Source of the DNA: Crocinitomicaceae bacterium
GTDB taxonomy: Bacteria > Bacteroidota > Bacteroidia > Flavobacteriales_D > Crocinitomicaceae
DNA: 51,146 bases
Assembly (NCBI GenBank): GCA_020832365.1
Contig: JAFIEX010000004.1
Span: 1 to 51,146, forward strand
Reading direction: 5' to 3'
The stretch's first letter is position 1, and every line of letters begins with the position of its first letter. This document shows, piece after piece, positions 1 to 51,146 of this stretch. The position numbers were made by a program, and so were the translations under genes. The notes beneath the pieces are model-generated. The model did no database searches. It worked only from the letters and a program-made list of their open reading frames with translations, and was not told where the DNA came from.

Positions 1-876
1 TTCATGTGAAGCCATTGAAACAAAGCGACTTTTCATCTCATTTAGCTCTCTTTCTGCTTTTAAACTCGCTTCTAATTTCTCTGCGGCTCTTTTTTGTGCT
101 GTAATATTTTTCTCTACCACTAAAATACGACTCACCTCTCCTCCATCCTCTTTAAGAGGAACGGCATTCAATTGATAAATACCATGAGTCAAGTTAATCT
201 CAAAGGAGCAAGTCATGCCGTTAAAGCATTCGCTTAGTTCTTTTTCAACAATATGTCGAGTTTGTTTATCTAAGCGCTCCAAATAATTCTGACCAATTAA
301 ATCATCCGTTTCAATACCAAGCTCATAAAGTCCCTGACCTTCTGCAAAAAGATAGTTATAAGATGTATCAAAAATAGAGATCACACCCGCAGGAAAATTT
401 CTAGCAATCGATTTGTATAGTTGCTCACTTTGTCTCAATTCTCTGGTTCTTTCTACCACTTTTTCCTCAAGCGTTCCAGCCATTTCTATCAAATCCTCTT
501 CTGCTTTTCTTCTAATGCTTACATCAGAGACAAGCGCAACAGTATAGTTTTTACCTTCGTCCTTAAATGGGTTAAGACTCACCTCTACTGGCATAAGTGT
601 TCCATTTTTCTTTTGTCCATTTAAGCGCATAGTTGAGCCCATTGAGCGCTGAGATGGCGCTTGATGATAACTCCCTCTTACATCTATATGCTTGTTTCTA
701 CTTTTAAAAGGTACAAGAATTTCAATTTTTTGACCGATTAACTCCGAAGGCTGATAACCAAAGAGTTTTTCAACCACTGCATTACAGAGGACAATTTCTC
801 CGTTGTCATCCACAACAATGAGCCCCTCCTGTATAGACTCAAATAAAATGGAGAAGGTATTTTCTTTTAAACCCAT
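1..876 (-). CDS. PAS-PAS sensor histidine kinase (N-terminal part, cut by window edge)
   Basis: Open reading frame of 292 codons running off the left edge. It starts at an ATG (minus strand, 876) and has no stop in the window. Two PAS-like sensor segments are visible, about residues 5-120 and 150-265, joined by a helical linker with the sequence LEEKVVERTREL that is common in such kinases. The frame then enters a dimerisation helix ending in FVSMASHE; the histidine at about residue 291 fits the H-box phospho-acceptor of HisKA. There is no signal peptide or membrane segment in the visible part, so this looks like a cytoplasmic PAS-sensing kinase. The ATP-binding domain and any receiver domain lie outside the window. 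Ligand and partner regulator cannot be told from the sequence. The call as histidine kinase is firm; the specific role is unknown. Confidence 0.9.
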   Translation of the reverse strand, partial: MGLKENTFSILFESIQEGLIVVDDNGEIVLCNAVVEKLFGYQPSELIGQKIEILVPFKSRNKHIDVRGSYHQAPSQRSMGSTMRLNGQKKNGTLMPVEVSLNPFKDEGKNYTVALVSDVSIRRKAEEDLIEMAGTLEEKVVERTRELRQSEQLYKSIARNFPAGVISIFDTSYNYLFAEGQGLYELGIETDDLIGQNYLERLDKQTRHIVEKELSECFNGMTCSFEINLTHGIYQLNAVPLKEDGGEVSRILVVEKNITAQKRAAEKLEASLKAERELNEMKSRFVSMASHE

Positions 877-927
877 TAGTAGCGCTTATGCCCCAAACTT
901 AATTAAAAGTTCTGATAAGAAGCGTAA

Positions 928-1773
928 TTAGAATAATTTTTTCACAAGTAATTTTGCTTCCATTGCTGCTTTTACATCATGCACTCTCAATATATTAGCT
1001 CCATTTAACAAAGCAAAAGTATGTAATACCGTGGTTCCATTTAACGCCCCCAATGGATCGGTTTCTAACAATTTATAAATCATAGATTTTCTAGAAACAC
1101 CAACTAACAAAGGTAAATTTAGCGTATGCAAAAAAGAAAGATTTTTAAATAGCTCATAATTCTGCTCTATAGTCTTCGCAAAGCCAAATCCAGGGTCTAA
1201 GATAATATCTTTCACCCCATGACTTCGTAATTTATTAATACCTACTAAAAGTTCTGAAACCACATCTTGAGTTATGTTATTATAATCCACTTGTGATTGC
1301 ATACTTTTAGCATCTCCTCTGCTGTGCATTAGGATATAAGGGCAATTAAGCTCCCCTATGGTTTGAAACATCAAAGCATCATTTCTTCCTCCATAAACAT
1401 CATTTACCATGTGAGCACCATTTTCAATTGCAACGCGCGCAACATTAGATCTAAAAGTATCTATACTGATAATAAGTTCAGGGAACAACTTGTTAATAGC
1501 CTGAATGACGGGCAGTACTCTTTTTAACTCTTCTTTCTCTGAAACAAAATCAGCGCCAGGTCTTGTTGAGACACCGCCAATATCCAGAATATCCATGCCT
1601 TCACTCATATATTTCTCAACCCTTTGAAGTACAAGCTTTAAACTTTGTAGTCTACTCCTAGAATAAAACGAGTCAGGTGTGACGTTCAGAATACCCATTA
1701 TAAGGGGTTCCGAAAAGCCTATTAATCGACCCTTTACATTAATTGAGTAATTCTTATTTTCGGATAAAAACAT
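928..1773 (-). CDS. folP: dihydropteroate synthase
   Basis: Makes 7,8-dihydropteroate from p-aminobenzoate and the pterin pyrophosphate in folate synthesis; cytoplasmic TIM barrel. The family signatures are clear: IMGILNVTPDSF near the N-terminus (pterin/Mg site), DIGGVSTRPGA (second signature), MVNDVYGG, and DPGFGFAKT (pterin-binding loop). Length 281 aa, normal for the family. A longer frame could open at a TTG at 1791, but the ATG at 1773 gives the usual N-terminus and is preferred. It lies 21 bp after the thioesterase gene on the same strand and is probably co-transcribed. A class IV aminotransferase that could supply p-aminobenzoate lies at 17.9 kb, not in the same operon. Confidence 0.95.
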   Translation of the reverse strand: MFLSENKNYSINVKGRLIGFSEPLIMGILNVTPDSFYSRSRLQSLKLVLQRVEKYMSEGMDILDIGGVSTRPGADFVSEKEELKRVLPVIQAINKLFPELIISIDTFRSNVARVAIENGAHMVNDVYGGRNDALMFQTIGELNCPYILMHSRGDAKSMQSQVDYNNITQDVVSELLVGINKLRSHGVKDIILDPGFGFAKTIEQNYELFKNLSFLHTLNLPLLVGVSRKSMIYKLLETDPLGALNGTTVLHTFALLNGANILRVHDVKAAMEAKLLVKKLF

Positions 1774-1794
1774 AATGCTCGACCTTATCAACTG

Positions 1795-2310
1795 CTAAAC
1801 TTCCATAAAAAGCTTTTTCAATTCTGTAGCTTCATTAGGATTCATTTTACCTGCTAAGATCAGGCTCAATTGCTTTCTTCTTAATGCTCCGGCAAATCGC
1901 TCTTTTTCTTCTTCAGTTTCAGGAATAAGCTCTGGCACCTTAATTGGTCCACCATTTTGATCCACAGCAACAAAGGTATATATTGCTTCATTGCGTTTAA
2001 CTTTTTTTCCTGATGTTTGGTTTTCTACATAAACATCAATAAATACTTCCATAGAACTGTTAAAGGCACGAGATACTTTAGCTTCTAAAGTAACAATAGA
2101 GGCTTCTTTGATTGGTTTCCCAAAAGAGACATTATTAACAGATGCCGTTACAACAACCCTTCTACTATGACGCTGTGCTGACACGGCTGCAGTTACATCC
2201 ATCCATGCTAGCAACTGACCACCAAAAAGATTTCCATGGGTATTTGTATCATTTGGAAGCACCACTTTAGTTGAAATGGTAAGGGTTTCCGATGCTTTCT
2301 TTGCTATCAT
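1795..2310 (-). CDS. acyl-CoA thioesterase, hotdog fold (YciA/Acot7-like)
   Basis: Protein of 171 aa predicted to hydrolyse acyl-CoA esters in the cytoplasm. The hotdog helix signature is visible as NTHGNLFGGQLLAWMD, with the catalytic-type N/D residues of the 4HBT superfamily, followed by a beta strand stretch with VTASVNNVSFGKPI. Single-domain size suits the bacterial YciA type. The C-terminal 30 residues are charged and helical. The gene precedes folP by a short gap and follows the DUF420 gene by 48 bp, so it may be transcribed alone or as the tail of the oxidase cluster. The chain length of the substrate cannot be read from the sequence. Confidence 0.88.
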   Translation of the reverse strand: MIAKKASETLTISTKVVLPNDTNTHGNLFGGQLLAWMDVTAAVSAQRHSRRVVVTASVNNVSFGKPIKEASIVTLEAKVSRAFNSSMEVFIDVYVENQTSGKKVKRNEAIYTFVAVDQNGGPIKVPELIPETEEEKERFAGALRRKQLSLILAGKMNPNEATELKKLFMEV

Positions 2311-2358
2311 TTTTTTAATGCAAAGTTAGGATTTAAATGGCTAAGTGCCATAAAAAAA

Positions 2359-2892
2359 TTAATTACCGTAAAATGGTGCTATCATCCAATAAACAATAAC
2401 ACCTGTTGTGGCTACGTACAACCAAATTGGAAAAGCCACTTTAGTTAGCTTTTTATGTTTTTCAATTTCACCACTCCAAGCATAGAGATAAGTGAATAAG
2501 ACAAAAGGAATAACAACAATACTTAAAAGAATGTGACTAATGAGTATAAAAAGATAAACAGCGCGATATTCGCCTGCATAAACAGTGCTTTCCGATGTCA
2601 TGTGATAAGCAACATAAGACACCAAAAACAACAAAGAAAGCAGCATACATAAATTTATCAACATTTGATGCAAGCAAATTTTTTTAAGTTTTATAGCAAC
2701 TAAAGCAAGTATTAAAAGTAACGCAGTTGTTGCATTAATTGAAGCATAAATAGGGGGTAAAAAAGATAAATCAATATTAGGTATTTTTATACCAAAAAGT
2801 GCTGCAACAGCAATCGGAATAATGATTGAAAATACAACAATCAGTTTTCTAAAACGCTTAATATCCTGCGGATTTTTTTTAACGACTTGCAT
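2359..2892 (-). CDS. DUF420 membrane protein of the cytochrome oxidase cluster (CtaM/YozB-like)
   Basis: 177-aa integral membrane protein with about five hydrophobic helices. The family pattern is recognisable in the second half: Y-R-A-V-Y-L-F-I-L-I-S-H-I-L followed by HKKLTKVAFPIWLYVATTGV and a final transmembrane segment. DUF420 proteins are found beside heme-copper oxidase genes, and the Bacillus relative CtaM is needed for assembly of haem-A oxidases; here it closes the oxidase operon, which fits an assembly role. Its ATG at 2892 overlaps the end of the SCO1 gene (stop at 2879) by 14 bp, indicating coupled translation. The conserved histidines could bind haem or metal, but that is inference. 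Confidence 0.85.
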   Translation of the reverse strand: MQVVKKNPQDIKRFRKLIVVFSIIIPIAVAALFGIKIPNIDLSFLPPIYASINATTALLLILALVAIKLKKICLHQMLINLCMLLSLLFLVSYVAYHMTSESTVYAGEYRAVYLFILISHILLSIVVIPFVLFTYLYAWSGEIEKHKKLTKVAFPIWLYVATTGVIVYWMIAPFYGN

Positions 2893-3535
2893 GTTTTAAA
2901 AGTTTTTGTGTTTCAACAATTAATTGCTCCAATTGTTGTTCATTTAATCCATCATAAACACCTCTAATATGCAAGTTTTGATCTACCAAAACAAAATTTT
3001 GACTGTGTGCAAAGCCTCCGGGAGCATCTTCATCTTCAAAAGCATTGACATAAAAACCCTCGACACCTAATTGGTGCGTGGCCGCTTGTTCTCCTGTGAG
3101 AAAAATCCAATTATCTGCGGTAATTCCATGCACATCTCTGTAATTTCTGAGTGCAGCTGGCGTATCATTTTTAGGATCTATTGTAAAAGATAAAAACAAA
3201 ATATCATCTCCAAATTCCGCTAACTTACTATGCACTGACTTCATAGCACCAGTCATTGGGGGACAGATTGTAGGGCATTTTGCAAAAAAGAACTTAGTAA
3301 TCCATACCTTTCCCTTCAAATCAGCTCTGGAAATTAAAATTGAATCTTGATTTAGATATGAAAAATCAGGTATCGTATGAAAAATAGTATCCCCAGCTTT
3401 ATAGCCAGGCTCATCACCAAGTGCTATATCATGTTTACCAATAAAAGGAAGCGTCTCAGTAGGCTCCTTTTCCCTACAACCAAATATTAAAAACAGGGAA
3501 AAAAAGAATAAACTAAACATCCATATTTTACTCAT
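2879..3535 (-). CDS. SCO1/SenC copper chaperone lipoprotein
   Basis: Thioredoxin-fold copper chaperone that delivers copper to the CuA centre of cytochrome c oxidase, anchored outside the inner membrane. From the ATG at 3535 the protein is about 218 aa and begins with a hydrophobic signal ending in LIFGC, a lipobox. The copper ligands are present: C-x-x-x-C in CPTICPPMTG and the distal histidine in GFAHSQNFVLVD. A longer frame starting at 3625 has no signal sequence and overlaps the previous gene, so it was rejected. The start overlaps the upstream SCO-like stop as ATGAGTAA, a coupled arrangement. Confidence 0.93.
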   Translation of the reverse strand: MSKIWMFSLFFFSLFLIFGCREKEPTETLPFIGKHDIALGDEPGYKAGDTIFHTIPDFSYLNQDSILISRADLKGKVWITKFFFAKCPTICPPMTGAMKSVHSKLAEFGDDILFLSFTIDPKNDTPAALRNYRDVHGITADNWIFLTGEQAATHQLGVEGFYVNAFEDEDAPGGFAHSQNFVLVDQNLHIRGVYDGLNEQQLEQLIVETQKLLKHASR

Positions 3536-4223
3536 CTGTTTTAGATCTTGATTTAAATGCATCCTTATCATATTGTTTTTGTAACAAAGCAACATGTTGT
3601 TTAAAATCACGGATATTCCCTTCATCCGAACCCCTTCTTAGAAGCCTAACATTATTTTCTTTATCAACAATCATCATGGTTTCCAAATAAGGGAATCCAG
3701 CAAATGCTTTGTCATCGCGTTGATCAATCAGACGCACATCGTTGTGCGTAATATCAAAAATTTGCTTAGGGTCACCGCTTGCTAATCGCCATATTGACGC
3801 ATCATAGTCATTCACCATGTCATTTAACAAAAATGTAACCTCTTCAAAATTGTTAGTAGGATTACCATTTTCATCGGTAATAATAGAGACAATCTCGATA
3901 TGACCCAATTTTTTACGATTCTTACGATAGTGTTGATAAATAAGAAGATTAAACTGAGGGATATTAATTGCACACTTACTTGGGCAAGAAGCCTGAATTG
4001 TAGTAAACAAGGTAATCTTTCCCTTTTGCGTTTCCGGAGAAAGTATTGTACCATCTAACATTACCAATTCAAAATTATCCAAGCGTCCATAAAAAGGAAG
4101 CTCTTCAAATTTGTGCTCGCACTTATTGGTTGATATTAATATCAAAAAAGAAGCCGGCCCAAAAACCAATACCAACATTAATATTGACTTCCAGCGACCG
4201 GCCTTCATATCTTTATTTGTCAT
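3528..4223 (-). CDS. SCO-like membrane-anchored thioredoxin-fold protein lacking the distal copper histidine
   Basis: 231-aa protein with an uncleaved N-terminal membrane anchor (about residues 12-30) and a SCO-like thioredoxin fold outside the membrane. The first ligand pair is kept (ASCPSKCAINIPQF, C-x-x-x-C), but the segment aligned to GFAHSQ in the neighbouring SCO1 reads GFPYLETMMIVD, so the copper-binding histidine is missing. That suggests a thiol-disulfide role, for example reducing CuA cysteines or the partner SCO, rather than copper donation; this is inference. It sits between COX4 and SCO1 with a 3-bp gap upstream and an overlapping start downstream, so it is made with the oxidase. 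Confidence 0.85.
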   Translation of the reverse strand: MTNKDMKAGRWKSILMLVLVFGPASFLILISTNKCEHKFEELPFYGRLDNFELVMLDGTILSPETQKGKITLFTTIQASCPSKCAINIPQFNLLIYQHYRKNRKKLGHIEIVSIITDENGNPTNNFEEVTFLLNDMVNDYDASIWRLASGDPKQIFDITHNDVRLIDQRDDKAFAGFPYLETMMIVDKENNVRLLRRGSDEGNIRDFKQHVALLQKQYDKDAFKSRSKTDE

Positions 4224-4226
4224 TTA

Positions 4227-4580
4227 TTACATCTTTAACCCAACGGCATTCCCCTCAGTTAAACCGATAAACATTAAATACAAGATAAATATAGTATATG
4301 GCAACAATATAACCCATTTCAATGCTTTTCGCTCATCTCCCAAGTGCATAAACACCATAACAATGTAGGCTGCCTTGAAGATTGTCATAATAATAAAGGA
4401 AACCTTAACCGTTAGCCACAAGTCACTTCCTTGTTTAATAAATGCTCCAAGAAGCACCTCTACAGCTGTGATAATAGAAAGTATTAAAGTAACTTTCCAA
4501 ATCTTTTTTCTGATAGTAACACCTTGCTCTTCTGAGTGATGAGCATCTAATGAATATTCAATAATATCGTCTCTTTCCAT
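4227..4580 (-). CDS. cytochrome c oxidase subunit IV, prokaryotic type
   Basis: 117-aa small membrane subunit with three hydrophobic helices (about residues 28-48, 60-82 and 88-108). The pattern KAAYIVMVFMHLGDERKALK in the middle is typical of the prokaryotic COX4/CyoD-like family, which stabilises heme-copper oxidases in the inner membrane. The acidic, histidine-containing N-terminus is cytoplasmic. It follows the second COX3 gene by 26 bp and precedes the SCO-like gene by 3 bp, inside the same operon. Confidence 0.87.
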   Translation of the reverse strand: MERDDIIEYSLDAHHSEEQGVTIRKKIWKVTLILSIITAVEVLLGAFIKQGSDLWLTVKVSFIIMTIFKAAYIVMVFMHLGDERKALKWVILLPYTIFILYLMFIGLTEGNAVGLKM

Positions 4581-4606
4581 GATGATGATTTTTCTGCGTT
4601 ATAAAC

Positions 4607-5683
4607 TTAAATTAAATAGAAGAAGGTAAATACAAATACCCATACCAAATCAACAAAGTGCCAATATAGGCCAGTTTTTTCAACCATTTCATAGTGTCCC
4701 CTTGCATGATAAATACCTTTTAAGACGCCAAAAAAGATAATAATATTTATGATAACACCAGAGAATACGTGAAAACCATGAAAACCAGTGATAAAAAAGA
4801 AAAATTGACCATATTGACTCGGTCCATACTCATTTTCTGAAAGATTTGCCCCGTAAATCACCTTACCTTGTGTTAATGCCTCGTAGTACAAAGCCTCTGC
4901 TTCATCACCCGCTACTCTTGTCGACACATCACTTGGAAGAGAAACTGCATACTTAGTCCCCGCTTCTTTTATTAACAATTCCAGATTTTCATCTGCTTTT
5001 CTATTTACTTTAGCTACTGTTCCATCGTGCAGCGTTATTATTAAATCGGTAGCCGAAGTTCCGGATAAATTCCCTGTTACAGCAGCATGCTGGAAGGCGT
5101 GCATTAAATCTTTTTCCGACTTGTGAATATTCTCATTGGTAATGAGTTCCCCTTGAGCTGGACTGTGTGCGCCTGGCGTAATTACTTCAAAACTTTCGAT
5201 ATGACCAAACTCCCCCTTAACAATAGCACTTGAGCCATCAGAAAGCTTCACCTTCCCGAATTCTGTACCATGAATAAAGTGACCCCACTCCCAGGCCTGA
5301 GAACCTAAAAAGAAAAAACCACCAATGATTGTCCATAACATCCACTTTACAACACCTTTTTTATCCATTCTGTGACCTGCTTCAACGGCCAATACCATCG
5401 TTACAGAACTAATAATTAAGATAAATGTCATCAAAGCCACATAAGCTAAGGGATATCCATTACCTAATAATGGAAGAGCCTCAAAAGTCTCTTCTCCAAT
5501 CGGCCACATTCCTTGATAGGAATACCTGGCGTAACCATAAGCTACTAATAGTCCACCAAAGGTCAATGCATCTGACACCAAGAAGAACCACATCATTAGT
5601 TTACCGTAACTAGCACTAAATGGAGATATTTTCCCTCCCCAAAGTGTTTTACCATCAATTTGTTTAGAAGCGTGTCCTGCCAT
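4607..5683 (-). CDS. cytochrome c oxidase subunit III, with large internal insertion
   Basis: 358-aa heme-copper oxidase subunit III. N-terminal helices carry the family features (KLMMWFFLVSDALTFGGLL; LAVEAGHRMDKK; FLGSQAWEWGHFIHGTEF), and the C-terminal part has GFHGFHVFSG and a final WHFVDLVWVFVFTFFYLI helix. Between the third and fourth helices (about residues 142-285) is a hydrophilic insertion not found in the usual 200-280-aa subunits. Subunit III does not carry redox centres; it guards proton uptake and stability. The gene lies 22 bp after a second COX3 gene in the operon, so both are probably used in one complex. The start at ATG 5683 follows normal family length. Confidence 0.92.
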   Translation of the reverse strand: MAGHASKQIDGKTLWGGKISPFSASYGKLMMWFFLVSDALTFGGLLVAYGYARYSYQGMWPIGEETFEALPLLGNGYPLAYVALMTFILIISSVTMVLAVEAGHRMDKKGVVKWMLWTIIGGFFFLGSQAWEWGHFIHGTEFGKVKLSDGSSAIVKGEFGHIESFEVITPGAHSPAQGELITNENIHKSEKDLMHAFQHAAVTGNLSGTSATDLIITLHDGTVAKVNRKADENLELLIKEAGTKYAVSLPSDVSTRVAGDEAEALYYEALTQGKVIYGANLSENEYGPSQYGQFFFFITGFHGFHVFSGVIINIIIFFGVLKGIYHARGHYEMVEKTGLYWHFVDLVWVFVFTFFYLI

Positions 5684-5705
5684 TTTCTAATTTTTTTTTG
5701 CAAGT

Positions 5706-6767
5706 TTAATGAATAAAACTCAAAAATAGTAATAAATAAATCCATAATGCACCTAAAAAGTGCCAAAAAATTCCACCAGCCCTCAACGCAAGGGTGTTTG
5801 AAGAATTGTATCTTCCTGAAAATGTGTTTTTTACAAAGACAAAAAGCATAATTACACCCGCAATAACGTGCAATAAATGAAGAAAAGTAATTACATAAAG
5901 ATAAGCCGTACTCGTATCTTTATTACCTCTAAGCAGTTTGTTTTGCAATGCTGTACTCAATTCTTGTCCGTTATAAAACAGCTTACGATTTTTATACTCT
6001 AAAGGTTTACCCTTATAATACAACTGAAAATCAACCCCCATTTCTCCTCTCATGAAAAAATCTGCCCTGTTATCTCTAACGTTAATAGCCAAATATTGCA
6101 GTCGTTCGTAATCCAACAAAGACAACTCTGCTCCATCCGTTGTAACCAAGCTTCCATTCAGAAGCGTTAGCGGCTCACCCTTCAAAAACAAAACATAGTC
6201 TTGACCATAGTTAATTCCTTTTAAACTTCCATTTTCTAAATTTAAAAATTGGAGCATAAACCCTTGTAAATTCTGAAGTCGCTCTCCTTCCAATTTTTCT
6301 CCCTTCCAAACATACTGGTTGTTCTCTACAGATAAAAACTCCCCTTCTTTTTTTATTTCAAAATAGTCGCCATACCTGCCGTTATCAACAATAATCCATG
6401 TGCTAAAAACAGCTCCATTATTGTACAATTGCTGGTAACCTCTAAATTGTAAATAAGTAAAACCCAGTCCTAAAATCAAGGTAATCGCTAACCACATTTT
6501 CCCTTGAGACAAATTATCCTTTTTAACAGTTCTTATCCCAATAATCAATGTAATACTGCTCAATATTATAACAAGAGTGCTCAAGTAAAAAGCATTCGGC
6601 ATGTTTACTTTAACCCAAAAGTTATCTCCCATCGATACGATATAACCAGAAGTAAATCCCGCAAACATCATCGTAATGCTGAAAACAATGAACCAAACCA
6701 ATGTCTTCTTAGTTCTTTCATTCACCTCTGGGCTGTATTGTTGGTCAAATTGCTTTTTCATTTTCAT
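5706..6767 (-). CDS. cytochrome c oxidase subunit III paralogue, with large internal insertion
   Basis: 353-aa membrane protein related to subunit III. Helices are seen at about residues 20-42, 55-75 and 85-103, and two more at the C-terminus containing TFLHLLHVIAGVIMLFVF and a WHFLGALWIYLLLFLSFIH end, the usual family finish. A soluble stretch of about 160 residues (about 115-275) separates the two halves, different in sequence from the insertion in the neighbouring paralogue. The best start is ATG 6767 (or 6761, three codons later); a TTG at 6782 was rejected. Placed between ctaB and the other COX3. Paired COX3 genes in this position are known in Bacteroidota oxidase clusters. Confidence 0.88.
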   Translation of the reverse strand: MKMKKQFDQQYSPEVNERTKKTLVWFIVFSITMMFAGFTSGYIVSMGDNFWVKVNMPNAFYLSTLVIILSSITLIIGIRTVKKDNLSQGKMWLAITLILGLGFTYLQFRGYQQLYNNGAVFSTWIIVDNGRYGDYFEIKKEGEFLSVENNQYVWKGEKLEGERLQNLQGFMLQFLNLENGSLKGINYGQDYVLFLKGEPLTLLNGSLVTTDGAELSLLDYERLQYLAINVRDNRADFFMRGEMGVDFQLYYKGKPLEYKNRKLFYNGQELSTALQNKLLRGNKDTSTAYLYVITFLHLLHVIAGVIMLFVFVKNTFSGRYNSSNTLALRAGGIFWHFLGALWIYLLLFLSFIH

Positions 6768-6800
6768 TTTTCTTTTTAACAAATTACTAGCTGTTCGGTT

Positions 6801-7715
6801 TTACATAAAAAACGCTTTGTCAACAACATACATAAACTGTATTAATGGTAAGTATATAAAAGATGCAAACATCAGACGTTTAGCGTCTTTATCATCTAAG
6901 GTTAGATAAAGCTTGTATGCGGGAAGAAAAAACAGTAATCCCAACACAGATGCCGCCACAACACTAAATGAACCAACGAATGGTCCTATTTGATCTTCCA
7001 TTAACCAAGGTGCTAAACTGAAGGGAATTAACATTAGCGCCGACAAAGCGATTCTGAAGGCGCTTGTTTTTGATTTACCTGAAGCTGAGGGCAATAAATA
7101 AAACCCTCCTCGCTGGTAGTCATCATGACTAACCCAGGCAATTGCCCAAAAATGGGGTAATTGCCATACAAATTGCACAAAGAATAAGGCTCCTGGGAGA
7201 GCTCCAAATTCATTCGTAAAAGCGATGGCACCTAACATGGGGGGGATGGCACCTGGGAATGCCCCAACAATAACCGCCCAAGGCGACCAACGTTTCATAG
7301 GTGTGTAAATAAATACATAAGATAGAAAAGCGATAAAACCTAACAATGCAGAGTAGAAATTCAGTTGATAGAGTAAAATAAGCCCCAAAAACAAAGAAAC
7401 AATAACCACTATCAGCCCTTCTATCACAGTCATTTTATCCACTGGTAATGGTCGGTTCTTTGTGCGGTTCATCAAAATATCTATTTCTCTTTCCCATATT
7501 TGATTAGAACCATTACTAGCAGCAGTAACTAAAATCCCACCTAGCATCAAATAGCATATTTCAAGCCAAGCATTATTAACCGACAAGCCTATTTCCCGAA
7601 AATACTCCGCATAATGCAACCTTGCGAATAAATATCCTGAAAGTGCGGAAACGATTACCAGTACAGACAATCTGAACTTCGTAAATAAGAGGTAATTCTT
7701 TAATTTTTCTTTCAT
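6801..7715 (-). CDS. ctaB: protoheme IX farnesyltransferase (heme O synthase)
   Basis: 304-aa UbiA-family prenyltransferase that adds farnesyl to heme B, giving heme O, the precursor of the heme A used by this oxidase. About eight or nine membrane helices. The substrate motif is seen as ASNGSNQIWEREIDILMNRT followed by KNRPLP, and the second loop as WQLPHFWAIAWVSHDDYQ. It is the first gene of the oxidase operon that is visible here; subunits I and II are not in the window and must be encoded elsewhere. A promoter-like TAATTTTG lies 28 bp upstream of the start. Confidence 0.95.
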   Translation of the reverse strand: MKEKLKNYLLFTKFRLSVLVIVSALSGYLFARLHYAEYFREIGLSVNNAWLEICYLMLGGILVTAASNGSNQIWEREIDILMNRTKNRPLPVDKMTVIEGLIVVIVSLFLGLILLYQLNFYSALLGFIAFLSYVFIYTPMKRWSPWAVIVGAFPGAIPPMLGAIAFTNEFGALPGALFFVQFVWQLPHFWAIAWVSHDDYQRGGFYLLPSASGKSKTSAFRIALSALMLIPFSLAPWLMEDQIGPFVGSFSVVAASVLGLLFFLPAYKLYLTLDDKDAKRLMFASFIYLPLIQFMYVVDKAFFM

Positions 7716-7742
7716 CTAACTCGCATGAGTGGACAACGGGTA

Positions 7743-7750
7743 CAAAATTA
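7743..7750 (-). promoter_or_regulatory. probable -7 element of the ctaB/oxidase operon promoter
   Basis: On the minus strand the sequence reads TAATTTTG, matching the Bacteroidetes TAnnTTTG element, 28 nt before the ctaB ATG. A TTG at the ideal -33 distance is not obvious, so this is a partial match only. Confidence 0.4.
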
Positions 7751-7840
7751 ATACTATTTTCAAGTTTCTGCTGATGTTTTTGTGCAAAAGCGCAAAAATC
7801 CATGTGTACTAATCTCAAACAACAAAACTTAACAAAGGGC

Positions 7841-7875
7841 TAAAACAAAAAAAGGCTACCCAAGTTTGGGCAGCC
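7841..7875 (-). terminator. intrinsic terminator after the T9SS protein gene
   Basis: On the minus strand an 8-bp stem, GGCTGCCC and GGGTAGCC with one G-U pair, around a 6-nt loop is followed by TTTTTTTG. It begins 21 nt past the stop of the large secreted protein and separates that gene from the ctaB operon. Confidence 0.9.
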
Positions 7876-7896
7876 TTCTTTTATTAAAGTAATTAA

Positions 7897-10800
7897 TTAC
7901 TGTTTCACAATCTTGAAAGTTCTTTGCCCTTCTTGATTATGTAATCTCAATGTATAAACACCAGGTGTTAAATGATCTATTGTAATCTCTGCTTGATTAT
8001 TATTCATTAAAGAATTATTGTCCACAAGAACTACTCTTCCATTAATGTCCAGCATTTCAATCGTCATAGACTCAAAGTTTGCATCATTAGCAATCACAAG
8101 GTGACTTGTTGCTGGGTTTGGATAAACAGAGATATTCCCCATTTTCTCCTCACCAATAGACAAGTAATCACAAGATTGTAAAACAATTACTTCTACAAAT
8201 TGCGTATCAGCTGGACAAACACCATTAGATACGATGTAGTCGAAGTTAAAACTACCTCCGATATTTGAAGCAATCGGTTGTGAGTTTGGCAACGGGTTAT
8301 CTTGTGGATCATACCAAGTTCCTCCCATATCCACATTACCATTCAAGCCAGCGAACAAGTTGATTGGTTCATTTCTACAAACTGTAATTGTTCCATTTTG
8401 CCCTGCTGATGAAGGAGGGAAAATGTTCAGTGTTGCTACAGTTGTATCATTGGCACACAGACCTTCAGTGATATAAAATACCTCATAAGTTCCTGAAGGA
8501 AGTGTTGCTACATTCATGATACTTCCGTTGATTAGTGTTTCATTCGATGGGAATGACCACTTACCATAGTTGTATGCAGGTGTGATGATTGTATTTAAAT
8601 CAACCGTCACATCCAAGCGACAAACATCCTCTTCACCATCTACTCCTGGTGTAGGCACACATGGAAGGATTTTTAACTCATCAACTGCGATGTTATCGTT
8701 AATACCTCTTCTAATGTTGTAGAACTCGATAATAATCGTATCATTTGCCCAATTAGATAAGTCTAAGACAGTATCTTTCCAAGCATCCGTCTTGTTAAAC
8801 TGTTGCATCCCAACAATAGTCAAAAGGGAATCCCAAGTAGCACCATTGTCATTAGAAATGAACAAGTTCAAACTATCAACAAACGAGCCAAACATGTGGT
8901 AGCTAAACTGGAATCTTGGGTCATTAATTGATGATAAATCAATCAAAGGCGTCCAAAGTCTAGCTTCTTGACCATTTGTTCCTGTATTCGACGAAGTAAA
9001 TACATACTTACCAGAACCAGAAGCATCCGTTGAAGGACCAGTAGCTGTGGAAGAAGTTGCTCCAACACGCGTACCCCACTGGAATGGATCTGTAGTTCTA
9101 TCCCAACAAGAGCTAATCTCAGAACCTACGTTATTAAAACCAGTACCAGAAATCCACACAGATGCATCGTCGAAATCTTCAAAAAACGGTGCAGAGAAAA
9201 CGTTACATGGTGTCATAAAGTTCTCCGGACCTCTCCAAGTACTTGTATCTCCGACAGCACAAATCCCTCTTACATAAATATCATACTCAGTGTCAACATC
9301 TAACCCTGTTAACGCGTAAGGGTTGTTTGTTGTCACAACAGAAGTACCCGTACCAGGCGTAAATCCAGCAGGACCATATTGTAATTCCCACTCTGTTTCA
9401 TTACCTCCAGCAGTCCAAGCAACATCTGCTGAACTCGGCAAAATATTACTTACCATTAAATCAGATGGACGCGGACAAGATGGCGCTGGCAGAATCTCCA
9501 AAGCGTAATCTAAAATCATATTTGATGAAGTCAAAGATTGACAAGGATCTGTATTCAATGTTGATGTAGCAGTTCCTAAAACTGTTCTTACTCTCAACCT
9601 GTAAACACCTGGAGTAACAGTAGAAGGCACTTGAATAACTCCATTAATTGGAACATTAATAGGAGATTGATCAACAAAAACTTGTTCAGAAGGGTCAAAA
9701 ACCAAGTCCTGATTCCAATCCACCCAAATTAAAGTAGTTTGAGATGAAGAAAATGCAGCAGTGATATTGAACGTTTCATTCTCCTCCACTTTAATCGTAT
9801 CCGAGGCACTCAAATTTAAATAACCAGGAGAACCTGGGTGCGCAGTGGCAGTATAAACTACGTTCTGGGTAGCATCGGAAGTTTCAAACAAAGTGATAAA
9901 ACTGAAAGTACCACTAGTAGAAGGAACACAGTAGCCTGTGAATATACTCAAAGGTCCTACCCAACTACTTGAATCTGCACCACAATCAGCTATCACATAA
10001 ATGTCATAATTCGTTTCAGGATCCAACCCTGTAATTGTATCTATTGTGGCCGTTGTTGAAGAAGCACCAATTTCAGTACCAGTTCCTGGTGTAAACCCAG
10101 GAGCTCCCCATTCCAATGCAAAAGACGAGGTTGTTACCAAGGTATCCCACTCCACTATTGCAGAGGTAAACTGTGTTGATACCAAATCAAAGTCTAATGG
10201 AGGAGGACAAGCGGGAGGATTTCCAACATTTAAAACTAAATCTATTGCTGAGCCCCAACTAAAAGTTGTACAAGGGTCTGGAGTAACACTAGACCAAATT
10301 GCCCTTACACGCATGATGTAATCACCTTGAGCGACACCAGCAGGTATGCTAGCAGTTCCATTTAATGCATTAAGAGGGAAAGAACTTGGTGCTGTACCAA
10401 CGAAAATTTGCTCGGAAGGATCAAATACCAAGTCATTATTCCAATCTACCCAAATTGCGATGGTATTTTGACCACCTTCAAAATTTGTGGTAAAATCAAA
10501 AGATCCACCAGCGAAATGACTCACTGTATCAGAGTGAACTAAATTATCTAGTCCATTCGTAGGAAAAGAAGAATTTACATATGTAACGTTTTGCTGAGCT
10601 GTTGTCGTCTGAAATAAACTTAAATAGTCAGAAGTATTAGTATAAATAGGTAAACAATGCCCTGTAAAAACATTAATAGGACCAACTGCGAGACTCAAAT
10701 CTCCAGGGCCACAAACCGCTCTAATGTAAAAGTCATATGATGTATGTGGAATTAAACCTGAGATATTTGTTGGATTGTTTGTGGTATTTTCTACGACACC

Positions 10801-11466
10801 ATTCCCTAAAGTAAAACCAGCTGGACCATACTCTATATCCCACTCTGTCTCTGTACCTCCTGCTGTCCAAGACAACTGAACCTCAGAACTAGACAGTAAA
10901 TTGGAAGAAAAATTAGTCACAAAAGGACAGGTAGATTCCTCAGCTGCAAGGAAATTATCCACGTAAAAAAAATAATCTCCTGAAAACCAAGTACCAGAAA
11001 GTCGCCAGCCGAATACTGAACCAGCGGGAACATCAGCCCCATCTATTGTAGATGTAAATGTAACACAACTAGTTGAAGGAACATGATTGGATTCATTAAT
11101 CGTATCATAATTAATGTAGGTGGCGCCTCCATCTACAGTATACTGAAGGATCATCTGACCAAAATTACCTGTTGTCGCAGGGTTCGGGAATGAAAAATCA
11201 ATGATTTTGTAATCAAAAGACACATCAATATCCGCACCATCTGCAATTGCGGTTGGTGAAGTTAGCTGCCCTGTGATTCCCGATGACCAAAAGTTCCTCC
11301 TTACAGACCGCGTATCACAGGGGTTTACATCTGTACTAAAAAAGCCTACCTCAGTCCAACCTGGAGGAATGGTTGTTGAGTTGAAGTCTTGCGAAATAAA
11401 CACTTGCGATTCAACATAATTGGAGAATAACAATGGAAGCATCAATAAAAGTAATAATCTTCTCAT
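7897..11466 (-). CDS. large secreted protein, FN3/GEVED/MAM-like domains with T9SS type A sorting domain
   Basis: 1,189-aa exported multi-domain protein. Starting at ATG 11466 it opens with a cleavable signal peptide (MRRLLLLLMLPLL...). Domain order by eye: a beta-rich MAM-like domain (about 25-175), FN3 (180-265), GEVED (WVDWNNDLVFDPSEQIF, 270-415), FN3 (418-510), GEVED (WVDWNQDLVFDPSEQVF, 515-655), FN3 (662-745), a second MAM-like domain (about 762-933), then Ig/PKD-like stretches. The last 78 residues form a type A T9SS sorting domain: ISVYPNPATSHLVI, then DINGRVV, then LTPGVYTLRL and a lysine-rich end. It is therefore expected to be exported by type IX secretion and attached to or released from the cell surface. 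No catalytic motif was seen; an adhesin or binding role is inference. A TTG start at 11487 was rejected. Confidence 0.92.
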   Translation of the reverse strand: MRRLLLLLMLPLLFSNYVESQVFISQDFNSTTIPPGWTEVGFFSTDVNPCDTRSVRRNFWSSGITGQLTSPTAIADGADIDVSFDYKIIDFSFPNPATTGNFGQMILQYTVDGGATYINYDTINESNHVPSTSCVTFTSTIDGADVPAGSVFGWRLSGTWFSGDYFFYVDNFLAAEESTCPFVTNFSSNLLSSSEVQLSWTAGGTETEWDIEYGPAGFTLGNGVVENTTNNPTNISGLIPHTSYDFYIRAVCGPGDLSLAVGPINVFTGHCLPIYTNTSDYLSLFQTTTAQQNVTYVNSSFPTNGLDNLVHSDTVSHFAGGSFDFTTNFEGGQNTIAIWVDWNNDLVFDPSEQIFVGTAPSSFPLNALNGTASIPAGVAQGDYIMRVRAIWSSVTPDPCTTFSWGSAIDLVLNVGNPPACPPPLDFDLVSTQFTSAIVEWDTLVTTSSFALEWGAPGFTPGTGTEIGASSTTATIDTITGLDPETNYDIYVIADCGADSSSWVGPLSIFTGYCVPSTSGTFSFITLFETSDATQNVVYTATAHPGSPGYLNLSASDTIKVEENETFNITAAFSSSQTTLIWVDWNQDLVFDPSEQVFVDQSPINVPINGVIQVPSTVTPGVYRLRVRTVLGTATSTLNTDPCQSLTSSNMILDYALEILPAPSCPRPSDLMVSNILPSSADVAWTAGGNETEWELQYGPAGFTPGTGTSVVTTNNPYALTGLDVDTEYDIYVRGICAVGDTSTWRGPENFMTPCNVFSAPFFEDFDDASVWISGTGFNNVGSEISSCWDRTTDPFQWGTRVGATSSTATGPSTDASGSGKYVFTSSNTGTNGQEARLWTPLIDLSSINDPRFQFSYHMFGSFVDSLNLFISNDNGATWDSLLTIVGMQQFNKTDAWKDTVLDLSNWANDTIIIEFYNIRRGINDNIAVDELKILPCVPTPGVDGEEDVCRLDVTVDLNTIITPAYNYGKWSFPSNETLINGSIMNVATLPSGTYEVFYITEGLCANDTTVATLNIFPPSSAGQNGTITVCRNEPINLFAGLNGNVDMGGTWYDPQDNPLPNSQPIASNIGGSFNFDYIVSNGVCPADTQFVEVIVLQSCDYLSIGEEKMGNISVYPNPATSHLVIANDANFESMTIEMLDINGRVVLVDNNSLMNNNQAEITIDHLTPGVYTLRLHNQEGQRTFKIVKQ

Positions 11467-11488
11467 AATCTTAATTTTAAAATTCAAT

Positions 11489-11496
11489 CAAAAATA
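11489..11496 (-). promoter_or_regulatory. -7 element upstream of the T9SS protein gene
   Basis: Minus-strand TATTTTTG, an exact TAnnTTTG match, lies 22 nt upstream of the ATG at 11466. No clear TTG is found 19-21 nt further up, so only the -7 half is supported. Confidence 0.45.
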
Positions 11497-11774
11497 GGGC
11501 AAATTGTGAAAATAAAAAAATATAGCTTCATTAATTCTAGGCTTATATTGAAAGGCTACAAGCGATATTTGATCAAAAAAATAGAAAATTCATGTTAATT
11601 ATTTAACAACTATAAAGCGCCCCCGTCTTGTTCATCTATTGTTTTTAAGTAAGGATAGCGTCAAAAATACAATTCATCGAAAACTACAATTTTACATATC
11701 GTTTCACTCAACTATTTTCCGTTGGCGGACTATCCAAAAAAAATATTTATATTATTATATTCATAAGCAATATT
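11497..11774. other. AT-rich intergenic region between divergent genes
   Basis: About 280 bp between the promoter of the T9SS protein (minus) and that of the SDR gene (plus). I see no ORF with a plausible start and no hairpin-plus-T-run. It probably holds only upstream promoter sequence for both genes. Confidence 0.5.
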
Positions 11775-11806
11775 TTGCAAAACCGCGAAGAAGTTGTTTA
11801 TTTTTG
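11775..11806 (+). promoter_or_regulatory. Bacteroidetes-type promoter of the SDR-tatC-MBL genes
   Basis: TTG at 11775-11777 and TATTTTTG at 11799-11806 are separated by 21 nt, matching the TTG-N19-21-TAnnTTTG pattern. The ATG of the SDR gene lies only 11 nt beyond, which predicts a very short leader. Confidence 0.7.
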
Positions 11807-11817
11807 TCCAAAAAAAG

Positions 11818-12591
11818 ATGGTTGATTTCAAAGATTTACACGCAGTTGTTTGTGGCAGTACCCAAGGCATAGGTAAAAGCGCTGCTATTGAACTTGCTAA
11901 AAGTGGGGCGTCTGTCACTTTAATTGCAAGGGATGAAGCAAAATTAATTAGTGTATTGGCAGAATTGCCATCTCACCCCAAAAACGATTATATTGTTGCT
12001 GATTTCACACAACCAGCTTTATTAAAACAAAGAATAAACGAATGGGCGGCAAATCATACGGCACACATTTTAATTAATAATACAGGAGGACCTAAAGGTG
12101 GAGCTATTATTTCTGCATCTACTGATGAATTTTTAGCGGCTTTCCAACAACATTTAATTTGCAATCATATTATGGTTCAAGCTTTATGGAAAGGAATGCA
12201 AGAAGCTGAATACGGCAGAATTATCAACGTGATTTCCACTTCAGTAAAACAACCTTTAGATGGCCTTGGCGTATCCAACACCGTGAGAGGAGCTGTTGCT
12301 AATTGGAGCAAAACATTAGCTAATGAATTGGGGCAGCATAACATTACTGTGAATAATGTACTGCCAGGAGCAACAAATACTGTCCGCCTGCAAGCTATTG
12401 CGGCATCGAAAAGTGAGGATAGCGAAGCGATAAAAGATATTTTAGACCAAATGGGACAACAATCACCAATGAAAAGAATCGCAGAGCCAGAAGAAATTGC
12501 CGCAGCTATCGTTTTCTTGGCTAGTCCGGCGGCTAGTTATATTAATGGAATTAATGTACCTGTTGATGGTGGCAGAACGAAATCATTGTAA
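11818..12591 (+). CDS. SDR-family oxidoreductase-like protein with altered catalytic YxxxK
   Basis: 257-aa Rossmann-fold protein. The nucleotide-binding glycines are present (CGSTQGIGKSAAIELA, residues ~12-27), as are the NNTGG segment and the C-terminal NGINVPVDGGRTKSL typical of FabG-like SDRs. However, the catalytic Y-x-x-x-K is replaced by S-N-T-V-R in LGVSNTVRGAVANW, so normal SDR chemistry is doubtful. I recall FabG-annotated proteins with a similar SNTxRxAVAxWxKTLANE stretch, so this may be a real subfamily and not decay. Start ATG 11818 is fixed by the promoter at 11775-11806; the TTG at 11794 was rejected. tatC follows 11 bp later. Confidence 0.85.
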   Translation: MVDFKDLHAVVCGSTQGIGKSAAIELAKSGASVTLIARDEAKLISVLAELPSHPKNDYIVADFTQPALLKQRINEWAANHTAHILINNTGGPKGGAIISASTDEFLAAFQQHLICNHIMVQALWKGMQEAEYGRIINVISTSVKQPLDGLGVSNTVRGAVANWSKTLANELGQHNITVNNVLPGATNTVRLQAIAASKSEDSEAIKDILDQMGQQSPMKRIAEPEEIAAAIVFLASPAASYINGINVPVDGGRTKSL

Positions 12592-12602
12592 TCCCTATTA
12601 AA

Positions 12603-13400
12603 ATGTTGGATCAGCCAGAAGAGGAAATGTCATTTTTGGACCATCTAGAAGAGTTAAGATGGCGTATTGTAAAATCGGTCATTGCTATTCTTATTGTAGC
12701 GATTGGTATGTGGTTTATTAAAGAATGGGCGATACAGAATCTTTTTATTGCCATGACAAAAGAAGATTTTATCTCCTTTCGTTTTATGTGTGATTATTTA
12801 GGTATTTGTATTGGTGAAATCCCAGTAAATTTTCAATCTACGAATGTTGGAGCGCAATTTTCTTACGCACTTCTTTTTTGTTTTGTAGGTGGAACTATAA
12901 TTGCTTTTCCTTTTGTTTTCCACCAGCTTTGGGGATTTGTAAAACCTGGATTACGAGAAAACGAAAAACAGACTGCACGAGGTATCGTTTTTTATGTGAC
13001 GCTGCTATTCTTGCTAGGTGTCGTTTTTGGCTATTTAGTAGTTGCACCACTTTGTATTCAGTTCTTTGGCGCATTTCAAATCTCTGAAGAGTTTCAAAAC
13101 ATTTGGACCATTAGTAGTTTTATGTCGCTTATAATAAGTAGCGTTATGTTTTCAGGGCTACTCTTCTTATTACCTGTGGTTGTTTACATCTTATCAAAAC
13201 TGGGGATAGTCACAGCTGATTTTCTAAGAAAGTATAGGCGGCATTCCATTGTTGGTGTACTCATATTATCTGCACTAATTACACCGCCAGATTTCATAAG
13301 TCAAGTAATTGTTTCTATACCAATTTTAATACTTTATGAGGTGGGCATCATTGTAGCAAAAAGAAACGATAAGCAAAGGTTAAAAATGTCATCCTTATAA
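12603..13400 (+). CDS. tatC: Sec-independent protein translocase subunit TatC
   Basis: 265-aa inner-membrane protein with six hydrophobic helices that recognises twin-arginine signal peptides and exports folded proteins. Signature features: MSFLDHLEELRWRIVKSVI at the cytoplasmic N-terminus, FHQLWGFVKPGLRENEKQ in the first cytoplasmic loop, and ALITPPDFISQ near the last helices. Length is normal. There is no tatA/tatB in the window; they are presumably elsewhere. Linked with short gaps to the SDR gene and the MBL hydrolase downstream. Confidence 0.96.
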   Translation: MLDQPEEEMSFLDHLEELRWRIVKSVIAILIVAIGMWFIKEWAIQNLFIAMTKEDFISFRFMCDYLGICIGEIPVNFQSTNVGAQFSYALLFCFVGGTIIAFPFVFHQLWGFVKPGLRENEKQTARGIVFYVTLLFLLGVVFGYLVVAPLCIQFFGAFQISEEFQNIWTISSFMSLIISSVMFSGLLFLLPVVVYILSKLGIVTADFLRKYRRHSIVGVLILSALITPPDFISQVIVSIPILILYEVGIIVAKRNDKQRLKMSSL

Positions 13401-13428
13401 ACTAGTTTGATCAATTAAAACATCCATT

Positions 13429-14070
13429 ATGCAAGTTTACAAGTTAAAATACAATCCATTTCAAGAGAACACTTTTGTAGTAGCAGACGAAGATAAAAAT
13501 TGCGTTATCATTGATCCAGGGTGTTATTTTTCAGAAGAGAAAAAGCATTTTCTCAACTTCATCAACTCAAAAGGCTTTAAACCACTTGCGTTATTAAACA
13601 CCCATGCTCACCTCGATCATATTTTTGGCAACTCCACAGTTTTAGAAAATTTTGATTTGCCTTATTATTTGCATGAAAACGACTTACCCCTTTTGGCAAT
13701 GGCAGAAAAGTCAGCTGCACTTTATGGCATGCATGAATTTCTTCCTTCTCCTGAACCCACTCATTTCTTACAAGACGGTGAAACACTCAATTTTGGGAAA
13801 ATTAACTTTCAAGTCATATACGGACCGGGGCATGCGCCAGGTCATGTTGCATTTTATAATTCAACAGAAAAAATCTTGATTAATGGAGATATTTTGTTCC
13901 AAGGAAGTTATGGCCGTGTTGATTTACCTGGGGGAAACCTAGCAGATTTAAAACACACCATCGTTAACAAGCTCTTTCAACTACCCGAGGATACAACCGT
14001 ATTTTGCGGTCATGGAGGAGAAACAACTATTGGAGAAGAAAAACTAAACAACCCCATTCATTATTCCTAA
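13429..14070 (+). CDS. MBL-fold metallohydrolase (glyoxalase II-like)
   Basis: 213-aa metallo-beta-lactamase-fold hydrolase, cytoplasmic. Zinc ligands are visible: THAHLDHIFG (H-x-H-x-D-H), GPGHAPGHVAFY, the bridging aspartate in LINGDILFQG, and the final histidine in VFCGHGGETTIG. The short size matches the YcbL/glyoxalase II-like single-domain group that acts on thioesters. It lies 28 bp after tatC, probably in one transcript. The exact substrate is unknown. Confidence 0.9.
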   Translation: MQVYKLKYNPFQENTFVVADEDKNCVIIDPGCYFSEEKKHFLNFINSKGFKPLALLNTHAHLDHIFGNSTVLENFDLPYYLHENDLPLLAMAEKSAALYGMHEFLPSPEPTHFLQDGETLNFGKINFQVIYGPGHAPGHVAFYNSTEKILINGDILFQGSYGRVDLPGGNLADLKHTIVNKLFQLPEDTTVFCGHGGETTIGEEKLNNPIHYS

Positions 14071-14197
14071 AATACCCTAAATTTTGTTGTATTAGTCTAA
14101 ATTAGAGTTGTTTTTGTCCTTTAATGTTCAAATAACCACGAAATTACTTCTTACGAATGTATTTTTTTAGTATTTTAGATTTCGAATTAGAATAATC

Positions 14198-16387
14198 ATG
14201 GGAGTAAGCGAGTTAACAGAACTAAATCAAGCATTAAGAAAGTATTTTGGGTATGATCATTTTCGGGGTGACCAAGAAGCAATTATCAATAATATCTTAG
14301 ATGGTAAGAACACCTTTGTCATCATGCCAACTGGAGGAGGAAAGTCTATGTGCTACCAGCTACCAGCTTTATTATCTGAGGGTACGGCAATTATTGTTTC
14401 TCCGCTAATTGCATTAATGAAAAACCAAGTAGATGCGATTCGAAATGTGAGTGAAGATGATGCTGTTGCCCATGTATTAAATAGTTCTTTGTCTAAATCA
14501 GAAATCAATCAAGTTAAAAGTGATATTTTAGCAGGTAAAACAAAGTTGCTCTATGTCGCACCAGAATCATTAACCAAACAAGCTAATATTGACTTTTTTA
14601 CAGCAGTACCAATTTCATTTTTCGCCATTGATGAAGCGCACTGTATCTCTGAGTGGGGGCATGATTTTAGACCAGAATACAGAAGACTCAGGGAAATTTT
14701 TGAAGCAATATCCAATGTACCTATTATAGCATTAACAGCAACAGCTACCCCTAAAGTGCAACATGACATACAGAAAAACCTGAATATGTTGGATGCCAAA
14801 TTATTCAAAGCCTCATTCAATAGAGATAATTTATATTATGAGGTACGGCCAAAGAGAGATGTAGAAAAAGAAATCATTAAATACATTCGTCAAAGACCGG
14901 GGAAGTCTGGTATAATTTACTGTTTAAGCCGAAAAAAGGTAGAACAACTCGCAGAATTACTACAAGTGAATGGCATCAATGCATTAGCTTATCACGCAGG
15001 AATGGATGCAAACACAAGAGCAAAGCATCAAGACATGTTCCTTATGGAAGAAGTGGACATTATTGTTGCTACAATTGCTTTTGGGATGGGTATAGATAAA
15101 CCAGATGTTCGTTTTGTTATACATCACGACATACCAAAATCTCTAGAAAGTTATTACCAAGAGACTGGTCGTGCTGGAAGGGACGGAGGAGTTGGAGAAT
15201 GTATTGCTTTTTACTCTTACAAGGATATTGAAAAATTAGAAAAGTTTTTACAAGGTAAACCCATTGCAGAACAAGAAATTGGCAGACAGCTTTTATTCGA
15301 AATTGTAAGCTACTCTGAGGCCTCCATATGCAGAAGAAAATTTTTATTACACTACTTTGGTGAAGAATACGATGATAGCAATTGCACGGAAATGTGTGAC
15401 AATTGCAAATATCCAAGGGAAAAGACGGAAGGTAAAAACGAAGTAGTAAAGCTTTTGCAAGCCGTTGTAGATTTAAAAGAAATGCAAAGATCCAAGCATC
15501 TTTGTGCTTTTTTATCTGGCGATAGAACATCGGAAATCATCTCTTACAAGCACGACACTTACTCGAATTTTGGCATTGGCAAAGACAAGGACAAAACCTT
15601 TTGGAACGCAGTTCTAAGACAGTGTTTAGTCGCTGGTTTATTATCCAAAGACATAGAAACATACGGAATCATTAAAATCACCGAAAAAGGTTTGGACTTT
15701 TTAAAAAATCCTAAGTCTTTTACACTTGTGAAAGAGCATGATTATTCTGGAGATGATACGGACACCGTCGTGGTGCAAGCAGGAGGAAAAGATACGTTTG
15801 ACGATGTACTTTATCAGGCTTTATTAGATCTCAGAAAACAAATTTCAAAAGAAAAAGCTATTCCCCCATTCGTGATTTTCCAAGAGCCATCTCTTAAAGA
15901 CATGACTTTTCAATATCCCATTAATCTAGAAGAGCTAACACATATTCAGGGGGTTGGCACAGGAAAAGCAAAAAGATATGGCGCTCCATTTGTGGCGTTA
16001 ATCAAGCAATATGTAGAAGACAATGAAATAGAGCGTCCACAAGATTTAGTTGTTAAATCATTAGTAAATAAATCCGGCCTTAAGGTACAGCTGATCCAAA
16101 ATATTGATAGAAAGTTACCTTTAGAGGACATTGCTGCTGCGCAGGGAAAAACATTTGAAGAGATTATAGATGAAATAGAAATGATTGTTCAATCAGGAAC
16201 AAGAGTGAATATCAACTATTATATTGATGATATTTTAGATGAAGACAATCAAGAAGAAATTTACGACTACTTTTCAGAAGCTGAAACAGACGCTATTGAA
16301 GATGCCTACAAAGAGTTTGATGGCGACTATACTGAAGAAGAACTTCGTCTTATGCGAATCAAGTTTATGTCAGAAATGGCCAACTAA
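14198..16387 (+). CDS. recQ: ATP-dependent DNA helicase RecQ
   Basis: 729-aa 3'-5' DNA helicase for recombination and repair. Helicase motifs: motif I MPTGGGKSMCYQLP, motif II DEAHCISEWGHDFRP (DEAH box plus the RecQ aromatic loop), motif III ALTATATPKV, motif VI QETGRAGRDG. The zinc-binding region is seen as CRRKFLLHYFGEEY followed by CTEMCDNC. A winged-helix RQC, an HRDC segment (VIFQEPSLKDMTFQYP) and an acidic C-terminal extension follow. Slightly longer than the E. coli protein because of this tail. It has a 127-bp upstream gap after the MBL gene and is likely transcribed on its own; it ends convergent with the M20 gene, 24 bp away. Confidence 0.97.
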   Translation: MGVSELTELNQALRKYFGYDHFRGDQEAIINNILDGKNTFVIMPTGGGKSMCYQLPALLSEGTAIIVSPLIALMKNQVDAIRNVSEDDAVAHVLNSSLSKSEINQVKSDILAGKTKLLYVAPESLTKQANIDFFTAVPISFFAIDEAHCISEWGHDFRPEYRRLREIFEAISNVPIIALTATATPKVQHDIQKNLNMLDAKLFKASFNRDNLYYEVRPKRDVEKEIIKYIRQRPGKSGIIYCLSRKKVEQLAELLQVNGINALAYHAGMDANTRAKHQDMFLMEEVDIIVATIAFGMGIDKPDVRFVIHHDIPKSLESYYQETGRAGRDGGVGECIAFYSYKDIEKLEKFLQGKPIAEQEIGRQLLFEIVSYSEASICRRKFLLHYFGEEYDDSNCTEMCDNCKYPREKTEGKNEVVKLLQAVVDLKEMQRSKHLCAFLSGDRTSEIISYKHDTYSNFGIGKDKDKTFWNAVLRQCLVAGLLSKDIETYGIIKITEKGLDFLKNPKSFTLVKEHDYSGDDTDTVVVQAGGKDTFDDVLYQALLDLRKQISKEKAIPPFVIFQEPSLKDMTFQYPINLEELTHIQGVGTGKAKRYGAPFVALIKQYVEDNEIERPQDLVVKSLVNKSGLKVQLIQNIDRKLPLEDIAAAQGKTFEEIIDEIEMIVQSGTRVNINYYIDDILDEDNQEEIYDYFSEAETDAIEDAYKEFDGDYTEEELRLMRIKFMSEMAN

Positions 16388-16411
16388 AACACTTAAAATC
16401 AGCAATCAAAT

Positions 16412-17596
16412 TTAAAGTGTCGCAAGCACCATCATAAGTACGCCTGTTTTCAACGATTCAGAATCTATGTCAAATTTTGGATGATGCACACCGTGAATAA
16501 TGCCTTTTGCTTCGTTTCTGACACCCAGTCGAAAAAAGCAAGTTGGTATTTCTTGCGCATAGAAAGAAAAGTCTTCCGCTGTAAGCCGCATTGGCAGTTC
16601 GTGAACTTTCTCAATGCCCAATACTGAGATTGCTTTTTGACGCAATTCTTGAGTAAGCTGGGGATCATTTTCCAAGAATGGATAACCTCTACTAATTTCA
16701 ACTTCGGCGCGTGCGCCATTCGCTGTGGCAATCATTTTGACTTGCTCTTCAATTATCTTTAACGCTTTTTCTCTCCATACCTCATTCATCGTACGAAAGG
16801 TGCCTTTAATATGTACTTTTCCTGGAATAACATTGGTTGCCCCAAGACCTTCAAAATGGCCAAAACTTAGAACACAAGGAATGGTTGGATCACAATTTCT
16901 GGTCACCACTTTCTGCAAAGACATTACAATTTCAGCACCAATCAAAATGCTATCCACTGCACGATGCGGAACAGCTCCATGTCCTCCTTTACCAATAATA
17001 TCAATATAAATCTCATCACAAGAAGCCATATAAAGCCCTTCCTTAAAACCAACGTGCCCGTATGGTAAATCTGGAAAGACATGTAGCGCATACATTTTAT
17101 CAACTTCTGGTTTTACTAGACACCCTGCCGCTATCATCAAGGAAGCACCGCCGGGATTTTTTTCTTCTCCAGGTTGGAAAATCAACTTAACAGGGTTTGG
17201 CAGTTGTTCCTTTAGATTAAACAAAACTTCGGCTGCACCAAGAAGAATAGCAGTATGTACATCATGCCCACAAGCATGCATTAATCCTTTCTTTTTCGAT
17301 TTATACGGAACATCATTCGCTTCCTCGATTGGAAGTGCATCCAAATCTGCACGTAAGCCAACACAGGGCATATCTTTTGAGTGACGACTCCCTCTTATTA
17401 ACGCCACAACACCTGTATTAGCAATTCCCTTTTCAAAAGGAACTCCAATTTTTTTCAATTGTTCAGCTACAAAATCCATAGTGTCATACTCTTGATAAGA
17501 CAACTCAGGATGAGCATGAAGATGCTCTCGCCAGTCTTTCACTTTCGCAAAAATTGTTTCAATCTGCTCTAGAATTATTTGAATGTTCCCTTCCAT
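16412..17596 (-). CDS. M20-family amidohydrolase / N-acyl amino acid hydrolase
   Basis: 394-aa metallopeptidase-family hydrolase. The M20D pattern is clear: WREHLHAHPELSYQEYDT, then HACGHDVHTAILLGAA (metal ligands), FQPGEEKNPGGASLMI (catalytic Glu), ALHVFPDLPYGHVGF and a dimerisation domain opening with GKGGHGAVPHRAVDSIL. The last metal ligand is in IIHGVHHPKFDID. Such enzymes release amino acids or hippurate-like products from N-acyl substrates in the cytoplasm; no signal peptide is visible. Start ATG 17596. It stands alone on the minus strand. Confidence 0.92.
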   Translation of the reverse strand: MEGNIQIILEQIETIFAKVKDWREHLHAHPELSYQEYDTMDFVAEQLKKIGVPFEKGIANTGVVALIRGSRHSKDMPCVGLRADLDALPIEEANDVPYKSKKKGLMHACGHDVHTAILLGAAEVLFNLKEQLPNPVKLIFQPGEEKNPGGASLMIAAGCLVKPEVDKMYALHVFPDLPYGHVGFKEGLYMASCDEIYIDIIGKGGHGAVPHRAVDSILIGAEIVMSLQKVVTRNCDPTIPCVLSFGHFEGLGATNVIPGKVHIKGTFRTMNEVWREKALKIIEEQVKMIATANGARAEVEISRGYPFLENDPQLTQELRQKAISVLGIEKVHELPMRLTAEDFSFYAQEIPTCFFRLGVRNEAKGIIHGVHHPKFDIDSESLKTGVLMMVLATL

Positions 17597-17761
17597 AAAA
17601 AATCATTGACATGGAATCTCAAAATTACAATTATAAATGTTAATAGCATCAATTCTTCATTACAGATTGTCAATTCAGTGAAATGCTTTCATTTAACTGG
17701 TTTATTCAAAATGGAAAGTTAAAATTTGTTTAAATAATCAATAAATTGAAAAGAAATTTAT
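17597..17761. other. AT-rich intergenic region upstream of the M20 gene
   Basis: First part of a 311-bp gap. It should hold the leftward promoter for the M20 gene, but I cannot point to a convincing box. No ORF is evident. The right-hand part of the gap carries the small RNA candidate listed separately. Confidence 0.4.
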
Positions 17762-17769
17762 TATATTTG
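17762..17769 (+). promoter_or_regulatory. -7 element of a putative small RNA
   Basis: TATATTTG is an exact TAnnTTTG match on the plus strand. The nearest TTGs upstream (17746 and 17726) are at 13 and 33 nt, outside the ideal spacing, so support is partial. Confidence 0.45.
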
Positions 17770-17774
17770 CCATG

Positions 17775-17840
17775 GTTTAGTTGTAAAAGGTAGGTTAGGT
17801 TGAAAGGAATAAAACGCTCGTTTTATTCCTTTCTTTTTTT
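17775..17840 (+). ncRNA. candidate small RNA ending in a strong intrinsic terminator
   Basis: No protein gene on the plus strand precedes the strong terminator at 17802-17840, yet a promoter-like TATATTTG lies 33 nt before the hairpin. The implied transcript is about 65 nt: a short 5' part rich in purines and GGTTAGGTTG, then the terminator. A start codon at 17772 is closed after two codons, so it is not a leader peptide. The start coordinate is estimated from the -7 element. No known RNA family was recognised. Confidence 0.45.
17802..17840 (+). terminator. orphan plus-strand intrinsic terminator
   Basis: A perfect 14-bp stem (17802-17815 with 17820-17833) around the loop GCTC is followed by seven T residues. 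On the minus strand the hairpin is preceded, not followed, by the T/A tract, so it does not serve the converging aminotransferase gene well. Confidence 0.85.
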
Positions 17841-17907
17841 GGTAGAAAATAACGATTTAATATCATTGATGATTATTATCGTTATTATCTAGAACTTAAA
17901 AATTTTA

Positions 17908-18762
17908 TTATACTGTCTCAAAGTGATGGTTTAGCCATTCCGCTAGACTGTTTGCAAAAGAATTAGTATATACTTTGGAACGGTATTTTTCCACCCATTG
18001 AACACCTGCAATCGCATTCGTTAGAAAAATCTCATCAGCTGCTAGTAGGTTCTGAGGCAAAATACTACACTCATATACTTTAATCCCTTTACTTAAAGCT
18101 AAATTAATAATAGTCATTCTCATGACGCCAGCTAAGCAGCCGTCTTCTAAACTTGGCGTATATAGGGTTCTGTTACTAACAACAAACAAGTTGGAGCTAC
18201 TAGCCTCCAATATATTTCCACGTGGCGTAGTTAGTAAAACCTCATCTAAACCGTTTTCTTGAGCATAAATTGCGGCTAAAACATAAAGTAAGGCATTTTT
18301 GGTTTTAAAGTTAGATAATTTGTCTACATTTTTGCGAATCTCCGTATATTGGTCAATAACAAAACCATTTTCATTCAAATGGAACTTGTTAGTTTTAAGA
18401 GGATAGCCCTCTATTAAAAACACCACATCATTTGAAATCGGTTTATATGTTCCTCCAGTAACTCTATCTAATGAAATACGAACTCTTCCACCTTGATTGA
18501 TCTTATTTTTATCTAATACTTTTTGAATTTCATTACCAAAAAACAAACTATCCCAACTAGATGAAACATTCATTTTCAAACATTTGGCACCTTCTATCAA
18601 TCTATCAATATGGTATTGTAAATTTAGTGGACGCCCATTAAAAACCCTAATCGTCTCAAACAAACCATCACCATATAAATGACCTCTATTTCCGGGTTCC
18701 AAGGTCATATCCGAAATAATTTTAATTACACCGTTACAGTTCACATAAGTTTCTATAGCCAT
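17908..18762 (-). CDS. class IV aminotransferase (4-amino-4-deoxychorismate lyase-like)
   Basis: 284-aa PLP enzyme of the BCAT/D-alanine aminotransferase/PabC fold. Visible features: RGHLYGDGLFETIRVF, LNLQYHIDRLIEGAKCL, the PLP lysine in LSNFKTKNALLYVLAA, GNILEASSSNLFVV and CLAGVMRM. The short length and the DGLFETIR opening favour 4-amino-4-deoxychorismate lyase, which makes p-aminobenzoate for FolP, but branched-chain or D-amino acid transaminases share these motifs. It follows the rhomboid gene with a 5-bp gap, so the two are co-transcribed. Confidence 0.82.
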   Translation of the reverse strand: MAIETYVNCNGVIKIISDMTLEPGNRGHLYGDGLFETIRVFNGRPLNLQYHIDRLIEGAKCLKMNVSSSWDSLFFGNEIQKVLDKNKINQGGRVRISLDRVTGGTYKPISNDVVFLIEGYPLKTNKFHLNENGFVIDQYTEIRKNVDKLSNFKTKNALLYVLAAIYAQENGLDEVLLTTPRGNILEASSSNLFVVSNRTLYTPSLEDGCLAGVMRMTIINLALSKGIKVYECSILPQNLLAADEIFLTNAIAGVQWVEKYRSKVYTNSFANSLAEWLNHHFETV

Positions 18763-18767
18763 AAAAG

Positions 18768-19400
18768 TTATTTGAATATGTAGTAAATAAATGCCTTTCC
18801 AATATCTATATCAATCCACAATATGTATAGAATTCCGAATATAGCTCCTCCAAAATGAGCGTCATGAGCTATTCCTGTTTGCCCTTGTCTGGTCGACTGA
18901 TAATATTCAAAGCCTAAATAGAGTAATCCAAAAACCCATGCTTTGATTTCAAAAGGAATAAAAAGCAAATACAACGGAGCATCTGGCAGCCACAGTATTA
19001 CGGCAAACAAAACAGAGGCAACAGCCCCTGAGGCGCCTAGGCTCATATAAGCAGGGTTGTTTTGATGACGAACGAAAGGCCATATTGCAGCTGCAATTAT
19101 ACCCAAAAAGTAGAGTAAGATATACTGTATAGACCCTGCTAAGGCACCATTTTTTTGAACCAATAAAATCTCAATGATTCTTCCAAAATGAAACAGTACA
19201 AACATATTGAAAAACAAATGTAAATAATCACCATGTAGAAATGCATGTGTAATTAACCTGTAATTTTCTTTTCCTCCTTTCATCCGGCTAGGATAAAAAA
19301 CGAACTTATATTTCAGTGATGGATTATTCATCACCAAGACAGAAAACAACACTGTCAAAGCAATTAATAATAGGGTTATGGGAAAATCTAACAGTTCCAT
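18768..19400 (-). CDS. rhomboid-family intramembrane serine protease
   Basis: 210-aa membrane protein with six hydrophobic helices. Catalytic features are present: HAFLHGDYLHLFFNMFVLF (helix 2 with the H-x-x-x-N-type pattern), the GASG serine motif in YMSLGASGAVAS, and the catalytic histidine in AHDAHFGGAIFGIL. It cuts membrane proteins within the bilayer; the substrate is unknown. Followed immediately by the aminotransferase gene. Confidence 0.93.
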   Translation of the reverse strand: MELLDFPITLLLIALTVLFSVLVMNNPSLKYKFVFYPSRMKGGKENYRLITHAFLHGDYLHLFFNMFVLFHFGRIIEILLVQKNGALAGSIQYILLYFLGIIAAAIWPFVRHQNNPAYMSLGASGAVASVLFAVILWLPDAPLYLLFIPFEIKAWVFGLLYLGFEYYQSTRQGQTGIAHDAHFGGAIFGILYILWIDIDIGKAFIYYIFK

Positions 19401-19529
19401 GAAGTATTGATTCTAAATATATCGTAATCTGCTCACAACAATGATACAAAAATCAGCGAAGAAATAAAAATAAGTACATCAAAAAGTATAATATTATCAG
19501 TTTAAAAAAGAGTTCAACGTCATGAAAGA

Positions 19530-20852
19530 TTATTCAGACTTAATTAAAGATTTCCTCCATCTCCTGACGCGTTCACGTCTCTCTTCAATAATATCCCCTT
19601 TAGAAAGAATTAGTCTCATGCCGCGATCAGAATTAAAATAGTTTTTGGTCCAATTAAAAAAAGTAACTAACTTATTCCTAAACCCAACTAACGACATCAG
19701 GTGGACAGCCATCCAAATAAACCATGCTAATACACCTCCTAACTTCATTTTGCCAATTTCTACAACGGCTTTATTTTTCCCAACAGTAGCCATAGCGCCC
19801 TTATCCTTATACTTAAAAGGTGTTGTTAGTTGATTAGTTTCAAGATTTTTAAGATTTCTAGCTAGATGTACTCCCTGCTGCATGGCAACTGGAGCAACCA
19901 TTGGATGCCCTGAAGGAAAATCTTCTAATTGCATAGAGGCCACGTCGCCGATAGCGAATACATTACCCAAACCTATTACCCTATTGTAAACATCTACTGA
20001 AATCCTATTTCCCTTTGTAACAGTTGTTGAACCATTCATGTGCGCTATTGGGTTCCCCTTCACTCCTGCTGTCCAAATCAAAGTTTTTGCGATAATGTCC
20101 TCATCTGTATTCGTTTGAACATAATCTCCATGGTAATCTAAAACACGTGTATTTAACACAACCGTTACACCCAACTGCTCTAAATATTTTTGAGCCCGCT
20201 GACTACTTTTAGGACTAAGCATAGGAAGCACTCTGTCTCCCGATTGTACTAAGTAGATATTCATTTGATTGATGTCCAATTCGGGATAATCCTTTGGTAA
20301 CACTTTTTGCTTTAATTCGCCTAGTGCACCCGCTAATTCTACACCCGTCGGACCAGCGCCAGCAATGACAAAATTCATCAACCCTTGACGTTTTCTCGGA
20401 TTATTATTCGCTAATGCCCTCTCGAAACTTTGCAGCACTAACGAACGAAGATCTAGTGCTTCAATAGCACTTTTCATAGACATGGCAGACAAACTTAAGC
20501 CTTCATTACCGAAAAAATTAGTTACTGCACCTGTTGCTACCACAAGGTAGTCATATTCTAAAGACTCCTTTCCAAGTAAAACTATATTTTTAGTCGTGTC
20601 TACGTGAGTTACTTCCCCCAGTCTAAAATACAAGTTTTTCTTTCCTTTAAAGAGCTTTCTGATAGGATAAGCAATCGCCTCTGCCTCTAAAGCAGAAGTA
20701 GCGACTTGATACAATAATGGTTGAAAAGTATGGTAATTATTCTTATCAACAAGATAAACTTCAAACACTTTCTTGCAAAGGGATTTAGCTAATTCTATGC
20801 CAGCAAAGCCTCCCCCAATAATCACTACCCTTTTCAATTTTTTGACTGACAT
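19530..20852 (-). CDS. ndh: type II NADH dehydrogenase (NDH-2)
   Basis: 440-aa single-subunit NADH:quinone oxidoreductase that feeds the respiratory chain without pumping. FAD site VVIIGGGFAGIELAKSL at the N-terminus, NADH site FVIAGAGPTGVELAGALGEL at about residue 160, and FAIGDVASMQLEDFP for FAD. The C-terminus contains a hydrophobic helix region (GVLAWFIWMAVHLMSLVGF) and basic residues that fit membrane association. Monocistronic by spacing. A perfect 8-bp inverted repeat lies 21 nt upstream of its start and could be an operator. Together with the oxidase cluster it indicates aerobic respiration. Confidence 0.95.
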   Translation of the reverse strand: MSVKKLKRVVIIGGGFAGIELAKSLCKKVFEVYLVDKNNYHTFQPLLYQVATSALEAEAIAYPIRKLFKGKKNLYFRLGEVTHVDTTKNIVLLGKESLEYDYLVVATGAVTNFFGNEGLSLSAMSMKSAIEALDLRSLVLQSFERALANNNPRKRQGLMNFVIAGAGPTGVELAGALGELKQKVLPKDYPELDINQMNIYLVQSGDRVLPMLSPKSSQRAQKYLEQLGVTVVLNTRVLDYHGDYVQTNTDEDIIAKTLIWTAGVKGNPIAHMNGSTTVTKGNRISVDVYNRVIGLGNVFAIGDVASMQLEDFPSGHPMVAPVAMQQGVHLARNLKNLETNQLTTPFKYKDKGAMATVGKNKAVVEIGKMKLGGVLAWFIWMAVHLMSLVGFRNKLVTFFNWTKNYFNSDRGMRLILSKGDIIEERRERVRRWRKSLIKSE

Positions 20853-20872
20853 AATCTGTACGTTTTGAAAGA

Positions 20873-20891
20873 CTAATATAACATATATTAG
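20873..20891 (-). promoter_or_regulatory. palindrome upstream of ndh (possible operator)
   Basis: Perfect 8-bp inverted repeat, CTAATATA and TATATTAG separated by 3 bp, centred about 30 nt before the ndh start. Its size and place suit a dimeric repressor site, but AT-rich palindromes also arise by chance. Confidence 0.4.
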
Positions 20892-20928
20892 AACTTCCTC
20901 TTGTGAATTCTTGTTAAAAGCGAATATA

Positions 20929-22344
20929 TCAAACTTCTAAATGTTCAGGTCTCAAGAGATCCGTAATCATTTTTACAGGGGTGAAAATATTTCCAGACAG
21001 CTCCACAAAAACACTATTCCAATGCGCCATAGAGCCATTCCAAAGTCCTGGTTGCTCCATAAATTTTATAGGTTTTCCCTGGAATTTTTTCTCAACAATA
21101 AAATATTGATTCTGATCCGCAAAGTCTGCTAAATTTAATGTTTTCCCGAGTAGATCTTTTTTTGTGGCTGCAATCATAACAGGGTTAAAGTACTTACTTT
21201 GCACCATTAATTTATATTGGTCACCTCTCATATCAATTTGAGATTTTTCAACAATTTGTTTGGTAACCAGGCCATCAATTTCTACCCAGAAAGGTCCGCC
21301 TCCGGGTTGACCTTCATTTCTTACCATACCACAAACTCTTATAGGTCTATTAAGTATATTTTTAATTTCAGTCACGGTAAGTGTTGCATCAGCATTTGGA
21401 AGCTGCACCAAATGATATTGCTCATTCAATTTTTTGAACTCATCTAAAATATCGCTGTGTGTATATACCCTTTTGAACTCATCTTGCAAATGAAGTAAAA
21501 GTCCTCCTAAATACTGAAATGAAAGAATGGAGTCTCTAGATTTATTGAGGTGTTGGACATTATCAATATTTTTTATAAATATAATATCACCTTGAACTGT
21601 ATTTAAATTTGGTAACAGAGCACCATGTCCAGCAGGTCTTCTTAATGGTAGTCCATGCTCATCTAAAACAATATTTCCGTTGAGATCAAAAGCAAAAGCA
21701 TGTGTTTCGGGATCTTGCTCAGAAAAACTAACTGGGCATTTCGTTGCACTTAATTTCTGCACTGTCTTCAGAGAGCCTTTAATTTCTTTTTCAAAATTCT
21801 TATCAATCGTAAAATGAAAACTAACATCACCATTACCTAATTTAATTCCTTGCATGTAGTGTTCCTGAAAAGCATTGAGAATAAAGCCAGAAAAACGATG
21901 AAAAGGAATTAGTCCTTTGGGTAACTCGGATAGATTGAGTCCTCCGTTCTTGAAAAGAATGTGTTGAAAAAGTTCCTCTAGACGGACATCGCCAGATTGC
22001 CAATACGTTTTTAACTCATCATTAATCAAATAATAAAAAGCATATTGATCTAGGTTTTGAATAAAAGACTCAACTGTAAAGTTATCACTCGTTTGATCAT
22101 TATTCATAAAATCAAAGAGAAATTGGAACATTCTCGATCCAGCGCCAGAAGCTGGTATAAAAAAACTTTTCTTACATTTATTATTTGATATATAGAGCTG
22201 TTGAAAGGCCTCTTTTTCTTTAGAGTTGTGTAAAACAATACCTGAATTAAGATTACAAGCAGCAATAATTTTCAACTTTGGTTGCTCTTGAAAGACATAT
22301 TTTTTTTGAGATTCAAAGGCTTGACTTAGATTGGTCTTATCCAT
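20929..22344 (-). CDS. DUF4301 family protein
   Basis: 471-aa cytoplasmic protein of unknown function found mostly in Bacteroidota. The family opening is recognisable in FFIPASGAGSRMFQFLFDFM, which looks like the glycine-rich, arginine-containing loop of sugar nucleotidyltransferases, followed by RRPAGHGALLPNLN and DIIFIKNIDN, again like an NTP-transferase core. A possible nucleotidyltransferase activity is therefore inference. There is no signal peptide. It follows apbE by 21 bp on the same strand and is probably co-expressed with it. Confidence 0.8.
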   Translation of the reverse strand: MDKTNLSQAFESQKKYVFQEQPKLKIIAACNLNSGIVLHNSKEKEAFQQLYISNNKCKKSFFIPASGAGSRMFQFLFDFMNNDQTSDNFTVESFIQNLDQYAFYYLINDELKTYWQSGDVRLEELFQHILFKNGGLNLSELPKGLIPFHRFSGFILNAFQEHYMQGIKLGNGDVSFHFTIDKNFEKEIKGSLKTVQKLSATKCPVSFSEQDPETHAFAFDLNGNIVLDEHGLPLRRPAGHGALLPNLNTVQGDIIFIKNIDNVQHLNKSRDSILSFQYLGGLLLHLQDEFKRVYTHSDILDEFKKLNEQYHLVQLPNADATLTVTEIKNILNRPIRVCGMVRNEGQPGGGPFWVEIDGLVTKQIVEKSQIDMRGDQYKLMVQSKYFNPVMIAATKKDLLGKTLNLADFADQNQYFIVEKKFQGKPIKFMEQPGLWNGSMAHWNSVFVELSGNIFTPVKMITDLLRPEHLEV

Positions 22345-22365
22345 ACAACTGACTTCTTTTTTCGA

Positions 22366-23454
22366 TTAAGTAACAAAATATTTCTTCATGTTAATGGTAA
22401 ATACGCGATTCAATCTACCGTTTTCATCCTGAAATAAAAAATATACATCTAAATCCAGGTCAGGGTTATCTTCAATAAAGATCATCGCTTGCTCCACCCC
22501 CATCGTCATAAAGGCTGTCGCATAGGCATCCGCCAAAGCTGCAGAAGAAGCAATTACTGTTACGCTCAGCAAGTTATGGTCAACAGGCCTTCCTGTTTTG
22601 GGATCAATCGTATGACTGTATTTTTTACCCTCTTTTTCATAAAATTTACGGTAGCTTCCAGAGGTGGCAATTCCTCTTCCATCTATAGCAAGATAATTTT
22701 CAATATTTCGTTGACCAAACCCATCATTTTCCTCGCTTGGTTCATCTATTCCAATTATCCAGCCCGTTCCATCCGCATTTTTGCCCTTTGCGAAAATTTC
22801 TCCTCCGACTTCAATAAAATAATGTTTATGCCCTTTTTCAGTTAAGAACTGGGCTAATTCGTCAACAGATTGTCCTTGAGCAATGGCATTGAAATCTATT
22901 TGAAATTTTGGGTGATGTTTTTTATAAATATCTCCTTGTATTTCATGATGTAAACCACTTTGAAAGCCAACATACTCAAGAATCTCATCTATTTCTTCAG
23001 TCTTTGGTGGTTCTTGCATATCCTTAAAAAATCCCCAAGCTTTAACCAACGGTAAAACCGAGGGATCAAAAGCACCAGCTGTTTTTTCAAAAACTGTATA
23101 ACTAATATTGTAGCAAGTTTCAAAAAAACGATTTTTTGGAATTTCAAAAACCTCTTCAGCTTCATTAAGTTTTGACAATAAAGATGAGGCGTCATAACCT
23201 GATAGCTCTAGGTCGAAATCCCTTAAAAACAAACTTATTTCTTTTGGCGAAACGAGTAACTTTGGCTCGCTTGTTTTAATCGTGAAAGTTGTTCCCTGCG
23301 TTGTTCCCTGCATAGTTTGCGCATCTACCAACCAGACGTTTTCATGTCTTTGATCGTCAAAGGGAATGACTTCCTCATTTGCAGCATCATCACTTTGGCA
23401 TTGAGCTAAAAGTAAGAGCAGCAGAACACTAATAATGTTTTTGCAATTTTGCAT
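22366..23454 (-). CDS. apbE: FAD:protein FMN transferase (lipoprotein)
   Basis: 362-aa enzyme that attaches FMN covalently to threonine of target proteins outside the inner membrane. The signal ends in LLAQC, a lipobox, so it is a membrane-anchored lipoprotein. Family features: QGTTFTIK at the start of the domain, DPSVLPLVKAWGF, DFNAIAQGQSVDELA, VGGEIFAKGKN, GIATSGSYRKFYEKEGKKYSHTIDPKTGRP region, and SSAALADAYATAFMTMG. Its start lies inside the last codons of the giant TPR gene (26-bp overlap), so translation is probably coupled. No flavinylated partner (NqrB/C, RnfG, FMN-bind) is visible in the window. Confidence 0.93.
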   Translation of the reverse strand: MQNCKNIISVLLLLLLAQCQSDDAANEEVIPFDDQRHENVWLVDAQTMQGTTQGTTFTIKTSEPKLLVSPKEISLFLRDFDLELSGYDASSLLSKLNEAEEVFEIPKNRFFETCYNISYTVFEKTAGAFDPSVLPLVKAWGFFKDMQEPPKTEEIDEILEYVGFQSGLHHEIQGDIYKKHHPKFQIDFNAIAQGQSVDELAQFLTEKGHKHYFIEVGGEIFAKGKNADGTGWIIGIDEPSEENDGFGQRNIENYLAIDGRGIATSGSYRKFYEKEGKKYSHTIDPKTGRPVDHNLLSVTVIASSAALADAYATAFMTMGVEQAMIFIEDNPDLDLDVYFLFQDENGRLNRVFTINMKKYFVT

Positions 23455-26400
23455 TTTCTGTCTCTTTGATCCACGCCGTTTCTGTTATAGGGCGCCCATT
23501 TTTACTGTAAGTTATTAAGTTCCTATTTTGAATTCTTAGATACACATCCCCTCTGCCATTTTGCACAACTATTCTCCTCGTTGTGATTTGCAATGGCAGC
23601 CCTTTGGCGTCACGTTTTACAAAATTTTCTTGACTCACTCCTTCTGGAAATTCAGCACCGAGGGTATTCGCAACAGCTTCAGTAAAAGCAACTTTATTCG
23701 TCATTAAATCCGCTAAAAGCACTTGTGTTTTTTGTGATTGTGTTTGATGTGCCAATCCCTTGTCTCTTGATTTTGCATCCAAATCTCCACCTTGTTTATC
23801 AATGACTTGATGGTTTTCTCCTGCAATAACCGCACGAGAGCTACCGGTTGCTTTCAACGCATCTTCAGCATCAGCTACCTTTGTTTTGTTAATCAATAGT
23901 TTTTCCGCATTACTCTCTGAGATTAATCTTGCCCTTCGCGCAATGTCATCTTCCTGTCTATCTAATTCCAATCTTAAGGCCAACAGATCGTCTTCCATGC
24001 CCATATTACCTTGCTCAATTCCAGCTCGAACATCTTCAAAATGCTGCATATTACCGCGAATATTTTCTGTTTTTCTGTTCAATAAATCAGATTTGTTGTT
24101 GGCATCTGCAATGAACATTCCATCAACTGCATCTACATTCTGCCAACGCCCCTCATCTTTTCCTTCTAGCGTGCTCAAATATTGTAATTGAGCTTCATTA
24201 ACGATTTGGTCAATTTCCAGAGATGCCGTAATCAACTCTTGGTTTTCTCTTATTTGTTGATCAGTCAATTTCTCTTTCACATTCATTATTCGTGATTGGA
24301 TCTCATTATGCGTCAGGGATTTTTCCTGATTACTAATTAGTTCTTGTAAAGCGGCATCTTGCACATCTTGAGATAAACCTTGAATTTTTCTGTAATTATC
24401 TTCGGTTGCATTAAATGTTTCCGAGATATAAAAATTATTGATGTCATCTATTACCGTTTCATTTTGTTTACGCATCACAACCGCTCTTTCGGCATCATTA
24501 TTAAGCTGATCCACTGTAACCACAATTTGATTGGCGTTATTCAAAGTAACATCTCTTGCTATTTCTCCTTGTTCTCTGCTTATTTGATTTGCTTTCAATT
24601 GCAAATCATCGACTCTGTCAGCATTAGCTAAATGTTTTGTACTTGCTGCCCTATTCAACTGTTCATAATCATCCAACATGTAAACAATTTGTTCATTGGC
24701 TCGCAACAATTCTGCATTTTCAAAAGTATTTTCTTGTAGTTTCTGATCTGCAATTCGGAATAAATCAGTTGAGACAGCTATCGCAGTTTGTTGCTGAGTG
24801 ACGGTATTTTCGAAATCCGCATTTGTTCTTAAGTTCTTAATTCTTTCTACCTCACTTTGCGAAGCTAATCTTTGTTCATTGTCTGACAAATTTAGTCTTT
24901 CAAAGTTTTCCTCATTGCTGGTTACTCTGGAAAGAATGTCTGCTTTCTGCATGGCTTGTCTATCTCGATCAGCTTGTTGTAATAGTGCTGCACCATCGAT
25001 AATAGAACCATCAATTCTTTCACCAAGGTCTTCAAGCGTAACATTTTGAACCATGGCAGGATTCAGTATTTGCTCAATTCGTTCAATGCGCATTTTGGGA
25101 TAAGGATCAGCAGCTCTTAAACCTAAAGCTCTTTGATATAAACCAAGTGCTTCATCATAAGATTCTTCCTCAAAATATTCGTCCGCCTTGTCCACAATTT
25201 TTTTATACCTCTCATCATCGGCACTTCTTTCCAATTCTTCTGCTCTCTCCACCGACTCATCTCTTTTTCTTAGCGCATAAGCATTATTTGGAATAACTTT
25301 TAGCGCCTCTTCATACTTATCTCTGGCATTAAGGTAATTTTCAGCATTAAAAAGTTCATCCGCAGCAGCAAGAATTTTATCAAACTGCGCTTGCTGTTCT
25401 TGTTGTGATTTTTGTTGTAAGGCTAAATCATTGATTATCGATTTTATTTCATCAACCTTTTGATTCGCATATTCATCCGTTGGCTTAATAACAATAGCAG
25501 CCTCAAAATCAGACAGTGCATCAGCATAATTTTCTTCATCCAATTTCGTCTTTCCGCTTTTAACAAGTGTCAAGAATTTTTGATCTTTTTCCTTTTGTTC
25601 GAATTCAGCTAATTTATCTTTTAGCTTTTCTATTTGATTTTGCGGATAGGTTTCTTCTGGTTTTAACTTTAAGGCTGATTCATATTCACTTTTGGCCAAC
25701 ATCCAATTTTCTTGTTCCATTGCTGCATCTGCCTTTGCGATAGCTTTTTCATAATTTTGCTCTAGATTTTGTTCCTTTTGTCTTTTGTCTAATTCATCTT
25801 GCAAAGCCTTCATTCTACCTTTGGGGTACTTCTCTTCCGGCAAGACATCGCTCGCTTCCTTGTAGGTCTTCAGCGCCTCTTCCAACTCAAATCTGTCAGC
25901 CAAAGCATCCGCAGCTTGAATTAAGTCTTTATACTTCTTTCGAATTTCTTGTTGTAATCGTTTTTCTTCTTCACTTTTTTCCTTATCTGCAATCAACGCA
26001 TTTATTTCATCAATTTCTTTTTGTGGTTTAGCATCATTTGGTTTAATTTTTTTAGCTTTTTCAAAAAGTGCTAAAGCCTCATCGAACTCTTCTGCTATTT
26101 TCTTTAACTTGGCATTTTTCATAGTAGCCTCAAATTGAGCCTCACGCTCTTTGTTAGCCTCGTATTTTTGATAAGCTTCTTGGCGTAAATCAATTGCATC
26201 TTTGTCATTCATGATGTACTTTAGCGCCTCATCAAATGCATCAACTGCATCTTTGTATTCTTCTTTTGCTAGCAAATCTTTACCTAGTTGCATCGCATTT
26301 GCAAATTTTTCTCGAGCAGCTTTTTCTTTCACTAGAATTTCTAATTCAAACTCCAATTCCTTTTTTAGTGTCTTTGCTTCCTCATTTCCAGGTTGTATGG

Positions 26401-29128
26401 CTAAAGCAGCATTTGTTTTTTCTAAAGCGCCAGAAAAATTCTCATCTGAACGCATTGCTTTAGCTTGATCGATTAATTCACTAAACGCAGCCGCTTGATT
26501 TTGAGAGGCTTGAAGCGCCTTTTGTTTTCCTTCAATTTCTTTCAATTTTTGTTCAACTTCTGGTGAAGCCATCACTTTCAAAGCAGCATTATAACTATTG
26601 ATTGCATTTTCCCATTCACTGTTTGCAAACGCTACATCACCTTCATTTTTCCATTTATTAAAAGTGTCTAATTCAGCTTTTTTGGTAGTCGCTTCATTTA
26701 ATTTTTCAGCAGCTGGCTTGTTTTGCGCATCTATAGTTAACACATCCTCAAAGGCTTGTATGGCTTTATCGTACGCTCTATTTCCTAAGGCAGTAGTGCC
26801 TTTAGCCAGAAGCGTTTCTATCTGTTTAGATTGGTCTTGAGCTGCCAGTGCCTCTTGCTCTAATTTTTGAATTTCAGCTATTCTGCTCGTTGCATAGGCG
26901 TCTTCTGCCTTAATTTTAAGGGCTTCTTCATATTTTGAAGGAGCATCAGACCAATTCTGATTATCAAAAGCAGCATCCGCCAATTTAATAGCTTCTTGGT
27001 AAGCCTTTTGAATCGCTTCTTGGGCTTCTTGGTCAGCCAACAACTTTACTTTCTCTTCAATCTTTTGAATTTTAAGCGCAATATTATTGTCTTCTTTGAT
27101 TTTTTGTGCTTCTTCATAAGCGGCTTTTGCAGCTTGCCACTTTTCCTCTTTGAAGAGTTGGTCACCAAGCGCTACTTTTTCTTGCCAAGTTTTTTCAGTA
27201 CCTAGTTGTTCCTCGATTCGCTTTTTAGCATCTATCGCTTTTTGCTCATCAGATTTCAAAGCAATAATGGACTGGTAATCTTTCAAAGCACCAGACCAAT
27301 TCTCATCAGCCTCTTTCTTAGCTGCCTGGGTATATAAATTGGAAATATTCGCTAATAATTCCTGCTCTTTTTGCTGTTTCTCTAATTGTTCTTGAGCGTC
27401 TTTGATGCGTTGCGTTACATGATTATCATCAGGGATTAAATTATTTGCTTCTTCGTATTTAGTAATCGCCTCTTTCCAGTTTTTTTCTTTGAACGAAGCA
27501 TCTGCTTGTTTTACTAAATTATTGAAAGCAGTCATTTGTTCGGCATAAGCTTTTTCTTTTTCAATGGCCGCCACAGCCCTATCTTTTCCTTCAGTGGCTT
27601 CTTTATTAGAGGAAGACAATCCCAAAACCTCTTGGTATTTCGCTAAAGCTTCTTGCCATTTTTTTTGTTCTTCAGCATTTTTTCCTGCCGCTAAAAGGCT
27701 TTCAATTTTCTCTTTTTGAGCCAGTTCGGCCTCCATTTCTTTCAGCTTATCTTGAACACTTTTAATTTGTTCCTTTGGGTAATTCTCATCAGGCTTTATT
27801 TTACTCGCCTTTTGGTAACTTGTTAAGGCGTTATTCCAATCCTCTTTAGACTTTAATTCATCAGCAGATTTAATAGCCGCTTGGTATTCTTCCTCTACCT
27901 TCTTTGCTGCCTCTAATGCAGCAATTTTTTCTTGCGCCAACTTTTTACGTTCTTTTGGGTAAGTTGCAGCACTTTCAAAAGTGATGGCCTCTTGGTACTT
28001 TGCTATGGCCTCTTCAAAATTTTCTTGATCGAAGAATGCGTCAGCAGCAGCGATTGCTTCGTCATATTTACGTTTCTTTTCTTTGGCTTCTTCCTCTGCT
28101 TTTAACTTATTATCCATTTCTTCCAATCGCTTCTTGGGGTGCTGTTCATCTGGATAAAGAAAAAGTGCTCGCTGGTATTTATCTCTGGCTGCTTGCAAAC
28201 TATTTTGATCATAAAATCGATCAGCCATCTCAATGAGTTCATCATACTCCTTTTTCTTCTTTTGTTCTTTAACTATTTTGCGAATTTCATCAATTTGGTC
28301 TAAAGGATAATTTTCACCTGGCTTTTCATCGGCTGCTTCGTAAAATTTATCAATAGCTTTTTCGTAATCCTTATTTTTTTTAAAATTCTCCGCCGCTGCT
28401 ATCAAATTATTATATTTTTCATCGGCTTGTTGGTTCAACAAGGCCTCTTTTCTTTTTGCCTGCAAAATGTCCTCAATTTCTAGTATTCGCGTATTAGGAT
28501 GTGTTTCCATCTCCTTACCTTTGATGGAAATTGCAGCCTCATACTTCTTCAAAGCACCTTCATAGTCTTGCTTATTAAAAGCAGCATCGCCCTCTTGAAT
28601 TAACTTGTTGAATTGTGCATCACCCTCTTTGGCGTCTTTGTCAGCTTTTGCTAATGTTGTTTCAATTTTATCTTTCATCTTTTCATAGACATTCCTATCC
28701 CAGTCCATCACAAGTTTAGTAGGGTGGTAAGTCCATATTACAACAGGTTCTTTATTCAAAAAAGAAAAGTTCGCGTTGGGTCGATCTGCAAAAAGTTCTA
28801 TATCAATTGGAGGAAAAATTCTTCCACCAGAAGGCAAATCTTCTTCATTGATGCCGTTGGCATCAATCTTCATCATTTTGTTAACATAACCAGAAAGAGA
28901 ATACTTTATTTCATAGCTTTGGTTAATCGGCAAGTTCACACTATACTTTCCGTTGGCTGCTGCTGTAGTTGAAAAAACTTCTGAACCTTTAACATAGGCC
29001 GTAACTTTTACTCCACCGAGTTTTTTACCTGTGTCAAAATCTTTTAGCTGGCCCTCGAAAGTAAAATCTTGCGACCAACCAAAACAACTGAATATCAGAA
29101 TAATAACAAAAAATATACTTGTGCGCAT
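23429..29128 (-). CDS. giant secreted TPR-like repeat protein (about 20 units)
   Basis: 1,899-aa exported protein. From ATG 29128 it begins with a signal peptide ending near CFGWSQ, then a carboxypeptidase-regulatory-like beta domain (about 22-110: DFDTGKKLGGVKVTAY). About 20 tandem units of roughly 60 residues follow (about 172-1355), each with the pattern AxxxADxxFxxxxWxxAxxxYxxAxxxxPxxxYPxxxI, a TPR-like helical pair plus a charged linker helix. The C-terminal 540 residues are mostly coiled-coil, ending in a basic beta stretch (GRGDVYLRIQNRN) with no T9SS sorting signal. Likely a periplasmic or envelope scaffold; function is not known. A TTG start at 29140 was rejected. The 3' end overlaps apbE by 26 bp. 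Confidence 0.85.
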   Translation of the reverse strand: MRTSIFFVIILIFSCFGWSQDFTFEGQLKDFDTGKKLGGVKVTAYVKGSEVFSTTAAANGKYSVNLPINQSYEIKYSLSGYVNKMMKIDANGINEEDLPSGGRIFPPIDIELFADRPNANFSFLNKEPVVIWTYHPTKLVMDWDRNVYEKMKDKIETTLAKADKDAKEGDAQFNKLIQEGDAAFNKQDYEGALKKYEAAISIKGKEMETHPNTRILEIEDILQAKRKEALLNQQADEKYNNLIAAAENFKKNKDYEKAIDKFYEAADEKPGENYPLDQIDEIRKIVKEQKKKKEYDELIEMADRFYDQNSLQAARDKYQRALFLYPDEQHPKKRLEEMDNKLKAEEEAKEKKRKYDEAIAAADAFFDQENFEEAIAKYQEAITFESAATYPKERKKLAQEKIAALEAAKKVEEEYQAAIKSADELKSKEDWNNALTSYQKASKIKPDENYPKEQIKSVQDKLKEMEAELAQKEKIESLLAAGKNAEEQKKWQEALAKYQEVLGLSSSNKEATEGKDRAVAAIEKEKAYAEQMTAFNNLVKQADASFKEKNWKEAITKYEEANNLIPDDNHVTQRIKDAQEQLEKQQKEQELLANISNLYTQAAKKEADENWSGALKDYQSIIALKSDEQKAIDAKKRIEEQLGTEKTWQEKVALGDQLFKEEKWQAAKAAYEEAQKIKEDNNIALKIQKIEEKVKLLADQEAQEAIQKAYQEAIKLADAAFDNQNWSDAPSKYEEALKIKAEDAYATSRIAEIQKLEQEALAAQDQSKQIETLLAKGTTALGNRAYDKAIQAFEDVLTIDAQNKPAAEKLNEATTKKAELDTFNKWKNEGDVAFANSEWENAINSYNAALKVMASPEVEQKLKEIEGKQKALQASQNQAAAFSELIDQAKAMRSDENFSGALEKTNAALAIQPGNEEAKTLKKELEFELEILVKEKAAREKFANAMQLGKDLLAKEEYKDAVDAFDEALKYIMNDKDAIDLRQEAYQKYEANKEREAQFEATMKNAKLKKIAEEFDEALALFEKAKKIKPNDAKPQKEIDEINALIADKEKSEEEKRLQQEIRKKYKDLIQAADALADRFELEEALKTYKEASDVLPEEKYPKGRMKALQDELDKRQKEQNLEQNYEKAIAKADAAMEQENWMLAKSEYESALKLKPEETYPQNQIEKLKDKLAEFEQKEKDQKFLTLVKSGKTKLDEENYADALSDFEAAIVIKPTDEYANQKVDEIKSIINDLALQQKSQQEQQAQFDKILAAADELFNAENYLNARDKYEEALKVIPNNAYALRKRDESVERAEELERSADDERYKKIVDKADEYFEEESYDEALGLYQRALGLRAADPYPKMRIERIEQILNPAMVQNVTLEDLGERIDGSIIDGAALLQQADRDRQAMQKADILSRVTSNEENFERLNLSDNEQRLASQSEVERIKNLRTNADFENTVTQQQTAIAVSTDLFRIADQKLQENTFENAELLRANEQIVYMLDDYEQLNRAASTKHLANADRVDDLQLKANQISREQGEIARDVTLNNANQIVVTVDQLNNDAERAVVMRKQNETVIDDINNFYISETFNATEDNYRKIQGLSQDVQDAALQELISNQEKSLTHNEIQSRIMNVKEKLTDQQIRENQELITASLEIDQIVNEAQLQYLSTLEGKDEGRWQNVDAVDGMFIADANNKSDLLNRKTENIRGNMQHFEDVRAGIEQGNMGMEDDLLALRLELDRQEDDIARRARLISESNAEKLLINKTKVADAEDALKATGSSRAVIAGENHQVIDKQGGDLDAKSRDKGLAHQTQSQKTQVLLADLMTNKVAFTEAVANTLGAEFPEGVSQENFVKRDAKGLPLQITTRRIVVQNGRGDVYLRIQNRNLITYSKNGRPITETAWIKETENAKLQKHY

Positions 29129-29239
29129 CAACTTCTCCAACGTAATCTTAAGTAGTTGGTTACGAAAATCGTACCATTAACTCTTGTTTAGCTGTCAAAT
29201 ATCGTGAAAATAACTGTAAATTCGATATTTTTTTTCAAC

Positions 29240-30385
29240 ATGATTACATTCGACAAATTAAGTTTTTGGGAAAAAGATACCTACACAGCAGAAGCTGATT
29301 TTTTAATAGTTGGCGCAGGCTTAGTTGGCTATTCTACAGCACTATCTTTAAGAGCGCGTTACCCTCATGCCAAAATAACCATTTTGGAGCGTGGTTATCT
29401 ACCCTCAGGTGCCAGCACAAAGAATGCGGGTTTTGCCTGCTTTGGTAGTCCTTCAGAGTTACTAGACGATTTGGAAAAAATGTCAGAAAATGAAGTGCTT
29501 AGTATTCTGCAAAAACGTTGGGATGGATTGCAAATTTTAAGGTCAAGGCTAGGAGATGCGGCAATTGATTTTCAAGAAAATGCTTCTTTCGAGCTCTTCC
29601 GGGAAGGTGAAAAGTATGAATTAGAAAAAACCTTATCACAAATTGATTTTCTAAATTCCTTTGTTGAGCAGGCAATTGGAACAAAAAACACTTTTGAAAA
29701 GGTTACGCCCCAGTTATTCCCATTTGGTGGTGTTGCCGGGGTTTTGAAAAACAATTATGAAGGTCAAATTCATACAGGCAAAATGATGCAGAAACTCTAT
29801 CAGCTGGTCATTTCCAACAACATCAATGTTCTTTTCAATATTTCTGTTACCCATTGGGAAGACACCGACACGATGGTAAATATTTTCACTAATCATGGAT
29901 TGTTGAAAACTAAAAAACTTATGATATGCACCAATGGACTCGTGACAAACATGATTCCATCGCTTCCTGTTCAGCCAGCCCGAGCGCAAGTATTAATCAC
30001 CAAACCACTTGATAAACTCAATTGGAAAGGCACTTTTCATTATGACAAGGGCTATTATTATTTTAGAAATATCAATAATAGGATATTGCTAGGCGGAGGC
30101 AGAAATTTAGACTTCGAAGGTGAAACAACGACTGCCTTTGATAACACTGATTTAATTCAAAATGCTTTAACCGATTTACTTGAGCAAGTTATTTCTCCCA
30201 AGACAAATGTGGAAATCGATTATTTTTGGAGCGGCATAATGGGAGTAGGTAACTCAAAAGCACCTTTGGTTGAATCAGTTAGCCCAAGTGTGTTTGTCGG
30301 TGTCCGTATGGGTGGCATGGGTGTTGCTATGGGAAGCAAGATTGGCGAAGAGCTTGCTGAGCTTGTTGCCGCAACTCAGCCATAA
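29240..30385 (+). CDS. FAD-dependent amino acid/glycine oxidase-type oxidoreductase (DAO family)
   Basis: 381-aa flavoprotein. The dinucleotide-binding motif is LIVGAGLVGYSTALSLRARY, followed by ILERGYLPSGASTKNAGFAC, the FAD-linked pattern of the DAO family, and near the C-terminus IMGVGNSKAPLVE and GVRMGGMGVAMGSKIGEELA. It oxidises an amine or hydroxy-acid substrate that cannot be named. The ATG at 29240 was chosen; an in-frame GTG at 29204 would add 12 residues rich in phenylalanine. It is divergent from the giant TPR gene and followed by comB 52 bp later. Confidence 0.85.
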   Translation: MITFDKLSFWEKDTYTAEADFLIVGAGLVGYSTALSLRARYPHAKITILERGYLPSGASTKNAGFACFGSPSELLDDLEKMSENEVLSILQKRWDGLQILRSRLGDAAIDFQENASFELFREGEKYELEKTLSQIDFLNSFVEQAIGTKNTFEKVTPQLFPFGGVAGVLKNNYEGQIHTGKMMQKLYQLVISNNINVLFNISVTHWEDTDTMVNIFTNHGLLKTKKLMICTNGLVTNMIPSLPVQPARAQVLITKPLDKLNWKGTFHYDKGYYYFRNINNRILLGGGRNLDFEGETTTAFDNTDLIQNALTDLLEQVISPKTNVEIDYFWSGIMGVGNSKAPLVESVSPSVFVGVRMGGMGVAMGSKIGEELAELVAATQP

Positions 30386-30437
30386 GTAAATTGAATTGAT
30401 CTACTAAGGATTACGATGGTATTATTAATTTTGGCAA

Positions 30438-31157
30438 ATGGAAAAGAAGTTAATTGAAGTTTGTTTTACACCGAAAGAATACAACTATTTCAAAGATAAA
30501 TTCGATGTTGTAGTTGTCATTGATGTTTTACGCGCTACCTCTGCAATATGTTCGGCTTTTGCGAATGGCGTGAAGGCGGTTATACCTGTTGAAACGATTG
30601 AAGAGGCCAGAGCATATCAAAATAAAGGATATTTAGTTGGTGCAGAAAGAAATGGCGAAATTGTTGATGGCTTCGATTTTGGGAATTCACCATTTAGCTA
30701 CTTGAACCCTAAGTTAAAAGGAGAAGAAGTTGTTTTATCAACTACTAATGGAACAAGAGCAATACAAATGGCAGTGGGAGCTCCTCACGTTTTAATCGCC
30801 TCTTTAATCAATGCAGAAGCTATCATTCAAAAAGTGGCAAAATTGAATAAAAACACTGTTTGTTTATGTTCGGGGTGGAAAGATAACTTTAATTTAGAAG
30901 ATACCATTTGCGCTGGTATGATTGCCGAAGGCTTGATGAGAAACCACTCCTTTACTTCCAATGAAGACAGCACAATTGCTGCAAAATACCTCTATTTATC
31001 TGCCAAAGACAATTATTTTGGATTCTTAAAGTCTAGTTCACATAGAAGACGTTTAAAACGCTTAAATTTGAACGAAGACATTAAATATTGTTTGAATCCA
31101 AATCAATTAGATCTCGTTCCTGCACTTAAAGGCACGAAGATTGTTTTGGATTCCTAA
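30438..31157 (+). CDS. comB: 2-phosphosulfolactate phosphatase family protein
   Basis: 239-aa ComB-family phosphatase. Signatures: VVVIDVLRATSAICSAFANG, EVVLSTTNGTRAIQMAVGA, LCSGWKDNFNLEDTICAG. In methanogens ComB removes phosphate from 2-phosphosulfolactate for coenzyme M; in bacteria the physiological role is less clear and may concern sulfolactate or related sulfonates. No other gene of that pathway is recognised in the window. A TAATTTTG -7-like element lies just 4 nt upstream of the ATG, which would give a near-leaderless message, but the -33 part is not evident. Confidence 0.88.
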   Translation: MEKKLIEVCFTPKEYNYFKDKFDVVVVIDVLRATSAICSAFANGVKAVIPVETIEEARAYQNKGYLVGAERNGEIVDGFDFGNSPFSYLNPKLKGEEVVLSTTNGTRAIQMAVGAPHVLIASLINAEAIIQKVAKLNKNTVCLCSGWKDNFNLEDTICAGMIAEGLMRNHSFTSNEDSTIAAKYLYLSAKDNYFGFLKSSSHRRRLKRLNLNEDIKYCLNPNQLDLVPALKGTKIVLDS

Positions 31158-31167
31158 AATTGGAATT

Positions 31168-33123
31168 ATGAAGCATTACATTTTACTTAGCGTATTTTTA
31201 CTATCCTTTTTCTCCTTCGCAGGAAAGACACCAAAAGACACAAGTAAAGTTGAATTTATCCAAGCCTATTTTAATGGGAAATCGGACCATAGTTATGCCT
31301 TGCCGGGAAACGAATCCAAAGACCAATGGGATATGATTCAAGTCATTGTGGACCTAATCAATAGCGCCAAATATTCCGTTGATTTAGTTGCCTACGACTT
31401 ACAAAACATGCGTGTTGGATCCGCTTTGGCAGATGCTAAAAGAAGAGGTTGCCGTGTAAGGGTCATTACAGACATCATACATCGCGAACATGCCCCAAGA
31501 TTTAATATACCCATGTGGGATACGCTAAGAAGTGCAGGGATAATTAGTTTTGATGACGCAGGAACCATTTATTGGCCTGATGGAAGAATAGAAGCGCTAC
31601 CTAAGAAACTTCCTAATTCGGGTGCTAATTTACACCATAAATTTGCGGTGATTGATAAACTAAGCGATGACCCTGATGATTATTACGTTTGGACAGGAAC
31701 AATGAACCTGACCTATACAGGAAATTGGAATACCAATGCGACACTGCTCATTAAAGATTCAGGAATAGCAGATGCTTATTTTGAAGAATTTGAACAGATG
31801 TGGGGAAGTAATACAGCTACACCTGACCCGAAGAAAGCCAGGTTTCATAAGGACAAAAAAAACGTGAGCAATAATTTACATTACATCAACGATATCAAAG
31901 TTGAAGTTTATTTTTCTCCAATGGATAGAGAAAAAACAAAGCCAAGCATTTCTGAAAGAGTGACCTACTTGATTAATAATTATTGTAAACACGATGCAAG
32001 ATTTATCGCTTTTGCTATCAGCCCAAACATCGCTATCAGCGAAGCGCTATTGAGACGCTCTGCAAGAGGTGAAATAAGTCTTTTTGGTGTAATTGACCCA
32101 GCCTTTTATGCCCGATACCGCAAGAACAACGATGTTTGGGCAAGGCCTGAATCCACATTTGGAAATCGTATGATTTTACCCGGTAAAGAAGTTCGTAAAC
32201 TACACTCTAAAACACTTTTGTTAGATGCCGAGTATCCTTACGATAATGATCATGTACCCGTAACAATAACAGGCTCTTATAATTTCTCCCTAGCTGCGGA
32301 AAATGTGAACGATGAAAATATTTTGATTATTTACGATAAGAAAATCACCAATCAATATTACCAAGACTTTATGGGGATCATGTCACGAGCTAAAGGAGAA
32401 ACTTTTCATCATTATCCCGAAGTAGATACCTCCGTATGGTATGATTTCTTTAGAATAAATGAGTCTGGAATAATTGATGTTGAGCTAGCCACTAATTTTC
32501 GATATCCGATTAGTTTATTAGGCGTAGATGCACCAAGAAGGTGGGGCGGACACAAAGATACTACCTACTTTTATTCCGAGGAAGCTAAGTCCTTTCTGAA
32601 AGATTTATTAAAAGATAAATCCTTAAGAATTGTAGGTGTTGATGGGGAAGGCCCTTTTCACAAGTACGGAAAGTATAACGCTTATATCCTTGCTAAGGAT
32701 AAAAATGGTAATATCATCCACATAAATCGAGAGATGATTCGTCAGGGCTATGCGAAACATTCGAGTTATTACAAACAAAACAAAGACTCTATTGCGGTAT
32801 TTCAAGAATTGGAAAGTGCTGCCTATGATGCTCGTGTCGGTATGTGGCAACAACCACATATGGTTGGACAGAAAGTGCAAACCTCAGATGCTGCATTTTT
32901 AGAAAATCTTTTCCCTTTAAATATCAATACTGCAACACAGAGAGAATTAGAATTTTTGCCAACAGTAGGCCCAGGCAGAGCACAAATCATTTTGGAGTAT
33001 CGAGAGAAAAAAGGTGGGTTCAAAAAACTAGAGGATTTAGAACGCATTAAAGGAATAGGCCCTGCTACTTTGGAAAAGTTGAAACCATTGATTATTTTCG
33101 AAGACCCTGTTGAGGGGCATTAG
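31168..33123 (+). CDS. secreted phospholipase D-like / thermonuclease / HhH fusion protein
   Basis: 651-aa exported protein with three parts. Signal peptide (MKHYILLSVFLLSFFSFAG). A PLD-superfamily domain pair with H-x-K motifs HHKFAVIDK (about residue 155) and HSKTLLLDA (about 345). A staphylococcal nuclease-like domain (about 432-563) with LLGVDAPRRWG, GPFHKYGKYNAYILAK and ARVGMW. A C-terminal ComEA-type helix-hairpin-helix pair (about 586-645), NINTATQRELEFLPTVGPGR and IKGIGPATLEKL, that should bind DNA. Together it looks like an extracellular or periplasmic nuclease that holds DNA. Start ATG 31168; the TTG at 31141 is rejected. Its 3' end overlaps the convergent bioF end by 32 bp. Confidence 0.88.
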   Translation: MKHYILLSVFLLSFFSFAGKTPKDTSKVEFIQAYFNGKSDHSYALPGNESKDQWDMIQVIVDLINSAKYSVDLVAYDLQNMRVGSALADAKRRGCRVRVITDIIHREHAPRFNIPMWDTLRSAGIISFDDAGTIYWPDGRIEALPKKLPNSGANLHHKFAVIDKLSDDPDDYYVWTGTMNLTYTGNWNTNATLLIKDSGIADAYFEEFEQMWGSNTATPDPKKARFHKDKKNVSNNLHYINDIKVEVYFSPMDREKTKPSISERVTYLINNYCKHDARFIAFAISPNIAISEALLRRSARGEISLFGVIDPAFYARYRKNNDVWARPESTFGNRMILPGKEVRKLHSKTLLLDAEYPYDNDHVPVTITGSYNFSLAAENVNDENILIIYDKKITNQYYQDFMGIMSRAKGETFHHYPEVDTSVWYDFFRINESGIIDVELATNFRYPISLLGVDAPRRWGGHKDTTYFYSEEAKSFLKDLLKDKSLRIVGVDGEGPFHKYGKYNAYILAKDKNGNIIHINREMIRQGYAKHSSYYKQNKDSIAVFQELESAAYDARVGMWQQPHMVGQKVQTSDAAFLENLFPLNINTATQRELEFLPTVGPGRAQIILEYREKKGGFKKLEDLERIKGIGPATLEKLKPLIIFEDPVEGH

Positions 33124-34219
33124 TCAAAACGGAATTTATAATTTGTACACAGCGTGAAATGTCTTTTTTCTGCTGATTGGCGTGTATTGAAATCCTTAAA
33201 CACTCCTCCCCTTTTGGGACAGTTGGCGGATAAATTGCCTTACAAGCAAAGCCATTATGAAAAAGCTCCTGCTCTACACTTCTAAGAATTGTAATATTCT
33301 CAAAAGCAATTCTTTGAATGGGTGACTCATTCGCACTCCTTAAAAAAAACTCTCCCAAATGCTCCCTCACTTCTTGACGAAAAAATCTAATATTTGAATG
33401 GAGCTTTTCCATTTCTGAAATGATATTTTCCGGAACTAAAACCTCTGGAAGTTGCTTAATAAGGTCAACTGGAAGGGCAGTAGTATAGATAAATGGGCGA
33501 GAAAAATTAATCAAATAAGATTTCAACGTTTCGCTTCCCAAGACACATGCACCATGTAAACCGAATGCTTTTCCAAAGGTTACCACTTTAATATCCGCTT
33601 CTTGACAAGAGAAAATCCCGCTACCATAAATACCAGCAACACCTGCACTGTGTGCTTCATCTGCAATCAGTGTAAAATCAAACTCGTCTTTTAGGGGTAA
33701 CAATTCATTTTTATTACAAAAATTACCATGCATGGAATAAAGTCCTTCCACAACCACAAAGACGTTTTTTACAGTTCTATGTTTGAATAATAAGCGCTTG
33801 AGGTCTTGAAAATCATTGTGTTTGAATTTAAAAGCCGTTGCATTTGATAATCTAATTCCGTCCTTAATACTTGCATGAGACAAAGCATCAAACAACACTA
33901 TATCTCCTTTCTGAAACAGAGCGCTCATTAATCCAGTATTCGCTGAATAACCACTATTAAATATTAAGGCTGCTGAGAATCCGAAATAATTAGCAAGATG
34001 CTGCTCTGCCAAATCAAAGAACTGAGCATTACCAAAAATAAGCCTGGAACTTCCTGCCTGCTGCTGAAAAACAAATGGTTTGGCTTGAGCTGCAAGCCCG
34101 AGATAATCATTACTACTAAAATCAACTAAATGTTTAAAATCATTGAGTTGACGGAGATGACCTTCTTTCTGCCTACTTAGTAGTTTTTCCTGAAGAAAAT
34201 GATCTAAGTTGCTGTTCAT
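33092..34219 (-). CDS. bioF: 8-amino-7-oxononanoate synthase (alpha-oxoamine synthase family)
   Basis: 375-aa PLP enzyme joining pimeloyl thioester and alanine in biotin synthesis. Motifs: FSSNDYLGLA, FNSGYSANTGLMSAL, DALSHASIKDG, IADEAHSAGVAGIYG and the PLP lysine in VTFGKAFGLHGACVLG. The ATG overlaps the bioB stop by one base (TAATGA), strong evidence for a bioB-bioF operon, which decides against other oxoamine synthases such as a sulfonolipid enzyme. No other bio gene lies in the window. Confidence 0.88.
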   Translation of the reverse strand: MNSNLDHFLQEKLLSRQKEGHLRQLNDFKHLVDFSSNDYLGLAAQAKPFVFQQQAGSSRLIFGNAQFFDLAEQHLANYFGFSAALIFNSGYSANTGLMSALFQKGDIVLFDALSHASIKDGIRLSNATAFKFKHNDFQDLKRLLFKHRTVKNVFVVVEGLYSMHGNFCNKNELLPLKDEFDFTLIADEAHSAGVAGIYGSGIFSCQEADIKVVTFGKAFGLHGACVLGSETLKSYLINFSRPFIYTTALPVDLIKQLPEVLVPENIISEMEKLHSNIRFFRQEVREHLGEFFLRSANESPIQRIAFENITILRSVEQELFHNGFACKAIYPPTVPKGEECLRISIHANQQKKDISRCVQIINSVLTNAPQQGLRK

Positions 34220-35334
34220 TATTCATTAACGGTAGTCACTTTTCGAGGTTGAAAATCGCCATTTGCAGGATTAACCGATCTCTTTCCTCTCGCAGCAGCA
34301 AGTTCTGCTTCTCGTTGGGCAGCTTTACGCTTTTTCTCCTCAATGATAGGGTCAGGATTACTTTGCGGCTTTTCACCAGATTCAAAAGGAGCTTTAGGGA
34401 TTAAACCTAAGATATCAAACATCTCTTTATCCTCATTAAACTCAGGGTTAGGTGTCGTCAAAAGTTTATCTCCTGCAAAAATGCTACCTGCACCAGCTAG
34501 AAAACATAAAGCTTGAGCCTCCATGGACATCTTTGTTCTTCCAGCTGATAACCTTACCACCGATTTTGGAAATGCAATCCTCGTTGTGGCGACCATTCTA
34601 ATCATTTCCCATTGCTCTATTGGTTTTTGCTCCTCTAAAGGCGTACCTTCAACAGCAACTAAAGCGTTAATTGGAATAGACTCAGGAGGATTTTCCATTT
34701 GCATGTAACTCAAAAGCATGCCAATTCTATCTTCGACAGCTTCTCCCATACCAATAATTCCACCAGAACAAACAGAAATTCCAGCTTTACGGGCATTATC
34801 AATCGTTTCTAATCGCTGATCATATTCTCTTGTAGAAATAATGTCTTTATAAAATTCCCTTGATGAATCTAAATTGTGGTTATATGCAAATAAGCCTGCA
34901 TTTTTCAAACGTTTGGCTTGATCTTCCGTCATCATTCCGAGTGTACAGCAAACCTCCATATCAAGGTCATTCACTGCTTGCACCATTTCGATTACTTGGT
35001 CAAAATCCCTGTTGTCTCTCACCTCTCTCCAAGCAGCTCCCATACACAATCTAGAAGATCCATTCGCTTTTGCGTTTTTGGCTTGTTCAACAACACTATC
35101 AACTGTCATGAGCTTATGCGCCTCAACATCTGTATGGTAGCGCGCTGCTTGCGGACAATAACCACAATCTTCAGGACATCCACCAGTTTTAATACTTAAT
35201 AGAGAAGACATCTGCACCTCTCTTGGGTCATGGTGCTGTCTGTGCACAGTTGCCGCCTCAAAAACTAGCTCTAAAAGCGGCTTATTATACAATTCTAGTA
35301 ATGCCTCTTTCGTTGAATATTTTGAATTTGTCAT
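34219..35334 (-). CDS. bioB: biotin synthase
   Basis: 371-aa radical SAM enzyme that inserts sulfur into dethiobiotin. The SAM-cluster cysteines are in GGCPEDCGYCPQAARYHT, the second-cluster residues in CCTLGMMTEDQAKRL and CSGGIIGMGEA, and RLSAGRTKMS is the conserved arginine region. The catalytic part ends at about residue 330; the remaining 40 residues are a charged, low-complexity tail (EEKKRKAAQREAELAAARGK), longer than in E. coli. bioF follows with a one-base overlap. Confidence 0.96.
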   Translation of the reverse strand: MTNSKYSTKEALLELYNKPLLELVFEAATVHRQHHDPREVQMSSLLSIKTGGCPEDCGYCPQAARYHTDVEAHKLMTVDSVVEQAKNAKANGSSRLCMGAAWREVRDNRDFDQVIEMVQAVNDLDMEVCCTLGMMTEDQAKRLKNAGLFAYNHNLDSSREFYKDIISTREYDQRLETIDNARKAGISVCSGGIIGMGEAVEDRIGMLLSYMQMENPPESIPINALVAVEGTPLEEQKPIEQWEMIRMVATTRIAFPKSVVRLSAGRTKMSMEAQALCFLAGAGSIFAGDKLLTTPNPEFNEDKEMFDILGLIPKAPFESGEKPQSNPDPIIEEKKRKAAQREAELAAARGKRSVNPANGDFQPRKVTTVNE

Positions 35335-35385
35335 AATCTTCCGTTTAGCGATTGACTAATTTAGTTATTTTTTTTTCAATCGAAA

Positions 35386-36918
35386 TTATTTTGCGTAACT
35401 CACAGAGCGCTTCTCTCTGATTAAGGTCACTTTCACCTGTCCCGGATACGTCATCTCTGTTTGAATCTTCTGGGAAATAGCAAACGATAGTTCATCCGCT
35501 TTCAAGTCGGAAACCTTCTCACTTTCCACCAATACCCTTAACTCTCTTCCCGCTTGAATAGCATAAGCTTTTACTACACCTTCGTAAGATAATGCTAAAT
35601 TTTCTAAGTCCTTAATACGCTTAATATAAGACTCCACGATTTCTCTTCTAGCACCTGGTCTGGCACCAGAAATAGCATCTGCAACTTGGACGATAGGCGC
35701 AATCAAAGTGTTCATTTCAATTTCATCATGGTGAGCACCAATTGCATTGCATACATCTGGTTTTTCGCCATATTTTTCTGCCAGCTTCATCCCTAAAATT
35801 GCATGCGGTAATTCTGGCTCTTCGTCAGGCACTTTACCAATATCATGTAGTAATCCAGCTCTTTTAGCCAGTTTCACATTTAATCCAAGCTCAGCTGCCA
35901 TGATCGCACAAATGTTAGCGACTTCCCTACTGTGTTGCAACAAGTTTTGACCGTAAGAAGAACGATATTTCATTCTCCCCACCATTCTGGTTAACTCTGG
36001 GTGCAGACCATGAATACCTAAATCAATACAAGTTCTTCTACCTGTTTCTGCAATTTCGTCATCCAAAGACTTTTTAGTTTTAGCCACCACCTCTTCAATT
36101 CTAGCAGGGTGAATACGTCCGTCTGAAACCAGTTGATGAATCGCTAAGCGCGCAATTTCTCTGCGTATTGGGTCGAAACAAGAAAGTAAAATCGCTTCAG
36201 GCGTATCGTCCACAACGATTTCCACACCAGTAGCAGCTTCTAATGCTCTGATATTCCGTCCTTCTCTACCAATGATTCTACCTTTCACCTCATCAGAATC
36301 AATATTGAAAACAGATACCGCATTTTCAATGGCTTGCTCGTGCGCTAAACGCTGGATTGATTGAATTATCACCTTTTTCGCCTCTCGATTCGCATTTAAC
36401 TTGGCTTCATCGATAATATCTTTAATATGCGACATCGCATCAGTCCTTGCCTCATCTTTGAGTGCCTCCATCAACATTTTCTTCGCTTCTTCTTTATCAA
36501 GATTAGAAATTCTCGACAATTCAGCTACTCTTTTTTGCTGAATCTTTTCTAACTCTTGTTGTTTTAAGTCTGCTAATTCAATTTTTTGTGTTAATTCTTC
36601 ATCGCGACTTTCTAGCGTCTTTTCCTTTCTGTTGACCTCTTCGATTTTTTGAGACAAGGTTTTTTCCTTTGCTTTTGTTCTGTCCTCAGCAGACTGCAAT
36701 TTTCTCTCCCGATCTTTCATCGTTTTCTCATGGTTTTCCTTCAACTGAAGAAAGCGCTCTTTGGCCTGCAAAATTTTATCTTTTTTTATCGCCTCGCCTT
36801 CATTCTCAGCGTCTTTCAACATTTGTTCTAAACGCTTTTTCATCAGCACATTCTGAACCACAAAGGTCACCGCCACTCCCGCAACTAAACCTACTACTCC
36901 TGCAATTATTATCTCCAT
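35386..36918 (-). CDS. rny: ribonuclease Y
   Basis: 510-aa membrane-anchored endoribonuclease that starts mRNA decay. N-terminal membrane helix ([19 protein letters not shown]), a coiled-coil to about residue 200, a KH domain with [16 protein letters not shown], and an HD domain with [20 protein letters not shown]. The C-terminal RNase Y domain ends in the usual [14 protein letters not shown]. Length is normal. It follows zapA with a 78-bp gap on the same strand. Confidence 0.97.
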
Positions 36919-36996
36919 ATTATTCTAAAAAAAAACCCTACGACAAGTCACACTGCGCAACTTGTTTTCGGGAAATGACATTATTTAAATTTGTTA

Positions 36997-37287
36997 TTAA
37001 CTGCGGACAACTTGCAACAAACGCATTAATTCTTCTTTAACCTCCTCTAACCCCTCGTTGTTTTCAGCACCATTAGGTACTACATTTGAAGCGTCTTTGG
37101 TTGCCAACTGAAGTGCTGTCATTGCCAGTAAGTCCTGCATATCTTTTACTGCATAATTTTCTTGAAGCTGTTTGATACTGCTATTGATTAATCGAACGGC
37201 AGCATGCACCTTTTCCTCCTCTGACTCATTTATTGTCAAAGGATAAGTTCTTCCCGCGATAATCACTTTTACAGATAACTTACTCAT
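36997..37287 (-). CDS. zapA: cell division protein ZapA
   Basis: 96-aa FtsZ-ring stabilising protein. The family pattern is VKVIIAGRTYPLTINESEEE followed by the long helix LLAMTALQLATKDASN. The start ATG 37287 overlaps the stop of the upstream coiled-coil gene by one base, typical for the zapB/zapA pairing in Bacteroidota. Confidence 0.9.
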   Translation of the reverse strand: MSKLSVKVIIAGRTYPLTINESEEEKVHAAVRLINSSIKQLQENYAVKDMQDLLAMTALQLATKDASNVVPNGAENNEGLEEVKEELMRLLQVVRS

Positions 37288-37598
37288 TATACCTGCTTCA
37301 ATCTATTTATACATTCGTCTATCTCCCTAACTAACGCATCAATTTCAGCCTCACTCACCACGATTCCTTCTTGCTTAGGAAGCTGCTGGTTTTGTTCCGT
37401 TGCTTTCATCTGTTGCGTTAAATCATCTATTTTAGACTGGAAATCTTTCAATTCCTCCTCTCTTTTTCGCAACTGTGCAGTAACCTGAACCAAGTTCGAC
37501 GAAAGCTCAGAGTTATTCTCCTTTAACTCAGAAAGCTTGGCCTTCAAACTTGTGATTTCCACATCTAATGCTGCAATAATTGACTTGATTTCTTCCAT
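37287..37598 (-). CDS. ZapB-like coiled-coil protein upstream of zapA
   Basis: 103-aa, almost wholly coiled-coil protein (MEEIKSIIAALDVEITSLKA ... VREIDECINRLKQV). The heptad pattern and coupled position before zapA suggest a division-ring partner, but the sequence itself is too simple for certainty. The start was set to ATG 37598 because a well-formed promoter at 37617-37646 lies just upstream; a longer frame to 37730 would include that promoter and encode a spurious hydrophobic segment. Confidence 0.75.
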   Translation of the reverse strand: MEEIKSIIAALDVEITSLKAKLSELKENNSELSSNLVQVTAQLRKREEELKDFQSKIDDLTQQMKATEQNQQLPKQEGIVVSEAEIDALVREIDECINRLKQV

Positions 37599-37616
37599 TT
37601 CTAAAATCGACTTGGA

Positions 37617-37646
37617 CAAATTTACAAATTCGCTAAGATATAGCAA
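37617..37646 (-). promoter_or_regulatory. promoter of the zapB-like/zapA operon
   Basis: Minus-strand TTG (37646-37644), 19-nt spacer and TAAATTTG (37624-37617) fit the Bacteroidetes consensus fully. The gene start lies 18 nt further on. Confidence 0.8.
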
Positions 37647-37849
37647 CATGAAAATTAAAAATATTAGGTAAGGTGATAATAATTGGTAAGACTTTCTGTT
37701 AGTTGAAACGCACAGACCTATTCCAAACATTATAATACATGATGAGAAATGATCAAAAAAACAGTAACTGTTTCATCGCTGCAATAATATTCACAAATCA
37801 ATGTTATCATTAGCAGCTAAACAATCATAAATTTAATGTTGCAGACAAC

Positions 37850-37857
37850 TATTTTTG
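37850..37857 (+). promoter_or_regulatory. -7 element of the M23 peptidase gene
   Basis: TATTTTTG on the plus strand, 25 nt before the start codon at 37883. No TTG at the proper -33 spacing, so only partial support. Confidence 0.4.
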
Positions 37858-37882
37858 TGCTATTAGCTATTAAAACTAGGGT

Positions 37883-39619
37883 ATGACATTGAAAAAGTTA
37901 AAATCAAGATTTCTATTTGCTTTTTTGTGGAGCAGTTTCTTTTCAACAATCATGCATGCGCAGTACGACCCTAGTAAAAACTACGATTTACATCCTCCAT
38001 TAAAAATTCCGCTCGTTTTGGCAGGTAATTTTGGAGAATTGCGCAGTAATCACTTCCATACGGGATTGGATTTTAAAACAAACAGGAAAGAAGGGTACAA
38101 AATTTATTCCGTTGCTGACGGCTATGTATCACGCATAAAAGTATCACCATGGGGCTATGGTCACGTTGTTTACATCACACACTACAATGGTCTTTCATCT
38201 GTTTATGCGCATTGTTCTGATTTCATTGGAGAAGTCAAAGCATTAGTTAACGCGCAGCAAAGAAAACGACAAGATTTTGCCTTTGAATATTATCCAGAGC
38301 CAGATAGTCTAAAGGTTCAACGAGGCCAAGCCATTGCACTTTCTGGAAATACTGGGGGTAGCACAGCGCCGCATTTGCATTTTGAAATTAGAGATGCGTT
38401 AACAGAGGAAGCCATCAACCCCATGCTTTTCGGTTTTGAAATATCAGACACCCGAAAGCCTTTAATTAGGGGTGTTAAAGTTTACGGCCTAACAGCAGAG
38501 GGATACCGCATCCCTAATAAATCTAGAACACTCAACACCTTTGGTGGTAATGGCAAATACCAAGTAACTGGAAATAAAATTGTAATCCCTGCAAACTACA
38601 GCTCTATTCAAGGTGGTATTGGCTTTGCTTTTGACGCAGTTGACCAACTGGATGCTGCGGATAATATTTGTGGAATTTTCCAAGCCATACTCATTGTTAA
38701 TGGCGACACAATTTTCAAACAAGATATGACAAGAATTGCTTTTGAGTCGAATCGTTACATTAACTGTCATAAAGATTATGAAGCCTATCACAGTCAGAGA
38801 AAGCATTTTCACAAAGCATTTAAAACCATACACAATCCATTGCCGATTTACACTTTCGATAAAAATAATGGCATTATTCAGATATCACCAGACAGCACTT
38901 ATAGCATTAAATATATTTGTATAGACACTGAAAATAATCAAAGCGAGTTAAATTTTGATTTGATAGTTAGCGCTGGTGAGCTTTCTGATTTATCTGATTT
39001 ATTTCAACCTTCTGCACAATATTTATATCCAGATAGCGGCTATTCGATTAAAGAGGAAAACTACCTCGTTTTGTTTACGCCTAATTTAATTTACGAGCCC
39101 ACAGCACTCTTCGAGGAAAGAAATCAGAACAGCTTTAAGTTTGGTAAAACAAGCGTACCACTGCAAGAATATTATAAAGTAATGTTTAAATCACCAGCAA
39201 AGTTTGCTCATTTACCACCGGAAAGATTAGTCATTGCAAGAGAAAATGAAAGTGGCAGAAAATATGCTGAAAAAAGTCATTATTTCGAAGGATGGATTAC
39301 TGCTTGGGTGAGAGATTTTGGAAAGTTTTATGTTACCGCTGATACAATCCCCCCGAAGATTGCTGCACAAAATGTATTTAATGGAAAGCAAGTGAATGGC
39401 CAGACACTGCGTTGGTCGATTAAAGATGACTTTTCAGGTGTTACAGATTACGACGTTTACATCGATGATGAATGGTACTTATTACAATATGAGCCAAAGG
39501 TAGCAGCAGGATATTTTTTTCAACCACCAACAGATTTGAAAGGGAGAAAACAACTAACTATCCGAGCAGAAGATGCCTGTGGAAACATAAATGAAATAAG
39601 TTATTCTGTTGTTTTTTGA
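37883..39619 (+). CDS. M23-family (LytM) peptidase, exported
   Basis: 578-aa protein with an N-terminal signal peptide (hydrophobic LFAFLWSSFFSTIM, cut near AQYD). The LytM domain at residues ~35-185 keeps the zinc and catalytic residues: FHTGLDFKT (H-x-x-x-D, about residue 59), SSVYAHCSDF and APHLHFEIRD (H-x-H, about 164). The C-terminal 390 residues are beta-rich and unassigned. It may cut peptidoglycan cross-links outside the inner membrane. Ends 36 bp before a bidirectional terminator. Confidence 0.9.
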   Translation: MTLKKLKSRFLFAFLWSSFFSTIMHAQYDPSKNYDLHPPLKIPLVLAGNFGELRSNHFHTGLDFKTNRKEGYKIYSVADGYVSRIKVSPWGYGHVVYITHYNGLSSVYAHCSDFIGEVKALVNAQQRKRQDFAFEYYPEPDSLKVQRGQAIALSGNTGGSTAPHLHFEIRDALTEEAINPMLFGFEISDTRKPLIRGVKVYGLTAEGYRIPNKSRTLNTFGGNGKYQVTGNKIVIPANYSSIQGGIGFAFDAVDQLDAADNICGIFQAILIVNGDTIFKQDMTRIAFESNRYINCHKDYEAYHSQRKHFHKAFKTIHNPLPIYTFDKNNGIIQISPDSTYSIKYICIDTENNQSELNFDLIVSAGELSDLSDLFQPSAQYLYPDSGYSIKEENYLVLFTPNLIYEPTALFEERNQNSFKFGKTSVPLQEYYKVMFKSPAKFAHLPPERLVIARENESGRKYAEKSHYFEGWITAWVRDFGKFYVTADTIPPKIAAQNVFNGKQVNGQTLRWSIKDDFSGVTDYDVYIDDEWYLLQYEPKVAAGYFFQPPTDLKGRKQLTIRAEDACGNINEISYSVVF

Positions 39620-39655
39620 TAAAAATCAATCACAAAAAAGGAACTATTCAAACTA

Positions 39656-39684
39656 AAAAAAGATTGCGTAAAGCAATCTTTTTT
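39656..39684. terminator. bidirectional terminator (original terminator of tRNA-Leu before insertion)
   Basis: AAAAAAGATTGC and its exact complement GCAATCTTTTTT flank the 5-nt loop GTAAA. It terminates the M23 gene rightwards. Leftward-facing it would have terminated tRNA-Leu before the 5.9-kb element came between them. Confidence 0.88.
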
Positions 39685-39702
39685 AATTAGTGCCCAGGAC
39701 TG
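39681..39702. repeat. left attachment-site copy (22-bp direct repeat)
   Basis: Perfect 22-bp direct repeat of 45589-45610, containing TGCCCAGGACTG from the acceptor/T-arm end of tRNA-Leu. Downstream bases (AACCATAATG) resemble the tRNA continuation with a gap. It marks the left edge of the integrated element. Confidence 0.92.
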
Positions 39703-39821
39703 AACCATAATGTAGCTAACTTAAACCTCATTAAATTAGTATCAAATACCACTAAAAACAAGCATTAAAGCCACTTTTGAGAGATTAACAAAATTTGCCT
39801 AAATCGGTTTAAATTAGAATA

Positions 39822-39852
39822 TGTGGGGAAAATGTGGGGAAAATGTGGGGAA
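39822..39852 (+). repeat. three TGTGGGGAA repeats, left end of element
   Basis: Copies begin at 39822, 39833 and 39844, exactly 11 bp apart, which puts them on one face of the helix. The same unit appears twice at the right end. They lie directly before the int -7 element, so recombinase binding here would also affect int expression. Likely arm-type recombinase sites. Confidence 0.75.
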
Positions 39853-39857
39853 AACAT

Positions 39858-39865
39858 TATATTTG
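39858..39865 (+). promoter_or_regulatory. -7 element of the integrase gene
   Basis: TATATTTG, exact TAnnTTTG match, 19 nt before the int ATG at 39885. The -33 position falls inside the TGTGGGGAA repeats and has no TTG. Confidence 0.5.
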
Positions 39866-39884
39866 TCATAACAAATTATCAATT

Positions 39885-41174
39885 ATGGCAACAGTTAAAT
39901 ATTTCATCAAAGGAAAGGGAGAAGCAACAACCATTTACACACGTTTAAGAGATGGCCGAGAAACCGATATAACAACGTCCACAGGTTACACAATTAACCC
40001 CGAGTTCTGGAGTGACAAGAAAGGAGAACCAAAACAAGTTGCTGGAAACAAAGACAAGTTAAATTTATCCAACGATTTAAGAACTTTAAAGAATTTCATC
40101 ATTAACAAGTTGAATGAAGACAAGGGAACAACCTCTATTGATAAAGATTGGTTAAACCATGTTGTTGCAGTCTATAAGAACCCATCTATTGACAGTAAAG
40201 AAATTTTATTGATGGATGCTATAAAAAACTATCAATCGGAATTGAAAACAAAGTTTAACCCGAAAACAGGAAAACTAATTTCAAACTATACTCTCAAAAA
40301 TTATAATACTACCTTAATGAGATTGGAGAAATTCGAGAAATTCAAGAAGTACCAATATTTTTTGCATGAAGTAGATTTAACGTTTCATTCCGATTATAAG
40401 AAGTTCGCCACAACAAAATTAGGTTTATCCATTAACAGTATAGGCAAGGACATAAAGCAAATTAAAACCGTTTGTCTGGATGCCAGAGACAGAGGTTACG
40501 ACATTAACAAGCAAGCAGAGAGCCGAAAATTTACGATGCAATCAGAACCAACCTTATTTGTGACATTAACAGAAAGCGAGATTAACACTATCAAAGGACA
40601 TGAGTTTAAACAAAACTACCTAAGTAATGCGAGAGATTGGTTAATAATTGGATGCTGGACAGGTTGTCGAGTTGGCGACCTCATGCAGTTGGACAACAAT
40701 AATATCATTCACAACAACAAAGGACAGAAGTTTATCCGATACACCCAGAGCAAAACAGGGAAACAAGTCGATTTACCAATACACCCACAAGTTAATGAGG
40801 TGCTGGAGAGGTTAGGGAGTTTTCCAAGACCAATATCATTTGTTAATTTCAATCTGTATATCAAAGAAGTTTGTAAACTTGCTGGATTAACGCAATTAGT
40901 CAAGGGAACACGACAGAACCCAAGCACCCATAAAAAAGAAACAGGAATGTTTGAGAAATGGGAGTTAATTAAGTCGCATACGTGCCGACGATCATTCGCC
41001 ACTAATCATTATAACAAGTTGTCGAATAAATTAATCATGCGAGTAACAGGACACGCCACCGAAAAGATGTTATTAAACTACATAGGAGAGACAGAAACCG
41101 ACCATTTGAACGACTTCATGAATGTTTGGGATAATGACAAGGAAAATGAAGTTAAATCAATCAAAACAGCTTAA
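39885..41174 (+). CDS. tyrosine recombinase / integrase
   Basis: 429-aa site-specific recombinase of the Bacteroidetes type: an N-terminal arm-binding domain (TVKYFIKGKGEATTIYTRLR, GYTINPEFWSDKK), a SAM-like core-binding domain (about 110-220) and a catalytic domain. Catalytic residues: R in GCWTGCRVGDLMQL, K in YTQSKTGKQVDLP, H-x-x-R in SHTCRRSFATNHY, GH in RVTGHATEKM and the nucleophile Y in LLNYIGETE. It should integrate and excise the element at tRNA-Leu. The ATG 39885 fits the family N-terminus; a longer frame would run back through the TGTGGGGAA repeats. Confidence 0.93.
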   Translation: MATVKYFIKGKGEATTIYTRLRDGRETDITTSTGYTINPEFWSDKKGEPKQVAGNKDKLNLSNDLRTLKNFIINKLNEDKGTTSIDKDWLNHVVAVYKNPSIDSKEILLMDAIKNYQSELKTKFNPKTGKLISNYTLKNYNTTLMRLEKFEKFKKYQYFLHEVDLTFHSDYKKFATTKLGLSINSIGKDIKQIKTVCLDARDRGYDINKQAESRKFTMQSEPTLFVTLTESEINTIKGHEFKQNYLSNARDWLIIGCWTGCRVGDLMQLDNNNIIHNNKGQKFIRYTQSKTGKQVDLPIHPQVNEVLERLGSFPRPISFVNFNLYIKEVCKLAGLTQLVKGTRQNPSTHKKETGMFEKWELIKSHTCRRSFATNHYNKLSNKLIMRVTGHATEKMLLNYIGETETDHLNDFMNVWDNDKENEVKSIKTA

Positions 41175-41299
41175 TGTTTAAATTTAAAATAACTATGTTA
41201 GGAACGTCGCAATCTTAAAACCGACAAGGGAATAAATTTTTATCCACAAAACACAAGCGAAATTGTTAAATTCTTTCTGAAATAAAATAGGCAAATTTC

Positions 41300-41319
41300 C
41301 AAAGTTAGATGTAACTTTG
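41300..41319. repeat. 8-bp inverted repeat in the element control region
   Basis: CAAAGTTA and TAACTTTG are perfect complements around GATG. No T-run follows, so an operator is more likely than a terminator. Confidence 0.5.
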
Positions 41320-41433
41320 AAACGCCAAATGAGGAAAACCGCAAACTACAGCAATAGAATGCGGTCTACTTGAAACAATGTGATTACCTCAATTTTTATC
41401 TTTGTTGATGCAAATATACACACTATTATTTAA

Positions 41434-41471
41434 TACACAAGTTTTTTTTATAAACTTTTTTAAATTGTGTA
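41434..41471. repeat. inverted repeat TACACAA...TTGTGTA
   Basis: Arms of 7 bp, extendable to about 10 with one bulge, around a T/A-rich centre, 74 bp upstream of the first HTH gene. Possible repressor site. Confidence 0.35.
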
Positions 41472-41544
41472 GCACAAACCACCGAGGTAAAATCATTTTT
41501 CAATAGGGCTTCTAAGGCATATTTATTAACTAAAATTTTTAAGT

Positions 41545-41712
41545 ATGTTATGTACTAAAGAAGTTGCATCTATTTTAGGATGCACAACAAGAAACGTTGC
41601 CAGATTGGTAACTATTGGAAAACTAAAGCCTATACACAGGCATAACAGATTTTTCCTTTTCGATGAGAAAGAAGTATTAACCTTTAAATCAATTCGAGAT
41701 GGAAAACAGTAA
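41545..41712 (+). CDS. 55-aa helix-turn-helix protein (AlpA/excisionase-like)
   Basis: Short gene not reaching usual length cut-offs. The protein begins MLCTKEVASILGCTTRNVAR and continues with a winged-type segment containing HRHNRFFLFDEKEVL, the pattern of MerR-like HTH_17 excisionase-type proteins (helix-turn-helix, then R-x-x-x-F strand). Its last 14 bases overlap the start of the next HTH gene, so both are translated together. A role in excision or in control of the operon is likely from family and place. Confidence 0.75.
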   Translation: MLCTKEVASILGCTTRNVARLVTIGKLKPIHRHNRFFLFDEKEVLTFKSIRDGKQ

Positions 41713-41998
41713 TTTAACCCACAACGATTTGCCAAAAGCAGTTGGTTTGTTATTGGAACGATTGGAGCGAATAGAAGCGAGTTTAACCGCTCAAAATTCA
41801 AAGGTAGAACAAACACCTCATCAGGAGAGTGAAACGTTCCTAACGAGAAAGGAAACCGCCCAATTTTTTAAGATTAGTTTATACACCGTCCACGATTGGA
41901 TGAACAAAGGTATAATCAAACCTTATAAGGCTGGAAACAGAACGTATTTCAAGCAATCGGAGTTAGTCGAAGTTCTAAATAATTCTAATAGTCAGTAA
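41699..41998 (+). CDS. 99-aa helix-turn-helix protein (excisionase-like)
   Basis: HTH_17-family DNA-binding domain in the C-terminal half: FLTRKETAQFFKISLYTVHD then MNKGIIKPYKAGNRTYFKQS. The N-terminal half is a helix (LLLERLERIEASL) that may dimerise. Such proteins act as excision factors or regulators in integrative elements. It overlaps the previous HTH gene by 14 bp and is followed with a 1-bp gap by the 54-aa gene. Confidence 0.85.
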   Translation: MENSNLTHNDLPKAVGLLLERLERIEASLTAQNSKVEQTPHQESETFLTRKETAQFFKISLYTVHDWMNKGIIKPYKAGNRTYFKQSELVEVLNNSNSQ

Positions 41999-41999
41999 C

Positions 42000-42164
42000 A
42001 TGGTATTAAGAAAAAAGGGAGCGCAACAACGCACCCCCCAAACAAATTATCAATGTTCTGGCAAAAGACCACCGATAACGCAAAAATACAAAATATTTGC
42101 CTTATATCAATGGCTAAGAGGTTGGAGCATTGCAGTATTTAATCTACTAAAAACGATATTGTAA
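42000..42164 (+). CDS. 54-aa small basic protein of the element (previously uncalled)
   Basis: An ATG-started frame of 54 codons fills the gap between the HTH gene and the helicase gene precisely: it begins 1 bp after the HTH stop, and its stop TAA overlaps the helicase ATG as TAATG. This double coupling is the main evidence for a real gene. The protein has a very basic N-terminus (MVLRKKGAQQRTPQ) and a hydrophobic or amphipathic C-terminus (ALYQWLRGWSIAVFNLLKT), so it might bind DNA or membrane. No family recognised. Confidence 0.6.
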   Translation: MVLRKKGAQQRTPQTNYQCSGKRPPITQKYKIFALYQWLRGWSIAVFNLLKTIL

Positions 42165-43744
42165 TGAGTGAACAAAATATATTTTTAGGACAATCCCCCC
42201 AGAAAATAGACAAATCAAAGTTAAGGATTAAGAAGCCTATTTATTTAAAAGATAGTGCCTTTGCTTATGATTTATGGGAGTGGAAATATAACAACAATTC
42301 AAAGAAGTTTGAAATTAGTTCTTTGTATTACCAAGGAATGAGGGAATTTATTAATTCGTTGGATTATTATAAAAGACAGTTGTCAGATAAAGACCATATT
42401 TATATTAAAGAGGTTGACAATGTAATACAAGAAATTACAAAAGATGATCTTAATGATGAGGTACGTAATTATGTAGATAGCATTAGACAACCTATCAAAT
42501 TTACATACAATGATACAGAATATTCGATACCGTGCGAAACGTTCAAGAATATCTATCTAAAACAGCATCATAATATAACAAATGATAAGTGGTTAACCAA
42601 TATTCAGAAGCATGAGAAACCCATATTAAAAGATACTGAAACAAGTTCTTTCTTTGTGTTTAATAATGGACTTATTGAAGTCACAAAAGACAATATCGAG
42701 ATGAAAAACTTAGATGAGTTGAAAGGTGTTTGTGTATGGAAAGACCAAGTAATAAACCATTATTTTACATACATTGAAGACCGCACAGGAATAGAGGGAG
42801 AATATGAAAAATTCATTCATAACGTATGTAATAAAGAGCCTCAAAGAGTTCTGGCATTATGTAGTGCAATAGGCTATTTGTTACATAATCATTTTGACCG
42901 TACAAAAGGACAAGCAGTCATATTTTATGATGAAGCCTTAACAGACAGTAATAACCCCCAGGGGGGAACAGGAAAAGGCGCAACCGTTCAAGGAATAAAG
43001 CAAATGAGAAAAACCGCAAAAATTGATGGTAAAAACTATAAATCAGACGACAAATTCAAATGGAGCAATGTAAACCCAGACACACAATTAGTTTGGATTG
43101 ATGAAACTAATAAGAATTTTGATTTTAAAGATATGTTTTCAAACTTAACAGATGGCTGGCAAGTGGAACGTAAATTTCAAAATAAATTCGACATTGCACC
43201 AGAAGACAGTCCAAAGGTTTTAATTTGTTCAAATTCCATATTAGAAAATAAAGGAACAAGTAATAAGCGACGACAGTATGTAATTGAATTTTCTGACTTC
43301 TATTCAAGTAAGATTATCACAGGTACTGAAGAGCCAATAAAAGATGAACACGGAACTTTGTTTTCAGATAAATGGAGCATTGAAGAATGGAATAAATTTT
43401 ATTCCTTCATGCTGGAATGTTCGCAACTTTATTTGTCACAAGGTCTATGTGATTATGAGCGTAAAAATGTAGGCTTTAATTTACTCAAACAACAAACTTG
43501 CGACGAGTTCATGGAGTACATTATAAGCACACCACCACCAACAAACATTGATTTTATCATGAAAGATTTATTTGATGAATTTAAGTCATGTTATTTAGGT
43601 GAGGACAGTAAAACTACTCAAAGAACATTCACTAATTGGATAAAAAAATATTGTGCGACTGAAAGCCTTGAATTTATCAGAGTAGGGAAGTCAAACGGAA
43701 ACCCAATTTATCAAATTAGGGAACAAGGGAACAAGCTACAATAA
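42164..43744 (+). CDS. SF3-type replicative helicase (phage/plasmid primase-helicase family)
   Basis: 526-aa protein. The C-terminal half is a P-loop ATPase: Walker A NPQGGTGKGATVQGIKQM (about residues 264-281), Walker B TQLVWIDETNKNFD (about 305-318) and a sensor motif SPKVLICSNSIL, with NKRRQYVIEFSDFYS after it; this is the order of D5/P4-like and DUF5906-type helicases of phages and plasmids. The N-terminal half (1-230) shows no catalytic primase motif that I can identify. It should unwind the element's DNA during replication; with the polymerase gene just downstream the two would make a replication pair. Its start is coupled to the 54-aa gene. Confidence 0.85.
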   Translation: MSEQNIFLGQSPQKIDKSKLRIKKPIYLKDSAFAYDLWEWKYNNNSKKFEISSLYYQGMREFINSLDYYKRQLSDKDHIYIKEVDNVIQEITKDDLNDEVRNYVDSIRQPIKFTYNDTEYSIPCETFKNIYLKQHHNITNDKWLTNIQKHEKPILKDTETSSFFVFNNGLIEVTKDNIEMKNLDELKGVCVWKDQVINHYFTYIEDRTGIEGEYEKFIHNVCNKEPQRVLALCSAIGYLLHNHFDRTKGQAVIFYDEALTDSNNPQGGTGKGATVQGIKQMRKTAKIDGKNYKSDDKFKWSNVNPDTQLVWIDETNKNFDFKDMFSNLTDGWQVERKFQNKFDIAPEDSPKVLICSNSILENKGTSNKRRQYVIEFSDFYSSKIITGTEEPIKDEHGTLFSDKWSIEEWNKFYSFMLECSQLYLSQGLCDYERKNVGFNLLKQQTCDEFMEYIISTPPPTNIDFIMKDLFDEFKSCYLGEDSKTTQRTFTNWIKKYCATESLEFIRVGKSNGNPIYQIREQGNKLQ

Positions 43745-43749
43745 AAAAA

Positions 43750-43781
43750 GGGGGGGGTAATTATTTTTACATATACCCCCC
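43750..43781 (+). repeat. G8 ... C6 inverted run after the helicase gene
   Basis: Eight Gs and six Cs, 18 nt apart, can pair into a short GC-only stem between the helicase stop and the polymerase start. No T-run follows, so it is not a classical terminator; it may reduce polymerase expression or stabilise the upstream RNA. Confidence 0.45.
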
Positions 43782-43831
43782 ATATTTAGATAGATGTTGT
43801 TCCCTTAATCCCTGAAATAATAACTACAAAA

Positions 43832-45058
43832 ATGCAAAGTTCTGAATATCAACTAAATAAGTTTGTAGAATATATTCGCACTAAACAATTTATGTTAAAC
43901 GCACTAAAAGGAGTTGATCCAAATACATTTGTTTTTATCAGTATGAACGAGATTAAAAGTCGATTTTTAGTCAATCCGCATGAAGACATTAAGAACCTCG
44001 TACAAGCTGGAGAAATTGAAGTTCAAGAAAATCACAATTCTAAAAGACATAAATACACGTCCTACAAAGTTTTGAAAGCTGGCTACTATGATCTAAACTT
44101 ATTAGAGCCTAAAGGCAAGGAGTTAACCACCACCACCGAAAGAATGATGAATATTTTAAAAGATGTATCATTAAAAAAAGATAGTCCATCTACACAGTAT
44201 TTTAATTCGTTTCTGGAGTACAAAAACAACCTATTAAGGACATTTTTTAATGTGGATGTATTTAGCGGACGAGTACATACACCAATAACAAGCTTTAAAG
44301 GGGAGTACAGGAAAAATATTTTAATTGATGAGTTGGAGACAATATCTATTGATGTAGTGACGATGCAACCGCTTTTATTAGGGAGTATATTAAAATCAAA
44401 GATTGGAGAAAATGAGTATTCAAATTGGATTGATACAGGCGAAGACATTTATTTGATGCTACAATCAAAAGCGAAATTATCCACCAGAGACGAAGCCAAA
44501 AAACGATTTTTTGAAATACTGTTTTCACGCCCAAATGATAGCCTTAAAAAGATGTTTGGCAATAGTACATGGATTGAATGGATTAATGAGTTTAAACGAC
44601 AACCATTCACGCCCAACCCCCATACATTAGAAAAAAATCATTCCAATTTAGCATGGTTACTACAAACAAGTGAGGTTACCATAATGACAGAGGTCTGGAG
44701 TTGCTTGTTAGATGCTGGAGTTAAATTTTTATCGGTGCATGATGAGGTTATTGTCAAACATACAGATTATAAGAAAGCAAAGGATATTTTTAGTTCTGTA
44801 TTATCAAAACACCTAACATTTTTCAAATTATCCGATAAACAAATAACAATCGAAAAACAATCGAATAACAGTCATAAAACAGTCATAGCACCACCACAAG
44901 ATAAGGTAAAAAAGGACACTATAAAAAAGACACCCCTACCAAAGAAAGGAGAACTATATTCAATCAATGAACTGAAAACTAAATTCCAACTATCGGATGA
45001 GTTTATTAAGCAAAATTTTGATGAGTTTTATCACAATATAGGATGGATTAATATTTAA
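43832..45058 (+). CDS. minimal family-A DNA polymerase-like protein
   Basis: 408-aa protein carrying the three signature motifs of family A polymerases in order. Motif A: SIDVVTMQPLLLGSIL with catalytic D at 174. Motif B (O helix): STRDEAKKRFFEILFSRP, where R219, K223 and F227 have the spacing of R754, K758 and F762 of E. coli Pol I; the usual Y-G is F-S. Motif C: LSVHDEVIVKH with D304-E305. No 3'-5' or 5'-3' exonuclease domain is present. The steric-gate glutamate after motif A is Q179. The first 120 residues are probably a winged-helix or linker. It resembles the short polymerases of mobile elements and viruses related to PolA (TV-Pol type). The assignment is from motifs by eye. Confidence 0.78.
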   Translation: MQSSEYQLNKFVEYIRTKQFMLNALKGVDPNTFVFISMNEIKSRFLVNPHEDIKNLVQAGEIEVQENHNSKRHKYTSYKVLKAGYYDLNLLEPKGKELTTTTERMMNILKDVSLKKDSPSTQYFNSFLEYKNNLLRTFFNVDVFSGRVHTPITSFKGEYRKNILIDELETISIDVVTMQPLLLGSILKSKIGENEYSNWIDTGEDIYLMLQSKAKLSTRDEAKKRFFEILFSRPNDSLKKMFGNSTWIEWINEFKRQPFTPNPHTLEKNHSNLAWLLQTSEVTIMTEVWSCLLDAGVKFLSVHDEVIVKHTDYKKAKDIFSSVLSKHLTFFKLSDKQITIEKQSNNSHKTVIAPPQDKVKKDTIKKTPLPKKGELYSINELKTKFQLSDEFIKQNFDEFYHNIGWINI

Positions 45059-45062
45059 GATC

Positions 45063-45419
45063 ATGAGTAAAAATTTACCGAAAAATACGGATGAGAACGG
45101 ACGAGACGACAAAGGACGTTTTACAGATGGCAACAAAGGGAAACCCAAGGGAGCAACCAATAAGACGACGAAAGATATTCGCGAATTTATAACCAACTTT
45201 CTGAATGATAAAGCCTATGAAATACCGCATATCTGGAACTCATTAGACGACAAGGACAAAGCAACGTTATTTTTGCATCTTTGTAAATTGGTGCTACCTA
45301 AAACAACAACCGAGCAACAAACACCTAAAGAGCTTCAAATATTCCATGGTATTGATTTAAGCGTAAAAGAGGAAACACCAACCCCAGTTTGGAAAGTCAT
45401 AGACGGTTCAAAAAAATAG
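45063..45419 (+). CDS. 118-aa protein with DUF5681 / terminase small subunit-like N-terminus
   Basis: The N-terminus reads GRDDKGRFTDGNKGKPKGAT, very close to the GRFxxGxxGNPKGRP signature of DUF5681 proteins found with phage small terminases and in mobile elements. A helical segment follows (TKDIREFITNFLNDKAYEIP), then a disordered proline/threonine tail. It follows the polymerase gene by 4 bp. A packaging or DNA-binding role is possible but not shown by the sequence. Confidence 0.65.
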   Translation: MSKNLPKNTDENGRDDKGRFTDGNKGKPKGATNKTTKDIREFITNFLNDKAYEIPHIWNSLDDKDKATLFLHLCKLVLPKTTTEQQTPKELQIFHGIDLSVKEETPTPVWKVIDGSKK

Positions 45420-45447
45420 AGATGATGCGTATAGCGAATATATTCCT

Positions 45448-45510
45448 ATCTGTTACGCACGTATAAGAGTGTTTAGAAATCATAATATGCTACAATCTGT
45501 TACGCACGTA
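45448..45510 (+). repeat. pair of 16-bp direct repeats at the right end of the element
   Basis: ATCTGTTACGCACGTA occurs at 45448-45463 and 45495-45510, 47 bp apart (start to start). The core TTACG-CA-CGTA is an inverted repeat, so each copy could bind a dimer. Possible excisionase or replication-initiator sites. Confidence 0.6.
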
Positions 45511-45530
45511 AAAAGACCTTTTTTCTGAAT

Positions 45531-45550
45531 TGTGGGGAATATGTGGGGAA
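45531..45550 (+). repeat. two TGTGGGGAA repeats, right end of element
   Basis: Copies begin at 45531 and 45542, again exactly 11 bp apart and in the same orientation as the three left-end copies. Matches expectation for recombinase arm sites at both ends. Confidence 0.75.
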
Positions 45551-45552
45551 AC

Positions 45553-45587
45553 AAAAAACCCAACTAACTGTAAAACAATCAATTGGG
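45553..45587 (-). terminator. terminator supplied to tRNA-Leu by the element
   Basis: On the minus strand a 12-pair stem (CCCAATTGATTG with CAGTTAGTTGGG, several G-U pairs) and loop TTTTA are followed by six T residues. It lies 12 nt past the tRNA 3' end and replaces the original terminator now at 39656-39684. Confidence 0.8.
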
Positions 45588-45588
45588 C

Positions 45589-45610
45589 TTTTAATTAGTG
45601 CCCAGGACTG
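45589..45610. repeat. right attachment-site copy (22-bp direct repeat)
   Basis: Same 22 bp as 39681-39702; here it includes the 3' end of the intact tRNA-Leu gene (acceptor strand and discriminator base). Confidence 0.92.
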
Positions 45611-45681
45611 GACTCGAACCAGCATGCACTTAGTGCACCACCCCCTCAAGATGGCGTGTCTACCAATTTCACCACCTGGGC
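45599..45681 (-). tRNA. tRNA-Leu (anticodon GAG)
   Basis: 83-nt tRNA with acceptor pair GCCCAGG/CCTGGGC, discriminator A, D-arm GGTGGTGAAATTGGTAGACA, anticodon stem CCATC/GGTGG around the loop TTGAGGG (anticodon GAG), a long class II variable arm (GGTGCACTAAGTGCATGC region) and T-loop TTCGAGT. CCA is not encoded. It is the insertion site of the element. Confidence 0.95.
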
Positions 45682-45692
45682 ATTTGCGGTGG

Positions 45693-45700
45693 CAAAAATA
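45693..45700 (-). promoter_or_regulatory. -7 element of tRNA-Leu
   Basis: Minus-strand TATTTTTG, 11 nt before the tRNA 5' end; no TTG at the best spacing. Confidence 0.5.
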
Positions 45701-45766
45701 AGGAATTAAATGTAATTCATTCCCTTTCATTTGTTTTTTTATTCAATTCTTACGCACTAAAATCCC

Positions 45767-45774
45767 TATCTTTG
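45767..45774 (+). promoter_or_regulatory. -7 element of uvrC, predicting a leaderless message
   Basis: TATCTTTG ends only 5 nt before the uvrC ATG at 45780, so transcription would begin at or next to the start codon. Confidence 0.5.
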
Positions 45775-45779
45775 CCTGT

Positions 45780-47597
45780 ATGGAGGGCCGAGCGCAACAA
45801 CTGAAAGAAAAAATTAAAACACTACCAGAAAAGCCTGGTATTTACAAATATTTCGATCAAGCTGGAAACATCATTTATATCGGTAAAGCAAAAAACATTA
45901 AAAAGCGCGTCAATTCCTATTTCACCAAAAATGCAGAAAATGCTAAAACCAGAATCTTAGTCAGAAAAATTGCAAACATTGAGTACCTAGTCGTAACTAC
46001 AGAAACCGACGCTTTACTGCTCGAAAACAGTCTTATAAAAAAATATCAACCGAGATACAATATACAACTCAAAGATGACAAGACTTATCCTTGGATTTGT
46101 ATTAAAAACGAACCTTTCCCGAGGGTATTCTCCACTAGAAGAGTGATAAAAGACGGCTCCAAATATTTTGGGCCTTATCCATCTGTTAAAATCATTAATA
46201 CACTTTTAGAACTCATCAACGATCTATTTCCTTTAAGAACTTGTAATTATGACCTGACATCCGAAAAAATCCAAAAAGGTCAGTTCAAAAAATGTCTTGA
46301 GTTTCACATTGGTAACTGCAAAGCTCCGTGCGAAGGGCTGCAACGAAACAGTGATTATGATGCGTATATTCAACAAATAGAACATATTGTTAAAGGCAAC
46401 ATGTATCGGGTAATGCAATACCTTAAGGAAGAAATGCAAAAATCAGCTGAAAATTACGCCTTTGAAGATGCAGCCATTTACAAAGCTAAAATGGACATTT
46501 TAGAAAAGTATCAGGCCAAATCCACCATTGTATCGCCAACCATTGAACAACTTGACGTAATTACAGGGGTGCAAGAAGGTAAAAAATTCTATTTCAATTA
46601 TTTAGTGGTAAATAATGGCGTAATTATTCATGGCCAAACGATTGAAGTACAAAACAAATTAGAAGAGCCCTTCGAGCAGCTACTATTATTTGTGTTGAAT
46701 GAAATGCGCCTGCGATTCAATAGCAATTCCAAAGAAGTACTTGTTTCAAATACAGATAATTTAGCGCATTTAGAAAATCTTCATTTTTTTGTTCCACAAA
46801 GAGGAGATAAAAAACACCTCCTAGATTTATCCGAAAGAAATGTGAAGTATTACATACTTGAAAAGCGAAAGCAATTGGAATTAAAAAACCCAAAAACACA
46901 TAGTCTTCGCATCTTGGAAAAAATTCAAAAAGATTTTCGACTAAAGGAGTTACCTGTTCACATGGAATGCTTCGATAATTCAAATTTTCAAGGGACTCAT
47001 GCAGTTTCTGCTTGTGTGGTATTTAAAAACGGCAAACCAAGTAAAAAAGACTATCGACATTTTAACATCAAAACTGTTGAAGGACCGGACGATTTCGCTT
47101 CGATGACAGAGGCTATTTATCGCAGGTATAAAAGGTTATTAGAAGAAAACGCATCGCTTCCTCAGCTCTTAATTGTTGACGGCGGAAAAGGGCAGTTATC
47201 AGCAGGAGTTAAGGCACTAGAAATGTTGAATTTAAACGGTAAGATTCCCATTGTTGGAATTGCCAAAAGATTAGAAGAAATATTCTTTCCTGGGGATAGC
47301 CTACCGCTTTATTTAGATAAAAAAAGTGAGAGTTTAAAAGTCATTCAGCACATGAGAAATGAAGCTCACCGTTTCGGTATTGAGCACCATAGAAATAAAA
47401 GGAGTAAGGGCGCACTGCAATCAGAGTTAGAAAACATAAAGGGCATAGGACCGAAAACCATAATAGAACTTTTAAATGCGTTTAAAAGTATTCATATGAT
47501 AAAACAGCAATCAACTGAAAGCATAGCTTCTGTAATTGGCTCTAATAAAGCAAAGTTAATTACTAATCATTTCTCCGAGGTAATCAAAGCCAAATAA
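45780..47597 (+). CDS. uvrC: excinuclease ABC subunit C
   Basis: 605-aa nuclease of nucleotide excision repair; makes both cuts beside a lesion with UvrA/UvrB. GIY-YIG domain at the N-terminus (KPGIYKYFDQ, IIYIGKAKNIKKRVNSYF), a UVR motif (about residues 205-240), the RNase H-like C-terminal nuclease (VDGGKGQLSAGVKAL, MRNEAHRFGIEHHRNKR) and a terminal helix-hairpin-helix (IKGIGPKTIIELL). Length is normal. Converges with the TIGR03032 gene. Confidence 0.97.
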   Translation: MEGRAQQLKEKIKTLPEKPGIYKYFDQAGNIIYIGKAKNIKKRVNSYFTKNAENAKTRILVRKIANIEYLVVTTETDALLLENSLIKKYQPRYNIQLKDDKTYPWICIKNEPFPRVFSTRRVIKDGSKYFGPYPSVKIINTLLELINDLFPLRTCNYDLTSEKIQKGQFKKCLEFHIGNCKAPCEGLQRNSDYDAYIQQIEHIVKGNMYRVMQYLKEEMQKSAENYAFEDAAIYKAKMDILEKYQAKSTIVSPTIEQLDVITGVQEGKKFYFNYLVVNNGVIIHGQTIEVQNKLEEPFEQLLLFVLNEMRLRFNSNSKEVLVSNTDNLAHLENLHFFVPQRGDKKHLLDLSERNVKYYILEKRKQLELKNPKTHSLRILEKIQKDFRLKELPVHMECFDNSNFQGTHAVSACVVFKNGKPSKKDYRHFNIKTVEGPDDFASMTEAIYRRYKRLLEENASLPQLLIVDGGKGQLSAGVKALEMLNLNGKIPIVGIAKRLEEIFFPGDSLPLYLDKKSESLKVIQHMRNEAHRFGIEHHRNKRSKGALQSELENIKGIGPKTIIELLNAFKSIHMIKQQSTESIASVIGSNKAKLITNHFSEVIKAK

Positions 47598-47612
47598 AGC
47601 TATAACTCTTCC

Positions 47613-48686
47613 CTAGTTTTTCTCCTCTTCCTTTTCCTTGGATTGCTTCCAAAAAACATGTTTTGGAAAAACAATAACTTGATTGTGCTGATCTTGATAT
47701 TGAGAAATTATGGCTGGCTTAATAAACCCATCAAAGTGAGCTATATCATAAATTTCATCAACAGTATCCTGATAATTTAACTCACCAACAATAACCTTCT
47801 TTTTTAAATCGAAAATTATAAAACCTGCGTAATTGGATTGTTCTGTTACATCCAACTTATTAAAGGTTTCAGAGGACTTTCTCATTTTAGAAGTCCCAAT
47901 GAATAAATAACCTTCAAAATAGGTTAGGCCTCGAACAAACCTATTAAAAGAAAATACAACCTCCTTTTTTTTATGCTCAATATCCACTCGTATCAGTAAT
48001 CCTTTACCTGACTCAAGTAAATATAACTCGCCATCAATCCATAAAGGTGAGTGCGGCATAGCAAGCCCTTCTAATATGATCTCACTAGTAGGTACCTCCA
48101 TTAAAATACCTGAACTCATGATGTCTTTTCTCCAACCTTCTTTTTCATTGGATTTAGCTAAAGCAGTAACATACTTCGGTAACCCATCTTGCATCACCAT
48201 TCCGTTCATGTGGCACTTATCTTCTGGCGTAAGATAATCTATGAAATTGGGCTTCCATTTTGGTCGAAAGCTATAATTGATATCAAATGTGGCGATACAC
48301 GAAAACTTGGTATTAATTCCCCAAAGCTGACCATCTCCAAAAGCAATATCATGAACATCTATCATGCCGACATTATAAGCCGCTCGTTGCACATAAACTG
48401 TATCAAACCCTTTATCATTATTCTGCATTGAGCCAACAATATCCTCTGCGTTTGAAAAAAAAACCACCTCTTCCAAACCAGCTACCGCCAGCTTGTTATC
48501 TTGCAAAGCTATACCCATTGGTTTTTTGAAACTTACTGGAATCTGGTGTAGTGTTCTACCTTCTGGACTTCCAATAATAACTAAAGCTCCAGCCTGATAT
48601 GTACTAAATACTATACTTATTTTTTTCCGAAAAAGAAGCTCTGCAACCTCTGCATCAAATGTAATTTCAAACTTTTCGTTTACCAT
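47613..48686 (-). CDS. TIGR03032-family protein
   Basis: 357-aa cytoplasmic protein of a family without known function, beta-propeller-like. Recognisable stretches: VFSTYQAGALVIIG, VHDIAFGDGQLWGINTKFSC and a segment with HMNGMVMQDGLPKYVTALA. ATG 48686 was chosen because the TTG at 48731 would place the start upstream of a terminator hairpin (48705-48723). In other bacteria the family is linked to surface or exported protein clusters, with no firm function. Confidence 0.8.
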   Translation of the reverse strand: MVNEKFEITFDAEVAELLFRKKISIVFSTYQAGALVIIGSPEGRTLHQIPVSFKKPMGIALQDNKLAVAGLEEVVFFSNAEDIVGSMQNNDKGFDTVYVQRAAYNVGMIDVHDIAFGDGQLWGINTKFSCIATFDINYSFRPKWKPNFIDYLTPEDKCHMNGMVMQDGLPKYVTALAKSNEKEGWRKDIMSSGILMEVPTSEIILEGLAMPHSPLWIDGELYLLESGKGLLIRVDIEHKKKEVVFSFNRFVRGLTYFEGYLFIGTSKMRKSSETFNKLDVTEQSNYAGFIIFDLKKKVIVGELNYQDTVDEIYDIAHFDGFIKPAIISQYQDQHNQVIVFPKHVFWKQSKEKEEEKN

Positions 48687-48698
48687 TGTTCTAACATT

Positions 48699-48727
48699 AA
48701 AAAAGCCTCTAAGATATAGAGGCTTTT
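48699..48727 (-). terminator. terminator of the lipoprotein gene, just upstream of the TIGR03032 start
   Basis: Stem GCCTCTA/TAGAGGC (48705-48711 with 48717-48723), loop AGATA, T-run on the minus strand. It is 20 nt past the lipoprotein stop and 19 nt before the next ATG. Confidence 0.8.
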
Positions 48728-48746
48728 CCAAAAATGTGAATATTTT

Positions 48747-49160
48747 CTATTTTTTCTCTAGCCTCCATTCTTCAATTAGACCGCTACCAGTTGTTTCCAT
48801 CCACAACTCTTTATTTGTCAGTCTATTTATTTTAAATCTAGACAACTCATTATCAAAAGTTAAAAGTAAATCTTCTTTATCACCTGAAAACTCCCATTTT
48901 CCATTGTAGGTGAAACTTTCTTGTAAATAAGAGTAGGTAAATTTCAAATCACCATTATCTCTTAATGACATTTCAAGAGCATAACCATTTGAAGGGAAAG
49001 ATTGATTACCAATTCTAACCACCTCCCAGTCTCCAGTGAGTCTTGCTTTTTTGGTTCTCAATGAAAATGCAGGACCGTCATCGTATTTACCACAACTTGT
49101 AAAATTCAAAACCGTTACCACTGTAGCAGCCAATAATAACTTTTGTGTAGTCTTATTCAT
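48747..49160 (-). CDS. lipocalin-like lipoprotein
   Basis: 137-aa lipoprotein. Signal with lipobox LNFTSC, then a beta-barrel-like domain with ARLTGDWEVVRIG, SLRDNGDLKFTYSY and YNGKWEFSGDKEDLLL, the repeated W-x-F pattern of small lipocalin-like lipoproteins common in Bacteroidota. Function unknown. A full promoter lies upstream. Confidence 0.82.
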   Translation of the reverse strand: MNKTTQKLLLAATVVTVLNFTSCGKYDDGPAFSLRTKKARLTGDWEVVRIGNQSFPSNGYALEMSLRDNGDLKFTYSYLQESFTYNGKWEFSGDKEDLLLTFDNELSRFKINRLTNKELWMETTGSGLIEEWRLEKK

Positions 49161-49183
49161 AAGATTGTTATTTTAAGTTTCCG

Positions 49184-49215
49184 CAAACTTAACATATATT
49201 CTAAAAGAGCCCAAA
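49184..49215 (-). promoter_or_regulatory. promoter of the lipocalin-like lipoprotein gene
   Basis: Minus-strand TTTG (49215-49212), 20-nt spacer, TAAGTTTG (49191-49184): full Bacteroidetes consensus. The start codon lies 23 nt downstream. Confidence 0.8.
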
Positions 49216-49256
49216 TAAAATCATTTTTTTTCGATTAGTTCACTTATAACTTTCAC

Positions 49257-49754
49257 TTACCTCGCCCATTCTATAACTTGCATATTCTTTGGCGTTCCTT
49301 GATCTAAGTTAAAAGTAATCATCGTGCAAAGTTTATGAAACCCTTTATTTCCACATGCCCCTGGGTTTATCCATAACATATTACTCAATTTATCCATTTT
49401 AACAAGCAAAATATGAGAATGACCACAGACTAAAATATCAGGCGCCCCATTTTGTTGAAGTTCCTTTTTCAAAGGCAGGCTATAATTCCCAGGCTTTCCT
49501 GCTATATGCGTAATTAACACCTCTACCATATCAAGCTTAAATCTAAGGAATTCCTTGGTTTCACTGCGTATTAATGCATCATCAATATTCCCATAAACTA
49601 TTCGAACGCTCGGGCATAAGTCTTTCAATGCTTTAAGCACTTCCAAGCTCCCAATATCTCCAGCATGCCAAATCTCGTCCACATTTTGCAGATGTTTAAT
49701 AACTTTGGGACTTAAATAACCGTGCGTATCTGAAATGATGCCTATTTTTAACAT
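49257..49754 (-). CDS. YfcE/MJ0936-type metallophosphoesterase
   Basis: 165-aa two-metal phosphodiesterase. Metal-binding motifs: GIISDTHGYLS (D-x-H), WHAGDIGS (GD), VYGNIDDA (GN-D), THIAGKPG and CGHSHILLV (GH-x-H). Normal length for the small YfcE group that cleaves phosphodiesters; the native substrate is not known. Alone on its strand. Confidence 0.93.
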   Translation of the reverse strand: MLKIGIISDTHGYLSPKVIKHLQNVDEIWHAGDIGSLEVLKALKDLCPSVRIVYGNIDDALIRSETKEFLRFKLDMVEVLITHIAGKPGNYSLPLKKELQQNGAPDILVCGHSHILLVKMDKLSNMLWINPGACGNKGFHKLCTMITFNLDQGTPKNMQVIEWAR

Positions 49755-49807
49755 TGCTTTTGTAATTTCTTGGATAAAAATAATTATCTTTAAAGAAAGC
49801 TAATTTT

Positions 49808-50473
49808 ATGATAAAGCGATCATTTTCTAGATTTTTCTTTTTGAGTTTTTTCTTTTTAAACTTTGTAGGAATTATTTATGGTGCAGAAAAGAAAGATACC
49901 TTGGGAATTCAACCAATTGAAAAATTTATTCCTTTTTTAAAAAGTGATTACTTACCAGATTGCTTTAATGGTCTTAACAGGTATGATGTTCAAAAGCTAG
50001 TGACTCAAGGTAAACTTCGAGCAGATTGGACTGTTTTCAGTGTTAAGTATGATAATTTCAATGATGTCCTCTATTTATATTCTAATAACAATTGTGATGA
50101 TATTGAGCGTATCCTCCTGAAATATCTATATTACCAAGGAATACCACACGTATTAATGTATAAACAAAAAGTGGTTAACAGTAATAGCTTTGGGAGACTT
50201 AAGGTATATCGTTTGGTTGAGGATGAATGGGTGCGTGGCAGACAAGTAGATGTAACATGGCAGCAATTATTTCAGTTATCTGAGCGTGATATAAAACGAC
50301 TGCATGATGTAGATCAATTCCCAAAGTACCTATTGCGCTTTGAACATGATCACATTGTATTTGATATACCATGGCGTCTTTACACATTTGGTGAAGGGTC
50401 TGACGTCGATGGTTTTTCGATGTCGGGAGGCAAACAGCCTGTAAGAATGCCTTATCACTTTTTTCTTAGGTAA
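49808..50473 (+). CDS. exported protein of unknown function
   Basis: 221-aa protein with a signal peptide rich in phenylalanine (FFFLSFFFLNFVGIIYG). The mature part has tyrosine-rich stretches (VKYDNFNDVLYLYSNNN, KYLYYQGIPHVLMYKQK) and a conserved-looking end (DVDGFSMSGGKQPVRMPYH). No domain recognised; probably periplasmic or secreted. Confidence 0.75.
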   Translation: MIKRSFSRFFFLSFFFLNFVGIIYGAEKKDTLGIQPIEKFIPFLKSDYLPDCFNGLNRYDVQKLVTQGKLRADWTVFSVKYDNFNDVLYLYSNNNCDDIERILLKYLYYQGIPHVLMYKQKVVNSNSFGRLKVYRLVEDEWVRGRQVDVTWQQLFQLSERDIKRLHDVDQFPKYLLRFEHDHIVFDIPWRLYTFGEGSDVDGFSMSGGKQPVRMPYHFFLR

Positions 50474-50505
50474 CTTTTGATACCATAGTAAAACTATTAA
50501 TAAAT

Positions 50506-50513
50506 TATATTTG
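50506..50513 (+). promoter_or_regulatory. -7 element of the cytochrome c lipoprotein gene
   Basis: TATATTTG, exact TAnnTTTG match, 16 nt before the ATG at 50530; a TTTG lies 26 nt further up, longer than ideal. Confidence 0.5.
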
Positions 50514-50529
50514 GAATTAAACTATCATC

Positions 50530-51146
50530 ATGAAATTTATATTTTATCCTTTTGCGGTTGCTCTGTTAATTTTATCAAGTTGCGGAGAGGAAAACTCTTA
50601 TTCTCCGATTCAAGGTGAGGACACAGAAATCACATGGGATAAAGAAACGATTGCTGAAGCGAAGCAATTAATGGAAAACAAGTGCTACGTTTGCCACAGC
50701 CCAAAGGTAAAGGAAGAATTACTCATTGCACCACCCATGATTGCAATTAAAGAAGCTTACATGACTAGCGATGAAGAAGAATTTATTGCAAGCATGAGAA
50801 AATGGTTGTTACATCCATCTAAAGAAATTAGTAAAATGCCAGACGCTATTGAAAAATTCGGTATGATGCCTTCACAACAGTACAGCGAAAATACAATAGT
50901 TTTGATTTCAAAATATTTATTTCGAGAGGAAATCGCAACACCTGATTGGTGGCAAGGAAATAACATAACATCTGAAAACACAGAAGATGATGACGTTAAG
51001 TTGAATCAACTAACTCCCTTAGAAAAGGGTGCCTACTATGCCGCACAGACCAAACAATTATTGGGGCAAAATTTAATGGGAAAAATTCAAAAAGAAGGAG
51101 TTGAAAACGCACTAATCTTCTGTAATGAAAATGCTATTCCGTTAAC
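50530..51146 (+). CDS. c-type cytochrome lipoprotein with DUF3365-like region (partial, cut by window edge)
   Basis: At least 205 codons. Lipoprotein signal LLILSSC, then a class I haem site CYVCHSP (C-x-x-C-H) at about residue 52 with later methionines that could be the sixth ligand, and a helical segment (GAYYAAQTKQLLGQNLMGKI, ALIFCNENA) resembling the Tll0287/DUF3365 sensor-type domain. It would be a surface- or periplasm-facing electron carrier or haem sensor. The 3' end is outside the window. Confidence 0.82.
   Translation, partial: MKFIFYPFAVALLILSSCGEENSYSPIQGEDTEITWDKETIAEAKQLMENKCYVCHSPKVKEELLIAPPMIAIKEAYMTSDEEEFIASMRKWLLHPSKEISKMPDAIEKFGMMPSQQYSENTIVLISKYLFREEIATPDWWQGNNITSENTEDDDVKLNQLTPLEKGAYYAAQTKQLLGQNLMGKIQKEGVENALIFCNENAIPL

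Follow-up and report, generated by a model that had tools for sequence, protein, structure and literature searches.

The 51,146-bp window, the whole stretch of DNA that was analysed, comes from a bacterium of the Crocinitomicaceae (Flavobacteriales) and contains an integrated element of about 5.9 kb (39703–45588) with seven genes (Table 1). It was flanked by two direct repeats that were identical at 22 of 22 nt, or at 24 of 25 nt when extended. When the 3' region of the neighbouring tRNA was compared with the 10.5 kb to its left, the longest exact match was 22 nt, against a maximum of 12 and a mean of 9.6 in 200 shuffles. Since ARAGORN placed tRNA-Leu(GAG) on the minus strand (45681..45598), the right repeat copy corresponds to the tRNA 3' end. 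Both the perfect repeat and its overlap with the tRNA thus agreed with the preliminary description, and every gene listed there (integrase, two HTH proteins, small ORF, helicase, polymerase and DUF5681-like gene) was found. The GC content was 33% in the element and 38% and 35% in its flanks.

Table 1. Features of the integrated element and its target site, in window coordinates.
Feature	Position	Strand	Basis
attR, left 22-bp repeat copy (core), past the M23-gene terminator	39681..39702		repeat comparison, shuffles
Putative integrase arm-type sites, left arm (n = 3), TGTGGGGAA, 11-bp spacing	39822..39852	+	
Tyrosine integrase, 429 aa; catalytic R, K, HxxR, H and Y present	39885..41174	+	
Non-coding gap, 370 bp	41175..41544		
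HTH_17 protein 1, 55 aa, excisionase/AlpA-like	41545..41712	+	above Pfam cut-off
HTH_17 protein 2, 99 aa, excisionase/AlpA-like; kept in most of the integrase clade	41699..41998	+	above Pfam cut-off
54-aa ORF, weak relative in L029	42000..42164	+	
D5/SF3-type replicative helicase, 526 aa	42164..43744	+	Walker motifs; homologues carry DUF5906
TV-Pol, family-A polymerase (best fit), 408 aa, N-terminal winged-helix-like part	43832..45058	+	alignment, profile, fold search
Arg147, invariant hairpin arginine	44270..44272	+	15-sequence alignment
Motif A, D174....Q179, Gln at the Pol I steric-gate Glu position	44351..44368	+	register inferred by alignment
Motif B, R219xxxK223, fingers helix	44486..44500	+	alignment, PDB profile
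Motif C, H303-D304	44738..44743	+	alignment, PDB profile
Probable small terminase (TerS), 118 aa, the earlier DUF5681-like gene	45063..45419	+	homology, TerL adjacency
TGTTACGCACGT repeats (n = 2), perfect, 47 bp apart, just past terS	45451..45509	+	none elsewhere in window; 0 expected
Putative integrase arm-type sites, right arm (n = 2), TGTGGGGAA	45531..45550	+	
attL, right repeat copy, overlaps the tRNA 3' end	45589..45610		repeat comparison, ARAGORN
tRNA-Leu(GAG), integration target, still intact	45598..45681	-	ARAGORN

Deletion of the element in silico restored the order M23 gene, terminator stem (39660–39680), tRNA-Leu and uvrC, as had been described, although by construction only; a real empty site was not found. 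Among 29 uvrC loci in other genomes, none had tRNA-Leu(GAG) beside uvrC, and the joined flanks used as a query matched the window alone in a searched set in which the genus was represented by one genome. Genome G396 was rejected as an empty site: although its tRNA-Leu(GAG) has an M23 homologue nearby, the tRNA is located upstream of that gene. The same genome holds a second tRNA-Leu 3'-end fragment, GTGCCCAGAGAGGG, 100 bp past tRNA-Leu(GAG) (L188:3391-3505), as if left over from a past insertion. Homologous elements were found elsewhere, two of them at tRNA genes with matching boundaries: the target of L028 is again tRNA-Leu(GAG), with a repeat of 17 bp, and that of L029 is tRNA-Cys. Inside its left end, L028 has a further att-core copy of 13 bp (L028:5526-5538), which may stem from tandem integration.

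The TGTGGGGAA repeats at both inner ends of the element, each array with a spacing of 11 bp, are as expected for integrase arm sites, and a TGTGGGGAA array likewise adjoins the integrase in L028, L170, L172 and L180, all from other genomes. The TGTTACGCACGT repeats are possible origin, packaging or excisionase sites; five similar copies were present in the circular relative L180, which has another replication module and the same HTH genes. The integrase contained Phage_integrase and SAM domains above the Pfam cut-off and a sub-threshold match to Arm-DNA-bind. No Rfam family matched in the 370-bp gap. Relaxase and conjugation genes were absent from the seven genes, and membership of the ICEs or IMEs was therefore rejected. 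The window element carried no defence cargo except for an HTH likeness to mad1.

Relatives of the integrase were collected by a search in the same family, after which their loci were annotated. They formed one clade (54–65% identity to the window integrase, support 100/100), and the same HTH_17 gene was present in most of the loci. The replication genes of these loci differed: TV-Pol and helicase (window, L024), a 786-aa helicase protein (L028, L029), AEP-DUF3987 (L173, L174), CHC2-Toprim-AAA_25 (L172), AAA_25 with DUF6371 (L180; DUF6371 also in L177) and rolling-circle Rep_1 (L175, L179). Because a single integrase clade carries so many replication modules, the job of this slot is replication. 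L023 encoded a TV-Pol and helicase like those of the window beside an unrelated integrase (22% identity), so this module also switches chassis. The element borders of L024 and L023 were looked for and not found. The neighbours of both loci are genes of restriction-modification systems, either a type I methylase with its specificity subunit and a WYL protein or a type III methylase (L024:4116-7839 in G610, L023:17137-18720 in G415), and are probably anti-phage cargo.

The helicase contained a Walker A motif (GGTGKG) and a Walker B motif. It had no Pfam match to DUF3987 or DUF5906, but its homologues did, with DUF5906 in those from viruses and Chitinophagaceae. Of 10 tested homologues on viral contigs, most were fused to BT4734-like_N, Prim-Pol (AEP) or CHC2-Toprim, and three had no named N-terminal domain. 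A Toprim-like DUF6371/Zn-ribbon protein is encoded separately, 3' of the helicase, in L025, L026 and L224. Brumimicrobium glaciale (genome G397) has the form in which the helicase is paired with TOPRIM. The same place as helicase partner is filled by the TV-Pol in the window, L023 and L024. As the relatives of the helicase are paired with AEP, DnaG or TOPRIM primases, the TV-Pol sits in the place of a primase.

Single-sequence queries with the polymerase against genome and viral contigs, plasmids, Pfam, PHROG and PDB gave no convincing match, and its relatives were reached only through whole-genome searches and alignments. Helicase-led searches of whole genomes yielded orthologues in G415 (38% identity) and G610 (45%), both of the same family, and a profile search yielded the wider polymerase family. 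The window polymerase had no Pfam match to DNA_pol_A; one orthologue matched below the threshold (5.7e-5). Across 15 aligned sequences, R147, D174, K223, H303 and D304 did not vary and Q179 and R219 hardly did, with one homologue having Lys in place of R219. In a profile comparison with the PDB, the top matches were family-A polymerases, headed by pol theta, with T7 and Pol I further down the ranking; they were weak (E = 0.02 and above) and in register at motifs B and C. The AlphaFold model (pLDDT 80) had family-A polymerases as all 36 of its 36 best PDB fold matches (T7 DNA polymerase, apicoplast polymerase, pol theta, Taq and relatives), while its fold matches among viral models were phage polymerases and the replication protein of the virophage Zamilon. 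The catalytic motifs and the fold thus bear out a PolA-like enzyme.

TV-Pols are characterized by a hairpin with an Arg, two catalytic Asp, an RxxxK motif and a thumb of two antiparallel helices, and adjoin or are fused to a D5-like helicase in mobile elements, including those of Bacteroidetes (PMC2579912). The window polymerase has the hairpin Arg (R147), two palm Asp (D174, D304), the RxxxK of the fingers (R219/K223) and a neighbouring D5-like helicase, and it lacks a nuclease domain. In the model, helices 100–111 and 122–138 precede the hairpin and are candidates for the two-helix thumb of TV-Pols. By its motifs and predicted fold, the 408-aa protein is a family-A polymerase and fits the TV-Pol family. 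The pair with the helicase then corresponds to the association of TV-Pol and D5 that Iyer et al. described in 2008 (PMC2579912), so that "new replicating type", which the element had been suggested to be, is too strong.

Other proteins resembled TV-Pols in part. Two phages of 642 and 735 kb (LR756502, L020; LR756501, L033) encode stand-alone TV-Pol-like proteins of approximately 400 aa. The 900-aa proteins of L184 (5561-8260) and L142-L145 contain TV-Pol-like DIKSAF, RSQAK and RLHD motifs and are similar in their C-terminal part to the domain with which the 786-aa proteins begin. We do not claim the 786-aa proteins (L027, L028, L029) as TV-Pol–helicase fusions: the motif-A profile match was in register but weak (P = 0.026 and 0.009), and the structural model (pLDDT 55) had no fold match.

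TV-Pols were predicted to be primases in 2008, by the same displacement argument as that made above (PMC2579912). In SCCmec, an A-family polymerase was shown to prime together with the protein MP, whereas CCPol by itself requires a primer and needs this second protein; up to that 2020 study, no other TV-Pol had been characterised (PMC7581432). By analogy, the TV-Pol of the window element probably makes primers. No OB-fold partner like MP was found beside it, and the 87-bp gap between polymerase and helicase holds no gene. The steric gate of CCPol is a Glu (PMC7581432); the Gln found here in its place may bear on nucleotide choice. That CCPol alone requires a primer would also accord with a polymerase that serves only as an accessory, repair-type enzyme while the helicase uses the host primase. 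This is compatible with the satellite reading given below, but it appears unlikely, as TV-Pol replaces primases beside the same helicase family.

The last gene had relatives in L028, L029, L221, L222 and L227, one of which had a sub-threshold match to DUF5681 (1.1e-4), and the gene itself is present as first described. Its viral relatives, of approximately 100 aa, were mostly located directly 5' of a gene encoding 385–500 aa, and 10 of 10 tested downstream genes were large terminases by Pfam (one, in L249, under the cut-off). Because the viral relatives directly precede TerL, the DUF5681-like gene is read as a probable TerS. As the viral sequences were retrieved with a pattern for the shared GxPKGxxNK motif, the E-values against viral ORFs (down to 5.5e-11; reversed query, 0 matches) are inflated, while the adjacency to TerL is independent of the pattern. 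The earlier statement that the element has no transfer genes overlooks this packaging gene. No TerS gene was found in the closest TV-Pol relatives, L024 and L023; L029 encodes two TerS-like ORFs within one element (10754-11092 and 11338-11634). The window element has a probable TerS without TerL or structural genes. Such a combination is a packaging-piracy hallmark of PICIs, which carry TerS-like genes as the window element does. Neither Terminase_3 nor Terminase_6N was found in the host genome, although the controls matched, so any helper would be an infecting phage.

The absence of a resident TerL would also suit a self-replicating, plasmid-like integrative element. Such an element would move between cells by transformation or as a passenger of conjugative elements, and its TerS-like gene would encode a DNA-binding protein that had been acquired or repurposed. 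Several members of the integrase clade lack TerS, and some carry Rep_1 rolling-circle modules. The contig of L180 (G569:C26, 1-6179) has 6,179 bp, and as its two ends are identical over 127 bp, it represents a closed circle of 6,052 bp. Besides HTH genes, AAA_25 and DUF6371, it encodes an integrase related to that of the window (65% identity), and it has no TerS match. Its att region contains arm sites and TGTTAC[GA]CACGT repeats as at the ends of the window element, and no second copy of its att core was found elsewhere in its genome. By analogy, this circle supports a circular form of the window element. For PolA-SSB elements, second-strand synthesis after single-strand uptake has been put forward, which would also suit a self-replicating element. 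A terS-like gene near the element end across three module types (window; L028 and L029; L221, L222 and L227) argues against this explanation, which we consider rather doubtful.

The co-occurrence of a phage-type integrase, replication genes and TerS, together with homologous helicases in phages, could also indicate the degraded remnant of a temperate phage that retained these genes. However, all genes are intact and compact, the att ends are precise, structural relics are absent and a similar arrangement occurs in independent insertions at other tRNAs, which makes such a remnant highly improbable.

The att ends, gene content and fold confirm the integrative element in tRNA-Leu with its own helicase and family-A polymerase described earlier. 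We consider it a complete 5.9-kb element that most likely, though by no means surely, lives as a phage satellite. With its integrase, own polymerase and helicase and phage-type packaging gene, it would probably excise, copy itself and travel in phage particles. The best reading of the sequence is a PICI/PICMI-like satellite whose replication module is a TV-Pol with a D5-type helicase. The integrase and an HTH_17 excisionase would act on the tRNA-Leu core and release the element as a circle; the helicase would open an origin, and the TV-Pol would make primers, and perhaps elongate them, in place of an AEP, DnaG or TOPRIM primase. The element's TerS may then mark the amplified DNA, an infecting helper phage would supply the large terminase and the capsid for packaging it, and the element would re-integrate at tRNA-Leu of a new cell.

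More tentatively, these loci might represent a Bacteroidota lineage of tRNA-integrating phage satellites in which TV-Pol, AEP, TOPRIM and rolling-circle Rep are swapped freely on one integrase–excisionase chassis, the TV-Pol priming without an SSB partner and its Gln steric gate maybe admitting ribonucleotides. Taken singly, TV-Pol elements, A-family primases and phage satellites all have precedents. What looks new, within the non-subscription papers searched, is that a TV-Pol element carries a TerS-like gene and that modules are exchanged on a single integrase chassis in Bacteroidota. A small, intact element with a helicase and cognate ends makes the question of TV-Pol priming testable in a second lineage, and points toward PICI/PICMI-like satellites in Bacteroidota. 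The interchangeable modules on one integrase lineage are natural evidence that TV-Pol, AEP, TOPRIM and rolling-circle initiators are functionally equivalent.

With the TV-Pol elements (PMC2579912), the window element shares a minimal family-A polymerase with hairpin Arg, two Asp and RxxxK, a D5-like helicase and, in some of them, a lambda-type integrase; the present analysis adds precise ends at tRNA-Leu, the arm sites, two HTH_17 proteins and a TerS-like gene. The accessible part of the text of Iyer, Abhiman and Aravind 2008 (PMC2579912) mentions no terminase, whereas a TerS-like gene is present here. In SCCmec with CCPol-MP-Cch2 and in the PolA-SSB elements (PMC7581432, PMC10061031), the replication module of the integrated element likewise pairs an A-family polymerase with a D5-type helicase. 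In contrast to these, the window element has no OB-fold partner between polymerase and helicase, a reversed gene order, Gln rather than Glu at the steric gate, and a tyrosine instead of a large serine recombinase. Pipolins (PMC7385651), drawn as a parallel in the preliminary description, are also integrative elements with their own DNA polymerase, which is thought to prime. The functional likeness holds, but their enzyme is an unrelated family B polymerase, and membership was rejected on account of the family A fold found here. The search model for PICMIs consists of an integrase, AlpA (PF12728, HTH_17) and a DUF3987/DUF5906 primase (PMC10803314). The window element differs from PICMIs in its integration at tRNA-Leu(GAG) and not next to fis, and from PICMIs and PICIs in having a TV-Pol rather than an AEP-type primase, no known helper and a Bacteroidota host; with both it shares a small size, few genes, an integrase with att sites, an HTH_17/AlpA regulator and probably a module of the primase–helicase type (PMC10803314).

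Follow-up and report, generated by a model that had tools for sequence, protein, structure and literature searches.

The locus described here raises the question of what a DNA polymerase of 408 aa does inside a small integrative element, and whether it starts DNA strands or only extends them. The gene lies in a window of 51,146 bp (the whole stretch of DNA that was analysed: contig JAFIEX010000004.1 of the Crocinitomicaceae assembly GCA_020832365.1). It begins with an ATG codon, and its product (P0001) had been described in an initial annotation, made from the letters of the window, as a minimal PolA-like polymerase with altered motifs. The residues named in that annotation are all found where it had placed them: D174 and Q179 in motif A (DVVTMQP), R219-x3-K223-x3-F227 in the fingers, F231-S232 after the fingers motif and V302-H303-D304-E305-V306 in motif C. 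Their conservation in the family is beyond that expected by chance.

When P0001 was queried alone, no match supporting a polymerase was found in Pfam, PHROG, NCBIfam or the PDB sequences. The search with PF00476 (DNA_pol_A) that the initial annotation had proposed was only partly successful: P0001 was without a match, while its orthologue from the genome G310 matched over residues 154-245 (E-value: 5.7e-5), though under the Pfam cut-off, and PF00476 was matched by one of 21 TV-Pols (the family to which P0001 is assigned below). A comparison of TV-Pol and PolA profiles with hhalign placed motifs A, B and C in register (E-value: 0.0011, probability 20%), pairing D174 with the PolA catalytic Asp and Q179 with the PolA Glu. 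A profile of the 21 TV-Pols retrieved a single marginal family-A chain from the PDB sequences (9qhs, E-value: 0.49).

The predicted structure is more informative with respect to fold. An AlphaFold2 model of P0001 was built from a 49-row alignment (pLDDT 82.3, pTM 0.68), and comparison with Klenow and T7 polymerase, as had been suggested, gave a family-A fold. The top Foldseek match in the PDB is T7 DNA polymerase (E-value: 4.4e-7). With VIA-align, all 50 of the matches listed are family-A DNA polymerases, aligned over approximately model residues 96-340; the best of these is the apicoplast polymerase 5dkt (Z 15.9, 236 residues, 3.2 Å), and Klenow (1d8y) aligns with a Z of 15.0. In a viral structure library, the top matches are 400-residue phage proteins (E-values: 2.4e-14 and 4.2e-13), the second of which is named "Putative DNA polymerase I", and the replication protein V6BPG7 of Zamilon virophage also matches (E-value: 2.5e-5). 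P0001 shares palm and fingers with T7 DNA polymerase and the Klenow fragment of Pol I, and it differs from both in the lack of an exonuclease (no such domain was matched in Pfam or by structure comparison), in its reduced thumb and in its motif A. The initial annotation had allowed room only for palm and fingers. This does not hold for the model, which adds an N-terminal domain of approximately 95 residues, a putative reduced thumb (helices 100-111 and 122-130), and a partly disordered C-terminal tail. The N-terminal domain is helix-helix-helix-strand-strand in the full model (block pLDDT 72-92); when modelled separately it reached a pLDDT of 55, too poor for searching, and a winged-helix reading of it is consequently a guess. 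As modelled, the gene product is a pared-down family-A polymerase in which palm and fingers are accompanied by a short thumb and a small N-terminal domain.

Relatives were collected as 75 non-redundant sequences from 135 ORF hits at an E-value of 1e-8, following removal of sequences shorter than 300 aa or with more than half of their 5-mers in common with a row already kept. In the alignment of these relatives, R147, D174 and H303 are present in 75 of 75 sequences and K223, D304, E281 and Y207 in 74, while position 219 is R or K in 73. Q179 is also present in 73 of the 75, but 47 of these rows came from a scan that required QP, such that only the remaining 28 are informative for this position. 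Among these 28 members, the steric-gate position 179 is Q in 26 and H in two; at position 231 there are 15 F and 12 Y, and at position 232 there are 15 S and eight G. The "altered motifs" of the initial annotation are therefore present but are not alterations specific to this gene: within the family, Gln is the rule at the steric gate, and F-S is common behind the fingers motif. What is peculiar to the window protein and its two nearest relatives is the motif C sequence HDE, in contrast to the HDS found in 67 of the 75. These two relatives, from the genomes G310 and G191, are 38% and 45% identical to the window protein, and in a quick tree the three form one clade with a support of 100 and a long stem.

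Single-sequence searches with P0001 had a shorter reach. No relative was found in viral_contigs or genome_contigs, and the one match among plasmids was attributed to chance. In phage records 12 sequences matched, four of them with an E-value below 1e-3, and among 59 genomes (the window's own included) ten matched at E-values up to 1, of which G024 and G048 were kept. ORFs from loci L004 and L005 were rejected as TV-Pol relatives because their sequences were unrelated on reading. Three uncultured phage records of 635-735 kb (L014, L015 and L016; LR756502, LR756501 and LR745206) carry TV-Pol ORFs of approximately 400 aa.

Based on fold, motifs, relatives and context, P0001 is best placed in the TV-Pol family, described in 2008 (Iyer, Abhiman and Aravind, PMC2579912). 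The same four lines of evidence bear out the initial annotation of a divergent, exonuclease-free family-A polymerase of TV-Pol type in a mobile element. As in that family, P0001 has a minimal family-A core with two catalytic Asp residues in the palm (D174 and D304; fold Z 15.9), an invariant Arg in the hairpin that precedes motif A (R147, the presumed counterpart of the Pol I Arg), R-x3-K in the fingers (R219/K223) and a length within 400-600 aa with no nuclease domain, and its gene is linked to those for a D5-like helicase and an integrase in a mobile element with att ends. It departs from the published description in that the helicase gene precedes the polymerase gene and is unfused to it, and in that the N-terminal region in the full model contains two strands rather than being all-helical. 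A primase-polymerase role was predicted for TV-Pols in 2008, and Bacteroidetes members were already among those listed (PMC2579912). The TV-Pol kind itself is thus known, and the window polymerase adds one member to it. Going by the available part of the 2020 SCCmec report (PMC7581432), CCPol was the sole member characterised to its authors' knowledge, and beyond it the family is almost without experimental characterisation.

The element that encodes P0001 is inserted at a tRNA-Leu gene (Table 1). Its 25 bp att repeats are identical at 24 positions, with one copy spanning the 3' end of tRNA-Leu(gag), and an 18 bp core of the repeat occurs exactly twice in the 3.13 Mb genome, both times at the ends of the element. 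Five of the six copies of TGTGGGGAA in the window lie just inside these ends. The integrase ORF is listed from a GTG within the TGTGGGGAA repeats, and an ATG at 39885 is the likelier start. The GGTGK of the helicase Walker A motif is invariant across nine helicases, and the G191 orthologue of the helicase matches DUF5906 (E-value: 1.6e-7); no primase domain was found within the window helicase. The element is present in a single copy, no cargo was recognised in it, and the host genome encodes its own DNA polymerase I and DnaG. With an integrase, two HTH genes, a helicase, a polymerase and one small ORF, this is close to the smallest setting for a TV-Pol.

Table 1. Features of the integrative element (positions in the window; E-values follow profile names)
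Feature	Position	Strand	Basis or remark
Integrative element, 5,933 bp, outer edge to outer edge of att repeats	39681..45613		24/25 direct repeat at ends
attL repeat	39681..39705		Repeat family D10
Three TGTGGGGAA repeats, probable integrase arm sites (left)	39822..39852	+	Predicted role
Tyrosine integrase	39834..41174	+	PF00589 2.6e-8, PF13102 3.9e-8
Excisionase-like HTH protein 1	41545..41712	+	HTH_17 1.5e-6, phrog_4691 excisionase 9e-8
Excisionase-like HTH protein 2	41699..41998	+	HTH_17 1.4e-11, phrog_66 3.4e-9
D5-like (DUF5906-type) helicase, 526 aa, Walker A GGTGKG	42164..43744	+	phrog_28855 3.5e-54
GGGGGGGGTA...TACCCCCC inverted repeat, candidate origin / helicase site	43750..43781		Directly after helicase gene; predicted function
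TV-Pol, family-A polymerase	43832..45058	+	ORF, motifs (R147; motif A D174-Q179; fingers R219/K223; motif C H303-D304), predicted fold
Small ORF, 118 aa	45063..45419	+	phrog_8771 E 0.0018 only
Two copies of CTGTTACGCACGTA, perhaps excisionase or replication sites	45450..45510	+	
Two TGTGGGGAA repeats, probable integrase arm sites (right)	45531..45550	+	Predicted role
attR repeat	45589..45613		Overlaps 3' end of tRNA-Leu(gag) 45598-45681 (-)

Several smaller observations concern the element and its surroundings. The product of the 118 aa ORF between the TV-Pol gene and attR is basic, and this ORF was not seen behind the TV-Pol gene in G310 or G191. The two CTGTTACGCACGTA copies near attR are 47 bp apart, and there are no others in the window. 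In a search for an empty site, uvrC was recovered from 27 of 30 genomes and ARAGORN was run on 17 of these 27 loci; neither the tRNA 3' end nor the M23 gene was found in the uvrC neighbourhoods (approximately 1.5 kb on each side) of 26 relatives, so no empty site is demonstrable there. The window also contains very long ORFs at 23429-29140 (-) (1903 aa) and 7897-11487 (-) (1196 aa).

The helicase-TV-Pol block recurs, together with an integrase gene and two HTH genes, in the flavobacterial genomes G310 and G191. G310 is a Flavobacteriales MAG (CANCQX010000015.1 carries the same genes as G310:C15) from the same family as the window genome. Its element encodes an integrase, a further ORF, two HTH proteins, a helicase (44% identical), a TV-Pol, a DNA methylase and a restriction-like ORF. 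The G191 element encodes an integrase, one ORF, two HTH proteins, a helicase (45% identical), a TV-Pol and restriction-modification genes that, judged by their sequences, read as type I. Such cargo fits a self-replicating accessory island. In two related elements, at loci L132 and L129, restriction-modification genes adjoin the helicase-TV-Pol block. No paper on these flavobacterial elements was recognised among the titles and abstract openings retrieved for TV-Pol, DUF6371 and combinations of these terms.

The gene behind the helicase varies among related loci. We considered a set of 12 distinct stand-alone helicase ORFs (420-600 aa, E-value of 1e-15 to the helicase profile) and defined the slot as the next gene on the same strand within 400 bp after the helicase. 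The slot holds a TV-Pol in three of the 12 (the window, G310 and G191), although two of these helicases were ascertained, the window's own and that of G191, which was reached via its TV-Pol. It holds DUF6371 with Zn_ribbon_16 in three (G185, G336 and G369, the G369 gene being cut by the contig end), an AEP-type primase gene, encoding BT4734-like_N either with PriCT_2 or alone, in two (G390 and G354), an exonuclease-bearing PolA in three (G648, G553 and G437, with PolA identity for G648 and G437 taken from the read sequence and alignment A6) and another gene in one (G659). In G543 the TV-Pol gene precedes the helicase gene instead. Among six longer helicases scanned for domains, some are fused to Prim-Pol, BT4734_N/PriCT_1, exonuclease or exonuclease-PolA domains. 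Modules consisting of an AEP prim-pol and a D5 helicase are a known type of replication module; their priming enzymes take the same operon place as the TV-Pol, behind or fused to related helicases, but have an unrelated catalytic fold.

One of these partners was examined as a possible TOPRIM primase. For DUF6371 (with E198 and D242-x-D244, G185 numbering, as the candidate TOPRIM residues), searching solved structures by sequence yielded no meaningful match, and hhalign against the host DnaG gave a probability of 1.3% with the wrong register. As these tests failed, it is counted only as a Zn-ribbon/DUF6371 partner.

A helicase tree of 19 rows unites the helicases with TV-Pol, BT4734_N or DUF6371 partners and one partnerless helicase in a clade (support 100/100), within which each partner group is a subclade (87/97, 96/98 and 100/100). 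The branching of the TV-Pol group differs slightly between trees: G310 and G191 pair in the helicase tree, versus the window and G191 in the TV-Pol tree (support 82). Displacement of one partner by another is the argument used for TV-Pols by Iyer and colleagues (PMC2579912), and here it occurs behind one narrow helicase clade. The slot swaps suggest a primase or primase-polymerase role for the TV-Pol and fit the self-priming that the initial annotation had raised as a possibility; since an exonuclease-bearing PolA also occupies the slot, it could equally well be one for polymerases.

A short DNA element, GGGG-TA…TACCCC, recurs directly after the helicase gene whatever the partner, which suggests that the site belongs to the helicase. 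TACCC or GGGTA is found within 100 nt of the helicase stop codon in nine of nine clade members (the G390 copy, at nt 81, falls within the following gene), compared to 7 of 90 other ORF ends at the same loci (Fisher P = 6.6e-9 for a word picked post hoc) and none of nine helicases outside the clade (one of them with 88 nt). GGGGTA is present in eight of the nine clade members. In 500 dinucleotide shuffles, the best 6-mer with at least three G/C never reached eight and the best 6-mer of any composition did so in four. Removal of the three TV-Pol elements leaves a weaker result of five in six, equalled by G/C-rich words in 2 of 500 shuffles and by 6-mers of any composition in 74 of 500. When folded as ssDNA, the inverted repeat is no better than shuffled sequences in the window (z -0.46), with values of -0.61 for G310 and -3.52 for G191; a stable hairpin was therefore rejected as the recurring feature, and what recurs is the short word GGGGTA/TACCCC. 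The origins of SaPI and SCCmec are situated immediately downstream of rep or cch2, and Cch2 binds there (PMC7581432, available part). The window repeat sits likewise and is probably the origin of the element.

From the computed fold, motifs, family, element ends, operon order and partner replacement, we infer as the likely, though far from certain, reading that the TV-Pol starts strands at an origin opened by the helicase of the excised element, and that the host replicase extends them. The integrase would excise the element, and the D5-like helicase would load on the GC-rich inverted repeat behind its own gene and open the origin. Strand synthesis would then be started by the TV-Pol on the single-stranded DNA thus exposed and be completed by the host replicase.

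The precedent for priming by a family-A polymerase is CCPol-MP of SCCmec. In the part of that report available (PMC7581432), CCPol-MP primes, priming requires the OB-fold partner MP, and CCPol alone only extends primers; CCPol retains the steric-gate Glu (E174) and uses dNTPs, and Klenow can extend CCPol-MP primers. The window element resembles CCPol-MP/Cch2 and the PolA-SSB primases, as described in the accessible portions of PMC7581432 and PMC10061031, in that a family-A polymerase with a reduced thumb adjoins a helicase in an integrative element. In CCPol-MP, however, the OB-fold partner gene lies between the polymerase and helicase genes, which are in reversed order, whereas the corresponding interval in the window is 87 bp with no ORF, and no OB-fold gene was recognised within the element. 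The steric gate also differs, with Q179 in place of the CCPol Glu. As a guess, the N-terminal 95 residues of P0001 are the natural candidate for the job of MP.

The same arrangement could be explained by primer extension only, with the host DnaG as primase and the TV-Pol as a small private replicase that copies the element. The slot does hold a plain polymerase, the exonuclease-bearing PolA, in three related loci, CCPol without MP behaves in this way (PMC7581432, available part), and the genome encodes a DnaG. We regard this explanation as rather unlikely, as this slot is elsewhere filled by AEP-type primase genes following helicases that belong to the same clade, Prim-Pol or BT4734_N/PriCT_1 domains are fused to other members of the helicase family, and the lack of a proofreading domain and the short thumb better suit a primer maker. 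A different proposal, in line with the relaxed sugar choice raised as a possibility in the initial annotation, is that the primers made by the TV-Pol consist of RNA or of mixed nucleotides: ribonucleotides would be admitted because the steric-gate Glu is replaced by Gln and the Tyr that this Glu contacts by Phe. Q179 and F231 are indeed frequent (26 and 15, respectively, of the 28 members found without requiring Q), and CCPol, which uses dNTPs, keeps the Glu (PMC7581432, as above). Gln is nevertheless approximately as bulky as Glu, so the steric gate may still work, Tyr is also common at position 231 (12 of 28), and the TV-Pol and CCPol literature, to the extent that it was accessible, contained no sugar assay of a Q-type TV-Pol; ribonucleotide use is thus an unlikely property.

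That the gene is part of a decaying remnant, or serves another role such as repair in an inactive island, would be in keeping with a small, single-copy element with no recognised cargo, but we consider it very improbable. The catalytic residues are all kept, three separate elements have intact frames, with 38-45% identity to the window protein, and the integrase, HTH and helicase genes are intact between near-perfect att repeats.

Priming by the TV-Pol at the helicase-opened origin can be extended to a more specific model, which is conceivable but doubtful. P0001 would be a single-chain family-A primase-polymerase without an SSB partner, in which the N-terminal domain holds the template as MP does and the Gln/Phe gate begins strands, possibly with ribonucleotides, at an origin behind the helicase gene. 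Helicase and origin would form the fixed core of a flavobacterial element family in which the priming enzyme has been swapped among at least three unrelated kinds. Because there is a defined candidate origin and partners have been swapped naturally behind one helicase clade, priming, sugar choice and origin use are directly testable.

In three class-level relatives (loci L175, L176 and L178), a helicase of the same family is followed by an exonuclease-bearing PolA, with a separate TV-Pol nearby, and in L176 and L178 the helicase-PolA pair is preceded by a DUF3127 gene (a possible OB fold). These sets resemble the Pol-SSB-helicase sets described for Bacillota and are found here in relatives of the window genome.
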